DNA from: Tichowtungia aerotolerans
Lineage (GTDB): Bacteria > Verrucomicrobiota > Kiritimatiellia > Kiritimatiellales > Tichowtungiaceae
Length of the DNA: 64,000 bases
Direction: 5' to 3'
Assembly (NCBI RefSeq): GCF_009905215.1
Contig: NZ_CP047593.1
Coordinates: 186,001 to 250,000 of the forward strand
The position numbers and the translations under genes were made by a program. Positions 1-64,000 of the stretch are shown here, piece after piece. Position 1 is the first letter of the stretch. The number at the start of each line of letters is the position of its first letter. Under the pieces are notes generated by a model. The model saw nothing but the letters and a program-made list of their open reading frames with translations. It was not told the origin of the DNA and made no database searches.

Positions 1-3000
1 TCCGGTTTCATCCGACGAGGTATCGGTCCAGCCCAGATCGATCTGATCCGGCCCCATAGCCGTTGCCGTGAATCCGGTCGGTGCCGAAGGCGCATTGGTA
101 GACGGGGTCTCACACGTCACTGTAATTTCCCCACTGTCTCCAGCACTGTTATAGGCCTTCAACTTATAGTCATATTCCGTGGCAGCACTTAACCCGGTAT
201 CTGAATGACTGGTCACATTCGAGCCCAGTGTCGCAATCTGCGTAAACACGCTCTCCCCCGCTGCCCGGCGGTTCAGGATAAACCCGTCTTCGTTATCCGA
301 GGAATCCGTCCAGCTCAGGTCAATCTGACTGTAATCAACCGCAGTTGCAGAAAAAACTACCGGCATGGCCGGCGGGGTCAGCCCTCCGGACCCGCCAGCC
401 ACCGTAAAGGAGCGGAAAGCACTCCACTCGCCGATATTGCCCAGGGTGTCGATCGCCCGCACCTGCCAGAAATGCTCGCCCGTGCTGAGCGTTTTCACAC
501 AGCTTGTTGCGCTTCCCGCATCGTAGACGAGTGAATCGATCCGTATCTGATAGCCGGACACGCCGCTCGCATCCGTCGCCGCGGCCCAATCAAACGTTAC
601 GGACCAAACCAGACCCGTCTGCCCGTCCGACGGGCTCTGCAGGGAAGGAACCGTCGGTCCGTCATCATCCACAGTGAAATAAAAATTAACGATCCGATCC
701 GCGCTCAGGATTTTCCGGTACGTGTTGTTCGTCTGTCCCTGGTAGACAACGGTCAGGTAATAAAACAGGCCGTCACCCGCCATAAAGGAATACGCCCCGT
801 TTTCATCCCCGATCTCCTGCCCGACAAAGCCGACGGAGTTGGAGTAGTTGATCGTGAGCCCTTCCACCGGATCCCCGTTCACGTATGTCACTCCGCTGAA
901 CAGGAAGGTATTGGGAGTGCCGCCCATATCTTTGAGCTTGAGGCTGAAGCTATTCGTCCAACTCACGGACCCGCCGGGGCTGTCGCCGGTCAGCGTCAGG
1001 GTAAAATCAACGATATGCTCAAGAGACGCCGAGCTGCTGATGTCGACGAGGAACAGGCCGTTGGTTTTGCTTTCGTCGACAGCCAGCGTGCCGAAGCTCA
1101 GCTCATCATCGACAAGCGTAACGGCGGAGTCAGAGCAGCTGAGCGTGGCGGTGAGGTTGCTGCAGCCGAACACATCCAGGTTCTCCACAAGCACCTGCAG
1201 GCCGATCCGCTCGCCGGGCTCCGGGTCGCCATAACCGTCGCCGGACGTACCGCCCGTGTTGTCCTCGACCAAAACGGTTTGCGCATCAACCAGCCACGGG
1301 GCGCCGTTGCTGACCACCCAGTAGACCGGGTCATGACTCACCGGCAGAGCGAGGGCGCCATCAGGCGCAAAGATCTGCTCTTCAGCGCCCATCATGCTGA
1401 TCTGCGTCAGCGCCGTACCCGGTGCAACCGGCAGCTCCACACTGAACGGATAAACCGCATCCTCGGTCGCCCACGCGGCATAGATCAGGTCGCCGGAGCG
1501 GTTCTTGAAGGAATAGAGCCGAACCGGGTCGGGATAGTCGCGCAACCGCTCCACCGGCTGCGCACCCGCCAGCAGACTCGCAGTCGTCGCAAAGGACCCG
1601 ACCACCTTGGTGCAGCGCGTCTGCTGCGCGCCGACATCCTGCGCGCGATGCAGCACATTGTAGTCGAGCTTGAGATCGTGGAAGCTGAAGAGGTTGATAC
1701 AGCCCACGTTCAGATCCCGCAGGAAGCTCATCATGATGACCAGCTCGCGGGCGGTCCAGCCGGCATACTCTTCTTCGGTGACCAGTCCGCGCGTCCAGCC
1801 GAACTCGGTCCAGAAGGTCGGCAGCTCCTGCTGCCCGTGCTGCGCGAGCACATCCTGCACGGCCTGAAGGCGGGGAACCAGATCCGGCTCCGGCGGCGTC
1901 TGGTGGCCGGTGCCGTTCGCGGTCGTCTGCCAGACCGGGTACGGGTGCGTGCTGATCGCATCCTGATGACCGATCAGGCTGTTGGGCGCCTCGAGCAGGT
2001 CATCGAACCAGCTGTCATAGATCCCGGCCATGCAGCCGCCGATAAATTTTGAGTTTGAGTTGCCGAGCTTGACCGCTTCGTTCTGCAGCCGGCCGAGGGT
2101 TTTCGCCGTGGCAACGGCTCCGGTGCGCGTGTAGGGGCTGAGCATGAGCTGGCCGTTGTTGTTCGGCTCGTTCCACGCCTGGTGCCAGGTGACCAGATTG
2201 GTGAGCGCCTCGGCCACCGCCGCGTGGTACGCCTGATATTCATCGTAATATGCCGGGATCGGCGGATAGCGGTTGCCCGCGTTGTTATTGGCCCACTTCG
2301 GGCAGCCGTCGGCGGTCATGATAATTTCGAGGCCGCCGTCCTTGAGGGTCTGAAGCGCCGGAATATAACTGAAGTCGATCGGCCCGTTTTCAACCGGCTG
2401 ACAGCTCGGCCACTGCGCCTGGGCGACCACCGTCCACTTGACGCCCATCTTCTGCATCAGGTCGATGTCCTCGGCAACCGGCACCGCAAACTGCCCTTCG
2501 GTTCCCATGTAGGCGGGATAACCGAAGGCGCCGAAAATCGTATCGTCCGCCCCGAGGGAGGCATCCTGCTCCCGCAGGATGACGATGTCCAGATAATCGA
2601 ACACGGAGAGCGGATTGGCCGAATCGGCCACATCCAGGGTGTAAAACCCGGCGTACTGAGAAGAGAGATCGATCGTGGCGACGCCGCCGACCACCGTCTC
2701 TGTTCCTGAGGCATGAACCGTGTCATCGAACTGATCCACCAAGGTCCAATCGATGGAGGAGATCGTTCCGCCGGTGGCGGTGACATCCAGGGTCAGGCCG
2801 TCACCGGTCGACCAGATCGGCTCGGTCTGATCCACTTCAATGGTCAATCCCGCGGTCTGCGCAAACTGCGCATTGACTCGCAGCCCCTCCAGCAGCGCCT
2901 GCTTGTAGAGGTACGGAGGAATGCCCCGTTCCACGGCAACAAAAAAACTGGAGGCTCCCGCCGGAATATTGACGCTGAGTGTCTGGCTGTCGGCTCCGGT

Positions 3001-3561
3001 GGCAGAAAACCAGCTGCAGGTAAAATTGGTGCGGTTATAATCACTGAAGGCGACATAGTCATTCGCCGAACTCAGCGACAGACTCTCAGAAACGCCGAGC
3101 GAAAAAACAGTTCCGCAGTCGGCCTTATCCGCTCCGCCGCTCATAATTGTCAGATCGACCTCAACCGTTCCCCCGGAAAAGGTATTGCCCGGCGGAGCGG
3201 AAAATTTCCAGATCAGTGCGGCATCATTGCTGTTGTAGAGTCCGCCCAGCACCACGCCGTTCGTCACCCAGCTCGCATAGGCGTAGCGCCCGTCGGTATG
3301 CGCATAACCGACCGCGGTATAGAGCCGCTTCTGCCCATCCTCCAAAGCAAAATCCTCTGACCACTGCGACGATGACAACTCAATTGTGTTTTCGTGAAAA
3401 CGTGAATTGCGGTAAAGACCACCGGGACCTGACCCCATTCCAATGAAAAAATCATTCGCGGAGGTCACTCCCCCGGTAAACATGCACAAAAAAAGAGCCC
3501 CTTTAAACAAGAGACTCCATAACCAACTGGGACCTGAATACCTTCTTTTATCTCTACTCAT
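1..3561 (-). CDS. Secreted multidomain glycoside hydrolase-like protein (clan GH-A fold), C-terminus beyond window
   Basis: Probable extracellular polysaccharide hydrolase. The ATG gives an N-terminal hydrophobic stretch (LLFKGALFLCMFTGG) fitting a signal peptide, then a beta-rich region, then a TIM-barrel-like domain with QAWNEPNN (acid/base candidate E465) and TFWTEFGW (nucleophile candidate E586). Such a Glu pair is typical of clan GH-A (GH39/GH5-like). At least 1187 codons stay open to the window edge, with fibronectin type III-like modules at the C-terminal end (IDLSWTD motifs repeated). It is a close paralogue of the protein at 15525-19055 and a more distant one of 7949-10456, but has extra Fn3 modules where the former has a thrombospondin-3-like tail. 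A promoter and operator-like box lie 40-70 bp upstream. The exact GH family and substrate are not readable from motifs. Confidence 0.85.
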   Translation of the reverse strand, partial: MSRDKRRYSGPSWLWSLLFKGALFLCMFTGGVTSANDFFIGMGSGPGGLYRNSRFHENTIELSSSQWSEDFALEDGQKRLYTAVGYAHTDGRYAYASWVTNGVVLGGLYNSNDAALIWKFSAPPGNTFSGGTVEVDLTIMSGGADKADCGTVFSLGVSESLSLSSANDYVAFSDYNRTNFTCSWFSATGADSQTLSVNIPAGASSFFVAVERGIPPYLYKQALLEGLRVNAQFAQTAGLTIEVDQTEPIWSTGDGLTLDVTATGGTISSIDWTLVDQFDDTVHASGTETVVGGVATIDLSSQYAGFYTLDVADSANPLSVFDYLDIVILREQDASLGADDTIFGAFGYPAYMGTEGQFAVPVAEDIDLMQKMGVKWTVVAQAQWPSCQPVENGPIDFSYIPALQTLKDGGLEIIMTADGCPKWANNNAGNRYPPIPAYYDEYQAYHAAVAEALTNLVTWHQAWNEPNNNGQLMLSPYTRTGAVATAKTLGRLQNEAVKLGNSNSKFIGGCMAGIYDSWFDDLLEAPNSLIGHQDAISTHPYPVWQTTANGTGHQTPPEPDLVPRLQAVQDVLAQHGQQELPTFWTEFGWTRGLVTEEEYAGWTARELVIMMSFLRDLNVGCINLFSFHDLKLDYNVLHRAQDVGAQQTRCTKVVGSFATTASLLAGAQPVERLRDYPDPVRLYSFKNRSGDLIYAAWATEDAVYPFSVELPVAPGTALTQISMMGAEEQIFAPDGALALPVSHDPVYWVVSNGAPWLVDAQTVLVEDNTGGTSGDGYGDPEPGERIGLQVLVENLDVFGCSNLTATLSCSDSAVTLVDDELSFGTLAVDESKTNGLFLVDISSSASLEHIVDFTLTLTGDSPGGSVSWTNSFSLKLKDMGGTPNTFLFSGVTYVNGDPVEGLTINYSNSVGFVGQEIGDENGAYSFMAGDGLFYYLTVVYQGQTNNTYRKILSADRIVNFYFTVDDDGPTVPSLQSPSDGQTGLVWSVTFDWAAATDASGVSGYQIRIDSLVYDAGSATSCVKTLSTGEHFWQVRAIDTLGNIGEWSAFRSFTVAGGSGGLTPPAMPVVFSATAVDYSQIDLSWTDSSDNEDGFILNRRAAGESVFTQIATLGSNVTSHSDTGLSAATEYDYKLKAYNSAGDSGEITVTCETPSTNAPSAPTGFTATAMGPDQIDLGWTDTSSDETG

Positions 3562-3590
3562 GACCTACCTTTCGTTCTCAACACAAGATG

Positions 3591-3630
3591 CTGTTGCGCT
3601 ATAAATAGAAACTGTGTCGTTTTAAAACAC
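3591..3630 (-). promoter_or_regulatory. Promoter with candidate LacI-family operator boxes
   Basis: Read on the minus strand, TGTTTT and TATTTA are separated by 16 bp. The spacer ends in CGACACAGTTTC immediately before the -10, matching the layout upstream of the genes starting at 19055 and 12470. A second box, CTGTTGCGC on the plus strand at 3591-3599, lies just downstream of the -10. It would control the large hydrolase starting at 3561. Confidence 0.5.
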
Positions 3631-3712
3631 AACAGAACCCATGTAAAGAAATATTATTCTGGAAAGAAACAATGCAACTCATCAGCGGCAATCATCCGGC
3701 CGATCAAATTAC

Positions 3713-3782
3713 GCCCGGCGACTGCCGGGCATTTCAACAAGTGCAGCCCGAGAAACAGTTCCATCCCGAGCTGCAAGCTCGG
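3713..3782. other. Two small hairpins in a gene-poor gap (3562-3871)
   Basis: GCCCGGC-GACT-GCCGGGC at 3713-3730 and CCGAGCT-GCA-AGCTCGG at 3766-3782 are perfect inverted repeats downstream of the SGNH hydrolase gene. Neither is followed by a T-run, so they are at best weak or processing structures rather than clear intrinsic terminators. Apart from the promoter at 3591-3630 nothing else is seen in this gap. Confidence 0.4.
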
Positions 3783-3871
3783 AAAATGAAACAGACCACA
3801 AGAATATCGGAAGGATGAGCGCGCAACTCACTCGTGCAAAAACAGTAATTTATTCCATCACGGCAGTGATG

Positions 3872-4594
3872 CTAATTTTCATACTGAAGTTCTGCATCCA
3901 TCAGAACCGGCCGGAGAACATCCCGCCAGACTGCATAGCCCTCTCTCGTCATGTGCAGATCATCGGGCTTAAAAAACTCTTTTTGCGGCTCACCATCCTC
4001 ATCGAACATGACTGAGGCAACATCCACAAAAACCAGTCGCTGATCCTTATCGCACTCCTCGGCAAGAAGACGATTCACCTCTTCCATTGCAGCCCACATA
4101 TTCATCCGCTTAATACTCGGCTTTACAGACAAAACGTATATGCGGCATTCCGGAAAATGATTGTGCACCTTGTCAACGAACAGGCCAAAGGTATCAACAA
4201 TGCGTTCAACTCCAATGCCTTGGGCAACATCGTTGTCCCCCTCGTAAAGAACAATAGCGCGGGGCTCGCACGGCAAAACCATCCGGTCGGCAAACATCAG
4301 CGCATCGTTCATATTGCTTCCGCCGAAACCGCGCGGAATAATCGTCAACGGTGCCAGGTCTTCCTGGATATCATTCCACATGCGCATGCTTGAACTGCCG
4401 AAACAGACGATCGCGCCCGGACGCGGCGGATGTGCTTTATCCTGGGCCTCAAAACTCTTAACCTCTGGCTCCAACCAACGGGACACGCCATACCTCTTTC
4501 CTTCATCCGGCGTAGCATCCTGCGCAGAACAGACAAAACTGCCAGACAGCAAAGCCAGTGCCACATACCCCTTGAACACCACTGCAACCTTCAT
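3872..4594 (-). CDS. Secreted SGNH/GDSL-type hydrolase (putative carbohydrate esterase)
   Basis: Likely a periplasmic or secreted esterase removing acyl groups from a glycan. The start at 4594 was preferred over an upstream in-frame ATG because GGAGGA sits 8 nt before it. This start also gives a clean signal peptide (VALALLSGSFVCSAQ). The 240-aa product shows SGNH blocks: FGSSSMR (nucleophile Ser68 in the GxS position), RGFGGSNMND (Gly block), EGDND (Asn block) and DDLHMTREGY (Asp-x-x-His). It is the last gene of a run with the oxidoreductase, sulfatase and secreted hydrolase upstream, 42 bp after the oxidoreductase, which suggests a role in debranching or deacylating the same polysaccharide. 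The acyl group removed cannot be told. Confidence 0.85.
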   Translation of the reverse strand: MKVAVVFKGYVALALLSGSFVCSAQDATPDEGKRYGVSRWLEPEVKSFEAQDKAHPPRPGAIVCFGSSSMRMWNDIQEDLAPLTIIPRGFGGSNMNDALMFADRMVLPCEPRAIVLYEGDNDVAQGIGVERIVDTFGLFVDKVHNHFPECRIYVLSVKPSIKRMNMWAAMEEVNRLLAEECDKDQRLVFVDVASVMFDEDGEPQKEFFKPDDLHMTREGYAVWRDVLRPVLMDAELQYEN

Positions 4595-4636
4595 CACGAT
4601 CGTCCTCCACGCCACAGCACCCTTAAAACAGATTAA

Positions 4637-5803
4637 TCAGGGCTGAATATCGACCAAGTCCCACATCGGGCGCAGATCAACGACCTGACCGGAGTCCATG
4701 GCCTTGTCCACCCCGAAACAGGCGACTGCGGATTTGACCCCGTCTTCCAGGCCGACAACCGGAACGGTTCCGTTGAGCATAGAGTCGCGAATGCCGTCGG
4801 CCAGAATTCCGTCGGCGCCGCCGTGTCCGCCCGAAGCCGTTTTTTCATGCACCGTTCCCGGATCAAAGCCGATCCGGCGATATTCAATATGCCCGGCCAT
4901 CACATCCCCGCGAATGGTTCCTTTCGTGCCGCAGAGGTAGAACCGGCGCTCCGGAATCGCCGTGTTGAGATTGGTGTGGAAGGTGGCCCGCACGCCGTTG
5001 GCGTATTCCAGGATGACCACCTGGTTATCGATAATATTTTTTTCCGTGGTAAACGGGTTCAGGCGGTTGGCCCGGGTGTAGATCCCCATCTGCTGCCAGG
5101 TCTGATAAGCAGGCACACCATCTTCTGTCGGCTCAATCTCATTGATGAGTCCGGCATTTTCGGGCGTAAAGAAACTCAGCCCGCCGAAACTGGCCGTCCG
5201 AACCGGGAGGCTGCCGGTCAGCCAATTGGCCAAATCAAAGTCATGACTGCATTTTTCGAGCAGATGAGTCCCCGCGTTTTCACGGAAACGGCGCCAGTCC
5301 TGCATGATGTAGCCGCCGTGATTAAAATCCAGTGTCTCATTAAATTCGAAGGAGACGATCTCCCCGATGACACCGTCCTCAATCAGAGCTTTCACTCGGC
5401 GATAGAACTCCGCGTAGCGCAAAATAAAGCCCATGGAAAACAGGAGTTTCTTCTCCTCAATAGCTTTTTTCAGCAACGCGCAGTCTTCGATATTGATCGT
5501 GAGCGGCTTCTCGCTGAACACGTGCTTCTCCGCCTCGAGCGCGGCCAGGATGTGCTCTTTATGAAAACAGTTCCACGAGCCGACAGCCACCCAGTCGACG
5601 GACGGATCATTGATCAGATCCCGGTAGTCCTGGTGAACCACAGCATCCGGACACTCACACCGGCGGCGGGCCAGATCCAGCGCATCGTCACTGACATCGC
5701 ACAACGCCGTAACCCGGACTCCCTCGTGTCCCTGAACGACCCGTGCCATCACCTCAGTCAGACGGTTTCCACAGCCGATCAGGCCAATTCCCACAGTACT
5801 CAT
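4637..5803 (-). CDS. Gfo/Idh/MocA family NAD(P)-dependent oxidoreductase
   Basis: Cytoplasmic sugar dehydrogenase-type enzyme of 388 aa. The N-terminal Rossmann motif is GIGLIGCGNR, and the family's catalytic EKPL lies in HVFSEKPLTI, followed by the alpha/beta C-terminal domain (EFNETLDFNHGGYIMQDWRR). The ATG at 5803 has GGAGA 8 nt upstream. A GTG five codons earlier overlaps that Shine-Dalgarno, so it is less likely. It lies between a sulfatase and an SGNH esterase, and the context suggests oxidation or epimerisation of a monosaccharide released from the target glycan. The exact substrate is unknown because the family is broad. Confidence 0.9.
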   Translation of the reverse strand: MSTVGIGLIGCGNRLTEVMARVVQGHEGVRVTALCDVSDDALDLARRRCECPDAVVHQDYRDLINDPSVDWVAVGSWNCFHKEHILAALEAEKHVFSEKPLTINIEDCALLKKAIEEKKLLFSMGFILRYAEFYRRVKALIEDGVIGEIVSFEFNETLDFNHGGYIMQDWRRFRENAGTHLLEKCSHDFDLANWLTGSLPVRTASFGGLSFFTPENAGLINEIEPTEDGVPAYQTWQQMGIYTRANRLNPFTTEKNIIDNQVVILEYANGVRATFHTNLNTAIPERRFYLCGTKGTIRGDVMAGHIEYRRIGFDPGTVHEKTASGGHGGADGILADGIRDSMLNGTVPVVGLEDGVKSAVACFGVDKAMDSGQVVDLRPMWDLVDIQP

Positions 5804-5907
5804 ATCTCTTATCTCCACGATTAAAACGAAACCGTTTTCTCAAAAAAACCGGCAACCCAACGGGGTTGCATCAGATCTTATCTGCAGAAGAAACAGCAGC
5901 CAGCATG

Positions 5908-7362
5908 TCAGGACTCCCGCTCTTGCTTGTAATGGCCCCACAGCTCACCGGGGCCCGTCCCGATCTCTTTTCCCCAGCGGGTCAGCAGGCGGATATCCTC
6001 CAGCGAGTCGAGCGCTTTGCGCGTAATCTGTTCCGGATCCCACTCGGTCAATGCGGCCTCTTTCAGCGCGGATACGTCCGCTTCGCACGCCGGATCGTCC
6101 ACTCGATTGCGCTGCTCCAGCGGATCGGAACTCAGGTCATAAAAATGTTCTCCGGCATTGTGATAGTACGCGTATTTCTTCTGCCCTTTCAGGGCCATGC
6201 GCATCACCGGATAGCCGGGAAATTCCAGCTCGGAAAGAATCACCCGCTCCCGCCATTCCGGATCGACGGATCCGGCCAGAAGCGGCTGTATGCTCACGCC
6301 GTCCTGCAGCGGCAGCGCGGGCGCGCCGCCGAGCTCCAGCAGCGTCGGGCAAAGGTCCAGCAGGCTGACCGGCACATCCTGCACCTGCCCTTTGGGAATC
6401 GAGTCGCCGGAAAGCGAGCTCCAGATCATGGGGACGGCAACGGAGCCCTCCCAAAACGCCAGCTTTCCAAAACAGCCGTAATCGCCCATCAGGTCCCCGT
6501 GGTCGCTGGCATAGACAATAATTGTTTCGCCGTCGAGCTGACGGGCCGCCTCGACAACCTGCCCGACCATCCGGTCGAGCGTCATGATCATACCGGCGTA
6601 GCTGACACGGGCCTTTAAGGCGGATGCGGCATCTTTATCCAGCCCGCCGCTGCGCTCAAAAAACTGCTGTTCCCACGCGTGCGGAGTTGTTTCCGGCGGG
6701 GGAATCATTTCCGGCAGCCGGTCTGCCAGGTCCAGGGCCTTCTGGTACATCTCCGGCTCACAGGCATAGGGGCTGTGCGGACCGTACCAGCCGACGGTGA
6801 GCATCAGCGGCGCCTCCCTGTCGGAAGCGGCATACTGCTGCAGACAGTCCACGGCGGCATCGGTTACCGCCCGGTCGAACTCCAGCACCGGGTTCGTGCC
6901 TTCGCCCATCTTTTCGGGATTCAGGCTTTCCTGAACGGAACGCTGCGCACCCTCGACCCAGCCCCACTCCACGTTCGGGCCGCCGCCGTACTCCGGGGTA
7001 ATGTCCCCAACCAGCCGCTCATTGAACCCATGCCGCTGGTCGGGGCCCGAGAAGTGCATGCGTCCGGCAAGCACACTGTGGTAGCCTGCCAAACCCAGCC
7101 CGTGCGCAAAGGTCGGAACATCGGACGAGAGCGTGTTTTCATTCACCCAGATCTCATTGCGCCACGGGTGGCGCCCGGAGAGCAAGCTCATCCGGGACGG
7201 CCCGCACAACGGACTGTTGCAGTAACAACGCTCCATGCGGACGCCGGATGCGGCCAGAGAATCCAGATTCGGAGTCTCCAGCCAGCCGGCCCCCGCACAG
7301 CCCATCCAGTCAGCCCGGTGCTGATCGGACAGGATGAATATAAGATTGGGTTGCTTCGCCAT
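5908..7362 (-). CDS. Formylglycine-dependent sulfatase (S1-type)
   Basis: Hydrolyses sulfate esters. The 484-aa protein begins with the arylsulfatase hallmark NLIFILSDQHRADWMG (metal-binding Asp13). It carries CGPSR in NSPLCGPSRMSLLSG, where Cys53 is the residue expected to become formylglycine through the anaerobic or FGE maturation route. VYASDHGD supplies the second metal-binding motif. The start at 7362 has AAGGGAATT before it; upstream in-frame codons have no ribosome site and run into the preceding gene. No signal peptide is seen, so it may act on imported oligosaccharides in the cytoplasm, unlike most secreted sulfatases. It lies 22 bp after the discoidin-like gene in the same direction. 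No maturase gene is visible in the window. Confidence 0.93.
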   Translation of the reverse strand: MAKQPNLIFILSDQHRADWMGCAGAGWLETPNLDSLAASGVRMERCYCNSPLCGPSRMSLLSGRHPWRNEIWVNENTLSSDVPTFAHGLGLAGYHSVLAGRMHFSGPDQRHGFNERLVGDITPEYGGGPNVEWGWVEGAQRSVQESLNPEKMGEGTNPVLEFDRAVTDAAVDCLQQYAASDREAPLMLTVGWYGPHSPYACEPEMYQKALDLADRLPEMIPPPETTPHAWEQQFFERSGGLDKDAASALKARVSYAGMIMTLDRMVGQVVEAARQLDGETIIVYASDHGDLMGDYGCFGKLAFWEGSVAVPMIWSSLSGDSIPKGQVQDVPVSLLDLCPTLLELGGAPALPLQDGVSIQPLLAGSVDPEWRERVILSELEFPGYPVMRMALKGQKKYAYYHNAGEHFYDLSSDPLEQRNRVDDPACEADVSALKEAALTEWDPEQITRKALDSLEDIRLLTRWGKEIGTGPGELWGHYKQERES

Positions 7363-7384
7363 AATTCCCTTTACGCCTCGGTGT

Positions 7385-7933
7385 TTAGTCGCGCTCGCTT
7401 TTCGGCGCGTAGACTTCAATTTCGGAGATGGAGAACATTTTGCTGGAGGGATTCTTGTCCTGCTCCATCGAGATTTCAAGATAGCGGCCGGCGGCACCTG
7501 TCAGCGGCACATCAATAATCGTGCTGCGTTTACCGCTGGGTTTCACCTCCAGCACACCCACTTCGCCCATCGACGCCGGATCATTTCCGGACAGCACACG
7601 GACACGGTCCATCACGTGACCGGGATTCCCGGAAAACATCCAGACAATCCGCACGCTGGTCGGATGAACCTCTTGCTTGAAGTCATAGCGCAGGCGCATG
7701 GCCTTGGTCATATTCGGGCCCCACACGGACGGAACCGAGTTTTTGTCATCACGCTTACCGTCGGAAAATCTGGAACAGTCCGCATCGCGCTCCCAGACCA
7801 TCGGGTCACCGATCCGATCCAGATAGATGTATGAGGCGGACGAATTCCGGGCAATATTCACACCGTCCTGAGCCTGAGTTGCTCCGGCAAACAGACCCGC
7901 TACAAGGGCTACGCTCAACACATATTTTTTCAT
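7385..7933 (-). CDS. Secreted F5/8 type C (discoidin-like) domain protein
   Basis: A 182-aa exported protein with signal peptide MKKYVLSVALVAGLFAGATQAQ. A single beta-sandwich resembling galactose-binding/discoidin modules follows: NIARNSSASY..., then VRIVWMFSGNPGHVMDRVRVLSG and a terminal GRYLEISMEQ...ISEIEVYA. Such modules usually bind carbohydrate. It has no visible catalytic domain, so a free-standing glycan-binding role is inferred. AAGGAGAAGGAA precedes the ATG. It starts 15 bp after the stop of the large hydrolase and is probably co-transcribed with it. A longer relative is encoded at 11526-12470. Confidence 0.8.
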   Translation of the reverse strand: MKKYVLSVALVAGLFAGATQAQDGVNIARNSSASYIYLDRIGDPMVWERDADCSRFSDGKRDDKNSVPSVWGPNMTKAMRLRYDFKQEVHPTSVRIVWMFSGNPGHVMDRVRVLSGNDPASMGEVGVLEVKPSGKRSTIIDVPLTGAAGRYLEISMEQDKNPSSKMFSISEIEVYAPKSERD

Positions 7934-7948
7934 TTCCTTCTCCTTCGT

Positions 7949-10456
7949 TTATTTACTTTTGCTGCACACCACACGCACCGCACGTGTCGCCCCGTCATTT
8001 CCTGTTACCAGAATCGTTGCATACTGCATTCCCCCAGGAAACTTCGCTTCAAGAATATCGACCTCAATTTTCCGGATCTTATCCGAGGTGATCTGCACCG
8101 GATCAACCGGAAGACTCAGCCACGGAACGTCGGTTTTAAACGACAGGCTCATCTCCCCAACCCCGGCATTAGCCGCCGACAGCTCAAAAGACGCGCCCGG
8201 GTTCCCGTCCGACAGCTCGACAGCGGTCAACTGCGGCAAAACCACGGGATGAGCGGCTTTGTGCACCCGGTAGTAAACCGGCTCGTGCGATGACGACAGG
8301 ACCACCGGAGTCTCCGCATCCAGAACCGTTAAAGATTCATCGCCCATCATGCCGTTCACCAGGGCAACCTGCCTCCCTTCAAAGGGCGACTGGAAGGACC
8401 CGATCCCTGCCTGCTCAGTCACCCAGGCCGCCAGCACTTTCTCCTGCGGACGATCAAAAAAATACACACGTTTCGAAGAAGGATAATCCGAAATCCGCTC
8501 AATCAGCCGCGCATCGCAAAATACGGACGCAGTTTTGGCGAATGATCCAATCACCGGCAGCAACCGGGTCTGACGCAGCTTCAAATCGCGCGGCGGAATA
8601 AACAGATTGTGCCCGTTTTTGATGTCATCCGGCGCAAAAATGCAATGAGCCTGAATGTTGAGCTCATCCCTGAGCGCCTGAACAATCACATTCTGACGGG
8701 CCGTCCACGCAGCCTGACGCACCGGAGATGTTGAGGGTGTATACCAGCCGTACTCCGTCAGGAACAGCGGCTGATCCTCAGCACCGTTATCATCCATGGC
8801 CTGGCGAAACTCACGCAGTCTGGGAACCAGATCCGGCTCAGCCGGGAAGCGATGTTCCCAGTTATCCTCGCGAGTCACCTTGCAGTAAGGGTGCCCACTC
8901 ATGGCATCCTGATAATCGCGAGTGGATGACGGGTTGCTCAACCACGTCTCAACCCAGTCCGCCGGCAAGCCCGCGAATGTTCCGCCAATCAGTTTGGCAT
9001 CCGGATTACCTTTCTTGATTCCCTTATACTGAGCCCGCTGAACGTTCTTTGCAACCAGACTGCGCTTCTCCTTATTAAACGGCGGCGGCATCCAAAAAGT
9101 GTTTGGATTATTCGGCTCATTCCAGGCCTGGAACCATGTGATAACCCCTTTCGCTGTCCGGGCCAACTCTTCGTTGTAATCACTCCAGTCATCCAGATAG
9201 CTGTCTTTCGGAGGGGCCGAAGCGCGGCTGTCGTTGGCCCACTTCGGACAGCTGCCGACATTGCAGATCAGCTCAAACCCATTGTCATTCAACAAACGGA
9301 ACCGATCCATATACTCCGGATCCACCTCTCCGCCGCGCTCGCTTTGCGTCCAGGCCCAAAGTCTGCTGAATACCGACCAGCGCACCCCCATCCGGTGCAT
9401 CAAATCAAGATCCGCAGCATCCGGAGTCCCCATATCCCCGTGGCGCCCCCGGCGGTTGGCAGCCCCGTGAGTCCCGAATACCGACTTGGCCACCGCCTCC
9501 TGATCCTGCGGAGCCAGCACGGCAAATTCAAAGCCGTCCGTCATGCTTCCTCCGGAGCAGGACAGAGCGTAGAAGCCGGCTTCGAGGCCGGTCAGATCGA
9601 GCCCAAACGGCTGCCCGCCGTCGACGACCCCGTTCAGCGAGGCCGAGGTGTGCAGGTTGGTGACCGACCAGCGGACCGTCTCTCCGGAGAGTCCGGCGGG
9701 AGACACCGTGATGTCCAGCTGCTCTCCATGAGTCCAGACCGGCTCGGCAGGATCATAACTGAACGCCATGCCCTGCGAGAGCGCAAACCGGGGCGACATG
9801 CGAATGGATTCGATCACCGGAGCGGAATCCGACAGGCCCGCATCACCGGACGTGGATGACAGCACCACAAAAACCTTACTGCCTTTCTCAGGGAGCGGAA
9901 GCTCCGCCGAAAACGTGCCGTCCTCGCCAAAGACGGGAGACACCTTCTTGAAATATTTTTCGTTGTACTTGGTGGGGCCGTCCCAAAAACCGTTTGCCCC
10001 GGCCATAATCAAGTCGGCACCGACTGCGACATAAAAGTCCCCGATGCCGCCGGCCCGCCCCTGAGCGCGTCCGGTTACGGTCATCGTTCCGCCGGTCAGG
10101 CTGTTTTTACCGGGAACCTCAAACTTAAATGCCACATGAGAATCGCCCTGAAGACACAACCCATCGTTCAGGGGATACGCGAACGAATAATGGTGGCTGT
10201 TTTTCGCTCCCCAGATCGCATAGGACTGATAGAGAGTCATCTCGGGAGTCAATCGGAATTCCAGATCCGCCCCAGAGTAAGACAGAGGAATCGCAGCATA
10301 GGGCGTATTGTGAGCCAGATCCGGAGCCCCCAGAGACCGAGGCAACGGCGTAACCCCTTCAAGCAGAACCGGCTTAAGAACTGAAGCCGACACCTCTCCG
10401 GAAAAAAACAATGAGACCGCACTTAAAAGAAAAAATCCACGAGCTAACCTACTCAT
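7949..10456 (-). CDS. Secreted glycoside hydrolase-like protein (clan GH-A fold), 835 aa
   Basis: Second paralogue of the large hydrolase family. The signal peptide is RGFFLLSAVSLFFSGEVSAS. It has a beta-sandwich N-terminal half, then a TIM-barrel-like region with ITWFQAWNEPNN (acid/base candidate E447) and PLFLTEYGWY (nucleophile candidate E568). The spacing of 121 residues equals that in the paralogues. A C-terminal beta domain follows; there is no Fn3 or thrombospondin tail. It heads the run hydrolase - discoidin-like - sulfatase - oxidoreductase - esterase, with gaps of 15, 22, 104 and 42 bp, a probable operon. Two operator-like boxes lie 19-47 bp upstream of the start. Function as an endo- or exo-glycosidase is inferred from the motif pair. 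Confidence 0.88.
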   Translation of the reverse strand: MSRLARGFFLLSAVSLFFSGEVSASVLKPVLLEGVTPLPRSLGAPDLAHNTPYAAIPLSYSGADLEFRLTPEMTLYQSYAIWGAKNSHHYSFAYPLNDGLCLQGDSHVAFKFEVPGKNSLTGGTMTVTGRAQGRAGGIGDFYVAVGADLIMAGANGFWDGPTKYNEKYFKKVSPVFGEDGTFSAELPLPEKGSKVFVVLSSTSGDAGLSDSAPVIESIRMSPRFALSQGMAFSYDPAEPVWTHGEQLDITVSPAGLSGETVRWSVTNLHTSASLNGVVDGGQPFGLDLTGLEAGFYALSCSGGSMTDGFEFAVLAPQDQEAVAKSVFGTHGAANRRGRHGDMGTPDAADLDLMHRMGVRWSVFSRLWAWTQSERGGEVDPEYMDRFRLLNDNGFELICNVGSCPKWANDSRASAPPKDSYLDDWSDYNEELARTAKGVITWFQAWNEPNNPNTFWMPPPFNKEKRSLVAKNVQRAQYKGIKKGNPDAKLIGGTFAGLPADWVETWLSNPSSTRDYQDAMSGHPYCKVTREDNWEHRFPAEPDLVPRLREFRQAMDDNGAEDQPLFLTEYGWYTPSTSPVRQAAWTARQNVIVQALRDELNIQAHCIFAPDDIKNGHNLFIPPRDLKLRQTRLLPVIGSFAKTASVFCDARLIERISDYPSSKRVYFFDRPQEKVLAAWVTEQAGIGSFQSPFEGRQVALVNGMMGDESLTVLDAETPVVLSSSHEPVYYRVHKAAHPVVLPQLTAVELSDGNPGASFELSAANAGVGEMSLSFKTDVPWLSLPVDPVQITSDKIRKIEVDILEAKFPGGMQYATILVTGNDGATRAVRVVCSKSK

Positions 10457-10474
10457 TCAAACGCCCTTTCAGAA

Positions 10475-10503
10475 ACAGTTGCTTTACTTTGCGATACTGT
10501 TGC
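10475..10503 (-). promoter_or_regulatory. Two candidate LacI-family operator boxes upstream of the sulfatase operon
   Basis: The plus strand shows ACAGTTGCTT at 10475-10484 and ACTGTTGCTT at 10496-10505, 21 bp apart and so on the same helical face. The same 8-bp core (GCAACWGT) recurs in other promoters of the locus. A convincing -35/-10 pair could not be assigned here. Confidence 0.45.
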
Positions 10504-10567
10504 TTTTACGAGAGATAACTTCAAGCAGAAAACGTCATTTTAACGCTTCTTACCCGTCCCTCCCTCT

Positions 10568-10602
10568 CAAAAAAAAGCTGCCCAGGAACCCCTGAGCAGC
10601 TT
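10568..10602 (-). terminator. Intrinsic terminator after the PEP-CTERM gene
   Basis: On the minus strand, AAGCTGCTCAGG-GGTT-CCTGGGCAGCTT forms a 12-bp stem with one G-T pair and runs into eight T residues. It sits 20 bp past the stop of the gene at 10623. Confidence 0.85.
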
Positions 10603-10622
10603 CTCAGCAAACAATAACAAGA

Positions 10623-11393
10623 TTATGGTTTACGCCGAAACCGGCGTGTAAAAAAGGCCACAAGCCCCCCGATTCCCAGCAATCCAGCCGTGACCGGCTC
10701 CGGAACAACATAAGTTTCGTCCCGGACTTCCAGATTATCAAGATACAGCGACTCAACATTCGGATTAATCGTGGAGAATTTAAAGCCGGTCAGGGCGACA
10801 TCCCGCCCTGTGGCCGCAGCGATCTGTCCGGCAATGATACGGGATCCGTCCACCCAGATATCCATGTGGTTATGATCCAGACTGACCCCTTTATAATTCA
10901 CAACAGAGCCGGTATTGTTCATGACGATATCAACATGATAATCGCCATCGAGCCCAACACTCTGCCCTTCAATTTTTCCGGCCGAAAACTCAATGTCGTG
11001 AGCAAGATCGGAACTAGAAAGAAAGGCACCTCTCCCAATTCCCAGTGAAACATCACCCGCCTGACCGGAAACGGTCGGCTGGTAATAATCAAAACTAAGC
11101 GTCAGCAAGGTTGAAGAAAACAGCTCTGCCGACCGGATCCAAAGACCGGAACTGGCGTCATTGTCAATTATCGCCAGATACTGGTTGGACTCCCCGAAAA
11201 ATGTATCATTCGACACATTGAGAGTCGTCGTTCCGGCATTGTTGTTCCCCGTCCATATCGAACCCGACGGCTCCGCCCCAACCGTATCGCTATCGCTGTC
11301 GAAGTTGTCAGACAGAATAATTGAGGCCTGAACGGAACTGCTCAAAACAACGGCAGCAGTCCAGATCAAACACCTATACTTTATTTTGATCAT
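10623..11393 (-). CDS. PEP-CTERM sorting-domain protein, LamG-like
   Basis: Exported 256-aa protein. It has an N-terminal signal peptide (LIWTAAVVLSSSVQAS) and a beta-sandwich body with a concanavalin/LamG-like feel (FDSDSD, LTLSFDYYQP, LDNLEVRD). At the C-terminus is a textbook PEP-CTERM signal: VPEPVTAGLLGIGGL, a hydrophobic helix and the basic tail RRFRRKP. Family knowledge says this tail is cut by an exosortase, with delivery to the surface or exopolysaccharide. No exosortase gene is in the window. AAGGAAATAACA precedes the ATG, and a strong terminator follows. Its own transcription signal is unclear; a hairpin separates it from the gene upstream. Placement in the glycan locus suggests a surface polysaccharide-binding role. 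Confidence 0.85.
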   Translation of the reverse strand: MIKIKYRCLIWTAAVVLSSSVQASIILSDNFDSDSDTVGAEPSGSIWTGNNNAGTTTLNVSNDTFFGESNQYLAIIDNDASSGLWIRSAELFSSTLLTLSFDYYQPTVSGQAGDVSLGIGRGAFLSSSDLAHDIEFSAGKIEGQSVGLDGDYHVDIVMNNTGSVVNYKGVSLDHNHMDIWVDGSRIIAGQIAAATGRDVALTGFKFSTINPNVESLYLDNLEVRDETYVVPEPVTAGLLGIGGLVAFFTRRFRRKP

Positions 11394-11482
11394 TGTTATT
11401 TCCTTTCTTTTTATAAGACAGCAGGCAGTCCCGCCATCGATTTAAATCAGCCCTTTGCAGCAATAAACTCGAAAATTTTCGA

Positions 11483-11515
11483 ACCATTCACACGAACAAA
11501 GTTCATGTGAATGGT
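11483..11515 (-). terminator. Long hairpin between the discoidin-like and PEP-CTERM genes
   Basis: ACCATTCACACGAAC and GTTCATGTGAATGGT form a 15-bp stem with one wobble pair and an AAA loop, starting 11 bp past the upstream gene's stop. Beyond it on the minus strand is the short palindrome TCGAAAATTTTCGA instead of a plain T-run. Termination or mRNA 3'-end protection is the likely role. Confidence 0.6.
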
Positions 11516-11525
11516 ATTATCCCTG

Positions 11526-12470
11526 CTATTCCACCATTAAAGTAACAAACCTCGATTTCTCATCCGTAATAGGAATTCGGTTAGTAACCATCTCAAAATC
11601 ACCAGAAGCTTCTGAAACACCGAGAACCGAATAAGCTGATGTATCGTTCGTAAAAGCTGCACTCACCAAATCAGTAGAGATTCCTAAAGAATAAGAAAGT
11701 CCCCGCGGAAGCCAATCAACACGCCGACGATAGCAATACTCCGCCTCACCACCGCTAATCTGCAACGTAGGCCTGATTGCAGCGGCATCGTTTTCACTCG
11801 GGTTTCCACCGAGGGCAAACTCAATCAGATTCTTCAATCCATCATTGTCAGGGTCGTCATCCTTCTCCCGCCCATCCACAGGCAGATAACCGGCATAATC
11901 ATCAATCCAATCACTAAACTGCTTCCGGGCATACACCTCAAACTCACAGATGGATACCATTGTCGATGTATCAGGGTTGCTATCTGTTTCGAACCACACC
12001 TTAAGATAACGGCCAGCAGCACCCTCCAACGGCACGTCAATGATGGTACTGGAGGCTCCGGATTTTACCGGTTCAATATAACCCACCTGAACCAGGCTCG
12101 ACACATCATCCCCGGCAAACAAAGTAACGCGATCTAGCACATGACCGGAAAGGTTGGAAAACATCCAGACAATTCGCGCCAATTCAGGATAAGCAGTCTC
12201 CTGAAAATCAAACAGCAGGTACCGCCCTCTATACGGACCAGCTTTCCACGTCCACGGAATAATCTTAACTGCATTTCCGTCCGACCGAACTCCGTCAGTC
12301 AATTTAACGCAAGTCGGATCATCATCATGAGTCATAAGCACCCCATCCTGATCGAGATAGGTGTAGGAGCTCAAACCATTCCGCGCAATGTTGATCAGAT
12401 CACTCTGCGCAGACACACTCCCGGCAAAAACATTTACCAACAAGACCACAGCCCAAACGTAACTTTTCAT
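11526..12470 (-). CDS. Secreted F5/8 type C-like protein with calcium-binding-type linker
   Basis: A 314-aa exported protein. The start at 12470 has AAAGGAGAATGAG directly upstream and a signal peptide (YVWAVVLLVNVFAGSVSAQ). Residues roughly 25-190 repeat the discoidin-like module of the 182-aa protein at 7385-7933 (NIARNGLSSYTYLDQDGV, ARIVWMFSNLSGHVLDRVTLF). A stretch DDDPDNDGLKNLIEFALGGNP follows, resembling thrombospondin type 3/dockerin-like calcium loops, then a small beta domain. The TSP3-like piece resembles that at the end of the hydrolase at 15525-19055. It probably binds glycan at or outside the cell surface; no catalytic motif is recognised. Confidence 0.78.
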   Translation of the reverse strand: MKSYVWAVVLLVNVFAGSVSAQSDLINIARNGLSSYTYLDQDGVLMTHDDDPTCVKLTDGVRSDGNAVKIIPWTWKAGPYRGRYLLFDFQETAYPELARIVWMFSNLSGHVLDRVTLFAGDDVSSLVQVGYIEPVKSGASSTIIDVPLEGAAGRYLKVWFETDSNPDTSTMVSICEFEVYARKQFSDWIDDYAGYLPVDGREKDDDPDNDGLKNLIEFALGGNPSENDAAAIRPTLQISGGEAEYCYRRRVDWLPRGLSYSLGISTDLVSAAFTNDTSAYSVLGVSEASGDFEMVTNRIPITDEKSRFVTLMVE

Positions 12471-12585
12471 CTCATTCTCCTTTTGTTTATTGACCGCACA
12501 CCGCATGCGGTGCGCATAACCTCCTTACCTCCTGCAACCAAAAAGATCCCCCAACAAGCCCGGAAAAATTCGATATCTGTTTCTT

Positions 12586-12613
12586 AATATAACGCAACTG
12601 TGTCTCAAATCAA
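12586..12613 (-). promoter_or_regulatory. Promoter with operator box in the spacer
   Basis: On the minus strand TTGATT and TATATT are 16 bp apart, and the spacer TGAGACACAGTTGCGT carries the recurring ACAGTTGC box just before the -10. The layout matches the promoter of the hydrolase gene starting at 19055. It would drive the secreted protein starting at 12470. Confidence 0.6.
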
Positions 12614-12956
12614 TGCTTTTGTTCTCCTTTTTAGCAAAAAAGTACGGCACATAAAAAAAGCGCACACGAAAACAGCAACCCCGCCGCCACAGAGCAAGAA
12701 CACAAAGAGACTGCCCCAACAAAACGACAAAAAAATACCGTGTCCACATAAGAACACGGCATTAAAAAACCTACAGAACAGAAACCAGAGCCACAATACT
12801 CCTCTAAAGAGGCGGGCAGGCTCTATAAAAAACCACTCAAAAAATCTCCCAGTCACATACGTAGATAAAACAAAGACCGTACACCGCAAGCCTGTCCTAA
12901 AACGACTGCGACGCAAACACATTCAATCCAAGCAGCAGAATCAAGATAAAACAAAA
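12614..12956. other. Intergenic stretch without a supported gene
   Basis: This gap downstream of the regulator gene is strongly A- and C-rich on the plus strand, giving T/G-rich hydrophobic but implausible translations on the other strand. A minor hairpin CCTC-TAAA-GAGG is present near 12803. I see no terminator with a T-run and no convincing coding signal. Confidence 0.4.
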
Positions 12957-13991
12957 CTACCCGCCATTTAAGGCCGCGGGACCGCAACTGCTGCGCCAAA
13001 TGACTTTTGTGGAAACTTCAATCTGCACCGGTTCATTGAACTGTTCCCCTTCGATCTGACGTCGAAGCAGAGCCGCTGCCTTCTCCAATGAAAGGCTCAA
13101 ATTCAAATCAACACTGGTAAGCGGCGGGTCGGACTCGATCGCTAAGTTTGAATTATCGTGACTCACCACGCTCATATCAGCCGGAACATCAATGCCGCCG
13201 CGCCCAAGCGCAATCAATCCCCCAACAGCCAATTGATCCGTCCCAAAGAAAACGGTTGTCGGACGATTAGAGCAAGCCAGAATCTGCCGAACAGCAGTCT
13301 GCCCCGCATGAATCGTTGAATGAGGAACTTTAATCAGCATACGGGGATCAAACGGCAACCCCAACTCTTCCACCGCAGCGAGAAATCCATCCACACGTCG
13401 CTGCACCGTCGGATACTTGGTAGGCGGAGTAATATACGCAAAATGCTGATGCCCCACCTCGGCCAGCTTTTTCACCGCATCACCGGTGGATGTTCCCACA
13501 TCAGGAATAACACAGGGAAAGCCGGTTCGAGAAGCGAGCCCGTCCAGAACCACAATCGGTATTCCGGTCTGCCTCAACGCCTTGCAGGTCTCCTCGTGCG
13601 GATACCCAACCACAATTAAACCATCCACCCGGCTTTCCACAACGAGCTGAGGCAGCGGAGCATCCGGAGAGCGCAGCATCAACTCCGTGTGCACATGCCA
13701 GTCAAAACCGGAAATCACCCGAATGGCTTCAAAAACCAGATTATAATGATAAGCATCATCCGGAGAGGTCGCCTGATCCGTCATAACGAGAATCCCAACC
13801 GCATCGGTCCGGTTTCTCCGAAAAGGCCGCGGGCGATAGCCCATATCTTCGGCAAATGACTGAATCTCCTTCGCCCGAGCAGGACTGACTCCGCCCCGCC
13901 CCGCCAAGGCACGGGAAACCGTGCTCGGGGAAAGCCCCATTTCACGAGCGATCTCGCGCAGCGTAACCTCTTTATTATCAATATTATCCAT
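12957..13991 (-). CDS. LacI-family transcriptional regulator
   Basis: A 344-aa repressor-type regulator. The N-terminal helix-turn-helix VTLREIAREMGLSPSTVSRA and the hinge-helix region (VSPARAKEIQSFAEDMGYRP) are canonical. A periplasmic-binding-protein-like sensor domain follows (VGILVMTDQ, DGLIVVGYP, TTVFFGTDQLAVGG, VVSHDN). AGGGGGCATGCA precedes the ATG. It lies in the middle of the glycan locus, 94 bp downstream of the GH4 gene, and has two copies of the recurring GCAACA/TGTTGC box in its own upstream region, which fits autoregulation. The inducer is probably an oligosaccharide or monosaccharide from the target glycan, by inference. It is the only DNA-binding regulator seen in the first 26 kb. 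Confidence 0.95.
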   Translation of the reverse strand: MDNIDNKEVTLREIAREMGLSPSTVSRALAGRGGVSPARAKEIQSFAEDMGYRPRPFRRNRTDAVGILVMTDQATSPDDAYHYNLVFEAIRVISGFDWHVHTELMLRSPDAPLPQLVVESRVDGLIVVGYPHEETCKALRQTGIPIVVLDGLASRTGFPCVIPDVGTSTGDAVKKLAEVGHQHFAYITPPTKYPTVQRRVDGFLAAVEELGLPFDPRMLIKVPHSTIHAGQTAVRQILACSNRPTTVFFGTDQLAVGGLIALGRGGIDVPADMSVVSHDNSNLAIESDPPLTSVDLNLSLSLEKAAALLRRQIEGEQFNEPVQIEVSTKVIWRSSCGPAALNGG

Positions 13992-14021
13992 TGCATGCCC
14001 CCTAAAAACAAAAAGAGGGTT

Positions 14022-14059
14022 TCACGCAACACTACCAGCCGTCAAGACAATGTTGCGTC
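14022..14059 (-). promoter_or_regulatory. Candidate operator pair upstream of the LacI-type gene
   Basis: TTCACGCAACACT near 14022-14034 and AATGTTGCGTC at 14049-14059 are oppositely oriented copies of a CGCAACA half-box, about 25 bp apart centre to centre, 30-70 bp before the start codon. TTGAC occurs twice nearby on the minus strand as possible -35 elements. Confidence 0.45.
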
Positions 14060-14085
14060 AAAGCTACGCAAAAAACCGCCCTTCC

Positions 14086-15417
14086 TTATTTGTAAACAGG
14101 GAGCCAATCAGCGTGCGCAGCAAACAACGCATCACACATTTCCCGAATCTGATCGAGGTCGAGCTCCGCACGCGTATGCGGATCCATCATAGCCGCATGG
14201 TAAACCGCTTCGCGACTTCGCGTCGCCGCAGCCTCCACCGCCAATTGATGCACATTGATATGAGTCTGGTTCAATGCCGCCAGCTGGGAAGGAATCCTTC
14301 CGACATACACTCCCTGCACGCCATTCCGGTTGACGATGCAAGGCACCTCAACACAGGCATCTGCGGGCAGATTGGAAATCAGGCCGTTGTTCATCACATT
14401 GCCGCCGATCTCAAAAGGACTATCGGTCACAACCGCATTCATCATGCCCGCGGCATACTCGCGCGAACGACTGTGCTCAAGTTCCGGAGCTTTCAGCAGA
14501 CGCTCCCGCGTCTCCTTCCATTCCTGAATCTGCTTCTCGCACCGACGTGGATACTCATCCAGCGGAATCTTAAACCGGTCAATCAGCTCCGGACGAGACT
14601 CCTTAATAAAGTAAGGATGATACTCTGCCGAATGTTCGGAAGACTCCGTAGTATAGAACCCGAACTGCTTCATCATCTCAAACCGAACCAGATCACCATG
14701 ATCCTTCCCTTTGGCGATAAATTCCACATTGCGAGCCTCTGCGCGCCTGCGGATCTCGGGGTACAGATCCTTGCCGGAGTGCGAAATATCCAGCAGCCAG
14801 GCCATATGATTGATCCCCGCGATGCTCCACTTGGCCCCCTTGATATACTCCGTCATCTTCAGGTGCTCGAGAAGCTCCGGCACACAAACCTGAACAGAGT
14901 GGCACAACCCGACCGTTTTGACGCCCGTATGCTTCAGCATATACCCCGTCAAAATGGACATGGGATTCGTGTAGTTGAAGAACCACGCATCGGGACAAAC
15001 CTCCTCCATATCCCGGGCAAAATCGTCCAGCACCGGAATCGTACGAAGCGCCCGGAAGATCCCCCCAATGCCGATGGTATCCCCAATCGTCTGCCTCAAC
15101 CCAAACCGGTTTGGAATTTCAAAATCCGTAACCGTGCACGGCCGGTACCCCCCCACCTGAATCGCATCAATAACAAAAATTGCTCCGCGCAGCGCATCTT
15201 TTCGCTGCTCCTCTCCGAAATACGCCGAGACAGTCGCGCGCCCTTCATTGATACTCTGATTCAAAGAGTCGACTATCTGCCTGGAATCCTCCAGCCGCTG
15301 CTGATCGATATCATACAGCGCCACTTCCACATCGCGCAACGACTCCGTCAGGAACACATCGCCCATAATATTTTTTACGAAAATCGTGCTGCCGGCACCC
15401 ATAAATGTAATCTTCAT
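14086..15417 (-). CDS. Glycoside hydrolase family 4 (alpha-galactosidase/galacturonidase-like)
   Basis: Cytoplasmic NAD- and Mn-dependent glycosidase of 443 aa. The N-terminal Rossmann segment is KITFMGAGST. The GH4 signature appears as FNYTNPMSILTGYM and GLCHSVQ, with the conserved Cys-His that bind the metal, and AGINHMAWL follows. These features are closest to MelA/alpha-galacturonidase-type members, but the sugar cannot be settled from sequence alone. GAGGATAGAGCG precedes the ATG. The gene is preceded by the best operator palindrome of the locus and followed by the LacI-type gene. It would hydrolyse imported oligosaccharides by the oxidation-elimination mechanism typical of GH4. Confidence 0.93.
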   Translation of the reverse strand: MKITFMGAGSTIFVKNIMGDVFLTESLRDVEVALYDIDQQRLEDSRQIVDSLNQSINEGRATVSAYFGEEQRKDALRGAIFVIDAIQVGGYRPCTVTDFEIPNRFGLRQTIGDTIGIGGIFRALRTIPVLDDFARDMEEVCPDAWFFNYTNPMSILTGYMLKHTGVKTVGLCHSVQVCVPELLEHLKMTEYIKGAKWSIAGINHMAWLLDISHSGKDLYPEIRRRAEARNVEFIAKGKDHGDLVRFEMMKQFGFYTTESSEHSAEYHPYFIKESRPELIDRFKIPLDEYPRRCEKQIQEWKETRERLLKAPELEHSRSREYAAGMMNAVVTDSPFEIGGNVMNNGLISNLPADACVEVPCIVNRNGVQGVYVGRIPSQLAALNQTHINVHQLAVEAAATRSREAVYHAAMMDPHTRAELDLDQIREMCDALFAAHADWLPVYK

Positions 15418-15484
15418 CGCTCTATCCTCACCCTTCTGCTAAAAATTCAAAATCACAAAAAAGAACACATGCACACTAAACAGA

Positions 15485-15523
15485 ACTGTTGCGTAAAACA
15501 ACGCATTTTGTCTCTAATATCAA
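15485..15523 (-). promoter_or_regulatory. Promoter/operator of the GH4 gene
   Basis: On the minus strand TTGATA is followed after 17 bp by TGTTTT. The spacer TTAGAGACAAAATGCGT resembles that upstream of 12470. The plus strand shows ACTGTTGCGT at 15485-15494, and the inverted repeat TGCGT-N6-ACGCA at 15490-15505 covers the -10. This is the clearest palindromic form of the recurring box. Confidence 0.6.
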
Positions 15524-15524
15524 A

Positions 15525-18500
15525 TCAATCGTTTACTTCGAGCTGAAAATACCCGGAAACCCGATCAACTCTCACGGTATCGGACCGGTCGCTTGCCCCA
15601 TAAATTCCCGACAGAACGGGAGTCCAGCCACCGCTCAAATCCGGAGCAAACATCAGATTGTAGCGACGACGCGCCACTCCCTGCCACCGAAGCACCAGCT
15701 CACCCGCCCTGCCCGGAACGAACAGGCCGGTAATAGCCAGCCGGGACTGGGGATCCCGCGGATCGGTTCCGCAACGATACTCATCATAATCGGACGCTCC
15801 GTCCCCATCAGAGTCGCCCGTCCCGTCAACCGCGGAAACCCAGCCGAAGTGCTGCAGCTCCCACTCGTCCGCAATCGCATCGCCGTCCACATCCGGATCC
15901 ACAACGACCACATCAAAAGAACGAAAAGCACTCCACTCCCCAATATTACCAGCCTCGTCGATAGCACGAACCTGCCAACGGTGTTCCCCCGCATCGAGCG
16001 TTTTCGAAAATTCAGTCGCAGAACCGGCATCATAAACCATCGAATCGATCCGAATATGATACCCGGAAACGCCGCTTTCATCGGCAGAAGCGGTCCATTC
16101 AAAGCCGACCGAACTCCCCAGCCCGGCCTGCCCATCAACAGGGGCCTGCAGAATCGGCGCCGCCGGAGCCGTCCGATCCGCAGAAAAGTAAAAATTAACT
16201 TCCCGATCCGCACTCAGGATTCGCCGAGAGGTCGTAACAGTTCCTCCCTGGAAGGTCACCGAAACATAATAAAACAGATCGTCCTTCGCCATAAAACTGT
16301 ACGCCCCGTTCGCATCGCAAATCTCCTGACCCACGAACCCTACCGAGTTCGAATAGCTGACCGTAAGCCCCGGCTCCGGCTCTCCATTCACATGAACCAC
16401 CCCCTGGAACAGATAGGTGTCAGGCGTCCCTCCCATATCCTTAATTTTCAGAGTGAACTCATCCGTATCAACAACCGGCCCCTCTGAACTGTCTCCCGAC
16501 AGCGTCAGAACAAAATCCACCTCATGCCCCAGCGGCGCGGAGCCGTCCACATCGACCAGAAGCAGCCCATTGGTCAGACTCTCATCAAGAGCCATCGACC
16601 CCATCGCGAGCTCAGGCTCAACAAGGGTAACGTACGGATCCGAACTGCTGAGCACGGCGGTAATATTGCTGCAGCCGAACAAATCCAGATTTTCCAGACG
16701 AAGCTCCAGCCCGATCCGCTCTCCGGGCTCCACATCGCCATACCCGTCACCGGAGGTCCCGTCGCGGCCGTCATCCACCACGACAACCTGCGAGTCCACC
16801 AGCCAGGGTGCAGCCTTGCTGACCACCCAGTAAACCGGCTCATGATTCGCCGGAAGCGACACCGATCCCGACGGCGCAACAATCCGTTTTTCGGTTCCCA
16901 TCATACTGACCTGCAACATTGGCGTGCCCGCCGCGACCGGCAACTCCACACTGAACGGAAACTGCGCATCCTCAGTCGCCCAGGCAGTATAAACCAAATC
17001 GCCCGCCCGGTTTTTAAACGAATAGAGCCGAACCGGATTAGGATAATCGCGCAGGCGCGCAACCGGCTGTGCACCTGCCAAAAGACTGGATGCCGTGGCA
17101 AACGAACCCACTACCTTCGTGCAGCGCGTCTGCTGCGCGCCGACATCCTGAGCTCGGCGCAGGACGTTGTAATCAAGCTTCAGATCGAAAAAGCTGAATA
17201 AATTTACACACTTAACATTCAGATCCCGACGAAAGCTCATCATAATAATCAGCTCGCGGGCGGTCCAACGGGCGTATTCCTCTTCGGTCACCAGCTTGCG
17301 AGTCCAACCAAACTCAGTCCAGAAAGTCGGCAGACTCTGCTGTCCATAAGAGTCCAGCACCCTTTTAACCGCATTAAGCCGGGGAACCAGATCCGGTTCC
17401 GGCGGAGTCTGGTGACCGGTGCCGTTTGGCGTTGTTTGCCACACCGGATAGGGATGCGTGCTCATTGCGTCCTGACGGCCAATCATACTGTCCGGAGCTT
17501 CCAGCAAATCATCAAACCAGCTGTCATAGATCCCGGCCAGACAGCCCCCGATAAATTTTGCATCAGGATTACCAAGTTTAACCGCCTCGTTTTGCAGCCG
17601 ACCGAGCATTTTCGCTGCCGCGACAGCCCCGGTACGTGTGTAATAGGGAAAGAGGTTTATCTGGTTGCTGTTGTTGGGCTCATTCCATGCCTGATACCAC
17701 GTGACCAGATTTGTGAGTGTGGATGCCACCGTCTGGTGATACGCCTGATACTCATCATAGTAATCCGGAACCGGAGGATAACGGTTCCCCGCGTTGTTAT
17801 TGGCCCATTTCGGGCAGCCGTCGGCGGTCATGATGATTTCGATGCCGCCGGCCTTGAGGGTTTCAAGCATCGAAATATAATAAAAATCAATCGGGCCGTT
17901 TTCGACCGGCTGACGCCAGGGCCATTGCGCGTTAGTAAGAACCGTCCAGCGGATTCCCATTTTCCGCATCAGGTCAATATCTTCCGCAACCGGCTCCGCG
18001 CGCTGCCCTTCTGTTCCCATATAAGCCGGGAACCCGAATGCACCAAAAATTGTATCATCAACACCGAGCTCGGGATTCTGCCCTCGCAGGATAATGACAT
18101 CCTGATAGTCCAGCAGTGTCAGCGGGTCTGCATGATCCGCAACCTCCAGTCGATAAAACCCCGCATACTGCGACGACAGATCAATCGTTGCAACTCCGCC
18201 AACAACAGGCTCAGCACCGTCCGCATGAACGGAACCGTCAAACTGATCGACGAGAAGCCACTCGACGGCAGAAACAGTTCCGCTGACTGCGGTTACATCA
18301 ATCATCAAATCGTCCGTCGTCGACCAAACCGGCTCTGTTTTATCCACCTCGATCGTCAGCCCGGCGGCCTGCGTAAACTGCGCATTGATCCGCAACTCTT
18401 CAAGAAGAGCCCGCTTGTACAGGTACGGAGGAATCCCCCGCTCAACCGCTACATAGAAAGCCGAAACACCCGAGGGAATATTGACGCTTAACGTCTGAGA

Positions 18501-19055
18501 ATCAGCACCCGCCTCAGAAAACCAACTGCGGGAAAAGTCGATACTGTTGTACCCATTAAAAGCAGAATAATTACCCGCAAAACCCAGCTCCAGCGAATCA
18601 GAAACCCCTATTGAAAAAACGCTTCCGCAATCTTCTTTGTCCGCCCCACCGCTCAGAAGCGTCAGATCCGCCTCCACCGTACCGCCCGCAAAGGTGTTAC
18701 CGGGCGGGGCGGAGAATTTCCAAATCAACGCGACGTCGTTAGCATTGTACGTCCCCCCGAGCATGACACTGTTGGTCACCCACTCTGCATAAGCATAAAA
18801 TCCGTCAGTATGAGAATCTCCGGCTGCGGTATAAAGTCGTCTCTGGCCGTCATCCTGCGAAAAATCCTCGACCCAAGCCGGCGACGAAAGTTCCAGACCA
18901 TTATCATGGAAACGAACATTGCGATACAAATCGGCAGCCCCAGACCTGCAACCAATGCGGTAATATGTTTCAGCATTCCCGGCAAACGCAAAAAACAGAA
19001 CACCGCCCAAAAGGGAACATATCCCGCCAGCACCCTGCTTTGACTCTCGACACAT
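15525..19055 (-). CDS. Secreted multidomain glycoside hydrolase-like protein (clan GH-A fold), 1176 aa
   Basis: Complete paralogue of the protein at the left window edge. The start at 19055 has GGAGG 10 nt upstream; a GTG six codons earlier overlaps that site. Order of parts: signal peptide (GICSLLGGVLFFAFAGNAE); N-terminal beta region; TIM-barrel-like domain with YQAWNEPNN (E459) and TFWTEFGW (E581); a beta domain; DDGRDGTSGDGYGDVEPGE and CARDB-like segments; an Fn3-like Ig module (PILQAPVDGQ...WQVRAID). The C-terminus has DPDVDGDAIADEWELQ and GDSDGDGASDYDEY thrombospondin-3-like calcium repeats and a terminal beta domain. It has its own operator-bearing promoter. The product would act outside the cell on the main polysaccharide; the substrate is not determinable by eye. 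Confidence 0.9.
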   Translation of the reverse strand: MCRESKQGAGGICSLLGGVLFFAFAGNAETYYRIGCRSGAADLYRNVRFHDNGLELSSPAWVEDFSQDDGQRRLYTAAGDSHTDGFYAYAEWVTNSVMLGGTYNANDVALIWKFSAPPGNTFAGGTVEADLTLLSGGADKEDCGSVFSIGVSDSLELGFAGNYSAFNGYNSIDFSRSWFSEAGADSQTLSVNIPSGVSAFYVAVERGIPPYLYKRALLEELRINAQFTQAAGLTIEVDKTEPVWSTTDDLMIDVTAVSGTVSAVEWLLVDQFDGSVHADGAEPVVGGVATIDLSSQYAGFYRLEVADHADPLTLLDYQDVIILRGQNPELGVDDTIFGAFGFPAYMGTEGQRAEPVAEDIDLMRKMGIRWTVLTNAQWPWRQPVENGPIDFYYISMLETLKAGGIEIIMTADGCPKWANNNAGNRYPPVPDYYDEYQAYHQTVASTLTNLVTWYQAWNEPNNSNQINLFPYYTRTGAVAAAKMLGRLQNEAVKLGNPDAKFIGGCLAGIYDSWFDDLLEAPDSMIGRQDAMSTHPYPVWQTTPNGTGHQTPPEPDLVPRLNAVKRVLDSYGQQSLPTFWTEFGWTRKLVTEEEYARWTARELIIMMSFRRDLNVKCVNLFSFFDLKLDYNVLRRAQDVGAQQTRCTKVVGSFATASSLLAGAQPVARLRDYPNPVRLYSFKNRAGDLVYTAWATEDAQFPFSVELPVAAGTPMLQVSMMGTEKRIVAPSGSVSLPANHEPVYWVVSKAAPWLVDSQVVVVDDGRDGTSGDGYGDVEPGERIGLELRLENLDLFGCSNITAVLSSSDPYVTLVEPELAMGSMALDESLTNGLLLVDVDGSAPLGHEVDFVLTLSGDSSEGPVVDTDEFTLKIKDMGGTPDTYLFQGVVHVNGEPEPGLTVSYSNSVGFVGQEICDANGAYSFMAKDDLFYYVSVTFQGGTVTTSRRILSADREVNFYFSADRTAPAAPILQAPVDGQAGLGSSVGFEWTASADESGVSGYHIRIDSMVYDAGSATEFSKTLDAGEHRWQVRAIDEAGNIGEWSAFRSFDVVVVDPDVDGDAIADEWELQHFGWVSAVDGTGDSDGDGASDYDEYRCGTDPRDPQSRLAITGLFVPGRAGELVLRWQGVARRRYNLMFAPDLSGGWTPVLSGIYGASDRSDTVRVDRVSGYFQLEVND

Positions 19056-19147
19056 ACCCACAAACACCTCCACCCAATATAGACATAGATTTTCCGCAGG
19101 CTAACCCGTCAGACCCCGGCCCGACCGATCAACAAACTTGTTCCGTA

Positions 19148-19175
19148 AATATAGCAACTGTTTCGTTAAAAACAA
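19148..19175 (-). promoter_or_regulatory. Promoter with operator box, large hydrolase gene
   Basis: The minus-strand TTGTTT and TATATT are 16 bp apart. The spacer TTAACGAAACAGTTGC ends in the recurring ACAGTTGC box directly against the -10. It lies 93 bp upstream of the start at 19055 and supports shared control with the other glycan genes. Confidence 0.6.
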
Positions 19176-19279
19176 ACATATATTGCTAAAAAGCCAAACA
19201 AGTCCCTCTCAAAAAGAACATTCGTCTTGAATATTCGCTTGCATAAACCCTCGCAAATAGTGTTTATTGACCCTCAAAA

Positions 19280-19310
19280 GCAACAGTTTCCCAAACTAAG
19301 CAACAATAAC
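19280..19310 (+). promoter_or_regulatory. Operator-like boxes upstream of the ABC importer operon
   Basis: GCAACAGTTTC at 19280-19290 and a partial copy GCAACAAT at 19300-19307 lie between a TTGACC at 19267-19272 and the TTG start at 19327. The core is the same as in the minus-strand promoters, so the transporter is probably controlled with the hydrolases. No good -10 hexamer could be fixed. Confidence 0.4.
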
Positions 19311-19326
19311 CGGAAAGGCAGCTCTC

Positions 19327-20157
19327 TTGACATCCATTCGTCGCACAAAACAGTACGCCTCCACACTGCTACTGGCCGCATTCGCCTGCCAAGGCGCATC
19401 GCTGGACAAAGCATGGGATGAGGTCGAATACGTGAATTATCGAGGAGCCTATCCCCTCTTCGAGCAGGAATTCCGCAACACCCCGGAATCCTCGGAGGCT
19501 CTTTTCGGGATGGCACTCTGCCTTCACTACCGCCAGCCGGATGTCGCCGGCGACAAGGCCGAAGCCGAAAGACTCTACAAACAGCTGATCGACCAGACCG
19601 CAGAGGCCCCCGGCCCGTGGCGGCTTCCGGCCATGCTGAACCTGGCGCAGCTCTACGGCCAGATTGACTACATCTCCGACACCCGCCGGCCGGAAAAGGC
19701 CATCGAGCTGTACGACCAAATCCTCGACGAGTTCCCGGACAGTCCGCTGGCCACCCAGGCGCTGCTCTACCGCAGCAGCCTCGAGCTCGACGAGATGAAC
19801 CCGGAAAAGGCCCGGGACACCGCAGCCCGCCTTCGTCGCCGGGCGGAGGCCCGCCCGGACGACCCCTATCTTTACAACCTCTGGCGCATGGTCGCCATGG
19901 CCAGCGAGCACCCGCTGAACCAGCCGGCCGAGGCCATCGACGCCTATCGCAAGGCCGAGCAGGCGGGACTCCCCCCGAACAGCCGCAAAGACATTCTCTT
20001 CTGGCGAATCGCCAACCTGGCCGAACGGATTAACCGCAATGACCTGGCGATTCACTACTACCGCAAAATTGCCGAAGAGCTGAAGCACACCAATTTCGCC
20101 TATGAGGCCTCCCTGCGGCTTGCCGCACTGGAAGCGCAAACGGAGGTAGCGCCATGA
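19327..20157 (+). CDS. Exported tetratricopeptide-repeat protein heading an ABC importer operon
   Basis: A 276-aa alpha-solenoid protein. Translation most likely begins at TTG, with GGAAAGG 8 nt upstream, giving a signal peptide (YASTLLLAAFACQGAS). Helical repeats rich in TPR features follow (ALFGMALCLHYRQ, AEAERLYKQLI, KAIELYDQILDEFPDSPLATQALLYRSSL, AIDAYRKAEQAGL, LAIHYYRKIAEELK). Its stop overlaps the next start (ATGA), so it is translationally coupled to the binding protein. A TPR protein as first gene of a sugar ABC importer is unusual. It may act as a periplasmic scaffold or hand-over partner for the binding protein, which is inference. Confidence 0.8.
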   Translation: MTSIRRTKQYASTLLLAAFACQGASLDKAWDEVEYVNYRGAYPLFEQEFRNTPESSEALFGMALCLHYRQPDVAGDKAEAERLYKQLIDQTAEAPGPWRLPAMLNLAQLYGQIDYISDTRRPEKAIELYDQILDEFPDSPLATQALLYRSSLELDEMNPEKARDTAARLRRRAEARPDDPYLYNLWRMVAMASEHPLNQPAEAIDAYRKAEQAGLPPNSRKDILFWRIANLAERINRNDLAIHYYRKIAEELKHTNFAYEASLRLAALEAQTEVAP

Positions 20158-21785
20158 CGTTTGTAAAAAAATACCTTGGAGCCCTGATCCTGATTCTGGC
20201 GCTCACCCTGTCCACACTGCAGGTCATCATCAACCAGGCCCGCTATGAAGCGCCGGATGTCAAAACCATCCGCATCTGCCACTTCCAGCTCGAGGCGGGA
20301 TTCCGCCAGGCGCTCCAGCAGCTGATCGATGAATATGAAGAGCATTACGCCAAAACCCGCGGCGAAAAGCTGCGGATTGTTCAGCTCCCGATCAGCCAGC
20401 GCGGCTACGAGCAGTTTGTGAACACATCGCTCATCGGCCAGACGGCTCCGGATATCATCGAAACCGACCCGCTGGTGCGCACCACCCAGGATGCGGCCTA
20501 TGTATCCCGCTTTTTTCTTCCGCTCGGGGAGTATGTCAGCACTCCCAACCCCTACACCGCGGGAACCGCCCTGGAACAGCTCCCCTGGAAGGAAACCTTC
20601 TTTGACGGCCTGCAGAGCGCATTCAAGAAGAGGCTGCTGGACTACTACCACATCCCCTTCTCCATCTTCACCATCCGCATGTATTACAACATCGACCTGT
20701 ACGAGGAGCTGACCGGAAAGACCGAACCGCCGGCCTCCTACCAAGAGTTTCAGGACGTCTGCGGCCAGATCCTTGAAAAAGGCCGCCACTCCCCCGAGCT
20801 GCTGGTCCCGATTGCCGGCAGCAAATATCAGGCCGCGGTGCTCGGCTCCCGCTACGAACGCCCGTTTTTTGTCGACCTGTCGCAGAAGATCGACACCAAC
20901 CTCGACGGCGAGGTTTCCGAAGCCGAGGCCTGGCTGGGCTATCAGGAAGGCGCCTACCTCCTGAACGATCCGGTATTCATCGCCTCGTGGAACTGCTCGG
21001 TTGAAATCTCCAAAAACTTCCAGAAGGGCTGGATCTCCTCCCAGCGGGACGACGCCACCTTCCTGTTCCTCCAGCAGAACGCGGTCATGCTGGCGTCGGG
21101 CTCGTGGGATGCCGCGAGCATCCTCAAGCAGGCCGAAGGCAAATTCCGCGTCGGCATCTTCGACTTCCCAATGCCCATCGACCACCCGGCCTACAGCCGG
21201 TTTGTCAAGGGGCCGCTCGGCGAAGGCAACATCCAGGGCGGCATTCCCTGGGCAGTCACCAAACAGTCCGCCCACCCGGAAATCTGCCTGGACTTCCTGC
21301 GCTTCTGCACCACACCGGAGCGCAACGAGGCCTTTAACAAACAGATCACCTGGCTGCCGGTCGTCAACGGAGCCCAGCCCAAAGACATCCTGAAGCCCTT
21401 CACGCCCCGGCTGGCCGGCTTCCAGACCGAATTCCGCTACCAGAACCTCAGCACCGCGCTGCGCATGATTGAAAAAGGAGCCCGCTGGCAGCTGCTGTCC
21501 GGGCAGATCACGCCCGAAGAGTATGCCGCCAGGCTCTCCCAGACACTGGAGCGCTCCGGCGAACAGGGATTCCTCAAGAATATGGAAAAAGACGAGCTGA
21601 CCCAGCGGGACACCAACCGGATGCTGGCCGCCAAGCTGGCCCTGGCCTCCCGCAGCGCATCAGCTCCTCCGAAAAAAACCGAACAGCAGATCCAGCAGCT
21701 GACCGAATTCAGGCTGGACAGCTGCCATCAGTCCGCCGTCAGCCGGCACCGCTATGAAATCATCAAACAGGGAGAGGCCGAGTGA
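20154..21785 (+). CDS. ABC-transporter solute-binding protein (sugar type) with embedded EF-hand
   Basis: A 543-aa extracytoplasmic binding protein, about 100 residues longer than usual family-1 sugar-binding proteins. The N-terminus (YLGALILILALTLSTLQVI) looks like a membrane anchor or uncleaved signal with no lipobox. Typical features follow: GQTAPDIIETDP, FTIRMYYNIDLYEEL, MLASGSWDAASIL and GGIPWAVTKQSAHPEICLDFLRF. At residues 247-258 sits a perfect EF-hand loop, DTNLDGEVSEAE, with D-x-N-x-D-G-x-V and Glu12. The C-terminal tail after residue 460 is charged and helical. It overlaps the TPR gene by 4 bp and the permease gene by 4 bp. Calcium may stabilise ligand binding; this is inferred from the loop. 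Confidence 0.9.
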   Translation: MTFVKKYLGALILILALTLSTLQVIINQARYEAPDVKTIRICHFQLEAGFRQALQQLIDEYEEHYAKTRGEKLRIVQLPISQRGYEQFVNTSLIGQTAPDIIETDPLVRTTQDAAYVSRFFLPLGEYVSTPNPYTAGTALEQLPWKETFFDGLQSAFKKRLLDYYHIPFSIFTIRMYYNIDLYEELTGKTEPPASYQEFQDVCGQILEKGRHSPELLVPIAGSKYQAAVLGSRYERPFFVDLSQKIDTNLDGEVSEAEAWLGYQEGAYLLNDPVFIASWNCSVEISKNFQKGWISSQRDDATFLFLQQNAVMLASGSWDAASILKQAEGKFRVGIFDFPMPIDHPAYSRFVKGPLGEGNIQGGIPWAVTKQSAHPEICLDFLRFCTTPERNEAFNKQITWLPVVNGAQPKDILKPFTPRLAGFQTEFRYQNLSTALRMIEKGARWQLLSGQITPEEYAARLSQTLERSGEQGFLKNMEKDELTQRDTNRMLAAKLALASRSASAPPKKTEQQIQQLTEFRLDSCHQSAVSRHRYEIIKQGEAE

Positions 21786-23080
21786 AACCCGCAAAAATCA
21801 ACATCTTTGACCTGCGGAAGAACTGGGTTCTGCTGGCGCTGCTGCTTCCGTCCCTCGGCCTGATTGCCCTGTTCAGCTACCTGCCGGCAATCGACGCCAT
21901 CAAGCACAGCTTCTACAAATGGGACGGCGCCTTTATCAAGCAGTTCATCGGAATGGACAACTTCCGGTCCCTGCTCGGCGACCTTACGCTCTGGACGCCC
22001 CTTCTGCTGAGCTGCCTTGCACTGGGCATCTCCGGCCTGTCAGCATCCGCAGCAACCCGGCGGCGGCTTCAGTGGATCATCTACCCGCTGGCCGCATGGA
22101 CAGTAACAGTGCTTGTGCGCGACGCCATCGCAGGCGGCGCCCTGCAGCACACCCCGCAGGCAGTCGGGGCGATCCAGATCCTCTTGGGACTCAGCCTGCC
22201 CGCCGCGGCCGGCATGCTGTGGCTGAAGCCAAAGCCGCGGCTGCGGACAGCCTGCCGCGTGTTCTTCTGGCTGCTGGCGGTCGCGGCCGGCATGACCTAT
22301 CTGATCGGCGTCAAGCAGAGCGGCGACCAGCTGCTCTGGATGAGCTTCCGCCTGATTTTCATCATGATCGCAGCCAACCTGCTGAAAATGTGGCCCAGCA
22401 TTTTCACGGCCGTCTGCATCCACCGCCTCAAATCCGACCGGGCGCAATACATCTACCGGGTCCTGTTTGTCATCCCGATGATCATCCCCCAGATTGTCAT
22501 GCTGCTGGTCTGGAAATTCTTCTACGACCCCAACATCGGCATCCTCAACCGCGTGATCACCGGGCTGCACATCGACCGGATCCTGATCTGGCTCGACACC
22601 TGGGTCTTTCACCTCGGCGTCTTCACCGACCCGTTCAACCCGGCCTGGCTGGGCAACCCGCACCTGATCATCCCGGCGCTGGTCTTCTGGGGATTCCCGT
22701 GGGTCGGGGTCGTCGGCGTGCTGATCTACCTCTCCGGCCTGCAGAACATCGGCAACGATGTGTATGAAGCCGCCCAGATTGACGGCATCGGCTGGTGGGG
22801 AAAATTCTGGCGCATTGAACTGCCGCTGATCATGACCCAGGTGCGGCTCAACCTGATCCTGATGATTGTCGCCACCTTCCAGGCCTACTCGTTCCAGTAC
22901 ATTCTGCTCGGAGCCGAGGGCGGCCCGCAGAACCGGGGCCTCACGCCGGGCCTCTACATGTTCTACCGCGCATTTATGGAACAGGACTACGGGTATGCGT
23001 GTGCGATCGGGCTGATCCTGTTCATCATCATCCTCACCCTGACCGCCATTAACCAACGCTTTGTAAAAGTTGACAAATAG
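21782..23080 (+). CDS. ABC-transporter permease, MalF/UgpA type with an extra membrane insertion
   Basis: A 432-aa inner-membrane permease. It starts with GTG overlapping the previous stop. The first helix is NWVLLALLLPSLGLIALFSYL. The binding-protein-dependent transport domain follows from about residue 190 and ends with the EAA loop EAAQIDGIGWWGKFWRIELP, which contacts the ATPase. Usual length is near 300. Here roughly 110 residues, with three or four extra hydrophobic segments (LLLSCLALGISGLSA, WIIYPLAAWTVTVLV, GAIQILLGLSLPAAAGML, VFFWLLAVAAGMTYLIG), are inserted between the first helix and the core. The reading frame is intact and composition matches the neighbours, so it is a real expansion, not a frameshift. 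Confidence 0.92.
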   Translation: MKPAKINIFDLRKNWVLLALLLPSLGLIALFSYLPAIDAIKHSFYKWDGAFIKQFIGMDNFRSLLGDLTLWTPLLLSCLALGISGLSASAATRRRLQWIIYPLAAWTVTVLVRDAIAGGALQHTPQAVGAIQILLGLSLPAAAGMLWLKPKPRLRTACRVFFWLLAVAAGMTYLIGVKQSGDQLLWMSFRLIFIMIAANLLKMWPSIFTAVCIHRLKSDRAQYIYRVLFVIPMIIPQIVMLLVWKFFYDPNIGILNRVITGLHIDRILIWLDTWVFHLGVFTDPFNPAWLGNPHLIIPALVFWGFPWVGVVGVLIYLSGLQNIGNDVYEAAQIDGIGWWGKFWRIELPLIMTQVRLNLILMIVATFQAYSFQYILLGAEGGPQNRGLTPGLYMFYRAFMEQDYGYACAIGLILFIIILTLTAINQRFVKVDK

Positions 23081-23088
23081 GATCCCGA

Positions 23089-23913
23089 ATGAAGACTACC
23101 AACCGACTCCATGAACGGACCAAACACCTGCTGATTCTGCTGGTGATGCTCTTCGCATTCTTCCCGCTGTACGTCATGCTGACGATCAGCCTGAAAGACA
23201 ACGCGCAGTTTGTTCAGTCACCGTTTCTGCCGACCTTTCCCCTGCACTGGGAAAACTGGTCGAAGGGATGGTCGCTGGTCAGCAGCTACATCTCCAACAG
23301 CATTTTCGTCACAACGCTGGGAGTCTGCACCTGCCTGGTCACCACCCTGATGAGCGCCTTCGTGTTTGCCCGCTACGACTTTTTCGGCAAACGGATTCTG
23401 TGGCACCTGCTGCTGATCCTGCTGTTCATGCCCGGCATCATGAACCTGGTTCCGCTGTTCATCCTGATGAAAAACCTGAACCTGCTCAACTCGCTGCTGG
23501 GCCTGGCCCTGCTCTACTCGGTCGGGGGGCAGGTGTTCTGCATGTTCGTTTTGCGCAACTTTATCGAGGAAATCCCCAACGATCTCTTTGAGGCCGCCCA
23601 GGTGGACGGCGCCGGACCGCTGCAGCAGATTGTCTCCATCGTCATCCCGATGAGCGGAAGCATTCTGGCGACCCTCGCGATCCTGCGCTTCCTGGCCGAC
23701 TGGAACAACTTCATCGCCCCGCTGGTCTTCATCTCCGATGAATACAAGCAGCTGCTGCCGGTCGGCATGATGCGGCTGGACGGAGAATACGTGAAACAAT
23801 GGGGCGAAATGATGGCCGGATTCACCATCGCATCGATCCCGCTGATTATCATCTTCCTCTTCACCATGCGCCTGTTCGTCAAAGGACTGACCGGCGGCGC
23901 CGTTAAAGGATAA
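23089..23913 (+). CDS. ABC-transporter permease, MalG/UgpE type
   Basis: A 274-aa partner permease of normal length. It has six predicted helices, starting HLLILLVMLFAFFPLYVML and ending LIIIFLFTMRLFVKGL. The EAA loop is EAAQVDGAGPLQQIVSIVIP. It begins 8 bp after the first permease gene and lies in the same operon. With the binding protein and the ATPase it would form a CUT1-type importer for oligosaccharides. Unlike its partner it carries no insertion. Confidence 0.95.
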   Translation: MKTTNRLHERTKHLLILLVMLFAFFPLYVMLTISLKDNAQFVQSPFLPTFPLHWENWSKGWSLVSSYISNSIFVTTLGVCTCLVTTLMSAFVFARYDFFGKRILWHLLLILLFMPGIMNLVPLFILMKNLNLLNSLLGLALLYSVGGQVFCMFVLRNFIEEIPNDLFEAAQVDGAGPLQQIVSIVIPMSGSILATLAILRFLADWNNFIAPLVFISDEYKQLLPVGMMRLDGEYVKQWGEMMAGFTIASIPLIIIFLFTMRLFVKGLTGGAVKG

Positions 23914-23939
23914 CTTTCATCTACAACCGAGGTCTCACC

Positions 23940-25064
23940 ATGTCAAAAGTAACACTCAAGGCGATTCATAAAATTTACGACGACGGCTATGAAGCCGTCC
24001 GCAACATCAACCTCGACATCAAACACGGCGAGTTTCTCGTGCTGGTCGGCCCCTCGGGCTGCGGGAAATCCACCACCCTGCGCATGGTGGCCGGACTCGA
24101 GGAAATCAGCAAAGGCGAAATCAGCATCGGGGAGCGCACGGTCAACAACATCCCGCCGAAGGACCGCAACATTGCCATGGTCTTCCAGAACTATGCGCTC
24201 TATCCGCACATGAGCGTCTACGACAACATGGCCTTCGGCCTCAAACTGCGCAAATTCCCGAAAAGCGAAATCAAAGAGCGCGTTGAAAAAGCCTCTGAAA
24301 TCCTCGGCCTCGACGCCCTGCTGAAACGCAAGCCCAAGGCCCTGTCCGGCGGACAGCGCCAGCGGGTCGCCATGGGCCGCGCCATCGTGCGCGAACCGGA
24401 TGTCTTCCTGTTCGACGAGCCGCTCTCCAACCTCGACGCAAAAATGCGCGTCGAAATGCGCAAGGAAATCCTGCAGCTGCACCGCCGCATCGACACCACG
24501 ATGATCTACGTCACCCACGACCAGATTGAGGCCATGACCCTCGGCGACCGCATCTGCGTCATGAACGTCGGCGTCATCGAACAGGTCGGCCCGCCCACGG
24601 TCATCTTCGACCACCCGGCCTCGCTGTTCGTCGCCCGCTTCATCGGCACCCCGCCCATGAACATCTTTGAAGGACTCCTGCGCGTCGAGAACGGACGCCT
24701 CATCTTTGACGGCGGCAGCATCACCTGCCCCCTGCCCGAGGCCAAGGCGTCCATGCTCGAGGGCTGGGCGGGCAAAAAGGTCTGCCTGGGAATCCGTCCG
24801 CGCGCGCTGAAGCTCGCCACGGAAGGGGATGAGGTCGTCTTCGAAGGACGGATCGATGTCTCCGAAATGCTCGGCGAAGAGGTCCTGGCCCATATCGAGT
24901 CGGGCGAACACAAATACATCACGAGCATCAACCCCCATCAGGCCGCGGCCTTGAAAAACGGCACCATCCGTCTCACGCCCGACCTGTCGCTGGCTCACAT
25001 TTTCGATGCCGAAAGCGGCAAAAACCTCACCCTGCCGGAATCAGTAAAACGGGAAACCACATAA
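23940..25064 (+). CDS. ABC-transporter ATPase, MsmX/UgpC/MalK type
   Basis: Cytoplasmic ATP-hydrolysing subunit of 374 aa. Walker A is GPSGCGKST, the Q-loop is MVFQNYALYPHMSV, the signature is LSGGQRQRVAMGRA, Walker B is VFLFDEPLSNLD and the switch His is in YVTHDQIEAMTLGDR. The C-terminal OB/TOBE regulatory domain (NIFEGLLRVENG..., LGIRPRALKLA) is typical of CUT1 ATPases that can serve several importers. It follows the second permease by 26 bp. Having the ATPase inside the operon suggests a self-contained importer. Confidence 0.96.
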   Translation: MSKVTLKAIHKIYDDGYEAVRNINLDIKHGEFLVLVGPSGCGKSTTLRMVAGLEEISKGEISIGERTVNNIPPKDRNIAMVFQNYALYPHMSVYDNMAFGLKLRKFPKSEIKERVEKASEILGLDALLKRKPKALSGGQRQRVAMGRAIVREPDVFLFDEPLSNLDAKMRVEMRKEILQLHRRIDTTMIYVTHDQIEAMTLGDRICVMNVGVIEQVGPPTVIFDHPASLFVARFIGTPPMNIFEGLLRVENGRLIFDGGSITCPLPEAKASMLEGWAGKKVCLGIRPRALKLATEGDEVVFEGRIDVSEMLGEEVLAHIESGEHKYITSINPHQAAALKNGTIRLTPDLSLAHIFDAESGKNLTLPESVKRETT

Positions 25065-25205
25065 AAAGGAGAGAATTCCTGAAAAACCCATACGGCGGTC
25101 TTTACCAATGTATCCCGGATACTTCGTTTCAGAACAACCTCCTGCGGCAGGTGCCTGCAATCGCCTGACCAGCAGCTTTCTATCAATTAATTCTTTGGGT
25201 TAAGT

Positions 25206-26006
25206 ATGTCGTTAATAAAAAACAACATGCGCAAGATAACTGTATTTTTCGTTGCCGGCATACTGGCCCTGGCTGCGTTCGGGGTGGATGAATTTTCTGT
25301 CGGCCCGGAGGCTTTTGACCCTAAAGGGGGCCATATTCAAGGTATTGCAGCATCACACGATGCGCTTTATCTCACACAGCAGACGCGAATTGTGAAGGTT
25401 GACTGGAATGGAAATGTCTTGAAGACATTAACGGTTCAAAACCATACCGGTGATATCACTTATCATGATGGGAAGCTGTACACCGCAGTCGCGGTTTTCC
25501 CGGCGAAAAAAGAAGGCTGGATTCAGGTCTTTGACGAAAATTTGAATCTCCTCAAGCAAACAACTGTTGACCGGACGATCGATGGGATCGTTTATCTCGA
25601 CGGAGTGCTTTATGTCGGAATGGGTGCAAAAGAGCAGCCGTCGAACAAACCGCACCGTGTTAATATCCTCGGCCGGTTCGATGCCGAAACGCTGAAGGAA
25701 ATTTCCCCGCGGGCGGATTTCGATTACGGCTACCAAACCAAATTCGGGTTTCAGAATCTCACGACGGATGGCGAGGTGATCTACGGTTCTTTCTACGGCT
25801 TCGAGAATGCTCCAAATATCGCGGTATTTGATAAAGACCTGAATATTATTGGCACAAACCCGTATCGAGCCTATCAGGGATTCGATGTAATGCCGAAATC
25901 CCTGACCGGCGGGAAGCTGGAATTCATCAGATCCAGAAACAAGTTCACCAAAGGTGAGGGTCTTACCTGCCACCTGGAGTTCCCAGAGATTACTGTGAAC
26001 AAGTAA
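25206..26006 (+). CDS. Exported beta-propeller-like protein of unknown function
   Basis: A 266-aa protein with an N-terminal signal sequence (ITVFFVAGILALAAFG). Four or more blade-like repeats follow (GIAASHDALYLTQQTRIVKV, GDITYHDGKLYTAVAVF, DGIVYLDGVLYVGMG, NLTTDGEVIYGSFYGF), suggesting a beta-propeller. An internal ATG at 25227 is an alternative start; neither has a clear ribosome site. It is 141 bp after the ATPase gene, with no obvious signal in that gap, and is closed by a strong terminator. Its codons look more AT-rich than the importer's. A role as a glycan-related lyase or binding protein would be speculation. Confidence 0.7.
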   Translation: MSLIKNNMRKITVFFVAGILALAAFGVDEFSVGPEAFDPKGGHIQGIAASHDALYLTQQTRIVKVDWNGNVLKTLTVQNHTGDITYHDGKLYTAVAVFPAKKEGWIQVFDENLNLLKQTTVDRTIDGIVYLDGVLYVGMGAKEQPSNKPHRVNILGRFDAETLKEISPRADFDYGYQTKFGFQNLTTDGEVIYGSFYGFENAPNIAVFDKDLNIIGTNPYRAYQGFDVMPKSLTGGKLEFIRSRNKFTKGEGLTCHLEFPEITVNK

Positions 26007-26030
26007 ACCGGCTGCAGCTGGACTGCGATA

Positions 26031-26069
26031 GCGGGTACGCTTTGACCGCAAAGCGTACCCGCGTTTTTT
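26031..26069 (+). terminator. Strong intrinsic terminator
   Basis: GCGGGTACGCTTTG and CAAAGCGTACCCGC form a perfect 14-bp stem around an ACCG loop, followed by GTTTTTT. It ends the importer/propeller transcription unit and marks the boundary with the accessory region. Confidence 0.93.
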
Positions 26070-26245
26070 AACCATCTTTTGGGCATGCCCCGTTAGCGCC
26101 GAAACACATATCGCAAACGGGGCCCTGATCAAAGCCGCTTATCTTATTGGCCGTTCCTCACAAGCCTGTTCTCCGGGCGCGTAATCCGAGCAACCATAAT
26201 GACCGAAACTGCAGATCCCGGTTTTGATTCAAGCCGAGGGAATCT

Positions 26246-26505
26246 TTACCTTCTCCAAAGGTTTTCCGGACAGTACCCAGCCAAAACCAACCCGCGAATC
26301 TCTTCCATCACTTGCGGTTTATCTTCGGGACAGGTTACCCCCATCCACTTCTCGTTGGACGGAAGCACATCGGCGGTCGCTTCGCCATCTTGAATCACAG
26401 CATCAATAACTTCCGGCAACAGGCATTCGCTGTTCAACTCCCCTCCCTTCTGTTCAAGTAAAGGCCACAAATCCCTACTCCACCAACCCAGGCATCCGCC
26501 ATTCG
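26246..26505 (-). pseudogene. 5'-truncated sugar-phosphate nucleotidyltransferase remnant
   Basis: Reading towards the lower coordinates gives CLLPEVIDAVIQDGEATADV, then EKWMGVTCPEDKPQVMEEIR and GYCPENLW before the stop. This matches the C-terminal part I know from MobA-like sugar nucleotidyltransferases (KW.GVTYKEDKP...YPE.LW). Upstream, similarity continues in another frame (ADAWVGG) and then stops at the 3' end of the TIR gene. The rest of the gene, including the nucleotide-binding GGxGxRL part, is missing. The break therefore marks one edge of the inserted or rearranged island. There is no ribosome site for independent expression. Confidence 0.6.
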
Positions 26506-26507
26506 AT

Positions 26508-27455
26508 CTATTGAAGCCTCTCTATAAAGATGTTCCAAAAATATTCCGCCGCGCCCTCCGGAGACAGCAACTCATTTTGATGCCCGAAAGTCGTCATCCC
26601 CATAGGCTTCATAAACAAAGAATATCCATCTTCCGCTATCGACATCGAATCATTACAACTGTTGTTGTCAGCATTGGCGTCCGAAGAGTATGAAATGCCA
26701 TTACCAAACAGTCCGCCCAAACGGACCGTGCATTCACTTGCGGATTGTCCACCCATATAGATGATCGAGGTAAAACGGATTGCGTCAATGCGTTTGAACC
26801 GAGTGCTGATTTCCGAATTCCTCGCCCTCAACTCCTCTAATGAATTCTCAAAATACCTGGTAATGTACTCAAAGGTAGATTCCAAAAATTCATCCCGCTC
26901 CTGATCAGTGAAGGTCTTTTTCAACCGCAAATTACTGGAACGGTCGACATTGGTTCCGACTGCGGGAATGGGCTCAGCAGCTTCCATTATTTCAACAGTA
27001 GATGATGGACTGGCTGGCGACATTTCTTCTATTGCAGATCGCACAGCCTGCGCAACTTCGAGCAGCCCATCATTCTGATTAACAAATTTTGAAACCGGCT
27101 TGCCGTCAATTGGCACGGCCAAGAGCTTGCCAAAAGGAGCCGGGTGCCAATCACACGGCTCCAGAATTACAGGGACAACCCGGGTCTCACCAGCTTCATG
27201 CCGCTCCATTGCCCTCGCCATTTCCCGTTCGTAACAATACTCAGATGCTAGGAAATGGGGGCTGACCAAAAGCAGGATTATGTCGGCTGATTCCAGGTGA
27301 GCACTGATAGTTCGATCAAATTCATTGCCGGCACCAATCCGTCGATCATGCCATGCCTCAATCAACCCCTGACGCTTCAGCATCGTAAGATGGACCTCCA
27401 GCTCATCCCGCATTGTTTCATCACGATGAGTATATGAGAAAAAAACCTCTGCCAT
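26508..27455 (-). CDS. TIR-domain protein with conserved C-terminal extension
   Basis: A 315-aa protein. Residues 1-135 form a bacterial TIR domain: EVFFSYTHRDETMRDELEVH (BB-region onset), HDRRIGAGNEF, and DIILLLVSPHFLASEYCYER followed by EM, where Glu78 is the likely NADase glutamate. VVPVILEPCDWHPAPFGKL follows. After a Pro/Ser-rich linker, residues 175-315 form a second domain (FTDQERDEFLESTFEYITRY, IYMGGQSASECTVRLGG). I recognise that domain from other TIR proteins but cannot name it; it may sense a ligand. GAGGAGGATGTTCAA precedes the ATG. It is third in an operon after HEPN and a small protein, 14 bp after the latter. A phage-defence or toxin role by NAD depletion is inferred. Confidence 0.88.
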   Translation of the reverse strand: MAEVFFSYTHRDETMRDELEVHLTMLKRQGLIEAWHDRRIGAGNEFDRTISAHLESADIILLLVSPHFLASEYCYEREMARAMERHEAGETRVVPVILEPCDWHPAPFGKLLAVPIDGKPVSKFVNQNDGLLEVAQAVRSAIEEMSPASPSSTVEIMEAAEPIPAVGTNVDRSSNLRLKKTFTDQERDEFLESTFEYITRYFENSLEELRARNSEISTRFKRIDAIRFTSIIYMGGQSASECTVRLGGLFGNGISYSSDANADNNSCNDSMSIAEDGYSLFMKPMGMTTFGHQNELLSPEGAAEYFWNIFIERLQ

Positions 27456-27469
27456 TTGAACATCCTCCT

Positions 27470-27784
27470 CTAACGCAGCAGTCGCGTCAGCTGTTTTAAA
27501 AATGAGATCAAATCGCCCACATTAAAACCTGTGCCGCCAAGACCTTTATCGCCCCACAATTGAAGAATGGCCTGTTCTGTCGGATTATAAACACGACTAC
27601 TCGCGCCAAAACTCACAGAGTGATCATGCGCTGCCAAGTTTAGTGTGGCACCATTTTCATGAATATCGATCTCTACCACAACTGGGGAACCGTCTTTCTT
27701 TCGGCTGTTTACCTGGTCAGCAAGCCATGACTCAAAATTATCCGACAAATCCCTCCGAGATGTTCCAATTTTTATCGTTACCAT
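27470..27784 (-). CDS. 104-aa protein of unknown function between HEPN and TIR genes
   Basis: Start chosen at 27784 because GGAGG sits five bases upstream. The product shows an alpha-beta pattern: a short strand VTIKIGTS, an amphipathic helix (LSDNFESWLADQVNSRK), strands PVVVEIDIHENGATLNLAAH, and a C-terminal part NPTEQAILQLWGDKGLGGTG then FNVGDLISFLKQLTRLL. I do not recognise the family. Size, position and spacing (19 bp after HEPN, 14 bp before TIR) suggest an adaptor, sensor or antidote for the TIR or HEPN partner. No membrane segment or signal peptide is present. Confidence 0.75.
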   Translation of the reverse strand: MVTIKIGTSRRDLSDNFESWLADQVNSRKKDGSPVVVEIDIHENGATLNLAAHDHSVSFGASSRVYNPTEQAILQLWGDKGLGGTGFNVGDLISFLKQLTRLLR

Positions 27785-27803
27785 TTCCGCCTCCATTAAA
27801 TTG

Positions 27804-28574
27804 CTACAAGTCACGAGCTAATCGAGCCAAATCGACATCATAAAGCTTCTCGATATTGTATTTGTCACAGAACAAATTGGAAAGCAGCCGGGTAACCTCA
27901 TAGAGATAGTCGAGATGCTCTTTGATATTGCTAATCCGCACAGCAAACTTGGCTTCATGTACACATTCGTGTCGCAGACGATCGATTTTGGCTATACGTT
28001 CGCGATCATACTTCTTCATCCGGGATGACGCAAAGTCATTGGGCTGAATTATACCGAGAAACACATCTAGTTTCTTAAGCATAGATTCTTTTTCCAATTG
28101 AGAGAGATATTTCTCAACCTGCTCTCGCTTCAAATCAACAATCGTTTTCTGATCGACCTCTTCGATAGTTATAGACCTCTTCGATATTTTCTTTGTCCAT
28201 GACACCGAGTCTACATCGGCACAGATTCGGCAAATCTTCATCAACAAATCTTCGACCACAGAGTGGGCGAATACAAGAGATGATGCAGCTACTGCTGCTT
28301 CAGCATTTTCCACAGCGCTTTGTCTAAACAACGCTTCTGTCTCAACCGCAAACTCATCATCAAAATGATCTGGGTTAACTCCACAAAGCTGGCAAAGATC
28401 TGTGTCCGCTTGTCTACAGCTGGGATTTTCCCCTTTGGCGGTCAATATTATACCGAAGTAAGTAATCGAAAGCTGGTCATGGATGACTTTAAAAAAATGA
28501 TCAAGATTAATCATCAGAGCAACCATACGTAACTCTGGACTGTCGGCACTATATTGTTTTTGCCCTGAAGTCAT
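27804..28574 (-). CDS. HEPN-like protein with Rx4H motif
   Basis: A 256-aa, mostly helical cytoplasmic protein. Near the C-terminus DRLRHECVHEAKF contains R201-x4-H206, the RNase-type HEPN signature, preceded by long helices (AAVAASSLVFAHSVVEDLLM...) as expected for a HEPN bundle with an N-terminal extension. The segment DLCQLCGVNPD has two Cys but no complete zinc site. GAGGAATCT lies before the ATG and TATAAT occurs about 20 bp upstream. It is the first gene of the HEPN - unknown - TIR operon. HEPN proteins in defence loci often cleave RNA, so ribonuclease activity is inferred. A non-catalytic scaffold is possible, since no second catalytic motif is evident. Confidence 0.72.
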   Translation of the reverse strand: MTSGQKQYSADSPELRMVALMINLDHFFKVIHDQLSITYFGIILTAKGENPSCRQADTDLCQLCGVNPDHFDDEFAVETEALFRQSAVENAEAAVAASSLVFAHSVVEDLLMKICRICADVDSVSWTKKISKRSITIEEVDQKTIVDLKREQVEKYLSQLEKESMLKKLDVFLGIIQPNDFASSRMKKYDRERIAKIDRLRHECVHEAKFAVRISNIKEHLDYLYEVTRLLSNLFCDKYNIEKLYDVDLARLARDL

Positions 28575-28606
28575 AGATTCCTCATCTAGGCCAATGCCAT
28601 TATACT

Positions 28607-29080
28607 TTAATCATCGCTAGCCCAAGGGATTGAATGTGTATAAATTGAATGGTAAAAACGAGAAACATCTGCCTTTACCAAGAAACGAGCCGAGGAGCAA
28701 ATTTCAGCACGAAAGTCTACTCGTTTACTTTGTGGCTCACCCTCAAAAGCTCGCTTGCCCGATTCCTTTAAAGGCTTTGTGCATGAAAACTCAGAAGCTT
28801 TAAAAATCGAGTGGATGTCCTGCCAATTCTCTTCAATACAGTTCGCCAGCCACGCATGATGAACGGGGTTGGGGACGCCTAACCGCCGACGCAAAGTCCC
28901 CGTTCGAGCCAGGTTGTGACGAGAATAGGATGAGACCTTCTTTTTATGTTCCGATCCAAGCGACGACAAAGCTGCTTGAGAGAAAGACGTTATGTTAAAA
29001 CAAGGCGGCAACTCTTTCGGCAAAAACCCTTTCGAACAAAAATCTAATGCGGGGATTGGCGTTGATGGTTTTTTACTCAT
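28607..29080 (-). pseudogene. Truncated defence-type reverse transcriptase (N-terminal part only)
   Basis: GGGAGACA precedes the ATG at 29080. The 157-aa product matches the N-terminus of stand-alone antiphage (Abi/UG-type) reverse transcriptases: FLPKELPPCF, SYSRHNLARTGTLRRRL, PNPVHHAWLA, and RT motif A as KADVSRFYHSIYTHSIPWA with the first catalytic Asp. It then ends in SDD and a stop, exactly where HGK-type residues and the palm would continue. The YxDD motif and thumb are absent, and the HEPN promoter begins at the break. The polymerase cannot be active; it is a relic of an older defence gene, probably cut by a deletion that brought HEPN-TIR adjacent. The exact DRT class is not determined. 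Confidence 0.82.
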
Positions 29081-29095
29081 TGTCTCCCTTCCCAA

Positions 29096-29785
29096 GTTGG
29101 AATCTTAAGCATTTTATCCTGCCATTTTAATCAAATCCTGGTTCTTAGCCTCACATTGCTACTTCAACGCCTCTGGCACCGCCCAGCTTTCCGCCGCCTT
29201 CTTCGCCATCAAAATTTTCCTTATTTTCCAATGTTTTGGAAATTGGCTCACAGAGCCGACTCTATATTTCCAATCCCGCAGGAAACAATATACCGAACAA
29301 CTTACAGGGATTTGGGGAAACCCGAAAGAATAGACAGCAAAAAAGACTTGTAGTGAGTTTCTCTACATTTTGACCGCAAAAGGGTTCAATCATCGATAAA
29401 AGTTCGCATGGTGTCCGGTCAAGATGCACAGGGGAGGAAGGAATGCCAACTTCTGGACTAATGGTTCGCATTGCCATCAAGAAAGGCAACCATTCGAGAT
29501 GCAACAGGGGATGAACTCTGTAGAGAACGGAGACCCGAGCCTTTGGCGAGCTGGACTGGCGACTTTCGACGGCAACAAAGTGCAATCGGAGGCCAAAATT
29601 CGGCAAGAAGACCACGAAATCAGCTCACGCTGCGGATGGAGATTTGGGAACGTCCTATTATTGACGAAAACAGGCAGTAAAATGAAAAAAGCGAACCCAG
29701 GAAGAGTTACCGTTCCCGCTGGTCTCTTCTTTTCGGGAATACGAAAAGCACTTTCGCCTGCGGCTCAGGTCGCTGTAAGAAAACT
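29096..29785. other. Gene-poor stretch of the accessory island
   Basis: No open frame here has a ribosome site plus recognisable sequence; the longest frames are low-complexity or antisense-like. It contains one copy of the dispersed TTCCAA palindrome (29226-29241) and leads into the tRNA-like fragment at 29786. It looks like degraded accessory DNA. Confidence 0.5.
29226..29241. repeat. Dispersed palindrome copy, 16-bp variant
   Basis: TTCCAATGTTTTGGAA is a member of the 15-bp TTCCAANNNTTGGAA family with one extra spacer base. It is the leftmost copy seen in the window. Confidence 0.6.
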
Positions 29786-29804
29786 TGGTCGGGGTGACTG
29801 GATT
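29786..29804 (-). repeat. tRNA(Pro)-like 3'-end fragment, possible attachment-site remnant
   Basis: On the minus strand AATCCAGTCACCCCGACCA reads as the end of a T-loop, the T-stem 3' strand, an acceptor strand CACCCCG, discriminator A and CCA. That is the usual 3' end of a tRNA(Pro) beginning CGGGGTG. The rest of a tRNA is absent. Integrative elements commonly duplicate exactly such tRNA 3' ends, so this may be an att scar of the island. A chance match cannot be excluded. Confidence 0.4.
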
Positions 29805-29974
29805 GCTTCGGGCTTTGCCCTTGCCCTTCGGGGCCGCCGCTTCGCGTCAGCCTCGCTCTCAGGTTCGCGTCAAACCAGCAGGCTGGTTCTCATTTCACCG
29901 GCTCATCCTCAAAGGAGGGGGCAAGAGCGATCCCCGACTGCTAAGGTAGCAGTTGGATAAAAAAGGAGATCGCT

Positions 29975-30123
29975 ATGCCCGATGAAAAAATAGACCTGAT
30001 TGCCCCGGCATCAAGGTACATTCTGTGAAGCGTCATGGAGCCTGCTTCATTCAAGCGGAAGATCTGGGTCCGGTTGAGTGTCCGGCGTGCAGCTCTCAGC
30101 AGCTCTGGACACTACCCAACTGA
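29975..30123 (+). pseudogene. ISL3-like transposase N-terminal fragment, frameshifted
   Basis: AAGGAGATCGCT precedes ATG and MPDEKIDLIA. The frame then shifts to give PGIKVHSVKRHGACFIQAED and GPVECPACSSQQLWT before a stop. This resembles the N-terminus and first zinc knuckle (CPxC) of ISL3-family transposases. The catalytic DDE core is missing, and a small deletion at about 29998-30005 explains the frame change. It is a dead insertion-sequence remnant supporting past mobility of this region. Confidence 0.55.
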
Positions 30124-30196
30124 GAAACGCAGCTTATTGAGGAAGATCGTCAAGCCAAAGTACCATCATACCCCGGCACAAAGTCAGGATAAGGTT

Positions 30197-30511
30197 TTAA
30201 ATGGCCAGCAACCCGGTCAACTGCAAGGCAAAAAGCAACACGCAGATCATACAAAGCCCGATCGACCACAAAGGCAAGGGACTCTGATCTTCTGACCGCC
30301 GCATGAATTTTGCCCAGGTTGCCAGAACTGCCAGCAGCAAGGTAGTACCGAGCACTCCCAAAAAGGTCGCCTGGTTTTTACCGGCATAAGGTACGCTGGA
30401 GCCTGCGCGGCCTACTAAAGGCAACAGCATACAGGTGAAAAAAAAAGAAAGACCGGCAGCGACGGTCAAAACGCTGCCGGTTAAAGGTTTTTGCAAAAAC
30501 TGTTTTATCAT
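30197..30511 (-). CDS. Small membrane protein of unknown function
   Basis: A 104-aa protein with three hydrophobic helices (VLTVAAGLSFFFTCMLLPLV, FLGVLGTTLLLAVLATWA, WSIGLCMICVLLFALQLTGL). It starts 16 bp after the secreted acidic protein encoded upstream and is probably co-transcribed. I do not recognise the family. It may anchor or partner the upstream exported protein. The short loop containing RRSEDQ is the only strongly charged part. Confidence 0.6.
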   Translation of the reverse strand: MIKQFLQKPLTGSVLTVAAGLSFFFTCMLLPLVGRAGSSVPYAGKNQATFLGVLGTTLLLAVLATWAKFMRRSEDQSPLPLWSIGLCMICVLLFALQLTGLLAI

Positions 30512-30527
30512 TTTATCGCCAAAAACC

Positions 30528-31103
30528 TTAGTTCCAAGAAGACTGAATCACTTCCTCGTCTTCAGAGGCTGTGTCGCGATAGTTGTACTGATGGAACAAA
30601 ACCGGATTACGTTCCACCATCGTAGGAGCACGCGCTTCCAGTTCCTCCAGAGAATCCACATCATCCATCTCTTCAGCCAAAATGACAAATTCCCGATCAC
30701 TCAGAACGCCGTATTGGATGACATAAGCGGTAATCTTCGGTTTTTCCATCTCACCATAAGGGATTTTGAAAGCCCAGTTATCCTCACCGGTATATTCCGT
30801 ATCTACAGCCCCCTGCATACGGGCCATTTTTGCCTGATAAACCTTTTTGGCTTTTTTATCAGTGATTTCGACAACCACTTTAATGCGAAACTCGTACTCT
30901 TCAGCATCATCTTCGTACTGGTTGGTGTAAAACGAAAGGACTTCAAGCTCCTCATCTTCCTCACCATCCTCTGTTGAATCACTAACCCCCCCGATTTTCA
31001 CAGTCCCTTTAAGCCTATCGATCTCATCGTCGGAAATCTTCTCACCAAAAGCTGAAAAACAACCCAGGCAAACAGCCAGCAACATGACATACCAATACTT
31101 CAT
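30528..31103 (-). CDS. Exported acidic protein of unknown function
   Basis: A 191-aa protein with signal peptide MKYWYVMLLAVCLGCFSAFG, then an unusually acidic segment (DSTEDGEEDEELEV) and a beta-rich domain (EFRIKVVVEITDKKAKKVYQ, KITAYVIQYGVLSDREFVIL). AAGGAGTCGTTTGT precedes the ATG. The residues before EKIS could allow either signal peptidase I or lipoprotein processing; the Cys in LGCFS is a weak lipobox. Family unknown to me. It forms a two-gene unit with the small membrane protein downstream. Confidence 0.7.
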   Translation of the reverse strand: MKYWYVMLLAVCLGCFSAFGEKISDDEIDRLKGTVKIGGVSDSTEDGEEDEELEVLSFYTNQYEDDAEEYEFRIKVVVEITDKKAKKVYQAKMARMQGAVDTEYTGEDNWAFKIPYGEMEKPKITAYVIQYGVLSDREFVILAEEMDDVDSLEELEARAPTMVERNPVLFHQYNYRDTASEDEEVIQSSWN

Positions 31104-31207
31104 ACAAACGACTCCTTATAGGTTCGGGGTGACTTAACTGAGATTATATTAACCAAAAACAGCATACACTTCAACCGTTTCTCAGAAGAACCTCAAACCA
31201 CCACCAG

Positions 31208-31249
31208 AAAAAAACGGCGGGCAGCCGGGAACACCCGACAGCCCGCCGC
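31208..31249 (-). terminator. Intrinsic terminator of ilvC
   Basis: The minus strand shows CGGCGGGCTGTCGGG-TGTT-CCCGGCTGCCCGCCG, a long GC stem with one mismatch, followed by seven T residues. It begins about 25 bp after the ilvC stop. Confidence 0.9.
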
Positions 31250-31274
31250 AATCATCTTGCCGGCACAGCTCAGC

Positions 31275-32750
31275 TTAACGAGCCAGCGCTTTCATGGCTC
31301 CCATAGAAGCCCGGAGATCTTCCCCGACAATCTCAACCAAATGGTTGCGAATTTCCGCGTTGACCTCGACCAGCAGCTGGTTATCAACCGACAAATCGGT
31401 CAACTCAAGCCCTTTACCGATCACATCCGTATCGACGGCTTTCATGAAGTCCTCAAGCAGCGGAACGGCCGCATGAGCAAACAGGTAGCAACCATACTCT
31501 GCGGTATCGGAAATAATGCGATTCATTTCAAAAAGCTTTTTCCGGGCAATCGTATTCGCGATGAGCGGAGTTTCGTGCAGAGACTCGTAGTAGGCCGATT
31601 CCGGCTGAATGCCTGCCTCAACCATCACTTCAAAGGCCAGCTCAACACCGGCTTTCACCATCGCAACCATCAGAATGGCTTTATCAAAGTGTTCCTGCTC
31701 TGTGATGTCGCCGGCAGCTTCGACCTTCTCGAATTCGGTTTCGCCAGTCGCCTTGCGCCAGGTCAGCAGTTTCACATCATCGTTGGCCCAGTCTTCCATC
31801 ATAATGCGAGAGAACTCTCCGGAAATGATGTCGTCCATGTGTTTTTCGAACAGCGGGCGCATGATGAGCTTCAGCTCTTCCGACAGCTCAAAGGCTTTCA
31901 GTTTAGCCGGGTTGGTCAGGCGATCCATCATGTTGGTAATACCGCCCTGCTTCAACGCCTCGGTAATGGTTTCCCATCCGTACTGAATCAGCTGAACAGC
32001 CCATGCCTTATCGATGCCGCTGGCTGTCATCTTGTCGTAGCAAAGCAGCGCACCGGCCTGGAGCATCCCGCAGAGGATCGTCTGCTCACCCAAAAGGTCG
32101 GACTTCACTTCCGCCACAAAGGAGGATTCCAGAACACCGGCACGGTCTCCGCCCTGCGCAACACAAAGCGCCTTCGCGATTTCAAGGCCGTTTCCATTCG
32201 GATCGTTTTCTCCGTGGCAGGCAATCAGGGTCGGCACACCAAAGCCGCGCTTGTACTCTTCACGGACTTCGGAGCCCGGGGATTTCGGGGCAACCATAAT
32301 GACCGTCAGATCCTCGCGAATCCGGGTGCCTTCTTCGACAATATTAAAACCATGAGCGTAGCAGAAAACTGCGCCCTGCTTCATGAGCGGAACAACCGTC
32401 TCCACCACATTGGAGTGCTGTTTATCGGGCGCGAGGTTCATAACGATATCGGCAGTCGGCAGCATTTCCGCATACGTCCCAACCGAAAATCCATTATCCG
32501 TTGCATTCAGATAGGACTGACGTTTCTCAGCAATGGCAGCATCGCGCAGCGTGTAAGACACATCCAAACCGCTGTCGCGCATGTTCAGTCCCTGGTTAAG
32601 GCCCTGTGCGCCGCATCCGACGATCACAATCTTTTTGCCTTTGGCCGCTTCGGTTCCGTTCGAAAATTCAGCAGCATCCATAAAACGGCAGGTGCCGAGC
32701 TCTGAAAGCTTCTGCGCAAATGTCAATGTATTGAAATAGTTCTGACCCAT
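31275..32750 (-). CDS. ilvC: Ketol-acid reductoisomerase, class II (long form)
   Basis: Second step of valine/isoleucine synthesis: Mg- and NADPH-dependent rearrangement and reduction of acetolactate or acetohydroxybutyrate. At 491 aa it is the long, E. coli-type class II enzyme with duplicated helical domain, not the short ~330-aa class I. The nucleotide-binding loop is [20 protein letters not shown]. Further landmarks are [20 protein letters not shown] and CHGENDPNG, and metal ligands in [34 protein letters not shown] precedes the ATG. It is divergent from a LysR gene closely resembling ilvY, as in enterobacteria, and ends in a strong terminator. Confidence 0.97.
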
Positions 32751-32804
32751 GAATTGATCTCCTTATTTTGATTAGAAACAGTCCGCAGATTACCGCAGGA
32801 AGGT

Positions 32805-32849
32805 TATTGCGTAAATTGATTTAAACAGAATACAGTATTGCGATAAAAG
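32805..32849. promoter_or_regulatory. ilvC-ilvY control region with repeated LysR-type sites
   Basis: TATTGCGTAAATTG at 32805-32818 and TATTGCGATAAAAG at 32836-32849 are direct repeats 31 bp apart, three helical turns, in the 119-bp divergent gap. This is consistent with tandem binding of the neighbouring LysR protein and control of ilvC by its acetohydroxy-acid substrates, as known for IlvY. Confidence 0.55.
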
Positions 32850-32869
32850 AAACAATCAACAACTGCCTT

Positions 32870-33781
32870 ATGAACACCCACGAACTGAATACATTTCTGA
32901 TACTGACGGACAAACTCCACTTCGGGCAGGCCAGTCGTGCGTGCAACCTGAGCCCGTCAGCCCTGACCCGTTCCATTCAAAGGCTGGAAGAAGAACTCGA
33001 TCAAAGGCTGTTCACTCGCGACAACCGCAACGTAGCCCTTACTCCGGCCGGCGAACTCTTCAAGACCTATGCACTTCGGGCACAGGCTGACTGGAAAGCT
33101 CTTATGAACGATCTCCATGACGCTCCGCTCATTTCAGGAACACTTTCCATTTACGCATCCATCACCGCCGTCTACAGCCTGCTTCCAAGCCTGCTCGAAG
33201 CCTACCGCACCGCACATCCGCACGTGCAGATCGAACTGAACTCCGGTGCCGCCGAACAATCCGTTAATCAAGTGCTCGCCGGAGAAATCGACTTAGCCGT
33301 CGCCGCCCTGCCCGACCGCCCCGCCGGACACATCGAATTCCTGCCTCTCACCGAAATCCCTCTGGTATTTATCGCGCCGATCAGCGGAGAATTCGCCACC
33401 CCGCCACTCAAGGGGAAACAGCTCGACCTGATGCAGGCCCCGCTGGTCCTTCCGCGCAACGGGCTCTCCCGTGCCCGACTGGACCAATGGATGAAAGACC
33501 ACGCCATCCTTCCGGACATTCGCTCCGAGGTATCCGGAAACGAAGCCCTGATCGCCATGGTGCGGCTCGGTTGCGGCATTGGAGTCGTCCCTCAGCTCGT
33601 GCTTGAACGCAGCCCCTTCCGCGATGAAGTGCAGGTTATTGGAAACGCGCCGAAGCTCGCCCCCTACACCGTCGGCCTCTGCGCCACCAAACGCTCCCTG
33701 CACCGCCCCGCCGTTCAGGCATTCTGGCAGCAGGCAGATCGTTTACCCCCAAAGCGCACAGAAAACGCAACATCCCAATGA
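32870..33781 (+). CDS. ilvY: LysR-family regulator, IlvY-like
   Basis: A 303-aa activator. The N-terminal winged helix HELNTFLILTDKLHFGQASRACNLSPSALTRSIQRLE is close to IlvY, and the C-terminal half is a LysR substrate-binding domain (GTLSIYASITAVYSLLPSLL, LAGEIDLAVAALPDRPAGHI, GNEALIAMVRLGCGIGVVPQ). Divergent transcription from ilvC, with paired sites in the gap, supports the ilvY assignment. In the known system IlvY activates ilvC on binding acetolactate or acetohydroxybutyrate. There is no clear Shine-Dalgarno before the ATG. The gene stands alone downstream. Confidence 0.88.
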   Translation: MNTHELNTFLILTDKLHFGQASRACNLSPSALTRSIQRLEEELDQRLFTRDNRNVALTPAGELFKTYALRAQADWKALMNDLHDAPLISGTLSIYASITAVYSLLPSLLEAYRTAHPHVQIELNSGAAEQSVNQVLAGEIDLAVAALPDRPAGHIEFLPLTEIPLVFIAPISGEFATPPLKGKQLDLMQAPLVLPRNGLSRARLDQWMKDHAILPDIRSEVSGNEALIAMVRLGCGIGVVPQLVLERSPFRDEVQVIGNAPKLAPYTVGLCATKRSLHRPAVQAFWQQADRLPPKRTENATSQ

Positions 33782-33862
33782 CCGGAAGTCTATAGCATAA
33801 GACGCATACGATTTTCTCCTGATGCAGCCTGTCAATGAAAGTGAGACAGATTGATGCGCTGC

Positions 33863-34915
33863 CTATTCGAAATCGGACGGGCGGCTTGAGCAGAACTCAA
33901 TCAGTCCGGGCAGTGATGTCGCAGGCATGCCGCGCCAGAAGATCATCCACTGGCTGGTCGTGTAATGCCCGTCCGCCTGGCGGTCGTACCATTGGTTCAC
34001 TGAATTGCCGACCCGCGAACGCCAAAAGAAGGACGCATGGTGCCGGCACATCTCATTCCACAGCTCCTGCGCCAAACCTTCGCCCCGCGCTTCGGGCCCC
34101 ACCGCAAACTTGGAAAGATAGAGCCCTTCGCCCTGCTCTTCGAGCAACATTGCACCGCGGTAGTTTTCTTCCAGGTACACCTTGGTCACAGCATCCAGCG
34201 CACCGGCCCGCGGCTTCCTCTGAAAGCTTTCCTCGAGCAATCTGGACAGCTTCGCTTTTTCCAAAGCCTGAAAATCCGGGGCTATAATCACGGATCCTTT
34301 CCGGAATACGGTCCCGGCTCCTTTGACGGTAAAAATCTCTTCGAGCAGATTCATGGGCGATGTGACCGAAATATGTGTTCCCGGTCGTGCCGCCAGCAAC
34401 GCGGCGGCAGAATCGGCCAAAGCCTGTTCCTGCTCCGTCAAAATGACCGGATTCTGTTTCTGGGTGTAGTAATAATCGATTTCAAAACCGCCGGCAGCCC
34501 GGATGAAGTGAACCCGTTTTCCAATGGCCGGAATCATTCTTTCCAAGCACTGGAAATCGGCAGGGCCTGCTCCAAATGAATTCTCCAAGGTTTGGAAAAA
34601 CACCGGAACGTTGTCTTTAGAGTTTCCAAGGTTTGGAAACTCGGCTTTTTCGAACAGCGGGCTCCGGGCGAGCAGCGCCCATTTGGCGTCGATATCGGAC
34701 CCGCACAGAACAACTGCGGGGTGCAGGCCGAGACTGATCAGAAAATGCAGATCAAACGCCAGTGCATCCACTCCCTGCTCCAGACTTTCAAGATCCGGAA
34801 CCAGCAGCGCAAAGCAGGCGGTGTCGGCGGACTGAAATTTATTGAGGTAGAACTCGTACTCTTCCCTCCGCCCGATACCGTCGAGAAACAGTCGTATGGT
34901 CTTATTCAAAAGCAT
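33863..34915 (-). CDS. N-acetylglutamate synthase-type protein (degenerate kinase-like domain plus vertebrate-type NAT domain)
   Basis: A 350-aa protein probably making N-acetylglutamate for arginine synthesis. The N-terminal two-thirds is a shortened amino-acid-kinase-like domain (FLDGIGRREEYEFYLNKF, ISLGLHPAVVLCG, ISVTSPMNLLEEIFTVKGAG). The C-terminal ~140 residues match the vertebrate-type NAT fold (YLSKFAVGPEARGEGLAQEL acetyl-CoA loop, SFFWRSRVGNSVNQWYDRQA, WMIFWRGM). Related NAGS/kinase fusions are about 440 aa, so roughly 90 residues of kinase domain are missing and kinase activity is doubtful. Four copies of the TTCCAA palindrome fall within residues ~93-133 (FPNLGN, FQTLEN, FQCLER). 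It lies 40 bp after the parvulin gene, probably in the same unit. Confidence 0.78.
   Translation of the reverse strand: MLLNKTIRLFLDGIGRREEYEFYLNKFQSADTACFALLVPDLESLEQGVDALAFDLHFLISLGLHPAVVLCGSDIDAKWALLARSPLFEKAEFPNLGNSKDNVPVFFQTLENSFGAGPADFQCLERMIPAIGKRVHFIRAAGGFEIDYYYTQKQNPVILTEQEQALADSAAALLAARPGTHISVTSPMNLLEEIFTVKGAGTVFRKGSVIIAPDFQALEKAKLSRLLEESFQRKPRAGALDAVTKVYLEENYRGAMLLEEQGEGLYLSKFAVGPEARGEGLAQELWNEMCRHHASFFWRSRVGNSVNQWYDRQADGHYTTSQWMIFWRGMPATSLPGLIEFCSSRPSDFE
34519..34638. repeat. Cluster of four dispersed-palindrome copies inside a gene
   Basis: TTCCAATGGCCGGAA (34519-34533), TTCCAAGCACTGGAA (34541-34555), CTCCAAGGTTTGGAA (34583-34597) and TTCCAAGGTTTGGAA (34624-34638), all within 120 bp of the kinase-like domain of the acetyltransferase gene. 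The last is a perfect palindromic 6-3-6. Confidence 0.8.
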
Positions 34916-34955
34916 GTTCTGAAAAAAACACTATTGGACCGAAATGTACACCCAA

Positions 34956-35801
34956 TTATTCGGCGCTGACTTCAATTTCAGCGCGCTCTTTTTCGGCATC
35001 GACCCACCTGCCGATGGCATCGTTTTTGAGGTCATGCTGCAGAATCTCTTCAATTCGGGCCCGGCAATCAGCCAGAGACATCGGAGCGGCAGCTGTTTTT
35101 TCGGTTACGGTTGCAATATGCAGCCCAAACTGGGTTTTGAAGACAGGAGAGATCTCGCCGACCTGCATTGAAAAAACCACCAGTTCGAACTCGGGAACCA
35201 TCTGACCGCGGGCAAACTCGCCCAGATCCGGCGATGTGTCGTTGCACTCCGATGTTTCGTTGGCAACGGTCATAAAATCCTCACCGGCCAGCAGACGCTG
35301 GCGAATGTTTGTCAACTCAGCAGCCGCAGCCTGTTCGGAAGCTTCGTCCTGAGGATGCTTTACGATATGCATGGAGTGCACTTTTTCGGGATGAACAAAC
35401 TCGCTTTTGTGCTCTTTATAGTATGCAACGACTGTGTCTTCGGCCGGAGCGGACACATCCTTTGAAAGCTCATCCAGAAACTTGGTGATCCGGCAGTTCC
35501 GCTCGACATCCAGCTTGACCTCGTCGACGCGATCCTCCGAGAGCCCAAATCGCTGAAAGAACTGTTCCCTGCCGCCATGGCTGCGGCACAGCCGTTCAAA
35601 ACCGGCCTCAATTTCTTCTGCGGAAACTTCAGGCCCTTTTTCAGTCGCCACCTGACGAATTAACGTCCAGTCGACCATTTGGCTGCTCACGGCATCAAAC
35701 GCTTCTTTTTCGTTTGCACCCAGATTTTTCTGGCGATAGTTCTGAACTTCCCGCTGGATGACTTCAGGTGAAATAGCTTCCCCGTTAACGCTGATTTTCA
35801 T
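34956..35801 (-). CDS. Parvulin-type peptidyl-prolyl cis-trans isomerase
   Basis: A 281-aa protein of SurA/NifM-like architecture. The N-terminal helical chaperone part starts VNGEAISPEVIQREVQNYRQ. The rotamase domain spans about residues 140-240: VHSMHIVKHPQDEASEQ, RQRLLAGEDFMTVANETSEC, DLGEFARGQMVPEFELVVFS and VFKTQFGLHIATV. No signal peptide is visible, so it is probably cytoplasmic, like NifM rather than SurA/PrsA. AAGGACTGTTT precedes the ATG. It is divergent from mgtE and just upstream of the acetyltransferase gene. Confidence 0.9.
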   Translation of the reverse strand: MKISVNGEAISPEVIQREVQNYRQKNLGANEKEAFDAVSSQMVDWTLIRQVATEKGPEVSAEEIEAGFERLCRSHGGREQFFQRFGLSEDRVDEVKLDVERNCRITKFLDELSKDVSAPAEDTVVAYYKEHKSEFVHPEKVHSMHIVKHPQDEASEQAAAAELTNIRQRLLAGEDFMTVANETSECNDTSPDLGEFARGQMVPEFELVVFSMQVGEISPVFKTQFGLHIATVTEKTAAAPMSLADCRARIEEILQHDLKNDAIGRWVDAEKERAEIEVSAE

Positions 35802-35978
35802 AAACAGTCCTTTTTATTGCCAGAAATTATAGTTGCAAGAAGCAACAAGGAACCATCATTTTTGCGGGAAGTACATAAAAACCGCAAGGAACATTCAGGA
35901 AAACCAAAAGATCTTGGCCTGATCCGCCGTTCAGTCTATGATCCGCCTTTAAATCTTCGCCGGGATCCAAAAACTGCC

Positions 35979-37352
35979 ATGAAAGACATCAACCGCACTA
36001 AAGAACAGATCCAGTTCTGCATCCGCGGAGAATTGTGGGACCAGCTGTTTGGATTGCTCGAAGAACTGCACCCGGCAGATATTGCTGACGTTATTGAAGA
36101 TGCGCAGGATGAGGTGCAAAGCCGCATCTTTGAACTGCTGAGCGATGAGACGAAAGCCGATGTGATCGCGGAGCTCGACGATTCAACGGAGGCAGACATC
36201 CTTGAAGAACTCAGCGTCGAGGAAATCTCCGACATTGCCGATGAAATGGCGCCGGATGATATCGCCGACATGCTCTCGGAACTTGATGAAGAGCGAAGCG
36301 AAGAAGTTCTGGAACTGATGGAGGAGGACTCCGAAGAGGTTCGGGAACTGCTGCAGTATGAAGAGGACACGGCCGGAGGACGGATGACCACGGACTTCGT
36401 GGCCCTGCCTGATACGGCCACAGTCAAAGAAGCCCTGATTCATATCGGCTCTCTGAAACTGGATGAACCAGTCTATTTCGCTTATGTCGTCGACACGAAC
36501 AACATCCTGACCGGATACGTTCAGATCTGGCAGATGCTGAAGACAGAAAACCGCCAGAAGCCTCTCGGGCTTCTGGCGGAAGAAAATACGTTAACAGTAA
36601 CTCCCGATACCGACCAGGAAACGGTCGCACGAATTATGTCCAAATATGACCTGTCCTCTTTGCCGGTTATTGACATAGAAGGTCATCTTCTCGGGCGTGT
36701 AACCGTGGATGATATCATTGATGTCCTGGAAGAAGAGGCCTCCGAAGATATTTTTAAACTGGCCGGTTCTGACGATGCGGAATTGGAAGACCCCTCCCCG
36801 TTTTCATCCTGTAAGACCCGACTGCCATGGCTGCTGATTACCCTCGGAACCGGGTTTGTAACCAGCATGATTCTGAAAGGGTTCATGCAAAGCATCACAA
36901 CGATGGAAGTGCTGGCCCTCAGCTTCTTTGTTCCCATCGTTATGGGCATGGGAGGAAATACCGGAATCCAATCGGCTACACTGATTATTCGAGGACTGGC
37001 TCTTGACTCATTCAACGAAAAAGCCCTGTACCGACTCCTGCTTCGCGAAATGGCAACCGGCATGCTGATGGGAGCCATTTGCGGTTCTGTTATCGGGATA
37101 TGGGCGCGATTTGTGATTGGCAGCAGCACCGCCTTCCATCCAGCCTTCTTAGCGCTTTCGGTGGGACTGGCGTTATTCAGCGCAATGATGTTCGCCGCGA
37201 TTTTCGGAGCGGCGGTTCCGTTGATACTCAACCGATTCAAAGTGGATCCGGCGGTTGCTTCCGGTCCCTTCGTCAGTGCATCGAATGATATTTTCGCTCT
37301 GCTCATCTACTACGGCGTCACTTTTCTGATGATCTCTGTTCTGCCCGTGTAA
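35979..37352 (+). CDS. mgtE: Magnesium transporter MgtE
   Basis: Inner-membrane Mg2+ channel. The predicted 457-aa form starts at the ATG at 35979. An in-frame extension begins upstream at a TTG, but its 54 residues have no family character, and 457 is the usual length. Order: acidic MgtE N domain (LHPADIADVIEDAQ, MAPDDIADMLSELDEERSEE), paired CBS domains (DTAGGRMTTDFVALP to LGRVTVDDIIDVLEEEASED), the plug helix, and five membrane helices with the pore signature PIVMGMGGNTGIQSATLIIR. The ribosome site is weak, so the exact start is uncertain. Its stop overlaps the recO start (TAATG). Confidence 0.95.
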   Translation: MKDINRTKEQIQFCIRGELWDQLFGLLEELHPADIADVIEDAQDEVQSRIFELLSDETKADVIAELDDSTEADILEELSVEEISDIADEMAPDDIADMLSELDEERSEEVLELMEEDSEEVRELLQYEEDTAGGRMTTDFVALPDTATVKEALIHIGSLKLDEPVYFAYVVDTNNILTGYVQIWQMLKTENRQKPLGLLAEENTLTVTPDTDQETVARIMSKYDLSSLPVIDIEGHLLGRVTVDDIIDVLEEEASEDIFKLAGSDDAELEDPSPFSSCKTRLPWLLITLGTGFVTSMILKGFMQSITTMEVLALSFFVPIVMGMGGNTGIQSATLIIRGLALDSFNEKALYRLLLREMATGMLMGAICGSVIGIWARFVIGSSTAFHPAFLALSVGLALFSAMMFAAIFGAAVPLILNRFKVDPAVASGPFVSASNDIFALLIYYGVTFLMISVLPV

Positions 37353-38122
37353 TGATTCTGAAAACGACAGCCATTCCACTCTATTTCACCGACGTATCCA
37401 ATACGTCGCGTATCGTCACGTGGCTCACGGCCGATTACGGAAAGCTGTCGACCATCATCAAAGGAGAGCAACGCAAAAACAGTCTGTTTCGCGGACAGTA
37501 CGATCTGTTTTCTTCCAGTGAGCTTCTGTTTTATGATCGCAGCGACCGAGGGACCCATATCGCGAAAGAATGCTCCATACTTCATCGCCGTCCGGTGTTT
37601 CGTACCGACTGGCGGGCATGCGCGTCCGCCGGCTATATTTCCGCGCTGTTCGCCAAAACCACGCCGCGCCACGGCCATGAACCGGAACGCTTTGAGCTGT
37701 TTGAAGAAATGCTTTCGTATGCCGAAAGCCACGGGCGCGATCCTCTTTTTCTGGTCTGGTTTGATCTGCAGTTTGCAGACTTCATGGGGCATCGGCTGCA
37801 ATTGGACGACAGTAACCGGGAACGGGCAGCATATCGCTTCGCTGCAGATCACGGAGGACTCGTCGAGCCGGGCTATGCCAGCAAACATCGCATTCCGGCC
37901 ACACCAATTGCCCCGGAATCGGTCGCTTTGATCAAACAGCTCCAAGCCGCGCCGATGCCTCCCGACTCAGATACACCACCAGCCAACCCGGCTTACCTGG
38001 AACAGATCGAACGCGTCCTCATTAAATTTGCAGAGCACCACTACGACCTGCCCCCACACGTCCGCCAAACCGCCGCCGCCATGCTTCATGCCGAAATATT
38101 GAAAGGTTGCATACAGCCCTAA
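37352..38122 (+). CDS. recO: DNA repair protein RecO
   Basis: A 256-aa recombination mediator that, with RecR, loads RecA on SSB-coated DNA. The N-terminal OB fold (LKTTAIPLYFTDVSNTSRIV, DYGKLSTIIKGEQRK) is typical. The helical C-terminal domain (FELFEEMLSYAESHG, LFLVWFDLQFADFMGHRLQL) follows. The four-cysteine zinc site present in some RecO proteins is not seen here. It is coupled to mgtE by a one-base overlap, an association that looks incidental. No terminator is clear before the convergent GH172 gene. Confidence 0.88.
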   Translation: MILKTTAIPLYFTDVSNTSRIVTWLTADYGKLSTIIKGEQRKNSLFRGQYDLFSSSELLFYDRSDRGTHIAKECSILHRRPVFRTDWRACASAGYISALFAKTTPRHGHEPERFELFEEMLSYAESHGRDPLFLVWFDLQFADFMGHRLQLDDSNRERAAYRFAADHGGLVEPGYASKHRIPATPIAPESVALIKQLQAAPMPPDSDTPPANPAYLEQIERVLIKFAEHHYDLPPHVRQTAAAMLHAEILKGCIQP

Positions 38123-38294
38123 AACAGATGTTTTTCTCGCGCTACGGATTTGGCGACACGCTGCTATTTCTCCCTCCTTATGCGATTCACAAAGCCATCC
38201 ATGACCCTGTACCTCCAATGGCGGTTCCGAATTCGCTTCTGTTTGTTTTGAACTGCTATTCTGTTTTCTGGGTCACTCTATCGGCACTGCGGCT

Positions 38295-40475
38295 TTACCT
38301 GGCGGCGGGACCCGCACCAGTAATCACTGGTTGCGGAACGATAAATACTTTGCGAAAAACTGCCGTTGATTTCCATCCGGGCGGTAATTTTTGGACACGC
38401 ACTCCGTTTAACATAGACTGAAAGCCAACATACTTATCCGGAAAAACAAACGGAACCGCTTCCTGTTCCGGCGGCCCCTTGCAAAGGCTGATTGGCTGAA
38501 TCCAGTCTTCATCGTTGAAAGATAAATCATGATAATTTCCAGACGGAGACAATGAGCACGCCCATGTAGAGTCAATTCCGACAAAAAAGCCCCCGATCTT
38601 CAGACCGGCCTGCACCCAATCCGGCCACACTCCGGACTCCGTTTTCACGACCATAACATGCCGTCCCGGCTCCAGCAAAATCTGTGCAAACTGTGTCCGT
38701 ACAGGATCCGCTGTACCGACCACCTGCTTCCCATCTAAAAAAACCTCGCTCTTTTTGCTGGAGTATACAAAAACGGTTGCTTTATCTGGGGCATTCAAAT
38801 CTGATGTTCCTGCTGTATACGCACTCAACCGATCGTCGAGAATCTGCTTGATTTCCAAAGGATATTTCCAATGTTTCAAGGCATGTTGCGTCAACTTTTC
38901 AGCGTTTGTCCAATCATCAAACTTTTCGTAATCCCAGAGCCGAGTCATTAAAGAACGAGATTCGAACTCATCTGCCGGCGGGACAGGATATGACGAAACA
39001 AAGCGATTTTGATACGCTGAAGACGGGCGATCCAGATAATAGTACGCAACACTGTCAAAAGCTCCTCGGCTTTGGTTTCCCGGGCCTCGTTCAAATGACA
39101 TATTCAGGGACTTACTGAATGTTATTGGGTCTGCAAGATGATATCTGTACTGAACCGTACGAAACGGTCGCTTGAGTGTCAGACCGAAAAGCGGGTTCTG
39201 AAAAACGGTTCTGTAATACCAGCCTCCATTGAAGTAATCCTCAAGTCCCGTACCCTGCCAGAAAACCTCTTTTGAATTATCACGTAGAATCGTTTCATCT
39301 GATTCCAGCACCCAGAAGTTTCGATCCATAGAAGCCGCCCCCAGCAAGCAGCCGACCAAGCGTCCTTTGCCGTTTACATCCAAAACCTCATGGGGCGTTC
39401 CTGTTTGCTTTTCAGAACTGCTTTTCCAACTGCTGTGAAAATATCCATACTCCGCCGGCACAGGCCCATTTTGATATTTTAACAGAACGCGCCCGGCGAC
39501 CATTGTTGTTCCGCGATTTTCCAAGGTGAAAGATGCGGCTTTCCGAAACGGCATCGGAAACCGGCATTCAAAACCAGTCTCATCCACAGTAAAATAAAGA
39601 TTCTGCAGCTTTTTGGGTTCCCACATCTGACCAAAAAAATCACCTAATGGAACTTTGACTGAATCCATGTCCGAGAGATCCCATGAAATGTTCAGCCAAA
39701 CCTGCCTCAACAAAAGCTGACGTTGGTGAAACGACATTGTTTCCCACCCTTCCAGCTCCAGCCTTAAACTGCGAATGACACCTCCCGTCTCAAGATCAAG
39801 AATCTCTTTTTTTGTTCCACCTAAAACAGCAAACGAAGCATCAAGCGCCTCTCCTTCTATCTTTTGTGGCCAGGCAACAGATTCACACGCGGATCTGACT
39901 TCCTGCGGTATCGGGAAGACTGCTGATCGAACCGTACCCTTTTCAAGCGGGGTGGCATTGATGTGAAAATAGAGTTTCCCTTTTCCCTGACTATATCCTT
40001 CATCTGACATCAAAATCCGCAGGCGCCGACGATAGGGAATCGGGAAGCCGGAGTAATAACAATTCTGGTCGTCCATCGTAAACATAGAGGGGAAGCCAGC
40101 CAATCCTTTGTACAGAGCATCACTGGTTGTTTCCAGTCTCGGCTCTGTTTCATCATCGAAGATAAACCGGAAACGTACTTCGCGCTTGATCCCGGTGAAC
40201 CAGAAACGAGTCAACACTCCCGCCCCCTTGAAATCTGCCAGTTCCAACCATCCGTTGCCTAAATTTTTGTAGCCATTGCTATAATCATTATTGCCGCCGG
40301 AGCGATCATATGAGGTGCGAATGTCCGTACATGGCTTCGATAGGTCTGCGATCGACCCGGGATTATAGAGTTCCTGGATCAGTTGAGCCCAGGAGGTTTC
40401 TACCGGCTCCTTCTGTGAACAGGAGACTACACACAAGCAAAGCGGAAGCAAAAAGTACCCTAAGTGTATTTTCAT
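38295..40475 (-). CDS. DUF2961 / GH172-type lipoprotein
   Basis: A 726-aa exported lipoprotein: the signal LLPLCLCVVSC has a lipobox with Cys19. The body has DUF2961 features: SYDRSGGNNDYSNGYKN, GVLTRFWFTG, RFIFDDETEPRLE, and later GTGLEDYFNGGWYYR. DUF2961 founds glycoside hydrolase family 172, known for alpha-fructofuranose- and arabinofuranose-acting enzymes and working as trimers. C-terminal residues ~560-690 form an extra beta domain. Its ATG overlaps the stop of the GT10 gene by 4 bp, making it the last gene of the surface-glycan operon, an unusual position for a hydrolase. It may trim or remodel the exported glycan. Confidence 0.85.
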   Translation of the reverse strand: MKIHLGYFLLPLCLCVVSCSQKEPVETSWAQLIQELYNPGSIADLSKPCTDIRTSYDRSGGNNDYSNGYKNLGNGWLELADFKGAGVLTRFWFTGIKREVRFRFIFDDETEPRLETTSDALYKGLAGFPSMFTMDDQNCYYSGFPIPYRRRLRILMSDEGYSQGKGKLYFHINATPLEKGTVRSAVFPIPQEVRSACESVAWPQKIEGEALDASFAVLGGTKKEILDLETGGVIRSLRLELEGWETMSFHQRQLLLRQVWLNISWDLSDMDSVKVPLGDFFGQMWEPKKLQNLYFTVDETGFECRFPMPFRKAASFTLENRGTTMVAGRVLLKYQNGPVPAEYGYFHSSWKSSSEKQTGTPHEVLDVNGKGRLVGCLLGAASMDRNFWVLESDETILRDNSKEVFWQGTGLEDYFNGGWYYRTVFQNPLFGLTLKRPFRTVQYRYHLADPITFSKSLNMSFERGPGNQSRGAFDSVAYYYLDRPSSAYQNRFVSSYPVPPADEFESRSLMTRLWDYEKFDDWTNAEKLTQHALKHWKYPLEIKQILDDRLSAYTAGTSDLNAPDKATVFVYSSKKSEVFLDGKQVVGTADPVRTQFAQILLEPGRHVMVVKTESGVWPDWVQAGLKIGGFFVGIDSTWACSLSPSGNYHDLSFNDEDWIQPISLCKGPPEQEAVPFVFPDKYVGFQSMLNGVRVQKLPPGWKSTAVFRKVFIVPQPVITGAGPAAR
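38866..38880. repeat. Degenerate dispersed-palindrome copy in the GH172 gene
   Basis: TTCCAATGTTTCAAG has an intact left half and a decayed right half of the TTCCAANNNTTGGAA family. In the gene it is read as LKHWK, close to the SKHWK peptide encoded by other copies. Confidence 0.45.
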
Positions 40476-41557
40476 TTTGTAATCCTTTTTTTAGCAACGC
40501 GAACCATAGCAAAGGCAGGATAAACGAAGCGATGATACGGCAGAAGAATCCGCATGGCAGCTAAGCGCAATTTTCCATTGAAAGAACTCAATGCCGCATA
40601 ATCTTCAGGATAGCCCTTTTTCGGATCCAACGGCCGGGAGCAAACCACTGCCACGGTCTCATATAACCGGAATGCGGAATGTCGTACCGGAGCGTTGTAT
40701 TCTCTCACAAAGCTCTGCATGCGCCGCGCATAACCAGCATATTCGTCATCCGTCATGCTCAGAAGCAAGGCATCCAGCTCTTTGAGATCATTGAATTTAC
40801 GATAATCAATAAAACAGTCCGGCGGCACCAATTCTTCAATATTGCTACACCCGTAATAGACAGGAATCGTTCCGCTCGCCATGCAATCGAGAATTTTCTC
40901 GGTCAGATAACCGCGGGTCCAGAGCGGATGCCAAGTGTTTTCAAAACAGAGCGCATAGCGGTATCGCGCCATTATTTCAGCCTTATCGCCGCATTCGCCC
41001 CGATAATTAGGCACCTCCATTGGCGGTCGCCCGAACACATCCATCCGGGTACTGGCATTTTCATGAAACCATCGGGCCACTCTACGCCGTTCGGAATAGA
41101 TCTCTTCGACGGAAAGCGAGTATTTGTCCCCGCAAATCTGACAAATCGCTTTTTCCCGATCTTTCGGATCAACCGCCTCCCGCATCGGTACGCCATAGTC
41201 AGAGCAGTACGGAAGATCAAAATACGCCCCAGCCTCAAATGTGAATGCCGAAGATGATTCGGTCAGATAGGTATTCCAGGTCAAAACCGCATCAAACTGC
41301 TTCCAGACCCTCCGCGTATACTGCATAGGATCAATCGCCGGGGGCTCATACATATACAATATCTTCAGCGCATCCGGACAAACCCGCTGATGAATCCGGC
41401 GATCAAACGTGTAGTGATTAAAATAAACCACCGCGTCCACCCCGGCCAGCGGCAACCGGCTCCACGTCACCGTATAGGCACCATCCGGAGAATCAATGGG
41501 CGGAAGCACATCGGCGGGCATATTTTTATTCTGATAAACAATGTTAATCCGCAGCAT
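40472..41557 (-). CDS. Glycosyltransferase family 10 (fucosyltransferase-like)
   Basis: A 361-aa GT-B enzyme transferring, by family, fucose from GDP-fucose. The start at 41557 is preceded by GGAAAGAGAGTC. The hallmark of GT10 is clear: RYRYALCFENTWHPLWTRGY, LTEKILDCMASGTIPVYYG, NIEELVPPDCFIDYRKF. The N-terminal acceptor half is divergent (NIVYQNKNMPADVLPPI). It overlaps the end of the YfhO-like gene by 14 bp and the start of the GH172 gene by 4 bp, so it belongs to the same operon. It suggests a fucosylated surface glycan. Confidence 0.9.
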   Translation of the reverse strand: MLRINIVYQNKNMPADVLPPIDSPDGAYTVTWSRLPLAGVDAVVYFNHYTFDRRIHQRVCPDALKILYMYEPPAIDPMQYTRRVWKQFDAVLTWNTYLTESSSAFTFEAGAYFDLPYCSDYGVPMREAVDPKDREKAICQICGDKYSLSVEEIYSERRRVARWFHENASTRMDVFGRPPMEVPNYRGECGDKAEIMARYRYALCFENTWHPLWTRGYLTEKILDCMASGTIPVYYGCSNIEELVPPDCFIDYRKFNDLKELDALLLSMTDDEYAGYARRMQSFVREYNAPVRHSAFRLYETVAVVCSRPLDPKKGYPEDYAALSSFNGKLRLAAMRILLPYHRFVYPAFAMVRVAKKRITK

Positions 41558-43952
41558 GACTCTCTTTCCGCTGGATGAACATTTTCCCCAAAGAAACAAA
41601 GAGAACGAGATAACCGGCGCATTGCATATAGAAAAACAGCTTGGACGGAGCATACCACAGAACCACCTCATGCATACCGGCCGGAACATCGACTCCCTGA
41701 CAGATAAAGTCGATTCGTTCAACCTTCGCGGGCTTTCCCCTCACTGATGCTTTCCAGTCCGCATCCCATTTTTCGGCAGCGCGCAACTGTGCCGGGGCGT
41801 CTGCTGAAACACGCAGTTTCACTTTGCCCGGACGATACGCGAGCACTTCTGCCACTCCGATTTCTGCACGGGGCAACTGTCCAACTGCTGCCAACGCCTG
41901 CTCATCCGGCAGCGGATCAACCGGAGCGGTCACAGCATAGCGCGGCGAACTGTTCAGCAGTTCAAACACCGCATGCTGCCCCGTCGCAGAAGGCACCACC
42001 TTGAATTCACCGGCCTTAACACCCTGAGTCAGATCATAGGCAAACACTTTCCTCGCCTGCCCCGTCAGCTGGCGTTCCGCCTGTGACGGCCCCAACAGAT
42101 ATTTTACCGCGGAAAACCGCCACATATTAAGCGGATTGCGCTGTCCAGTCTCAAGAAAGGCCTTGTAGTCATTCGCCATACGCGGCATGTCAGAAAAGTT
42201 AAAGGTCGAAATCTTATTGTACGGCAGCAGATAGCTTGTCCAAATGCCGTAGATGCCCTGCTGTGACAACAATGCAACCCGCTGATGCCCCAGACCCTTT
42301 TTGAGGAAATCTGTCAGAGCATTGGCCTCGATATAGCTGCGCGGCATTTCCTTCACATAATGCTTAGACAACTTAACCGCGTCGGCGGCCACAATCAGCA
42401 CCAACACTGCCCCCAGAACCATTTTCCAATGTTTGGACAAATTGCTCAGCCTTTTTCCAAGGCTTGGAAAACTGAATACAGCAAAAACCGCAGTGGCAAT
42501 TGCCGCCATCAACGACGCATGCCACAACGCAGCAATTTTGTTCGGAACAATGGTTCGGGCGACCTCCTGCGGCCAGCCCTGTGCAACAAACCGGCTGATA
42601 TCTTCGACGTTATTCATCGTCAAACTCAAAGCCCAGAGAACGAACAGAACCAAAATTCCGGCAAGGAAATAAAAGAAAGGCTTTAGGCTTTGGGTATTAG
42701 ACCTTTGATGTGCTGAACTCTGAACGCTGAACCCAGAACTCCTAAACAACGTATCGACTCCGTACGCCGTCAGAATTGCCAAGCAGACCTGAAACACCTG
42801 AAGGAACTTGTTGGGGTTGCGAATGCTGTTGACCACAGGCAGCTTGTAGAAGATAGAATACAATGGAAAATATTTCCCGAACGACAACACCAGCGCAGCC
42901 AACGCCGAGCCTCCCCAAAAAAGAATTTCCGCGCGATTCTTCGACCGGCGACAGGAAAAAAGAGCAAAGAGAGCAAATACCACCGGAATTACACCGATAT
43001 AGGTGTTCTCCAGCTTAAAATTCTGGAAACCCTGCTTTGTCTGCTCCCAGCCCGGCGAACGGCCCATCCGACCCCAGTAAGGTCCTTCGGGTTCATTGCT
43101 GCGCCATCCAGTGTATCCCGGAGCCACAAAAGCAATCATTTCCTCGGGAGGAAAGCTCCACTGGGTCACATAGTCCCACTTGGCCTGCTTATTTTCGGTC
43201 TGCATCTGGGCAGAGCCCTTCACGTGCTGCTTATAGCCACTCATTAGTGACCCGCTAGCAAACAAAAATGCAACCACTGCCGCTGGAACCAATACCTTCA
43301 GCCACCTGCCCCATTTAAAGCCCTGTTCTTTCCATAAGTTGAAAACTAGATACGCTCCCGCAAAAAATGCAAAAAACAATGCACTATCCGGCTGCTGAGC
43401 AAACATTAATCCAACACAGCTCCCCCACAGTAATGTCGCAACCAGAGAACCGGCAGCCGCCCGAGCAACCGGAAGCAGAGAACAAACGAAATATAGGATA
43501 ACAAATGGTTTCAGAACATGTCCGGCATACAGCAAAGTCAGATTGCTCCCGACGAAAAAAGCAGTCAGGCCAGCAAGAACGGCAGATGCCAAGCCCAACC
43601 TTTTTCGGAGTAATCCGATTGCAGTCAGAACAGCAGCGGCAAAACAACCCAAAATATAGACTATATTATTCCACAAAACTGGCGGAAGAAGGGTTTTCAA
43701 AAGTGTAGATGTTTGCCCTGCCGGCATGGCCGGAGCACCGAGAAGACGTACACTTTTCCAGCGGGGGGCAACTTCCCGAAGAACCTGTGCGACGCCTCTA
43801 TCCGCCCCGGAAATAGCAGCATCGGACGAAAACAGCACCCCTCCGCCCCAAACAAACGATCGTAAAAAAAGCAATGAGAGCACAAAAAATAATACGAACA
43901 CCAGCCATTGATCCCACCGGCCTGAATTAGTTTGCTCTTTTAATTTACTCAT
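41544..43952 (-). CDS. Large multi-spanning membrane protein, YfhO-like
   Basis: An 802-aa inner-membrane protein with about twelve helices and a C-terminal periplasmic-type domain ending in one more helix (LFFYMQCAGYLVLFVSLGKM). The architecture and features such as SSDAAISGADRG, TAYGVDTLFRSSGF and the late VDVPAGMHEVVLWYAP resemble YfhO-type GT-C proteins, some of which glycosylate teichoic acids or lipids. No firm GT-C catalytic motif was identified. It overlaps the sulfotransferase gene by 8 bp and the GT10 gene by 14 bp. Two TTCCAA palindromes fall in its middle (FPSLGK, SKHWK). Confidence 0.75.
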   Translation of the reverse strand: MSKLKEQTNSGRWDQWLVFVLFFVLSLLFLRSFVWGGGVLFSSDAAISGADRGVAQVLREVAPRWKSVRLLGAPAMPAGQTSTLLKTLLPPVLWNNIVYILGCFAAAVLTAIGLLRKRLGLASAVLAGLTAFFVGSNLTLLYAGHVLKPFVILYFVCSLLPVARAAAGSLVATLLWGSCVGLMFAQQPDSALFFAFFAGAYLVFNLWKEQGFKWGRWLKVLVPAAVVAFLFASGSLMSGYKQHVKGSAQMQTENKQAKWDYVTQWSFPPEEMIAFVAPGYTGWRSNEPEGPYWGRMGRSPGWEQTKQGFQNFKLENTYIGVIPVVFALFALFSCRRSKNRAEILFWGGSALAALVLSFGKYFPLYSIFYKLPVVNSIRNPNKFLQVFQVCLAILTAYGVDTLFRSSGFSVQSSAHQRSNTQSLKPFFYFLAGILVLFVLWALSLTMNNVEDISRFVAQGWPQEVARTIVPNKIAALWHASLMAAIATAVFAVFSFPSLGKRLSNLSKHWKMVLGAVLVLIVAADAVKLSKHYVKEMPRSYIEANALTDFLKKGLGHQRVALLSQQGIYGIWTSYLLPYNKISTFNFSDMPRMANDYKAFLETGQRNPLNMWRFSAVKYLLGPSQAERQLTGQARKVFAYDLTQGVKAGEFKVVPSATGQHAVFELLNSSPRYAVTAPVDPLPDEQALAAVGQLPRAEIGVAEVLAYRPGKVKLRVSADAPAQLRAAEKWDADWKASVRGKPAKVERIDFICQGVDVPAGMHEVVLWYAPSKLFFYMQCAGYLVLFVSLGKMFIQRKESHAAD
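42424..42469. repeat. Two dispersed-palindrome copies in the YfhO-like gene
   Basis: TTCCAATGTTTGGAC at 42424-42438 and TTCCAAGGCTTGGAA at 42455-42469, 31 bp apart. The coding strand reads them as SKHWK and FPSLGK. Confidence 0.75.
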
Positions 43953-44676
43953 GAGATTCCGCTCCGCTCACAATAGCATTGTAAATGTTATTAGCCCGAT
44001 GAAGCTCGTCCCTGAACTCATCTGACTGCAGTTTTTCCATCACTCTTTCCTTTAGGGTGCTTCTTTCTTCAACCGGTTTGGTGATCCGGTAAAGACTCTT
44101 GCCTTCCTGAACCTCGCCATAACGCTCAGAAAAAGCTTCATCAATGAGCGCAAAACACTTCTGGCAGTTCTCCTCAGTGTTATCAAACGGTAAGAAATCG
44201 GTTCCGAACCTTAGGTTGAAGCGTTGAATCGCGGCTCCGAAATCAGAGCGAACCTCTTCAAAACTGACAACAAACAACCGTTGTCTAAACATAAATACCG
44301 CTTCATAAAAATCGATATACTCCCGAATAGCCTGACGTATTGGAAATTTACACTGATAAAAAATGACCATGGAGGAGATTGCGTCCAGCGGTCGCCGAAT
44401 CAAAATCATGCAAGGGATATCCAGCCGCAAGGCCCGCTTAAGATGCCCGGGACAATGCAAATGACTGGCCACCGTAACCGGCGAAGGTTGCGCAACATGA
44501 AAGGCCGTACATGCAAAGGTGTTACCAGAGCGGGGATATCCCTCAATCAACAAGTCGCTTTTCTTCGAAACTACGTGCGGTCGCAAATAGGGTTGAAGCC
44601 AAAAAAACCAGATAAAGGCATCATAACTACTCAACCGCCATCTCAGTTTTCTATAGAAAAGCAACAGGTTATTCAT
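43945..44676 (-). CDS. PAPS-dependent sulfotransferase
   Basis: A 243-aa cytoplasmic or membrane-associated enzyme. The 5'-phosphosulfate loop is LLIEGYPRSGNTFACTAFHV, and the 3'-phosphate-binding motif is ILIRRPLDAISSMVIFY with Arg and Ser. A later FEEVRSDFGAAIQRFN resembles the C-terminal helix of Sulfotransfer_1 members. It would transfer sulfate to a sugar of the surface glycan being built by the neighbouring glycosyltransferases. It starts 17 bp after the methyltransferase gene and overlaps the YfhO-like gene. No cysteine/sulfate-activation genes are in the window. Confidence 0.87.
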   Translation of the reverse strand: MNNLLLFYRKLRWRLSSYDAFIWFFWLQPYLRPHVVSKKSDLLIEGYPRSGNTFACTAFHVAQPSPVTVASHLHCPGHLKRALRLDIPCMILIRRPLDAISSMVIFYQCKFPIRQAIREYIDFYEAVFMFRQRLFVVSFEEVRSDFGAAIQRFNLRFGTDFLPFDNTEENCQKCFALIDEAFSERYGEVQEGKSLYRITKPVEERSTLKERVMEKLQSDEFRDELHRANNIYNAIVSGAESHE

Positions 44677-44693
44677 AGATCACACGATCGTCT

Positions 44694-45452
44694 TTATTTA
44701 TTCCCGACATCCGGCTTCTGTGCAGACCAGCATAAATTTGCAGGCGTTCGCAATCGGTTTCCGACCAACTTATCAGCCAACAATGCCGTCAGGTTTACTA
44801 TCCCGACGAACGGGGAAAGAAGAACCGACATCACATGGTGAAACCGTTGAGGCAGTCCTTCGATTCGCTTACTTAGAAATAAATCCATAGCCATGATAAA
44901 TGCGGCTGTGGAAAACACTCCTCCACTCCCCTCTACATAAACGTTAGAAAAACCAGACTCTTTCAATACTTTATCGACACCGAGCTCGGTAAACCTCCAG
45001 AAGTCAAACGGTTCCAAATGAATTGGACTCACATGAGGAACGCTGCCGAGAAAAAGTCCCCCGGGGCGAAGAATCCGAAATATTTCACTCAATACTTTTG
45101 CAGGCACATTCACGTGTTCCAAAACCTGATTGCAGATCACTAACTCAACCGAATTACTTTCTATCGGAATATCTTCAGCACTTCCGATCAGTTGAGTAAT
45201 TGCTGACTTCCTGGAGGGAGGAAGATCTGACAATTCCAAATCGACAACGGTATATTGCCCAGCAACCGACCGAAACAGTTCATAATAAGGAGCTGCACCT
45301 CCGCCGATATCCGCAATATTCAGCTTTTCCGGCGAATTTGGAACCCGCTCTTTAAGAAACCGGCGCACATGACGAATCGCATGCCAGTTATAGGAAAAAC
45401 AAGTGTTGTTCGGATGTCGTCCTAAAATAAAATATGCGATGTTTTCTAACAT
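44694..45452 (-). CDS. SAM-dependent methyltransferase (class I, Methyltransf_11-like)
   Basis: A 252-aa enzyme. Motif I is LNIADIGGGAAPYYELFR, the acidic motif II is YTVVDLELSD, and the region IGSAEDIPIESNSVELVICNQVLEHV plus RILRPGGLFLGSVPHVSPIH is typical of small-molecule methyltransferases. A hydrophobic C-terminal segment (VMSVLLSPFVGIVNLTALLA) might attach it to the membrane. The ribosome site is poor. It probably O-methylates a sugar or the lipid-linked glycan of this operon; the acceptor is unknown. It lies 19 bp after the GT4 gene. Confidence 0.88.
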   Translation of the reverse strand: MLENIAYFILGRHPNNTCFSYNWHAIRHVRRFLKERVPNSPEKLNIADIGGGAAPYYELFRSVAGQYTVVDLELSDLPPSRKSAITQLIGSAEDIPIESNSVELVICNQVLEHVNVPAKVLSEIFRILRPGGLFLGSVPHVSPIHLEPFDFWRFTELGVDKVLKESGFSNVYVEGSGGVFSTAAFIMAMDLFLSKRIEGLPQRFHHVMSVLLSPFVGIVNLTALLADKLVGNRLRTPANLCWSAQKPDVGNK

Positions 45453-45471
45453 AACAAATGACTAAACCCTT

Positions 45472-46695
45472 TTATCCGGAAACAGACCTATAAATATCAA
45501 TTAACTGGCCCAGATTCTTCTCCGGTGTGTAATTGGAATCAAAAACCTGCCGAGCCCGAACGCCCATCTCAACCATTGAGGGTTGATGCGTCAATGCCCA
45601 TATAATTTTTTCTGCCAGACTCTCGGCATCGCCAGGTTTAAAAAACACACCAGTCTCCCCGTCCTGGATAATCGAGTTCATGTTCCCCAAAGCCGAGGCA
45701 ATCATTGGAGTACCACAGGCAAACGCCTCTACAATCGTCATAGGAAATCCCTCATACCAGATTGATGGGAGAATCATAAACCGGGCCTGACTGACCAACT
45801 GAAGCACCTGTTCTCTGGGCAGGTGTCCCCCAAACCGGATTTTCTCCGCCGGCATTTGCAGCGAACGAAGCATCTCCCGGGCCTTGGCTTCTAGAAAACC
45901 CCGCTCAGGTCCGTCACCGACAACCAGCAGATCCACATTCGACATGCCCGTACTTTGGGCCAGCATACGTCCCCAAGCTTCAATGAGCACATCAGCCCCT
46001 TTTTCACGGCAAAGACGGCCAACAAAAAGAGCATACGGAACATTAGGGATGTCGGGGACTTCACCATTCAACCTATCAGGTCGGGAAATAAAGTTGGGCT
46101 TCACTGTAATTTTTTCAACGGGAATCACACCACTGTCTGCAAACTTTTGCTTCGCAAAATCAGTCAGCACAATATAGCGGTCGACTGTATTTTTAAACGT
46201 TCCCAGCATACGATGGCTCCACAGCATCAGAACCATTGCCAATGACCCGAGCAAGCTGTCGCGATAACAGCGATATTTCAGGGCAGGCCAGGGAAATCGT
46301 TTTCCCGAACAGTCTTCGCAAACTGATGATTCCCTGAGAAACAATCCGTTCGAACAAACCAACCGGAAATTATGCAGGGTTTGGACCACCGGAACTTTTT
46401 CCTTTTTACAAGCCCAGTAAACTGAAGGCGATATCAGTGGAAATGTATTGTGGCAATGCACCACATCCGGCTGGATGTTTTTCAGTATGCCACGTATTTT
46501 TCGGTAAGCGACCGGATTCCAGATTGCGCATAACCCGCAATACAACAGGTTCAGAACTCCGCCCTCCCGTGTCTTCATCGAGAACAGCATCACTTCGTGG
46601 CCGGCACTTTCCAGCATCCCCCGTTCTTCATCCACCACACTGTCTTCGCCACTGGCCTGCAACGGATAATAATTATGGATAAACAGTATTTTCAT
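45472..46695 (-). CDS. Glycosyltransferase family 4
   Basis: A 407-aa GT-B transferase. The start at 46695 gives KILFIHNYYPLQASGEDSVV, the expected first strand and Gly-rich turn. The donor domain contains YALFVGRLCREKGADVLIEA, DLLVVGDGPERGFLEAKA and the E-x7-E motif in SIWYEGFPMTIVEAFACGTP. A Cys-rich patch (SSVCEDCSGKRF) lies near residue 140. The start is 13 bp past the pyruvyltransferase stop, and ribosome-site support is weak. It adds a sugar during lipid-linked glycan assembly in the cytoplasm; donor and acceptor are not known. Confidence 0.92.
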   Translation of the reverse strand: MKILFIHNYYPLQASGEDSVVDEERGMLESAGHEVMLFSMKTREGGVLNLLYCGLCAIWNPVAYRKIRGILKNIQPDVVHCHNTFPLISPSVYWACKKEKVPVVQTLHNFRLVCSNGLFLRESSVCEDCSGKRFPWPALKYRCYRDSLLGSLAMVLMLWSHRMLGTFKNTVDRYIVLTDFAKQKFADSGVIPVEKITVKPNFISRPDRLNGEVPDIPNVPYALFVGRLCREKGADVLIEAWGRMLAQSTGMSNVDLLVVGDGPERGFLEAKAREMLRSLQMPAEKIRFGGHLPREQVLQLVSQARFMILPSIWYEGFPMTIVEAFACGTPMIASALGNMNSIIQDGETGVFFKPGDAESLAEKIIWALTHQPSMVEMGVRARQVFDSNYTPEKNLGQLIDIYRSVSG

Positions 46696-46708
46696 ACGAC
46701 CGAAATGT

Positions 46709-47845
46709 TTACTGCAATGCTTTCCGGTAAACATCAACAGCTTCTGAAAAACAAGAAGGATTTAATTCGAACGGCTCATCACCCAGCAGATCATCTACAA
46801 ACGAAGTACTTAGATTTTCATCAGGCAGCGAAACCATCCGGCCGCGCTTAAAAAATCCAGTTGGGTCAACAGTTTGCAAATATCCCTGAATTTTGCCGAA
46901 CTGTTTCCCTGTATAGTTCACAATACGGCAATGATTACAAAAGACAGTCATCAACAGAATCGCATGGAATCGCATCCCAACACAGGCTCGGGACGTAGCA
47001 AAAAGGTTCATTGTCTGAGCCAAACTCATTGGAACATTCTGGACTCTAATATTCTCGCAACCACTGTTGAATCTCAGGCGGTTTAAAAAAACACGATCAT
47101 CACCGCCGACATAAAAGTAATGATGGGGTACAAGTAATACATCATGATCCACACCCAACTCAGAAATACGTTGAACAAGCTGTTCTGCAAATTGATTAAA
47201 TTGTGCAATACCTTCTGAACCGATGTAATCCGTCGACAAGGCTCGGAGGTTCACAGTGATTCGAGGCAGCGACTCTCCGAAGCTACCTTTGCGACGGTAC
47301 AATTCTGCACAATGCGCCGCCGGATCGATCGCCGATTGAAACCGAGCTTCTTTTCTTATCCCAACCTGCTCAAGCGCAGACAAACACAGTGCATCGCGAA
47401 ATACGGCAAAATCAGCAACCTTCAAAATCTCCTTAACCGCACGAACGCAGCTTTTCTTTTTCAACGGGCCCACCCCGCATCCCAAAACACCACATCGCAC
47501 ACCTTTACTGCGTGCAGTACGGAAGGCGTATGAAAGCATATGAATCTCACGCAGATCCATCAAAGGCCCGCCTCCAAGCAACAGAAGATCTGCCTGCTGA
47601 ATGGCCCGCCCCAACTCTCCGGAATTTGTACTGTCAAACAGCTCCACATTAATTTCGGACTCCGTTAAATCGTTCCATAAAGGAGAGTCCTCCCGAATAG
47701 TCCGCTCAGAGAAAAATGGAAACAAACTGCCCAGCTGCACCGTCAATTCATCTGATTGTTCCGCAAGCAATGCCAAAATTCCGGCCAGAATCGCCCGATC
47801 TCCAATGGTCTCGCTTCCGTACCAGCCAATAATGCAAACATTCAT
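46709..47845 (-). CDS. Polysaccharide pyruvyl transferase family protein
   Basis: A 378-aa protein of the CsaB/WcaK type that adds ketal pyruvate to sugars from phosphoenolpyruvate. Family features are NVCIIGWYGSETIGDRAILA, ADLLLLGGGPLMDLREI, VRCGVLGCGVGPLKKKS and RACVGMRFHAILLMTVF. AGGAGGGGGAG precedes the ATG, which overlaps the radical SAM stop by 4 bp. Pyruvylation, together with sulfation encoded in the same operon, would make a strongly acidic surface polymer. The sugar acceptor is not deducible. Confidence 0.88.
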   Translation of the reverse strand: MNVCIIGWYGSETIGDRAILAGILALLAEQSDELTVQLGSLFPFFSERTIREDSPLWNDLTESEINVELFDSTNSGELGRAIQQADLLLLGGGPLMDLREIHMLSYAFRTARSKGVRCGVLGCGVGPLKKKSCVRAVKEILKVADFAVFRDALCLSALEQVGIRKEARFQSAIDPAAHCAELYRRKGSFGESLPRITVNLRALSTDYIGSEGIAQFNQFAEQLVQRISELGVDHDVLLVPHHYFYVGGDDRVFLNRLRFNSGCENIRVQNVPMSLAQTMNLFATSRACVGMRFHAILLMTVFCNHCRIVNYTGKQFGKIQGYLQTVDPTGFFKRGRMVSLPDENLSTSFVDDLLGDEPFELNPSCFSEAVDVYRKALQ

Positions 47846-48945
47846 CTCCCCCTCCTAAAGAAACGATACCGGGAAGGAAACACCAGCAGGTGCACAAAAA
47901 ACAGCAAGAAACTAAAGGCCCCTTTTATGGTTGGGGCAAACGCATAGTGAATGCAGTGTTGGCAATGTTCTTCGATCAGCTCTTTCCGGTATTGCCGGTT
48001 CTCTTTCGAGTGAAACAGCTTGGCAGCGTTCGAGGAGTCCAACAATCCCAAACTTTTACTTTGCGTTGCACAATAATAGATTTTTCCGGATTCATCTACC
48101 GTAGCATCACGCCATTGCCAAAAACAATCTGCCAGCCTTACGTGTCCCTTTTGTTCGAGATAACGGTAAATTGAATAATAAGTGAACTTCTGCTGCCAAT
48201 TTCGATCCGTTTTATCAATAACCTTCCCGAAAAAGAACTCCATCGCAGATTGCCGGGCAGCATCAGAACTCAGCACACTGAACTCATCTGAGTAATGCAG
48301 ATTATGAATCCGGCGATTTGGAACAGCCAGACGATAAAAAACCGGGATCCCTCGTTCCACACAAAACGTATCCAGCTCGGCCAGAAAATCCGCATTATAT
48401 CTGGATACCGTACACCCCACGCTGAACTGATGGCAATACTTGTTCGGAAAAGCCAGAATCTGATCAATAGAGGAAATAACCTGGTCAAAAGCCGGGATCC
48501 CTCGGCAAGCCCTGTACACAGGGCCAACACCATCCAACGATAGCGAAAGTGAAAAAACAATTCTTCGCTCCTCACACAAAGCCCGAATTTTCTGGATCAC
48601 AGAAAGCAATCGGTCAGTTAATGACCCATTGCTGATCATATGGATCGCCTTGAGCTTAGGCAGACGAAGCAACTCAGCAACCACCTCAGGAAGTTCGGGT
48701 ACCAAGGTGGGTTCTCCACCGTTAATACCCACTGACTCCACCTTCTTAAACAAGTCATTCTTCAGAATTTCACGTACCCTTTCTGCTGTCATCTCCACAT
48801 TAGGAGCACGAGATGGCACAGAGCAGGTCATGCAGGCCGAATTGCACTTTCCGGTAATTGGAAACTGTAGAATCCGAGGATAAAGACGGACTCCCGGAAT
48901 TAACGACAATACCCGTCCCATTAACAGCCTAAAAAAACGAATCAT
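47842..48945 (-). CDS. Radical SAM protein with SPASM-like C-terminus
   Basis: A 367-aa iron-sulfur enzyme. The radical SAM cluster motif is CNSACMTC (Cys-x3-Cys-x2-Cys). ESVGINGGEPTLVPELPEVV gives the GGE motif. A C-terminal cysteine region (CFWQWRDATVDESGKIYYCA, then EEHCQHC) suggests auxiliary clusters. Radical SAM proteins occur in glycan operons as sugar dehydrogenases/epimerases or as modifiers, but this one's reaction is unknown. It is coupled on both sides by 4-bp overlaps, to the flippase and to the pyruvyltransferase, so it is integral to the pathway. Confidence 0.88.
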   Translation of the reverse strand: MIRFFRLLMGRVLSLIPGVRLYPRILQFPITGKCNSACMTCSVPSRAPNVEMTAERVREILKNDLFKKVESVGINGGEPTLVPELPEVVAELLRLPKLKAIHMISNGSLTDRLLSVIQKIRALCEERRIVFSLSLSLDGVGPVYRACRGIPAFDQVISSIDQILAFPNKYCHQFSVGCTVSRYNADFLAELDTFCVERGIPVFYRLAVPNRRIHNLHYSDEFSVLSSDAARQSAMEFFFGKVIDKTDRNWQQKFTYYSIYRYLEQKGHVRLADCFWQWRDATVDESGKIYYCATQSKSLGLLDSSNAAKLFHSKENRQYRKELIEEHCQHCIHYAFAPTIKGAFSFLLFFVHLLVFPSRYRFFRRGR

Positions 48946-50222
48946 GCAAAGCCCCCGCTCTTAGTCCGGACCTTAGAGAAAGCAAACCCTAATGAGACGA
49001 CAAAGGCCATCACATTACAAATCAATGCAGCAAGCACGATCTGCATCGTACTGGAATGAAAAAGACATGCTGAAAGCACATATAATACAGCGGAAACAAC
49101 AATACAAGAGGCCTGTCTAAATCTCCGTTGTGCCATCAAAAACTGCGCCGTAACATTCAGCAAAACTGATACCCCCATCACTAACGACATCATCCGGACC
49201 AATTGCTGCAGAGCAAAAGAAGCTTCAGACTTCCCAAAAACGATGTGCGCTAGCAATCCTGGGAAAAGACAGCAACCAATCACTCCTACTGCTGTAGCTA
49301 CAGCAGTTAAGCTCAATGATTTTACAAACACTTGATGCTGTACGGCGGTTCCTGTACCCCGAGACACAACCTTTGGGAACATCGCCATTACAATCGGTCC
49401 TGGAAGCAATGCCACCATACGGCTAATAGTTGCGGCAAAAGCAAAATCTGTATCTTCCGGCAGATAATGTTTTATAAAAATAACATCTGAAGTGAATAAA
49501 ATTCCGTATGCTGCCAGAATAAAAAAGCTCTGTAACAGATACATTCTCAAACTGGGAAGCGCTTCACTGCTGCAAGCATGAGACCAAAGAACCAGCAATA
49601 GACCACAAAACAAAATAACCACCGACACATAAATACTCAAACCATGCCCTAGCATGGCCCAGCCACAGGCCGGATACAAAAACCAGACAAACCCTGCACC
49701 CAGAAAAAGTCGAATTAATGCCCCGAAAACCGTAGCAACAGAACTGCGCCCAAAAAGCTGGAGCCCCTGTGTTGCGCCGATTAATATTGGAAACCAAAAA
49801 AGAGCTGGTAAAACCGCTCCGGCAATCACTACTGGATCGGTCCGATTCAAATGCAGAAAACCAGCCAAAGGACCACGAAACCATACAGTAACCGCTCCCA
49901 GCAAAAAAGCAGGGATCCCGGTTAACAACAACCACTTGCCAAGTAATCGTTTGACATCACCGATTCGACCATCATTTTGCAACAAACTACAGTAATGATT
50001 GACCCCATTTCTCAAGGTAGACAAAGGACGCTGAATAATGGCTAACACGGCAAGAAATGTAGCCAATAGAGTAAATTCCTCGGCAACAAGAACTCGACCA
50101 ACCACCATTTGGAACACCATATTGCAGACATGCACGACCATCATCCCGGAAAACAGAATGCTGGTGTGTCGCAGCAAATCGTCGGAAAGCAGCTTTAGAA
50201 ATATCTGACGGATTTTTTTCAT
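48942..50222 (-). CDS. Polysaccharide flippase, Wzx/MATE-like (oligosaccharide export)
   Basis: A 426-aa membrane protein with about twelve helices. The start is placed at the ATG at 50222 (KKIRQIFLKLLSDDLLRHTSILFSG in full); a GTG 24 codons upstream is possible, and neither has a strong ribosome site. Family features include the amphipathic N-terminus then SILFSGMMVVHVCNMVFQMV, an early FTLLATFLAVLAI, and AATISRMVALLPGPIVMAMFPKVVSRG in the middle. It would flip a lipid-linked oligosaccharide to the outer face. It is the first gene of the nine-gene operon and faces the divergent RNA-binding protein gene. Confidence 0.85.
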   Translation of the reverse strand: MKKIRQIFLKLLSDDLLRHTSILFSGMMVVHVCNMVFQMVVGRVLVAEEFTLLATFLAVLAIIQRPLSTLRNGVNHYCSLLQNDGRIGDVKRLLGKWLLLTGIPAFLLGAVTVWFRGPLAGFLHLNRTDPVVIAGAVLPALFWFPILIGATQGLQLFGRSSVATVFGALIRLFLGAGFVWFLYPACGWAMLGHGLSIYVSVVILFCGLLLVLWSHACSSEALPSLRMYLLQSFFILAAYGILFTSDVIFIKHYLPEDTDFAFAATISRMVALLPGPIVMAMFPKVVSRGTGTAVQHQVFVKSLSLTAVATAVGVIGCCLFPGLLAHIVFGKSEASFALQQLVRMMSLVMGVSVLLNVTAQFLMAQRRFRQASCIVVSAVLYVLSACLFHSSTMQIVLAALICNVMAFVVSLGFAFSKVRTKSGGFA

Positions 50223-50443
50223 TAATAACCGCAAAATATACCCGAACCAGCGGAAGAAAGCAGGTACTTTTTGGTTTTTCAGCAAGAAAAGCACTTACAA
50301 ATAACTGTTTTCTTTTCAGATTTTTTATGTCATCTTTCCGCTTGCGTTCGTCGAAAGAGAGGTCGCATCGGTTCTCCGGCAGGGTGTCATAGGCTGGGAA
50401 TTGGTTTGAAACTGAAGTATATATGACACATGGAGAAGAATAG

Positions 50444-50761
50444 ATGGACATCTACGTAGGAAACCTGCCTTATGCGGCAACAGATCCTGATCTGCAGGAA
50501 TTATTCGAACAATACGGAGCCGTTTCCTCGGCCCGTGTCATCCTTGACCGCATGTCAGGTCGTTCCAAAGGCTTCGGCTTTGTGGAAATGCCGAATAAAG
50601 ACGAAGCCCAGGCCGCAATCGACGCACTGAACGGTGCTGATCTGATGGGCCGTGCAATTCGTGTCAATGAGTCCCAGCCCAAACCGCAAGGCGAACGTCG
50701 TGGCGGCGGTGGTGGCCGCGGTGGCTACGGCGGCGGTGGTGGAGGCGGAGGCCGCTGGTAG
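50444..50761 (+). CDS. RRM RNA-binding protein with glycine-rich tail
   Basis: A 105-aa cold-shock-like RNA-binding protein. RNP-2 is IYVGNL, RNP-1 is RSKGFGFV within GRSKGFGFVEMPNKDEA, and the C-terminus is an Arg/Gly-rich tail (ERRGGGGGRGGYGG). This is the bacterial glycine-rich RRM type known in cyanobacteria and PVC relatives, often cold-induced. GGAGAAGAATAG precedes the ATG and a perfect terminator follows. It stands alone between two glycan transcription units on the opposite strand. Confidence 0.95.
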   Translation: MDIYVGNLPYAATDPDLQELFEQYGAVSSARVILDRMSGRSKGFGFVEMPNKDEAQAAIDALNGADLMGRAIRVNESQPKPQGERRGGGGGRGGYGGGGGGGGRW

Positions 50762-50787
50762 CAGCCGAACCCGTAAAAACTTAACAG

Positions 50788-50817
50788 AAGCGGCGCATTT
50801 CGATGCGCCGCTTTTTT
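50788..50817. terminator. Bidirectional intrinsic terminator
   Basis: AAGCGGCGCAT-TTCG-ATGCGCCGCTT is a near-perfect stem with a stable TTCG tetraloop, followed by a T-run on the plus strand and preceded by A residues. It ends the RNA-binding protein gene and can also serve the convergent GT2 gene. Confidence 0.92.
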
Positions 50818-50818
50818 A

Positions 50819-51586
50819 TTACCGTTTATAACGTACCAGACGCTCAACCACTCGGGAAACATACGGAATCATAAACCGCAACGGCGAATAAAACATTCTC
50901 AATCGCACCATCGCCACCAGCATCTGGACCGAAGAGCGTCCAATTTTTACTTTCGACCCGGCCACATCATTCCAAACCGTCGGAATTTCCTTAATGCTCG
51001 CACCGAGACGACTGGCCTGAAACAGCATATCCACATCAAATGCCCATTTAGTCACACCGAGATTACACACGACCGGCTCAACCACCTCGCGCCGAAACAG
51101 TTTTGCGCCACATTGGGTATCATTCAGCCGAAGCCCGAACAGAACCCGAACCAGTGTATTGAAACAGCGCGAAGCGATTCGGCGGGACAAAGGCTGCTTT
51201 GGACTCATTACCGACCCTTTCATCCAGCGCGAAGCAATAATGCAACCGGCATCCCCGATTTTTTCCACCAGATCATCAAACGCTTCCGGCGAAGTCGCCC
51301 CATCTGCATCCACAAACCCTACCAGATCTCCAGAGGCGGCTTCTGCTCCAAGAACAACCGCACCTCCTTTTCCGACATATCCCGGGTCCTCCAAAACCTT
51401 GATAACCGGGAACTGATTTCCAACAGACAGAGCAACTTCCACAGTGCGATCATCGCAAAAATTCGGCACCACGATCAGCTCCACGTCATCCCCGTACTTT
51501 TCAGAAAAGAAAGCACCATACGCTTCCAGCATCGGAGGCAACCGATGTTCTTCGTTATGGGCCGGAATGATAATGGACAGCTTCAT
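50819..51586 (-). CDS. Glycosyltransferase family 2 (dolichol-phosphate glucosyltransferase-like)
   Basis: A 255-aa GT-A enzyme. The nucleotide-binding N-terminus is KLSIIIPAHNEEHRLPPMLE, the DxD is in GFVDADGATSPEAFDD, and NDTQCGAKLFRREVVEPVV with KWAFDVDMLFQASRLG is typical of polyprenyl-phosphate hexosyltransferases (Alg5/DPM-like). Such enzymes make a lipid-phosphate sugar that a GT-C membrane transferase then uses. Its ATG overlaps the stop of exactly such a gene upstream by 4 bp, so the pair likely works together. No C-terminal membrane segment is evident. Confidence 0.93.
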   Translation of the reverse strand: MKLSIIIPAHNEEHRLPPMLEAYGAFFSEKYGDDVELIVVPNFCDDRTVEVALSVGNQFPVIKVLEDPGYVGKGGAVVLGAEAASGDLVGFVDADGATSPEAFDDLVEKIGDAGCIIASRWMKGSVMSPKQPLSRRIASRCFNTLVRVLFGLRLNDTQCGAKLFRREVVEPVVCNLGVTKWAFDVDMLFQASRLGASIKEIPTVWNDVAGSKVKIGRSSVQMLVAMVRLRMFYSPLRFMIPYVSRVVERLVRYKR

Positions 51587-53325
51587 GGTTTCGGGATTCG
51601 TTCAAAGATTTCCAGCGTGGTATGAGCCTGTCCAAAGTCTGGAATTTCAGATGTCTTCCGGTAGCTTTTCTCTAAAACAGATCGTAGAGCTCTCCAATGT
51701 TCGGAAGAAAGTTCTCCAATGCCTGGAGACTCAATGGTCAACCCGTAGCCGCTGAATGCCGCCAGCGGCGCACGGCCTTTCGACAACGTCTCGATCATCA
51801 TCTCTCGATTCAGCAAATTGAACTGTTCGGCCTGCTCATGTGGCATGTCGGGATAATAGCAGAATGGCCCCATCTCCATACCGTGCGGAACTCGAGCCCC
51901 GGCCTCAACGGCCAAATACGTATCCTGAGTCAGCAGGAATCCGCCCTCACCCAGTTTTTCACGAATCTCAGCCCCGGCCTTTTGCAACACAGCTAAATCC
52001 GGTGCCTCTTTAAATTTCCACCAGATCCGGTCGCGACCGCGAACCATCCAGTCCTGATTGATCGGAGAAGAAAAAGAAGCTGCCGCACAAACCAAAAGCA
52101 CCGCCCACGCCGTCCGTATCTGATATTTTTCGGACAGGCGAGGAACCAGAACACAAACTAATGCGACACAAAGAACGGGATAAATGATCACCTGATAATC
52201 GTCATATGGAAACGGCGCAGAAAAATGGACCAGCGAAACACCCGCACCAACCATCCACAGCAACGAAATAAAACTGTGAGCAAAAGGTGATTCCGCCTGA
52301 TTCGCCTGCTGAAGCAACTCAGTCAGACGCGGGCGGACCTCCCACTCAAACTCCTCCCCGGCACGCCGAACATGCCGCTGATGCCTGCGAAACAGAAACG
52401 CCGCCGCACATCCCGCCGCCAAAACAAAATACGCCTGAACAAAACGGGAAACGAACCCAACTTTCAGCGCCGCCAGCTCCAGCAGCCCGCCGGGACTGCG
52501 GCCGGCATGATAGCCGAACAGCGCAAAATGCGTACTCTCTGGAGCAAGGAAGAAAAAGCCGACCAATCCGACCAGCAGAACAAAACCGCCGCCCAGCCCG
52601 AACGCAAACCAGGCCGACTGAAAAGTGCCGAGTACCGGATTTGGATGGCAGACAACAGCTGTTCCCTCTCCAAACGGATAAACCTTCTTTCGGTTACAAA
52701 CAAGCCACAGTCCGGCAATCGGAAGAGCAACACCCGCAGACAATCGCGTACAGGCCGCCAGCGCCAGCAGAAAACCACCCCAGAATGAAGCCATGGCCCC
52801 GCGCTTATGATCCGAATAGCTCAGCGCCACAAAGCCGGCAGTCAGAAAAAAGGCACACAACCCATAAGTTTTCACAATCGTCGTAAAATAACTCTGATAG
52901 ACATTCACTCCCGCCAAGGCAAAGGCAGAAAATGCCGCCACCTTCCAATGACTGGAAAAATCAGAAGGCCCCGACGCAGCCTGCTTCCAGTATTTGGAAG
53001 AAATCCGTCCGGCCAACCACGCTGCACATCCGGCCGCCGCCAAACCGAACAGAGCCGTAATCATCCGGCCGCCGGCCACACCCAGTTTTCCAATGATTGG
53101 AAAAAGTACACCGTAGACATAGGGAAGAGCCGGCCCCTGCGTAAACATAAAATCGCGATACAAAACGCGACCTTCTGTCACCTGCCGGGCTGCATACAAA
53201 TACCACCCTTCATCCTGATTCAAATCGCCAAGAAACAGATTTGCGGTACTGAGAAGAACACTCAGCGCAACAGCTGCCAACACTAAAAAAATCCAAGCGG
53301 TTCGTTTCATTTTCAAGTTTATCAT
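51583..53325 (-). CDS. GT39-like membrane glycosyltransferase (GT-C fold)
   Basis: A 580-aa membrane protein with some ten helices. The GT-C catalytic acidic loop is near the N-terminus: FLGDLNQDEGWYLYAARQVT, matching the Asp-Glu of ArnT/PMT-type transferases. The C-terminal soluble region follows the last helix. Either the ATG at 53325 or that at 53310 (MKRTAWIF) could be the start; neither has a good ribosome site. It is upstream of and coupled to the polyprenyl-phosphate GT2, which would supply its donor. Six TTCCAA palindromes lie within the gene and are translated as ISSKYWK, FSSHWK, FPIIGK, SEHWR, SPGIGE and IPDFGQ. Confidence 0.85.
   Translation of the reverse strand: MINLKMKRTAWIFLVLAAVALSVLLSTANLFLGDLNQDEGWYLYAARQVTEGRVLYRDFMFTQGPALPYVYGVLFPIIGKLGVAGGRMITALFGLAAAGCAAWLAGRISSKYWKQAASGPSDFSSHWKVAAFSAFALAGVNVYQSYFTTIVKTYGLCAFFLTAGFVALSYSDHKRGAMASFWGGFLLALAACTRLSAGVALPIAGLWLVCNRKKVYPFGEGTAVVCHPNPVLGTFQSAWFAFGLGGGFVLLVGLVGFFFLAPESTHFALFGYHAGRSPGGLLELAALKVGFVSRFVQAYFVLAAGCAAAFLFRRHQRHVRRAGEEFEWEVRPRLTELLQQANQAESPFAHSFISLLWMVGAGVSLVHFSAPFPYDDYQVIIYPVLCVALVCVLVPRLSEKYQIRTAWAVLLVCAAASFSSPINQDWMVRGRDRIWWKFKEAPDLAVLQKAGAEIREKLGEGGFLLTQDTYLAVEAGARVPHGMEMGPFCYYPDMPHEQAEQFNLLNREMMIETLSKGRAPLAAFSGYGLTIESPGIGELSSEHWRALRSVLEKSYRKTSEIPDFGQAHTTLEIFERIPKP
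51630..51728. repeat. Three dispersed-palindrome copies, 3' end of the GT39-like gene
   Basis: GTCCAAAGTCTGGAA (51630-51644), CTCCAATGTTCGGAA (51692-51706) and CTCCAATGCCTGGAG (51714-51728). Each keeps the CCAA/CTGG-type core with one or two changes. All are in coding sequence. Confidence 0.65.
52943..53102. repeat. Three dispersed-palindrome copies, 5' part of the GT39-like gene
   Basis: TTCCAATGACTGGAA (52943-52957), TTCCAGTATTTGGAA (52985-52999) and TTCCAATGATTGGAA (53088-53102). The 15-bp length and spacer of three are constant. Confidence 0.8.
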
Positions 53326-53419
53326 GCCCTGTTAAATATTTTTTTCCGAACATTTTTCCCCAACAAATAGGCCCGCACGAACATCCGCCCTGCGAGCGCC
53401 GCAAAAAAATGATTCAGGC

Positions 53420-53466
53420 CTCCAATGCTTGGAAAGACTCGGTCTCAATTCTTCCAACATCTGGAA
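53420..53466. repeat. Two dispersed-palindrome copies upstream of rubrerythrin
   Basis: CTCCAATGCTTGGAA (53420-53434) and TTCCAACATCTGGAA (53452-53466), in the divergent gap between the GT39-like gene and the rubrerythrin gene. Apart from these and an AT-rich stretch (TATAGTTAAAATC) before rubrerythrin, nothing else was seen in this gap. Confidence 0.75.
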
Positions 53467-53537
53467 AATGGTTTCCCTGCCAAAGCTAAACACCTATAGT
53501 TAAAATCTTAATTTCAATAAACCAAGGAGACCTAGCT

Positions 53538-54113
53538 ATGGAACTTAAAGGAAGTCAGACCGAAACAAACCTGATGGCCGCATTCGCCGGCGAATCTCAG
53601 GCCCGCAATCGCTACACCTACTACGCATCTGTTGCCAAAAAAGAAGGTTTTGTTCAGATTTCTGATATTTTCACAGAAACCGCAGACCAGGAAAAGGAAC
53701 ACGCCAAACGCCTTTTCAAATTGATGGCAGGCGGCGAGATCGAAATTCCCGCAAGCTCCTTCCCGGCCGGCCCCGTCGGCGACACAAAAGCCAACCTGCT
53801 GGACGCAGCTGCGGGAGAAGAGCACGAATGGACTGAAATGTATCCGGATTTTGCCAACATCGCCATGGAAGAAGGTTTCACAGAAATCGCCAGCGTCTTC
53901 ACTGCCATCGCCGTGGCTGAAAAACAGCACGACAAACGCTACAAAGAACTCGCCGCCAACATTGATGCCGGCAAAGTGTTCGAACGCGATGAAGATGTCG
54001 TCTGGCGCTGCCGCAACTGCGGGTATCTGCATAAAGGCAAAAAAGCCCTCAACAAATGCCCGGCCTGCGCTCACCCTCAGGCACATTTCGAACTGCTCGC
54101 AGAAAACTGGTAA
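53538..54113 (+). CDS. rbr: Rubrerythrin
   Basis: A 191-aa peroxide-reducing diiron protein of anaerobes. The N-terminal four-helix bundle has the paired iron-ligand helices (NLMAAFAGESQARNRYTYYA, DIFTETADQEKEHAKRLF, AAAGEEHEWTEMYPDF, VFTAIAVAEKQHDKRY). The C-terminal rubredoxin-like site is CRNCGYLHKGKKALNKCPAC, with Cys-x2-Cys twice. AAGGAGACCTAGCT precedes the ATG and a terminator follows. It points to a strictly or facultatively anaerobic lifestyle. Confidence 0.97.
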   Translation: MELKGSQTETNLMAAFAGESQARNRYTYYASVAKKEGFVQISDIFTETADQEKEHAKRLFKLMAGGEIEIPASSFPAGPVGDTKANLLDAAAGEEHEWTEMYPDFANIAMEEGFTEIASVFTAIAVAEKQHDKRYKELAANIDAGKVFERDEDVVWRCRNCGYLHKGKKALNKCPACAHPQAHFELLAENW

Positions 54114-54135
54114 GTCGAAACGGCAGAAAAGACCG

Positions 54136-54163
54136 AGCCCCGGCTGCCCGGGGCTTTCTTTTT
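54136..54163 (+). terminator. Intrinsic terminator of rubrerythrin
   Basis: AGCCCCGG-CTGC-CCGGGGCT is a perfect 8-bp GC stem followed by TTCTTTTT, starting 22 bp after the stop. Confidence 0.92.
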
Positions 54164-54223
54164 GCATCAGGCAGGTCTTTTTTATAAACGGATCTGCTCA
54201 TAAAGAAAATTCAACACGACCTC

Positions 54224-54238
54224 TTCCAATGTCTGGAA
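54224..54238. repeat. Dispersed palindrome overlapping a start codon
   Basis: TTCCAATGTCTGGAA contains the ATG (54229-54231) of the pseudouridine synthase gene in its centre. The mRNA hairpin it can form would sequester the start codon. Confidence 0.75.
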
Positions 54239-55188
54239 AAACCGCAGAAGAATCCGGAAAACGGCTGGATGCCTGGCTTGCTGAAAGTGAGCCGGGCCTG
54301 TCGCGTTCGCGTTGGCAGGGCCTGATAAAAAACGGGAAGGTCACCGTAAACGGCGGTTCCGTGAAATCGAACTTTAAACTTCGCTCAGGAGACTTTGTGG
54401 AATGGACGATTCCGGATCCGGTTCCGACCGAAACCCTTCCCGAAAATATTCCCCTGGACATTCTGTTTGAAGACCGCCACATCATCGTGGTGAACAAACC
54501 CGCCGGACTGGTGGTGCATCCTGCCGCAGGGAATGAGAACGGAACGTTGGTCAATGCCCTGCTTCACCACTGCACCGACCTGACCGGTATCGGAGGCGAA
54601 GAGCGCCCCGGTATTGTTCACCGGCTCGACAAAGACACCAGTGGCGTCATGGTGATCGCAAAAACCGAAACCGCCATGGCCGAACTGGCGCGGCAATTTA
54701 AAAAACGGGAAACAGAAAAAGAATACCTGGCAATTGTGCGCGGCGCACTGCACCCGTCATCCGGCTACATCGAAACAACCATTGGGCGACACCCGATCCA
54801 CCGAAAAAAGATGGCAGCCAACATCAAGCGGGGCCGGCGGGCTGTGTCGAATTACAAAACCGATGAAAAACTAAAAAACGCATCACTGCTGCGCATCCGC
54901 ATCGAAACCGGACGGACCCACCAGATCCGGGTGCATATGGCATTTTTAAAACACCCGATTCTTGGAGACAAGCTCTACGCACGCCGTCAACCGACCGATA
55001 CCTGGCCCGACCGACAAATGCTCCATGCAGCCAAACTGTCGATCATCCATCCCAATACGCGCAAAAAAATGACGTTTCAGGCTCCTTTGCCGGCAGACAT
55101 GAAGGCCCTGCTTGAGCAACTCAGAATTAATCCTTCTGAGAAATCCCAATTACCTTACGAAACTCAATCGCCTCAGACGCGAGGATAA
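54229..55188 (+). CDS. RluA/RluD-family 23S rRNA pseudouridine synthase
   Basis: A 319-aa enzyme isomerising uridines in rRNA. An N-terminal S4 RNA-binding domain (GLSRSRWQGLIKNGKVTVNG) is followed by the catalytic domain with the HRLDKDTSG motif in GIVHRLDKDTSGVMVIAK (catalytic Asp), and then IETGRTHQIRVHMAFLKHPI. RluD is the best guess because of the S4 domain and length. The ATG lies inside a TTCCAA palindrome and lacks a Shine-Dalgarno. Its 3' end overlaps the convergent transporter gene by 62 bp. Confidence 0.93.
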   Translation: MSGKTAEESGKRLDAWLAESEPGLSRSRWQGLIKNGKVTVNGGSVKSNFKLRSGDFVEWTIPDPVPTETLPENIPLDILFEDRHIIVVNKPAGLVVHPAAGNENGTLVNALLHHCTDLTGIGGEERPGIVHRLDKDTSGVMVIAKTETAMAELARQFKKRETEKEYLAIVRGALHPSSGYIETTIGRHPIHRKKMAANIKRGRRAVSNYKTDEKLKNASLLRIRIETGRTHQIRVHMAFLKHPILGDKLYARRQPTDTWPDRQMLHAAKLSIIHPNTRKKMTFQAPLPADMKALLEQLRINPSEKSQLPYETQSPQTRG

Positions 55189-57358
55189 ATGCCAGTGGCG
55201 GCATATCTTTGGTCACTTCCATCAGCGAACCATAATAGCGGCTGTAATCTTCGAGAGTCTCCTCTTCACCCGGCGGACGCATGCCCATAAAAACCAACCC
55301 GGCATCTGCTGACGATTGGCGAATAATATCGAAATAGCTGGGAAGCTGCTTGATCAGCACCTCTGCTTCCGCAGGAATCCGCTGTTCTTCAATAAAGGTT
55401 CCCAACCGTATCTGAGCCGCCTCGCGCTCCGCTTCGGTTTCGACAATGGTTTTCACGACCAGCCTGGACTGCCGCCATGCCGGACTTTTCTGAACCTGAT
55501 AGGCTAACGTAAGAATCAGGCCGATATTGGATGCGTTGCCCCCCCACCAGACATCAATCGTATCCGCCTCTTCAGGCACTTCATTCTCGCTTTCCCGGAA
55601 CAGAATCAGATTGCGGTTGGTTCGACAAACCAGACGTATCAGTTCCGCAAAGCCTTCAAAATTCGAACGGTTTTCCGTGTCACCCAGCAGGATGGTGTTG
55701 GGCGTCAAGGGTCCATACCCATAGGCGCGCACCAGAGATTTTGCCCCGGTCAGCATATCCGGGGCCGGAAAAATCTTAACCAGCGCATCCACTTCACGCT
55801 TTCGCAGATACTCCCGCAGAGACTCTTCCGTGCTTTCCACTTTCTCTGCGGACCAGTCTTCTACCGGCAGGATGCTCGCCACCGTCAGGGCGCTGCTGTG
55901 CCGCGCCAGAGAGTGGGCCATTTCCACCAGATGCCAGCGCGATCTGGGTGAGCCGCTCAGCGCCAGAATGCTGGGCCGCCACGTCCGTTCATCCGGCTTC
56001 AACCGGCTGAGCCGCTGAACGGCAAAGCGAACCAGCAGCGTTAAAATGCCGTAACGCATGTCCGCCCAGTGCGCATTGAGCTGCCGGCGTTTAATTAAAT
56101 AGAAAATAACAGAGGTTACCAAAATCGCAATCAGGGTGGCCCCGGCGTTGATCATCAGCATCACAGCAAAACAGCCCGCTGCCCCCAGCAGGGAAATACC
56201 GCACGGCACATTGAACTTCGGCCTCCACGCCGGACTTTCAATCAGGCCCTCCAGTCCCGCGGAGAGGTTGAGGAGTCCATAGGACAGCAAAAAGAACATC
56301 GACAGAATCGGGGCAATCAGATTGAGATCCCCCAGCAGAACAGCCGCCAGAGCTACGATAAATGAGAGGATTGTGGCAATGCGCGGATCCGCTTTATCTT
56401 TGCCAAAACCGCGGCCGATAAACCGTGGAATCACACGATCGCCCGCCAGCGCCTGCAGCATGCGCGGCGCGCCGAGCAACGACCCCAACGCACTGGATAG
56501 CGAGGCCGCAAACACCCCGATCACTATCAGAATGCCCCAGCGCGCCATCGTCGACATAATGTTCAGGTCCACCAGAAGGACATCCAGATTGGACACCTTC
56601 ATCGACAAGAAGATCGGAAGCGCCATATAGACCAGATAGCCCGTTACAATGGCGGCCAATGTTCCACGCGGAAGCGACTTCGCGGGGTTCTTCAGATCCC
56701 CTGACATGCCAAGTCCGGCCTCAATCCCGGTCACGGCCGGGAAAAACACAGCAAAAACAACCCAGAAACTTTCCCGGGCCGGAACAACCGTTTCGGCAGA
56801 CAAAGACAGTGCATCCGGAGGAGGAGACCCCATGAAAAACGAAACCAGCGACAAACCAATCGCGACCAGGATTCCAAACTGAACTTTCAATGCCAAATCC
56901 GCCGAGATCGTCGCCAGCACGGTCAACACCGTCAGGGTTCCGGCCGAAATCACCTTGGCCACGACCGCCGCATCCAGCATCGGCAACGGATTCCCCAGTG
57001 CCATCACGGCTTCAGTAAACCCGGCAATATAAAACGCCACCCCAAAAGCGCGCGCAAAAAAAAGCGGCAGCCCGATGGCCACTCCGGCCTCCAGGCCAAG
57101 CGAACGGGATATAATGTAATAAGCGCCGCCGGTTCCCACCTTCATATTGGTGGCCATCGCCGAGATGGACAACCCGGTCAGGAACGTAATCGCCGTGGCA
57201 AGCGTCACGATCAGCAGGGTGGCAGGCAGTCCGACACTGCCGAGCACCCACCCAAAGCGCAAATACATTACAACACCGAAAATCGTCAGAATGCTCGGCG
57301 TGAACACGCCCTTGAACGTACCAAATGCGTATCCCTGTTTTTTTTCGTCTTCAGCCAT
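55127..57358 (-). CDS. Cation-chloride cotransporter-like (APC superfamily) membrane protein
   Basis: A 743-aa transporter. The start at 57358 follows GGAAACGG; the longer upstream frame lacks support. It begins AFGTFKGVFTPSILTIFGVV and has GTGGAYYIISRSLGLEAGVA, the unwound first-helix and substrate-site regions of SLC12/APC proteins. The core has 12 helices, then a ~280-residue cytoplasmic C-terminal domain (LALSGSPRSRWHLVEMAHSL, TIDVWWGGNASNIGLILTLA) as in Na-K-Cl cotransporters. It may move K+/Cl- or amino acids; the ion cannot be fixed. Its 3' end overlaps the convergent pseudouridine synthase gene. Confidence 0.9.
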   Translation of the reverse strand: MAEDEKKQGYAFGTFKGVFTPSILTIFGVVMYLRFGWVLGSVGLPATLLIVTLATAITFLTGLSISAMATNMKVGTGGAYYIISRSLGLEAGVAIGLPLFFARAFGVAFYIAGFTEAVMALGNPLPMLDAAVVAKVISAGTLTVLTVLATISADLALKVQFGILVAIGLSLVSFFMGSPPPDALSLSAETVVPARESFWVVFAVFFPAVTGIEAGLGMSGDLKNPAKSLPRGTLAAIVTGYLVYMALPIFLSMKVSNLDVLLVDLNIMSTMARWGILIVIGVFAASLSSALGSLLGAPRMLQALAGDRVIPRFIGRGFGKDKADPRIATILSFIVALAAVLLGDLNLIAPILSMFFLLSYGLLNLSAGLEGLIESPAWRPKFNVPCGISLLGAAGCFAVMLMINAGATLIAILVTSVIFYLIKRRQLNAHWADMRYGILTLLVRFAVQRLSRLKPDERTWRPSILALSGSPRSRWHLVEMAHSLARHSSALTVASILPVEDWSAEKVESTEESLREYLRKREVDALVKIFPAPDMLTGAKSLVRAYGYGPLTPNTILLGDTENRSNFEGFAELIRLVCRTNRNLILFRESENEVPEEADTIDVWWGGNASNIGLILTLAYQVQKSPAWRQSRLVVKTIVETEAEREAAQIRLGTFIEEQRIPAEAEVLIKQLPSYFDIIRQSSADAGLVFMGMRPPGEEETLEDYSRYYGSLMEVTKDMPPLAFILASEAIEFRKVIGISQKD

Positions 57359-57364
57359 AACCGT

Positions 57365-57379
57365 TTCCAATCTCTGGAT
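57365..57379. repeat. Dispersed palindrome just upstream of the transporter start
   Basis: TTCCAATCTCTGGAT, with one mismatch in the right half. On the transporter strand its end overlaps the GGAAACGG ribosome site, so a hairpin here could affect translation. Confidence 0.6.
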
Positions 57380-57474
57380 AAATCCTGAGGGAAGTCTTCC
57401 AGACCAATCAAAAAAAGGAAAGCAATTCGATATTCCTTGTTCCTCATTCGGCACATCCTATATTCTGCTCACTT

Positions 57475-58275
57475 ATGACCGATCGCGAACAATTTCTGGA
57501 CAATGTGACCGCCTTCCTCGAATACAAAAAAGAGGAAGGGTTCCAAACATTGGAAATCTCGCCGGAAACCCGCGCAATGCTTGCGCCGGCCAAACAAAAA
57601 CCGGCCGCTGCAAAGCCGAAACCGGCCGCTCCGGCCTATCGACCCGCCCCGCCGGCGCCTGACCCTGAACCCTCTCAGGCACCAGGCGACGACATTGTAG
57701 TCACCGGAAAAACTCTCGAAGAAATCGCAAAACAGATCAGCACCTGCACCGGTTGCGGACTGCACGCCTCGCGCAACAAAACCGTGCCCGGCGAAGGAAA
57801 CGGTCATCATCCCGACCTCATGTTTATCGGCGAAGGCCCCGGCGCGGACGAGGATGCGCAGGGCCGCCCGTTCGTCGGTGCCGCGGGCCAGCTGCTCACT
57901 AAAATGATCGGAGCAATGGGCTACACCCGCGATCAGATTTTTATCGCCAACATCGTCAAATGCCGCCCTCCGGGAAACCGGGTTCCCCTGCCCGACGAAA
58001 TGAGCGCCTGCACCCCGTACCTGCTCAAACAGATTGAGCTGATCCAACCGAAGATCATCATCGCGCTTGGCAAAACCGCCGTTGAGGGACTTCTGCATAA
58101 GCCGGTGGCCATCACCCGCTTTCGCGGAACATGGTGCAAATATGAAGGCATCGATCTGATGCCGACCTTTCATCCGGCCTACCTGCTTCGCTCGCCTGGC
58201 AAAAAACGCGAAGCGTGGGATGATCTCCAATCCGTCCTTGCCAAACTCGGGAAAACACCGCCCCAGAAAAATTAA
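57475..58275 (+). CDS. Family 4 uracil-DNA glycosylase (iron-sulfur)
   Basis: A 266-aa base-excision repair enzyme. The core from about residue 75 has the 4Fe-4S cysteines: CTGC, then KC in [18 protein letters not shown] and a fourth 17 residues on. Motif A is [19 protein letters not shown] and motif B is [11 protein letters not shown]. The N-terminal ~70 residues are a Pro/Ala/Lys-rich extension ([16 protein letters not shown]) found in many PVC and clostridial members. One TTCCAA palindrome (57541-57555) is translated as FQTLE. It removes uracil arising from cytosine deamination. Confidence 0.95.
57541..57555. repeat. Dispersed palindrome inside the uracil-DNA glycosylase gene
   Basis: TTCCAAACATTGGAA is a perfect 6-3-6 palindrome read in frame as Phe-Gln-Thr-Leu-Glu. 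Confidence 0.8.
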
Positions 58276-58427
58276 AACCAAACGACCTCAAAGCCCATCC
58301 TGCTCCATTGATCACTTAATGGAACGAGATGCGCTCTGAAAGGCCGGCCTCCTGACAAACAGATATCGGGACCGGTCGCAGCGCTGCTTCCCGACGGATG
58401 GAGCGGCACAATTTACGATCAAAAACC

Positions 58428-58442
58428 TTCCAAACCTTGGAA
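58428..58442. repeat. Dispersed palindrome upstream of glnS
   Basis: TTCCAAACCTTGGAA is a perfect palindrome 42 bp before the glnS start. It is the rightmost copy seen. The remaining spacer (58276-58427) shows no other feature. Confidence 0.8.
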
Positions 58443-58484
58443 AAATCGGGCAAAAAGACGGATCAGTTTTAGAGGAAAAAATCT

Positions 58485-60128
58485 ATGAGCACTCCAGCAG
58501 GAAATTTTATTCATGACATCATTGATGCGGACCTGGAATCCGGAAAACGCAGCGAGGTGGTTACCCGCTTCCCTCCGGAGCCCAACGGCTATCTGCACAT
58601 TGGGCACGCCAAAGCCATCTGCCTCGATTTCGGGACTGCGCTGAAATACAACGGGCGCTGCCACCTGCGTTTTGATGACACCAATCCGACCGCGGAAGAC
58701 ACCGAATATGTGGAAGCAATCAAGGAAGATGTCCACTGGCTCGGCTTCGACTGGGGCGAGCACCTTTACTGGGCATCGGATTATTTCGAACAGATGTATG
58801 AATATGCCGTGCAGCTTATCAAGCAGGGCAAAGCCTACGTCTGCGACCTGAGCGTGGATGCGTTCAAAGAATACCGCGGCATTCCGACGGAACCGGGCAA
58901 AGAGCCGGAAGGCCGCCAGCGGTCGATCGAAGAAAACCTTGAGCTGTTTGAAAAAATGAAAGCCGGCGAGTTTGCCGACGGCGCTTATGTGCTGCGGGCC
59001 CGAATCGACATGGCCTCCCCCAACCTGCACATGCGCGACCCGGCCATTTACCGCATTAAACATGCGTCGCACCATAACACCGGCGACCAATGGTGCATTT
59101 ACCCGATGTATGACTTCGCCCACTGCATTGAAGACTCCATTGAAGGTGTCACTCATTCGCTGTGCACGCTCGAGTTTGAAGTGCATCGCCCGCTCTACGA
59201 CTGGATTCTCAAAGAGCTCGAGGCCTACCAGCCGCAGCAGATCGAATTTGCCCGGCTCAACCTCACCTATACCGTGATGAGCAAACGCAAGCTGCTCGAA
59301 CTGGTACAGAAAAACCTGGTCAACGGATGGGACGACCCGCGCATGCCCACCCTGTGCGGCATGCGCCGCCGCGGCTACCCGGCCCAGGCCATCCGCAACT
59401 TCTGCACCGAAATCGGCATCACAAAAACGGAAAGCCTTTCTGATGTCGCCCTGCTGGAACATCACGTGCGCGATATCCTCAACGAAAAAGCGCCGCGCCG
59501 CATGGCGGTACTCGATCCGCTGAAAGTGGTCATCACCAACTATCCGGAAGAGCAAACCGAGACCTTCGACCTGCCGAACCATCCCAACAATGAGGAGGTG
59601 GGCACCCGCAGTGTTCCGTTTACCCGGGAACTGTTCATCGAGAAAAGCGACTACCTGGAAGATGCGCCGAATAAATACAAACGCTTCACCATTGGACGTG
59701 AGGTTCGTCTGCGCGGGGCCTATCTGGCCACCTGCAATGAAGCTATCAAAGATGCGGACGGCAATGTGATTGAACTGCGCTGCACCATCGACCCCGAATC
59801 GAAGGGCGGCTCTGCTCCAGACGGACGCAAAGTGAAAGGCACCATCCACTGGGTCTCGGCAACTGAAGGCGTCGAAGCCACAGTACATCTCTACGACCGC
59901 CTGTTCGGATGCGAAAACCCGGCCGCCGAAGAGGCGGACTTCAAGGAACTGCTCAATCCCGAGTCACTGCAAACTGTGACCGGCATCGTCGAGCCGGAAG
60001 CCATTTCCCAGCCGGGTGAGGCCTTCCAGTTCGAACGCATCGGATACTTCTGCATCGATAAAGATTCGACGGCAGACGTTCCGGTCCTGAACCGCACCGT
60101 AGGCCTGCGCGATTCGTGGAACAAATAG
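58485..60128 (+). CDS. glnS: Glutaminyl-tRNA synthetase
   Basis: A 547-aa class I synthetase. The ATP-binding HIGH motif is in [20 protein letters not shown], the KMSKS-type loop is [12 protein letters not shown], and [20 protein letters not shown] is the conserved acceptor-binding region. The C-terminal beta-barrel anticodon-binding domain ([20 protein letters not shown] onwards) is complete and of GlnRS type, not GluRS. AGAGGAAAAAATCT precedes the ATG. A direct GlnRS in this lineage implies that tRNA(Gln) need not go through the amidotransferase route. Confidence 0.97.
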
Positions 60129-60145
60129 TTTCCGAGCAAACCCAT

Positions 60146-60184
60146 AAAAAACGGCACAACCTGAACAGGCGGTGCCGTTTTTTT
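60146..60184. terminator. Bidirectional terminator between glnS and leuB
   Basis: AAAAAACGGCAC and GTGCCGTTTTTTT flank a 14-nt loop that itself holds CCTG/CAGG. T-runs on both strands serve the two convergent genes. Confidence 0.92.
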
Positions 60185-60200
60185 GCATTAAGACTGCTTT

Positions 60201-61286
60201 TTAGGCCAAACCTTCCGCGACAAGATCGCCGACCTCGGTGGTCGAATATCCCATTTTACCGGCAGCGAGGCCTTTGAGCTTATTGGCGGTGATGTCCGCC
60301 ACAACGGCTTCAATCGCATTCCCGGCTTCGGCTTCGCCGAGCTCTTTAAGCATCATGGAACCGGCGCAGATTGCGGCGAGCGGGTTGATGACGTTCTGTC
60401 CGGTGTATTTCGGTGCAGAACCTCCGATCGGCTCGAACATACTGACCCCTTCCGGATTGATGTTCCCGCCGGCGGCGATGCCCATGCCGCCCTGCGTCAT
60501 CGCGCCAAGGTCGGTGATGATGTCGCCGAACATATTGGTGGTGACGAGCACATCAAACCATTCCGGGCTTTTGACCATCCACATGCAGGTGGCATCGACA
60601 TGGTAGTAGTCGCGGCGGATATCGGTGTAGTCGGCGTCGCCGACTTCGTGAAAGGCGCGCTCCCACAGATCAAAGACATGGGTCAGCACATTGGTCTTCC
60701 CAACAAGCCCCAGCGTGTTTTCATTGCCGACACCTCGCGATTTTTTTCCGGACTTGCGGGCGTAGTCGAAGGCATAGCGCAGGCAGCGCTCCACCTGGAA
60801 GCGATTGTAGATCATGGACTGAACAGCTACTTCGTGCGGCGTTCCCTTCATGGAAATCCCACCGGCTCCGGTGTAGATGCCGCCGGTGTTTTCACGGACG
60901 ATCACATAATCGATTTCTTCCGGCCCTTTGTCCTTAATCGGCGTTTCAACACCGGGGAAGAGCTTGACCGGACGCAGGTTGATATACTGGTCGAGTTCGA
61001 AGCGAAGCTTGAGCAGAATGCCTTTTTCAAGGATGCCGGGTTTGACCTCCGGATGGCCGATGGCGCCGAGGAAAATGGCGTCATGCTGACGAAGATCGTC
61101 GGCCGCGCTTTCCGGAAGCACTTCGTTGGTGCGCAGATAACGGTCTCCACCGTAATCATAATCCGTAAAGTCGATTTTGAATCCGAATTTATCCGCCGCG
61201 GCTTTCAGGACTTTCACGCCTTCGCGTGCCACTTCAGGGCCGGTACCGTCTCCGCCAATTACAGCAATGTTGTAGCTTTTGCTCAT
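60201..61286 (-). CDS. leuB: 3-isopropylmalate dehydrogenase-type enzyme
   Basis: A 361-aa NAD-dependent decarboxylating dehydrogenase for leucine synthesis. The start at 61286 has AAGGAG nine bases upstream. Family features: IAVIGGDGTGPEVAREGVKV, RFELDQYINLRPVKLFPGVE, the substrate loop VRENTGGIYTGAGG, TNMFGDIITDLGA (metal Asp), and EPIGGSAPKYTGQNVINPLA. These match the actinobacterial/PVC-style LeuB more than isocitrate dehydrogenase, though tartrate/malate-type relatives are similar. It lies downstream of the IspD-like gene and ends at the terminator shared with glnS. Confidence 0.88.
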   Translation of the reverse strand: MSKSYNIAVIGGDGTGPEVAREGVKVLKAAADKFGFKIDFTDYDYGGDRYLRTNEVLPESAADDLRQHDAIFLGAIGHPEVKPGILEKGILLKLRFELDQYINLRPVKLFPGVETPIKDKGPEEIDYVIVRENTGGIYTGAGGISMKGTPHEVAVQSMIYNRFQVERCLRYAFDYARKSGKKSRGVGNENTLGLVGKTNVLTHVFDLWERAFHEVGDADYTDIRRDYYHVDATCMWMVKSPEWFDVLVTTNMFGDIITDLGAMTQGGMGIAAGGNINPEGVSMFEPIGGSAPKYTGQNVINPLAAICAGSMMLKELGEAEAGNAIEAVVADITANKLKGLAAGKMGYSTTEVGDLVAEGLA

Positions 61287-61362
61287 AACCAACTCCTTTG
61301 GTTCGAAAAACGAAATGAGCACGAAGAAAGGATAATCCCGCGGAGTTCCAATCCGGAAGCGG

Positions 61363-62037
61363 TCAAATCTTGCCGAGCAATGCGCCGGCGGCTTCCAGAT
61401 CAGCTACAGTCCGGATCTTCAGGTTCGTGCGGCTGGATACAACGAGATGAATTTCCTGACGGGATTTATCGAGCAGAGCGGATTCATCATCAACCAGTTT
61501 CACGCCGCTTTTCAGCATCTTACTAAACACATCGCGCTTAAACACCTGAGGACTCTGAGTGACCCAAACGCTGTTGCGATCCATCGACTTCGTGACTTTC
61601 TGCCCCTTTTCAGCAAATTTGACCGCATCCGGGCTGCGGAATGCCGCAACGGCTGCGCCGTAGCGTTTTCCCGCCTTGACGGTTTCGGAAACAACAGCAT
61701 CCTGAATAAAGGGTCGGGACGCGGAATGAACCAGAACAGCGGTTGCATCTTCCGGAAGCTGACCCGCCGCTTTTTTAAGGTTGCTCAACCGGGTTCCGGA
61801 ACCGGCGACCAGACTTTTTATTTTTTTGATTCCATACGAACGAATCACCTGAAGCGCATTGTCCACCCGCTGTTTTTTAACGACCAGAATGATTCCATCG
61901 ACCAGATCATTCTCCTGAAGGGTGAGTAATGAATGAGCTAAAACCGGCCGATCACCCAATGCGAGAAATGCAACATCCACTCCGGATGTAATCTCCTGCT
62001 CTTTTCCACATGCTAAAACAATTGCCCATACTGACAT
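61363..62037 (-). CDS. IspD-like nucleotidyltransferase with altered active-site residues
   Basis: A 224-aa protein with the overall pattern of 2-C-methyl-D-erythritol 4-phosphate cytidylyltransferase (LALGDRPVLAHSLLTLQEND, VLVHSASRPFIQDAVV, VTQSPQVFKRDVF, LVDDESALLDK). Against the family, however, the N-terminal loop is LACGKEQEITSGVDVAFLAL, without the GxGxRM and the downstream Lys, and HDAARP has become HSASRP, losing the Asp. Catalysis by the usual mechanism is doubtful; it may be a paralogue with another role. AAAGGAGG precedes the ATG at 62037, and a good promoter lies in the gap after ftsH. No IspF is fused or adjacent. Confidence 0.78.
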   Translation of the reverse strand: MSVWAIVLACGKEQEITSGVDVAFLALGDRPVLAHSLLTLQENDLVDGIILVVKKQRVDNALQVIRSYGIKKIKSLVAGSGTRLSNLKKAAGQLPEDATAVLVHSASRPFIQDAVVSETVKAGKRYGAAVAAFRSPDAVKFAEKGQKVTKSMDRNSVWVTQSPQVFKRDVFSKMLKSGVKLVDDESALLDKSRQEIHLVVSSRTNLKIRTVADLEAAGALLGKI

Positions 62038-62101
62038 TGACTGCCTCCTTTCGGCAAACTGTCCGCAGGAAACATGTATAGACAACCTGCGGTATTGCAG
62101 G

Positions 62102-62130
62102 AATTTAGCAACAAGCCACCGGCCTGTCAA
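62102..62130 (-). promoter_or_regulatory. Promoter of the IspD-like gene
   Basis: On the minus strand TTGACA (62130-62125) and TAAATT (62107-62102) are separated by exactly 17 bp, 65 bp before the start codon. The gene can therefore be transcribed independently of ftsH. Confidence 0.7.
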
Positions 62131-62135
62131 AGAGT

Positions 62136-64000
62136 TCAGGTCTCAGAAGGGGTCTCTTTTCCGGCCGAAGCATCAGTGTCCTCTTCGGAAGCGGTCGCTT
62201 CTTCTGGCTCCGGCGCGGAAGAACCGGCCTTTTCTTCATCTTTCGCAGGTGTTTCGGACTCCGGCAGCTTTCCGTTTTTAAGATCTTCGGGAATTTCTCC
62301 GGTTTCGAGCATCTGCATGACCTGATCGCCGTCAATCGTCTCGTATTTGATGAGGACTTCAGAAATCAGCTCCAGCTTATCGCGATTATCTTCCAGAATT
62401 TCCCGGGCGGTATCATGCGCCTCATTGAGAATTTTATTAATTTCCTCATCGATCAGCTCCGAGGTCTTCTCGCTGTGGCTTTCCGTCCGGTTGACTTCGC
62501 GGCCCAGGAACATCAGCTCCTGATTGGAACCGAAATTACGCGGTCCCAGAGTGCTCATTCCAAACTCACAAACCATCGCCCGGGCGATATTGGTGGCCCG
62601 TTCGATGTCGTTCTGAGCCCCGGTGGTTACATCATTAAAGATGATCTCTTCAGCGACACGCCCCCCCATCAGGCCGATCAGCATCCCCATCAGGCGGGTG
62701 CGACCCTGTGTATAGCGGTCTTTTTCCGGCAGCTGCATAGTGGCGCCGAGCGCTCGGCCACGAGGAATCACAGTGACTTTATGCAAGGGTTCGGTCTGCT
62801 CGGTTTTGGCGAGCACAATGGCGTGACCGGCTTCATGGTAGGCCGTCAGCTTTTTCTCTTCGACATCCAGCATATGGCTGCGACGTTCACGCCCCCAGGA
62901 CACTTTATCGCGCGCCTCCTCGAAATCCTTCTGTTCAACAGACTCAGCACCACGACGGGCGGCCAGCAACGCGGCCTCATTGACCAGATTCATGATGTCA
63001 GCACCGGAGAAGCCGGGGGTTCCGCGCGCAACCTTCGTCAAATCGACGTTGTCGGCCAGCATAATGCGCTTTACGTGAATTTCCAGAATCTCTTCGCGGC
63101 CTTTCAGGTTCGGCAGGTCGATGAAGACCTGACGGTCAAAACGGCCGGGGCGCATCAGCGCCGGATCGAGCACGTCCGGACGGTTGGTTGCGGCAATAAT
63201 AATAATGCCTTCGGCCGTATCAAACCCGTCCATTTCCACCAGGAGAGCATTGAGTGTCTGCTCGCGCTCATCGTGCCCCCCACCGATTCCGGTAAAGCGG
63301 CTGCGGCCGACCGCATCAATCTCATCGACAAAAATAATGCACGGCGCATTTTTGCGACCCTGCTCGAACATATCGCGCACCCGACTGGCACCGACTCCGA
63401 CAAACATTTCGACGAAATCCGAACCACTGATCGTGAAAAACGGAACGTCGGCCTCACCCGCAACAGCTTTGGCAATCAACGTCTTTCCGGTTCCGGGAGA
63501 TCCGGCCAGCAGAACCCCTTTCGGCATTTTTCCGCCAAGACGCTGAAACTGTTTCGGGTTTTTAAGGAATTCGACCACTTCCTGCAGCTCTTCTTTGGCT
63601 TCTTCCACGCCGGCGACATTGGCGAAAGTGATCTTGTTTTCATCATCCTTCTTCATCAGCTTGGCGCGGCTTTTCCCGAAACTCATGGCCCGGCCGCCGG
63701 CGGTGCGCATCTGACGGAAAATGAAAAAGTAAATAATGATAAATCCGATAAAGAACGGAGCCACATTCCAGAAAACCGGCCAGAAGGTCGACGGCGGAGT
63801 CACTTTGAATTTAACCTCGTTGGCCTGAAGCATCTTAAACAGGTCCTCGGTGATGACCACGTCGACATAAAACGCCTTCGGCTTCCCGGTGGACGGATCA
63901 ATCTCGGTGAGCTCTCCGGTCACATGGTCATTGCCGCTCGCACCGCGGACAATCTCACACTGGATGATTTTACCGCTTTTTACGTACTGAAGAAATGTGG
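62136..64000 (-). CDS. ftsH: ATP-dependent zinc metalloprotease FtsH, N-terminus beyond window
   Basis: Membrane-bound AAA+ protease; 621 codons are visible and the frame stays open to the right edge. Order from the visible N-terminal side: periplasmic segment ([20 protein letters not shown]), a transmembrane helix ([16 protein letters not shown]), the AAA domain with Walker A GSPGTGKT, pore loop [15 protein letters not shown], Walker B IIFVDEID and arginine fingers in [10 protein letters not shown]. The zinc site HEAGH lies in [14 protein letters not shown]. The tail is acidic and Ala/Glu-rich ([17 protein letters not shown]). No unusual residue was seen. A GTG in the open frame is not the true start, as homologous sequence continues upstream. 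Confidence 0.97.

Follow-up and report, generated by a model that had tools for sequence, protein, structure and literature searches.

The stretch of DNA analysed here, called the window below, comprises 64,000 nucleotides of Tichowtungia aerotolerans and corresponds to bases 186001–250000 of the single 3.88-Mb contig which we have scanned as the genome. Its left part contains the following genes (positions are those of the window unless they are called genome positions):

1–3561, minus strand: GH39-like paralog 1, 33% identical to the protein of 7949–10456; ATG at 3561, leaves the window on the left, stop near genome position 185026
3872–4615, minus strand: GDSL-type esterase (PF13472, 1e-15), a downstream gene of the GH39-like paralog 2 unit
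4637–5818, minus strand: Gfo/Idh/MocA oxidoreductase (PF01408, 1.5e-21)
5908–7497, minus strand: sulfatase (PF00884, 1.4e-36)
7949–10456, minus strand: secreted GH39-like paralog 2, at the head of its unit; sole PDB match 5jvk_A (E = 0.004)
10623–11393, minus strand: secreted protein with a PEP-CTERM-like end, judged from the translation
11526–12506, minus strand: secreted protein, family unassigned, judged from the sequence
12957–13991, minus strand: LacI-family regulator without hinge helix (PF00356/PF13377; 4-residue linker deletion; AlphaFold model)
14086–15417, minus strand: GH4 enzyme, alpha-galactosidase subfamily (NCBIfam PRK15076, 6.3e-186, above cut-off)
15525–19073, minus strand: GH39-like paralog 3, secreted, 34% identical to paralog 2
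19327–25064, plus strand: importer unit with a TPR protein, a solute-binding protein, two permeases and a MalK-like ATPase

The GH39-like paralogs have no good match to a Pfam family; the weak PDB match, 5jvk_A, is to what we take to be a GH39 enzyme.

A short palindromic box is found in front of at least eight units in this locus. Seven of them lie in the window: the three GH paralogs, the 11526–12506 unit, the LacI regulator, GH4 and the ABC importer. The eighth is found to the left of the window, where a pair of boxes at genome positions 178750 and 178771 precedes an operon with a sulfatase, a GH65/beta-phosphoglucomutase fusion and a GH3 enzyme; a large protein and two secretins are encoded in the opposite direction. 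The regulon thus extends past the left edge of the window, and the locus spans about 171.5–211 kb of the genome. The first-pass annotation had placed boxes upstream of six units; the boxes are real, and the larger number of units includes paralog 1, with its start at 3561, and the pair left of the window. The PEP-CTERM-like gene (10623–11393) has no box of its own that we could find, and it may be read through from 11526–12506. The fusion protein (genome 180383–183307) joins in one chain a beta-phosphoglucomutase and a GH65 phosphorylase-like enzyme; it may couple phosphorolysis to sugar-phosphate isomerisation.

The same annotation had taken the LacI-type gene as the only regulator nearby. 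This is correct for the locus itself; beyond it there is a TetR gene beside an efflux operon on the left and a LysR gene beside the ketol-acid reductoisomerase gene on the right. Just to the right of the locus, among uncharacterised genes, a TIR-domain protein is encoded on the minus strand (26508–27455), possibly a defence gene.

The box had been described as an 8-mer, GCAACWGT. It occurs exactly nine times in the window; shuffled sequences have a mean of 3.15 (sd 1.68), and one shuffle in 100 reached nine. Six of the exact copies are sites of the annotation (10475, 10496, 12594, 15485, 19154 and 19280) and three are found away from them, at 7213, within the sulfatase gene, and at 41783 and 41873. 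Boxes are present at all the sites annotated, though those given as 3591, 3611, 14026 and 14050 are imperfect copies, at 3587 (GATGCTGTTGC), 3608 (GAAACTGTGTC), 14026 (GCAACACTACC) and 14046 (GACAATGTTGC). When the boxes are aligned, the full motif is an odd palindrome of 11 bp, GMAACWGTTKC, which is understated by the 8-mer. A typical box has one perfect half (GTTGC), the other half being GANAC. The copies at 41783 and 41873 are two exact GCAACTGT sequences 90 bp apart, within a predicted coding region and outside this motif family. The boxes of the window are the following:

3587–3597, plus strand: box A1, GATGCTGTTGC, 9/11 match, upstream of GH39-like paralog 1, 21 bp from A2; weak by leave-one-out
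3608–3618, minus strand: box A2, GACACAGTTTC in minus-strand reading, in a 16-bp spacer adjoining TATTTA
10472–10482, plus strand: box B1, GAAACAGTTGC, 21 bp from B2; motif scan and leave-one-out
10493–10503, plus strand: box B2, GATACTGTTGC; motif scan and leave-one-out
12594–12604, minus strand: box C, GACACAGTTGC in minus-strand reading, within the promoter TTGATT-16-TATATT at 12613–12586
14026–14036, minus strand: weak box D1 at the regulator's own gene, 8/11 match
14046–14056, plus strand: weak box D2 at the regulator's own gene, 9/11 match, 20 bp from D1; leave-one-out rank 16–31
15482–15492, plus strand: box E, AGAACTGTTGC, upstream of the GH4 gene; first in 84 kb by the matrix of relatives, weak by leave-one-out
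19154–19164, minus strand: box F, GAAACAGTTGC in minus-strand reading, in the 16-bp spacer from TTGTTT to TATATT
19280–19290, plus strand: box G, GCAACAGTTTC, before the importer unit; motif scan and leave-one-out
19300–19310, plus strand: weak second G box, GCAACAATAAC, 8/11 match

The centres of the boxes are found 21–93 bp upstream of the start codon; A1 and A2 directly precede the start of paralog 1. The boxes sit either on the -35/-10 elements or between these and the start codon, and not upstream of the promoter, a geometry which suits a repressor. In three promoters, all on the minus strand, a box occupies the 16-bp spacer and adjoins the -10 (TATATT, TATATT and TATTTA), just as it had been annotated. 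Among these three, only 12613–12586 passes a scan for the sigma-70 consensus, a scan whose total count is not above chance. At three promoters the boxes form pairs exactly 21 bp apart (3587/3608, 10472/10493 and genome 178750/178771), and at two further promoters a second box, weak in both cases, is placed at 20 bp.

The exact palindrome GMAACWGTTKC is found 19 times in the genome, compared with 10 for a reversed control. Four copies (genome 178771, 196472, 205154 and 205280) belong to the locus; all of them are intergenic and lie in promoters. The other exact copies examined are found inside predicted ORFs. Two of these ORFs, at 986226 and 1746234, are short and may not be real genes; the copy at genome 249545 lies within a gene. 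The enrichment is a property of this narrower palindrome: the wider pattern GCAANNNTTGC shows no enrichment in the genome (72 against 95 in the control). A matrix scan, which the first-pass annotation had suggested for the genome, divides the boxes in two groups. We built each matrix with all the boxes of one unit left out, which guards against circularity, and ranked the positions of 168 kb. Seven boxes were each found within the top 4–8 positions: the two of GH39-like paralog 2, those of the 11526–12506 gene, of paralog 3 and of the importer, and the better boxes of paralog 1 and of the sulfatase. The box of GH4 (rank 51–101), the box at 3587 (26–56) and the LacI gene's own box (16–31) do not stand out in these 168 kb. 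The regulator gene does carry boxes itself, as had been stated, but they are weak, with 8–9 matches of 11. With a sequence model made from all the boxes, the nine best matches in the genome are all in the glycan locus and no second cluster was seen among the 150 of 1238 candidates which were scored; this test is circular, as the model was trained on the boxes of the locus themselves.

The protein of 12957–13991 has the two parts of a LacI-family regulator, both above cut-off: the helix-turn-helix (PF00356, 1.8e-8) and, after it, the sugar-binding core, a domain of the periplasmic-binding-protein type (PF13377, 1.2e-28). Its PDB matches are CcpA, PurR, RbsR and LacI, and its recognition helix is SPSTVSRAL. 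The linker, YRPRPFRRNRT, lacks four residues of the canonical one (YRPR----PFRRN) and has no AxxL. An AlphaFold model of the protein, made with 33 sequences, has no helix at residues 50–63; a hinged control with the same recognition helix, modelled with the same sequences, has one at 50–57. In the code described for the family, G at NT-6 is associated with an arginine at the TVSR position, and the central CG with the leucine of the hinge (PMC2978694). The AxxL hinge helix which inserts into a central CG is absent from the present protein, and the centre of its boxes is CWG. Published exceptions such as CytR, which is cited as a rare departure from the rule of the hinge and central CG (PMC2978694), mean that the hinge is usual and not universal, so that its loss does not exclude membership of the family.

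Of the systems described, CytR of E. coli is the closest. It binds TGCAA-N2-3-TTGCA (PMC3454398); as in our locus, it has GCAA half-sites with a short centre and no central CG, and a flexible unstructured linker takes the place of the hinge helix (PMC3454398, PMC2978694). The two proteins are 28% identical. CytR differs in being an anti-activator which works with CRP on nucleoside genes and tolerates widely varying spacing of its half-sites, whereas the boxes of the locus have a fixed centre of 3 bp, are placed on promoters and serve a glycan locus. It is unlikely that the local protein binds the boxes as an activator, or as an anti-activator of the CytR kind with a CRP-type partner: its closest NCBIfam profile is indeed that of CytR (1.4e-34, below cut-off), with a similar linker, GYLPQPMGRN, and a similar half-site, but the boxes lie on the -10/-35 elements or between promoter and start codon and not upstream of the promoter. 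By the curated cut-off of the CytR equivalog (PRK11041) it is not a CytR, with 119.6 bits against 436. With repressors of the PurR, CcpA and RbsR type the protein has in common the fold, the helix-turn-helix and the sugar-binding core, and homologs with its helix read a GCAA half-site; those repressors differ in keeping the hinge helix and in binding mostly even palindromes with a central CG. Such palindromes were found for 1173 of 1303 LacI regulators surveyed, odd ones for only 4% (PMC4052901). As in other local LacI sugar regulons, the gene of the regulator is among the targets and boxes are found both at the targets and, in weak form, at its own gene (72% of LacI regulators are autoregulated; PMC4052901). 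The locus differs from them by its unusually many separately boxed units and by its paired boxes 21 bp apart. Our literature search found no paper on hinge-less LacI proteins of this phylum, nor on LacI-type control in this bacterial group.

The box can be linked to the regulator through its relatives. Close ones are rare: at E 1e-38, 9 of the 387 genomes searched in the phylum contain one, its own included, and a search of contigs with the window protein as sole query found none. Upstream of the hinge-less relatives in other genomes of the phylum, GCAA-N3-TTGC is present in 8 of 19 loci and the N4 form in none. Examples are GCAACTGTTGC, GCAACTATTGC, GCAACAGTTGC, GCAAATATTGC and GCAAGTGTTGC; the consensus before their own genes is YGCAA-N3-TTGCR, and about 0.09 would be expected at the rate of the pattern in this genome. 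A matrix made from the relatives alone, which never saw the locus, puts the GH4 box first and box F second in 84 kb and, among the remaining upstream regions of the window, gives high scores to few. This ranking is the strongest evidence we have that the local protein reads the boxes. An alternative in which the boxes are no operators, but an element common to several promoters or a chance likeness among A+T-rich ones, is very improbable. Such an explanation would account for the box abutting the -10 in three promoters and for an 8-mer which by itself is only moderately above chance; yet the boxes are palindromic on both sides, occur in both orientations and in 21-bp pairs, and fit a motif derived from genomes other than this one. 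As a test of co-evolution, the 387 genomes were also searched for orthologs of the GH genes; a close one is present in one other genome only, in a stretch without a convincing box.

We consider it quite probable that the boxes are operators of the 12957–13991 protein, which would repress the entire locus in which it is encoded and be released by a sugar. The annotation had predicted one repressor for hydrolases, GH4 and importer, and a single local one appears as the best reading of the sequences: no comparable cluster was seen elsewhere among the candidates scored, the boxes at the clade's own genes match, and LacI proteins with the same helix share the GCAA half-site. A dimer would recognise a pair of GCAA-type half-sites separated by 3 bp (GMAA-CWG-TTKC). 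With four linker residues and the hinge helix gone, nothing would wedge into a central CG, so that the operator may be odd, with a centre shortened by one base and free of CG. The bound protein, on the -35/-10 region or on the stretch before the start codon, would block RNA polymerase. The pairs at 21 bp, two helical turns, would place two dimers on one face of the DNA, where they might cooperate. Release would be due to an imported mono- or oligosaccharide which the degradation of the glycan yields. The subfamily of the GH4 enzyme suggests that it may be an alpha-galactoside. In this bacterial group the locus offers a testable regulon for glycan degradation, with its regulator, operators and target enzymes.

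At least 19 LacI-type genes are present in the genome, at least 18 of them besides the local one. Another of their products might bind the boxes, either by itself or along with the local protein. The main candidate is the paralog at genome 1190343, which has the PSTVSRAL helix in common with the local protein and an altered hinge. Near its start (genome 1190000–1191700) there are two boxes of the GCAAC-N2-GTTGC type, GCAACTTGTTGC and GCAACAAGATGC. We consider such a binding improbable, though slightly less so than activation by the local protein: the paralog's own boxes (GCAACTTGTTGC) have a 4-bp centre and those of the locus a 3-bp one, it lies about 1 Mb away, and nearly 90% of the LacI regulators studied are local (PMC4052901). 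Its boxes probably form a separate regulon.

The putative local repressor and its relatives may also illustrate how hinge and operator are connected. For comparison, contigs were searched with a 4-row alignment, whose matches are mostly hinged LacI proteins. This gave a control set of 76 LacI genes with the PSTVSRALA helix; the majority are hinged and come from other phyla. GCAA-N4-TTGC is found upstream of 13 of them, mostly as GCAAACGTTTGC with an ACGT centre; a single one, from Mangrovicoccus, has the N3 form, and its linker is likewise abnormal. The difference in N3 and N4 between the groups is significant, with a Fisher p of 3e-5, counted on loci with a site, with groups which differ in phylum and related loci taken separately; it weakens to 0.003 once the paralogs of this genome are added. 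Two Agromyces and one Leucobacter gene with the same helix have GCAACAAGTTGC or GCAACAGGTTGC upstream, with a 4-bp centre but no central CG.

A clean rule, by which a protein without hinge would always have a 3-bp centre, is weakened by two paralogs. One has a normal hinge (genome 1067791–1067928) and GCAA-N3-TTGC upstream, which means either that something besides the hinge contributes to the spacing or that the site is fortuitous; the other is 1190343, with its altered hinge and 4-bp centre. The same pattern is less convincing upstream of the LacI genes with normal hinge at 1028729 and 1604947. Most other LacI proteins sampled in the phylum read other half-sites, and cannot settle the rule. 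Our proposal is accordingly tentative, and we give it somewhat less than an even chance: in a clade of Verrucomicrobiota the loss of four linker residues and of the hinge helix would have led to the usual GCAA half-sites being read across 3 bp without a central CG and no longer across 4 bp centred on ACGT, so that one deletion would account for a shift of one base in the operator. The hinge-less clade and its hinged relatives with the same helix provide a natural experiment on the hinge helix and the length and sequence of the operator, for which CytR has been the main exception described. A degenerate or missing hinge motif is found in many LacI-type proteins of the phylum, in this genome and in four others, far beyond the clade studied here.

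Follow-up and report, generated by a model that had tools for sequence, protein, structure and literature searches.

Palindromes at two gene starts in Tichowtungia aerotolerans belong to a chromosome-wide family of putative protein-binding sites

Two genes in the window, which is the whole 64,000-nucleotide stretch analysed here, have a palindrome at or beside the translation start. The original prediction read these palindromes as placed on translation starts, where an mRNA hairpin or a bound protein could switch expression. The question is whether the two starts are what the palindromes are for. The features concerned are as follows, with no strand given for the palindromes.

54224..54238: palindrome TTCCAATGTCTGGAA, score 24.9, covering the start codon (ATG) of the RluA/RluD-type pseudouridine synthase gene
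54229..55188, plus strand: pseudouridine synthase gene (S4 and PseudoU_synth_2 domains)
55127..57358, minus strand: SLC12/AA_permease-type transporter gene
57365..57379: palindrome TTCCAATCTCTGGAT with one arm mismatch, score 21.1, 6 bp upstream of the transporter ATG

The details at the two starts are as the original prediction had them. The pseudouridine synthase ATG (54229-54231) lies within TTCCAATGTCTGGAA, the TTGGAA arm of TTCCAATCTCTGGAT occupies the Shine-Dalgarno position of the transporter, whose ATG is at 57358-57356 on the minus strand, and no strong Shine-Dalgarno sequence is evident by eye at either start. The palindromes are real, and it looks incidental that they fall on start codons.

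The motif TTCCA-R-N-N-N-Y-TGGAA has 893 matches in the 3.88-Mb genome, where the same pattern read backwards as a control has 1. The window has 23 sites with a score of at least 11, against 0-6 in 20 dinucleotide shuffles. The 5-base spacer alone is enriched: it occurs 194 times, and each of the other eleven lengths between 0 and 11 occurs 1-5 times. Conservation stops about 3 bp beyond the arms, the core is R..Y around a central C or G, and the linkers between sites look unrelated by eye in this genome and in G048, G010 and G036 (19 stretches). Besides the two at gene starts, the sites in the window are these.

57541..57555: same palindrome within the next coding sequence, score 23.3
58428..58442: same palindrome, intergenic, score 23.6
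58239..58253: weak match in a coding sequence, score 11.9
53420..53434: upstream of rubrerythrin, 32 bp to the following site, score 16.9
53452..53466: upstream of rubrerythrin, score 20.2
53088..53102: within a 580-aa ORF, score 29.2
52985..52999: same 580-aa ORF, 42 bp from 52943, score 17.7
52943..52957: same 580-aa ORF, score 21.9
51714..51728: same 580-aa ORF, 22 bp from 51692, score 15.4
51692..51706: same 580-aa ORF, 62 bp from 51630, score 16.1
51630..51644: same 580-aa ORF, score 14.4
48849..48863: coding sequence, score 17.4
42455..42469: coding sequence, 31 bp from 42424, score 28.5
42424..42438: coding sequence, score 23.9
34519..34533: first in a run of four within a single coding sequence (spacings 22, 42, 41), score 17.8
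34541..34555: second of the four, score 22.5
34583..34597: third of the four, score 24.2
34624..34638: fourth of the four, score 26.2
34259..34273: further site in that coding sequence, score 22.2
29226..29240: 6-base-spacer variant TTCCAATGTTTTGGAA, intergenic, score 19.3
17861..17875: weak match in a coding sequence, score 11.6

Sites close to one another are mostly spaced by about 22, 31/32, 42, 52/53, 63, 73, 83 and so on bp, which is a helical phase of 10.4-10.5 bp. The 127 spacings in the sample from this genome give a Rayleigh Z of 77.1 at 10.5 bp, and 10,000 jittered sets reach at most 10.0. The phase is found with both sites coding (n = 70, Z = 47.0), with both intergenic (n = 47, Z = 25.4), and in mixed coding/intergenic pairs (n = 10, Z = 5.3). 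At distances of 200-300 bp Z is still 13.5 (n = 34), and at 300-500 bp it is 2.4. G010 (13 spacings, Z = 10.0) and G036 (7 spacings, Z = 6.5) are also in register across several spacings, and G048 has one fixed three-turn spacing and not a periodic series, 32 of its 38 spacings being 31 or 32 bp. Phasing is absent in the motif-rich G018 and G019 (together n = 87, Z = 0.56), with about 2,000 copies each of nearly the same consensus, and in the motif-rich G014 (n = 14, Z = 1.1), so cooperativity is not bound to the motif everywhere. Just 2-3 close spacings were observed in G023, G024, and G025.

We think it probable that a single putative DNA-binding protein, sequence-specific and probably dimeric, uses the palindromes as its operators and has hundreds to thousands of sites per chromosome in some members of the class, and that the copy at the pseudouridine synthase start is one family site whose position over an ATG is fortuitous. 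Close neighbours are kept in helix register in the genus of the window, and in some other families the spacing is either fixed at three turns or takes several multiples of a turn. Bound dimers would line up along one face of the helix, in direct contact at two to five turns, and those spaced more widely may touch across a bend or loop, with the phase visible to about 300 bp before it fades. The outcome would be a chromatin-like pattern over the chromosome and not a gene-by-gene switch. The sequence itself shows the motif with its copy number and symmetry, the helical phase, the presence within genes, the return to fixed codon columns and, among sampled genomes, the abundance in a single class; we infer the binding of a protein, its dimeric and cooperative nature, and its architectural role. 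Copy number differs about sixfold between members of the genus and ranges from 1 to 2,106 in the sister family, which sits oddly with an architectural role that is essential.

A more conventional idea is that these are operators of an ordinary regulator near genes, through which transcription or translation of the two genes would be switched. We examined placement in 864 kb of the genome containing 426 sites and 722 called genes. The density of sites is about fourfold higher in intergenic than in coding sequence, so a share of them may be regulatory, and each 20-bp bin between -120 and -20 relative to starts has 17-19 sites as compared with about 5 inside genes. G057 and G402, with only about 115 copies each, have arrays that, where examined, lie mostly between genes or past the last called gene. 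Against ordinary operators, coding sequence holds 291 of the 426 sites, and intergenic sites do not prefer promoters, the densities per kb being alike in tandem (1.76), divergent (1.22), and convergent (1.53) regions. Placement on translation starts is also not borne out as a rule, given that 8 sites overlap the starts of the 722 genes and the profile has no peak there, with 4 sites in the bin from -20 to 0 and 9 in the bin from 0 to +20. The start-codon copy is not conserved, as none of 11 same-genus relatives compared has a site scoring at least 10 on the RluD start. By eye, the pseudouridine synthase ATG lines up with a start codon in several relatives. For the transporter, the N-terminal 400 residues have a good match only in the own genome, with a partial one in G011, among 14 genus members. 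The lack of enrichment at starts and of conservation of the RluD-start copy leave a specific role at translation starts unsupported, and we regard ordinary operators as a very unlikely account of the family.

Sites inside genes are in excess of what codon choice gives. Two codon-usage classes contain 244 and 39 coding sites, about twofold above 20 synonymous shuffles with means of 113 and 17.9 and maxima of 130 and 24. Across FolP orthologues the sites keep to the same codon columns, the aligned blocks viewed being free of gaps, and in RluD of the sister family they recur at +358 and +619; positional conservation was followed in these two genes, FolP having been picked for its three sites. Genes with atypical codons have half the density, 0.21 vs 0.42 per kb. 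The recurrence and the lower density are what might be expected of a DNA-uptake or self-recognition signal, by which a cell's DNA would be marked as its own, to be taken up or spared, and which would build up in core genes via molecular drive. DNA uptake sequences have about 1,000-2,000 copies, lie in core genes, are lineage-specific, and are not known to be two-fold symmetric. The present palindromes resemble them in copy number (hundreds to about 2,000), in their location in housekeeping genes such as FolP, and in their patchy distribution within the class, and G018 and G019 are dense yet unphased. The two-fold symmetry is unexpected for such a signal, and so is helical phasing, as seen in the own genus, G010, G036, and phage arrays; known uptake sequences are, to our knowledge, not palindromic singly, and we know of no helical phase in them. 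Hence, we consider an uptake signal unlikely, though deserving of mention ahead of the other alternatives.

Of the two agents originally proposed, the bound protein is the better because of the helical phasing, the two-fold symmetric R..Y core, and the positional conservation, and the mRNA hairpin is weakly supported at most. For an RNA element that works within the transcript, the 19-mer from the RluD start, taken bare, has -4.0 kcal/mol (z = -2.19) and beats 198 of 200 shuffles, but it folds well because a palindrome necessarily does. The bare 21-mer at the transporter start has z = -1.64. In surroundings of 60 and 56 nt that hairpin is lacking and the folds do not improve on those of shuffles (z = 0.40 and -0.15). 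Tandem intergenic copies read on the sense strand have 20 G..T against 7 A..C cores (p = 0.019), but coding copies have no strand asymmetry, with 55 stem-breaking A..C and 50 stem-keeping G..T cores (p = 0.70). Helical phasing, moreover, is a property of DNA, and we give the hairpin next to no chance.

In members of its own class, and only there among 387 sampled genomes of the phylum, the motif reaches at least 50 copies. Some arrays grow by duplication, because in G057 the linkers and an outer flank are common to several arrays, and a 31-bp copy in tandem is present in G132. These are the features that would favor a mobile palindromic repeat, REP/BIME- or MITE-like, spread by insertion or ectopic conversion. 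A conserved unit longer than the palindrome and lying between genes, by which REP/BIME elements are recognized, is partly seen in the G057 arrays and not in the own genome, where flanks are unconserved beyond about 3 bp. Nor would such a repeat fit FolP sites at fixed codon columns without a gap, or spacings in a helical series in place of a single unit length; it is a highly improbable source of the family. One 51-base query had no match in a plasmid collection. No substitute palindrome with comparable counts was found in samples of 20-100 kb from motif-poor genomes, the tables for G010, G019, and G053 being spoilt by masked N runs. The top sets of substitute palindromes were small, for example 7 vs 0.16 in G051.

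Phage loci L209 and L210 have 11 and 9 sites, respectively, upstream of terminase genes, with spacings only of 22, 31, 32, or 42. Scans of viral contigs by linker length gave 9 stretches with linkers of 15-17, 6 with 25-28, 5 with 5-8, and 2 with 18-24. The viral evidence leans on L209, L210, and L214 out of 18 new loci from these linker scans. The rest of the 18 have few sites, have them within coding sequence, or resemble other repeats.

As to what protein might read such sites, the operator of Ss-LrpB is a 15-bp palindrome. Excerpts from PMC2995911 describe Lrp/AsnC operators as sites aligned by helical periodicity, two or three turns from centre to centre, with dimers on one face and the DNA wrapped, and the present spacings of 22 and 31/32 agree with that rule, although 42 and more also occur. 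Unlike those operators, the present sites number hundreds to thousands and are mostly intragenic in the own genome, and the Lrp homologue of the class does not track the motif. PF01037 is in 52 of 58 genomes, motif-poor ones included, and motif-bearing G027, G032, and G042 have no match; among 20 extracted frames, with the wrong frames of G003 and G010 left out, the HTH is by eye nearly the same in G019 (2106 sites) and G015 (11). Lrp/AsnC was rejected as the binder on these grounds. NrdR box pairs have a centre spacing of 31-32 bp, and their pairing and dependence on helix phase, as given in excerpts from PMC12051234, are a further likeness. NrdR, however, represses ribonucleotide reductase genes and is present regardless of the motif (TIGR00244 in 26 of 26 motif-rich and motif-poor genomes, 25 above cut-off), and it too was rejected. 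MarR_2 (PF12802) has 2-16 matches per genome in both motif groups with no visible contrast. In matS/MatP, Noc, and similar systems, dispersed palindromes are read by a dedicated chromosome-organizing protein, with far fewer copies in a regional distribution. The palindromes here are likewise dispersed, but have no origin-terminus gradient (rho -0.06 to -0.15, p = 0.34-0.73 against distance from the skew-inferred origin). Cyanobacterial HIP1 is also a highly iterated genomic palindrome that varies by lineage, being low or replaced in some according to PMC4390886. HIP1 is an unbroken octamer tied to methyltransferases, whereas this is an interrupted 15-mer, helically phased in some lineages. The motif seems to be unpublished, since literature searches, including one for the literal 15-mer, found no description among the papers listed, as judged from titles and the openings of abstracts, and the words "motif" and "palindrom" are absent from one Pontiella paper (PMC7356697).

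A larger picture, which we offer tentatively and would not ourselves bet on, is of a class with sequence-coded chromatin. A dedicated putative protein would read the 15-bp palindrome both in core genes and between genes, at hundreds to thousands of places that in some lineages are in helical register, under selection so strong that protein sequences adapt, and phages, presumably of these hosts, would have large arrays upstream of packaging genes. The usual view of bacterial nucleoid proteins is that most of them read DNA loosely, by rules not easily recognized in sequence. In the present case the genome itself appears to spell out the binding rule as bases, distance, and DNA face, and the cooperative binding of a genome-wide protein becomes testable from sequence alone. 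Phased and unphased, or motif-rich and motif-poor, sister species are natural contrasts for the function of the sites. There is also a caution in this, that palindromes beside a few genes can belong to a chromosome-wide pattern.

Two near-identical 15-base palindromes, at 54224-54238 and 57365-57379, had been proposed to switch the expression of the genes at whose starts they lie, and both are present at these places in the window. The first spans the ATG of a pseudouridine synthase gene, RluD (54229-55188, forward strand; domains S4 and PseudoU_synth_2), and the second ends 6 bp before the start codon of a transporter gene of SLC12/AA_permease type (55127-57358, reverse strand). The two ORFs are convergent and overlap by 62 bp at 55127-55188. 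The start-codon switch is not borne out, since in an 864-kb sample of the 3.88-Mb chromosome (the window plus 40 stretches of 20 kb) 8 sites overlap gene starts, against 722 genes and with no peak at starts, and the RluD start carries a site in 0 of 11 same-genus relatives compared. Start positions are approximate because the gene caller was home-made and based on codon usage; its calls are poor in short GC-rich loci. Judged by sequence, the palindromes are real and the original prediction mis-framed them: they are one corner of a genome-wide set that resembles protein-binding sites and is placed in helical register in their own genus.

The family consensus is TTCCA-R-N-S-N-Y-TGGAA with T- or A-rich edges. 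The chromosome has 893 exact matches to TTCCARNNNYTGGAA versus 1 to the pattern read backwards, and 837 matches have C or G as the central base. The reversed pattern has 52 matches in G108, a genome of another family, where it is a different repeat. A site matrix trained on the same 864-kb sample gives 431 raw matches there at a score of at least 11 (2 with a column-shuffled palindromic control matrix), reduced to 426 sites by overlap removal; 23 sites at this score are in the window, where 20 dinucleotide shuffles give 0 to 6. Another palindrome, CCTCC-N3-GGAGG, is found 15 times in the sample versus 0.6 expected, perhaps as terminators.

Called coding sequence holds 291 of the 426 sites (0.38 per kb), with 77 in tandem (1.76 per kb), 30 in divergent (1.22 per kb), and 26 in convergent (1.53 per kb) intergenic regions and 2 at edges; by these densities, gaps with and without a promoter are alike. 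Selection appears to act on the DNA itself: coding copies exceed synonymous-codon shuffles (20 each) in both codon-usage classes, at 244 sites versus a mean of 113 and maximum of 130, and 39 versus 17.9 and 24. In FolP, a single gene picked for its three sites and aligned over 30 loci, sites scoring at least 8 are found among 14 genus members at columns 42 (9), 77 (9), 87 (13, with 10 at score 11), and 168 (11), and in the sister family at columns 87 (7/13) and 112 (6/13); they are absent from G057, G050, and G046. The blocks inspected (16 of the 30 sequences) are gap-free, with constant arms and a varying center. At column 42, 8 of the 9 site-bearing genus members encode FQxLE and the window's own genome FKSLE, and members without the site have FLDME, FLALE, FFDPE, FLAVE, or FVDPE. 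RluD in the sister family has sites scoring at least 10 at +358 in 7/14 genomes and +619 in 8/14.

A hairpin in the transcript is an unlikely rival explanation: the bare palindrome is able to fold (z −2.19), but the regions around the two start palindromes fold no better than shuffles. The positions adjoining the arms form an R..Y pair, and on the sense strand of coding copies A..C and G..T cores are equally frequent (55 versus 50, p 0.70), which disfavors selection for a transcript hairpin. In tandem intergenic copies G..T cores outnumber A..C by 20 to 7 (p 0.019), a hint in the opposite direction.

Binding to DNA is the reading favored by the spacing of adjacent sites, which has peaks at 22, 31-32, 40-43, 52-53, 62-63, 73-74, 82-83, 92-95, 103-105, 112-114, and 125-126 bp. 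The 127 spacings of 15-200 bp in the sample give a Rayleigh Z of 77.1 for a 10.5-bp period, and the highest Z among 10,000 sets with each spacing moved by up to 10 bp is 10.0. Phasing is seen in pairs of coding sites (n = 70, Z = 47.0), pairs of intergenic sites (n = 47, Z = 25.4), and mixed pairs (n = 10, Z = 5.3), and the register persists at 200-300 bp (n = 34, Z = 13.5) and fades at 300-500 bp (Z = 2.4). Linkers between neighboring sites are unrelated on inspection by eye, hence unit duplication does not explain the series. Two other genomes are in register, G010 (13 spacings, Z = 10.0) and G036 (7 spacings, Z = 6.5); G048 has 31 or 32 bp in 32 of 38 spacings, a fixed three-turn spacing that alone is no test of periodicity.

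At least 50 copies occur in 36 of 387 genomes sampled from the phylum, all 36 in the window's class, outside which the highest count is 9. Distribution is patchy within genera (G120 with 174 versus G299 with 3; G288 with 110 and G393 with 106 versus G275 with 2). Three viral contigs, all with terminase genes and two (L209, L214) with portal genes, carry arrays:

L209:3041-3354, array of 11 sites upstream of terminase genes
L210:2793-3023, array of 9 sites upstream of terminase genes
L214:657-760, array of 4 sites upstream of terminase genes

Spacings in L209 and L210 are exclusively 22, 31, 32, or 42, and both arrays exceed the largest seen in a cellular genome (7).

The genomes with the highest copy numbers, G018 and G019, have nearly the same consensus and lack the helical register (Z = 0.56 over 87 spacings), as does G014 (Z = 1.1 over 14 spacings); thus the recognition sequence is common and the array architecture is not. 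Some arrays do grow by duplication, as shown by the linkers common to G057 arrays and by a tandem copy in G132. The G057 arrays L193, L190, and L191 share linkers, two of them also an outer flank, and look like dispersed copies; L193 alternates exactly between 31 and 32. The arrays in G132 and G146 (L204:7089-7256 and L206:3696-3801) are symmetric: the outermost spacings are 22 bp and the inner ones 30-31 bp.

Lrp was taken as the first candidate binder because its operators, according to passages of PMC2995911, follow a two-or-three-turn rule; it does not track the motif and is rejected. NrdR, likewise rejected, and the MarR_2 family show no contrast between motif-rich and motif-poor genomes. 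That the sites constitute a sequence-coded chromatin read by a dedicated protein is conceivable if somewhat doubtful. From their sequence and arrangement, they are quite probably operators, genome-wide, of one DNA-binding protein.
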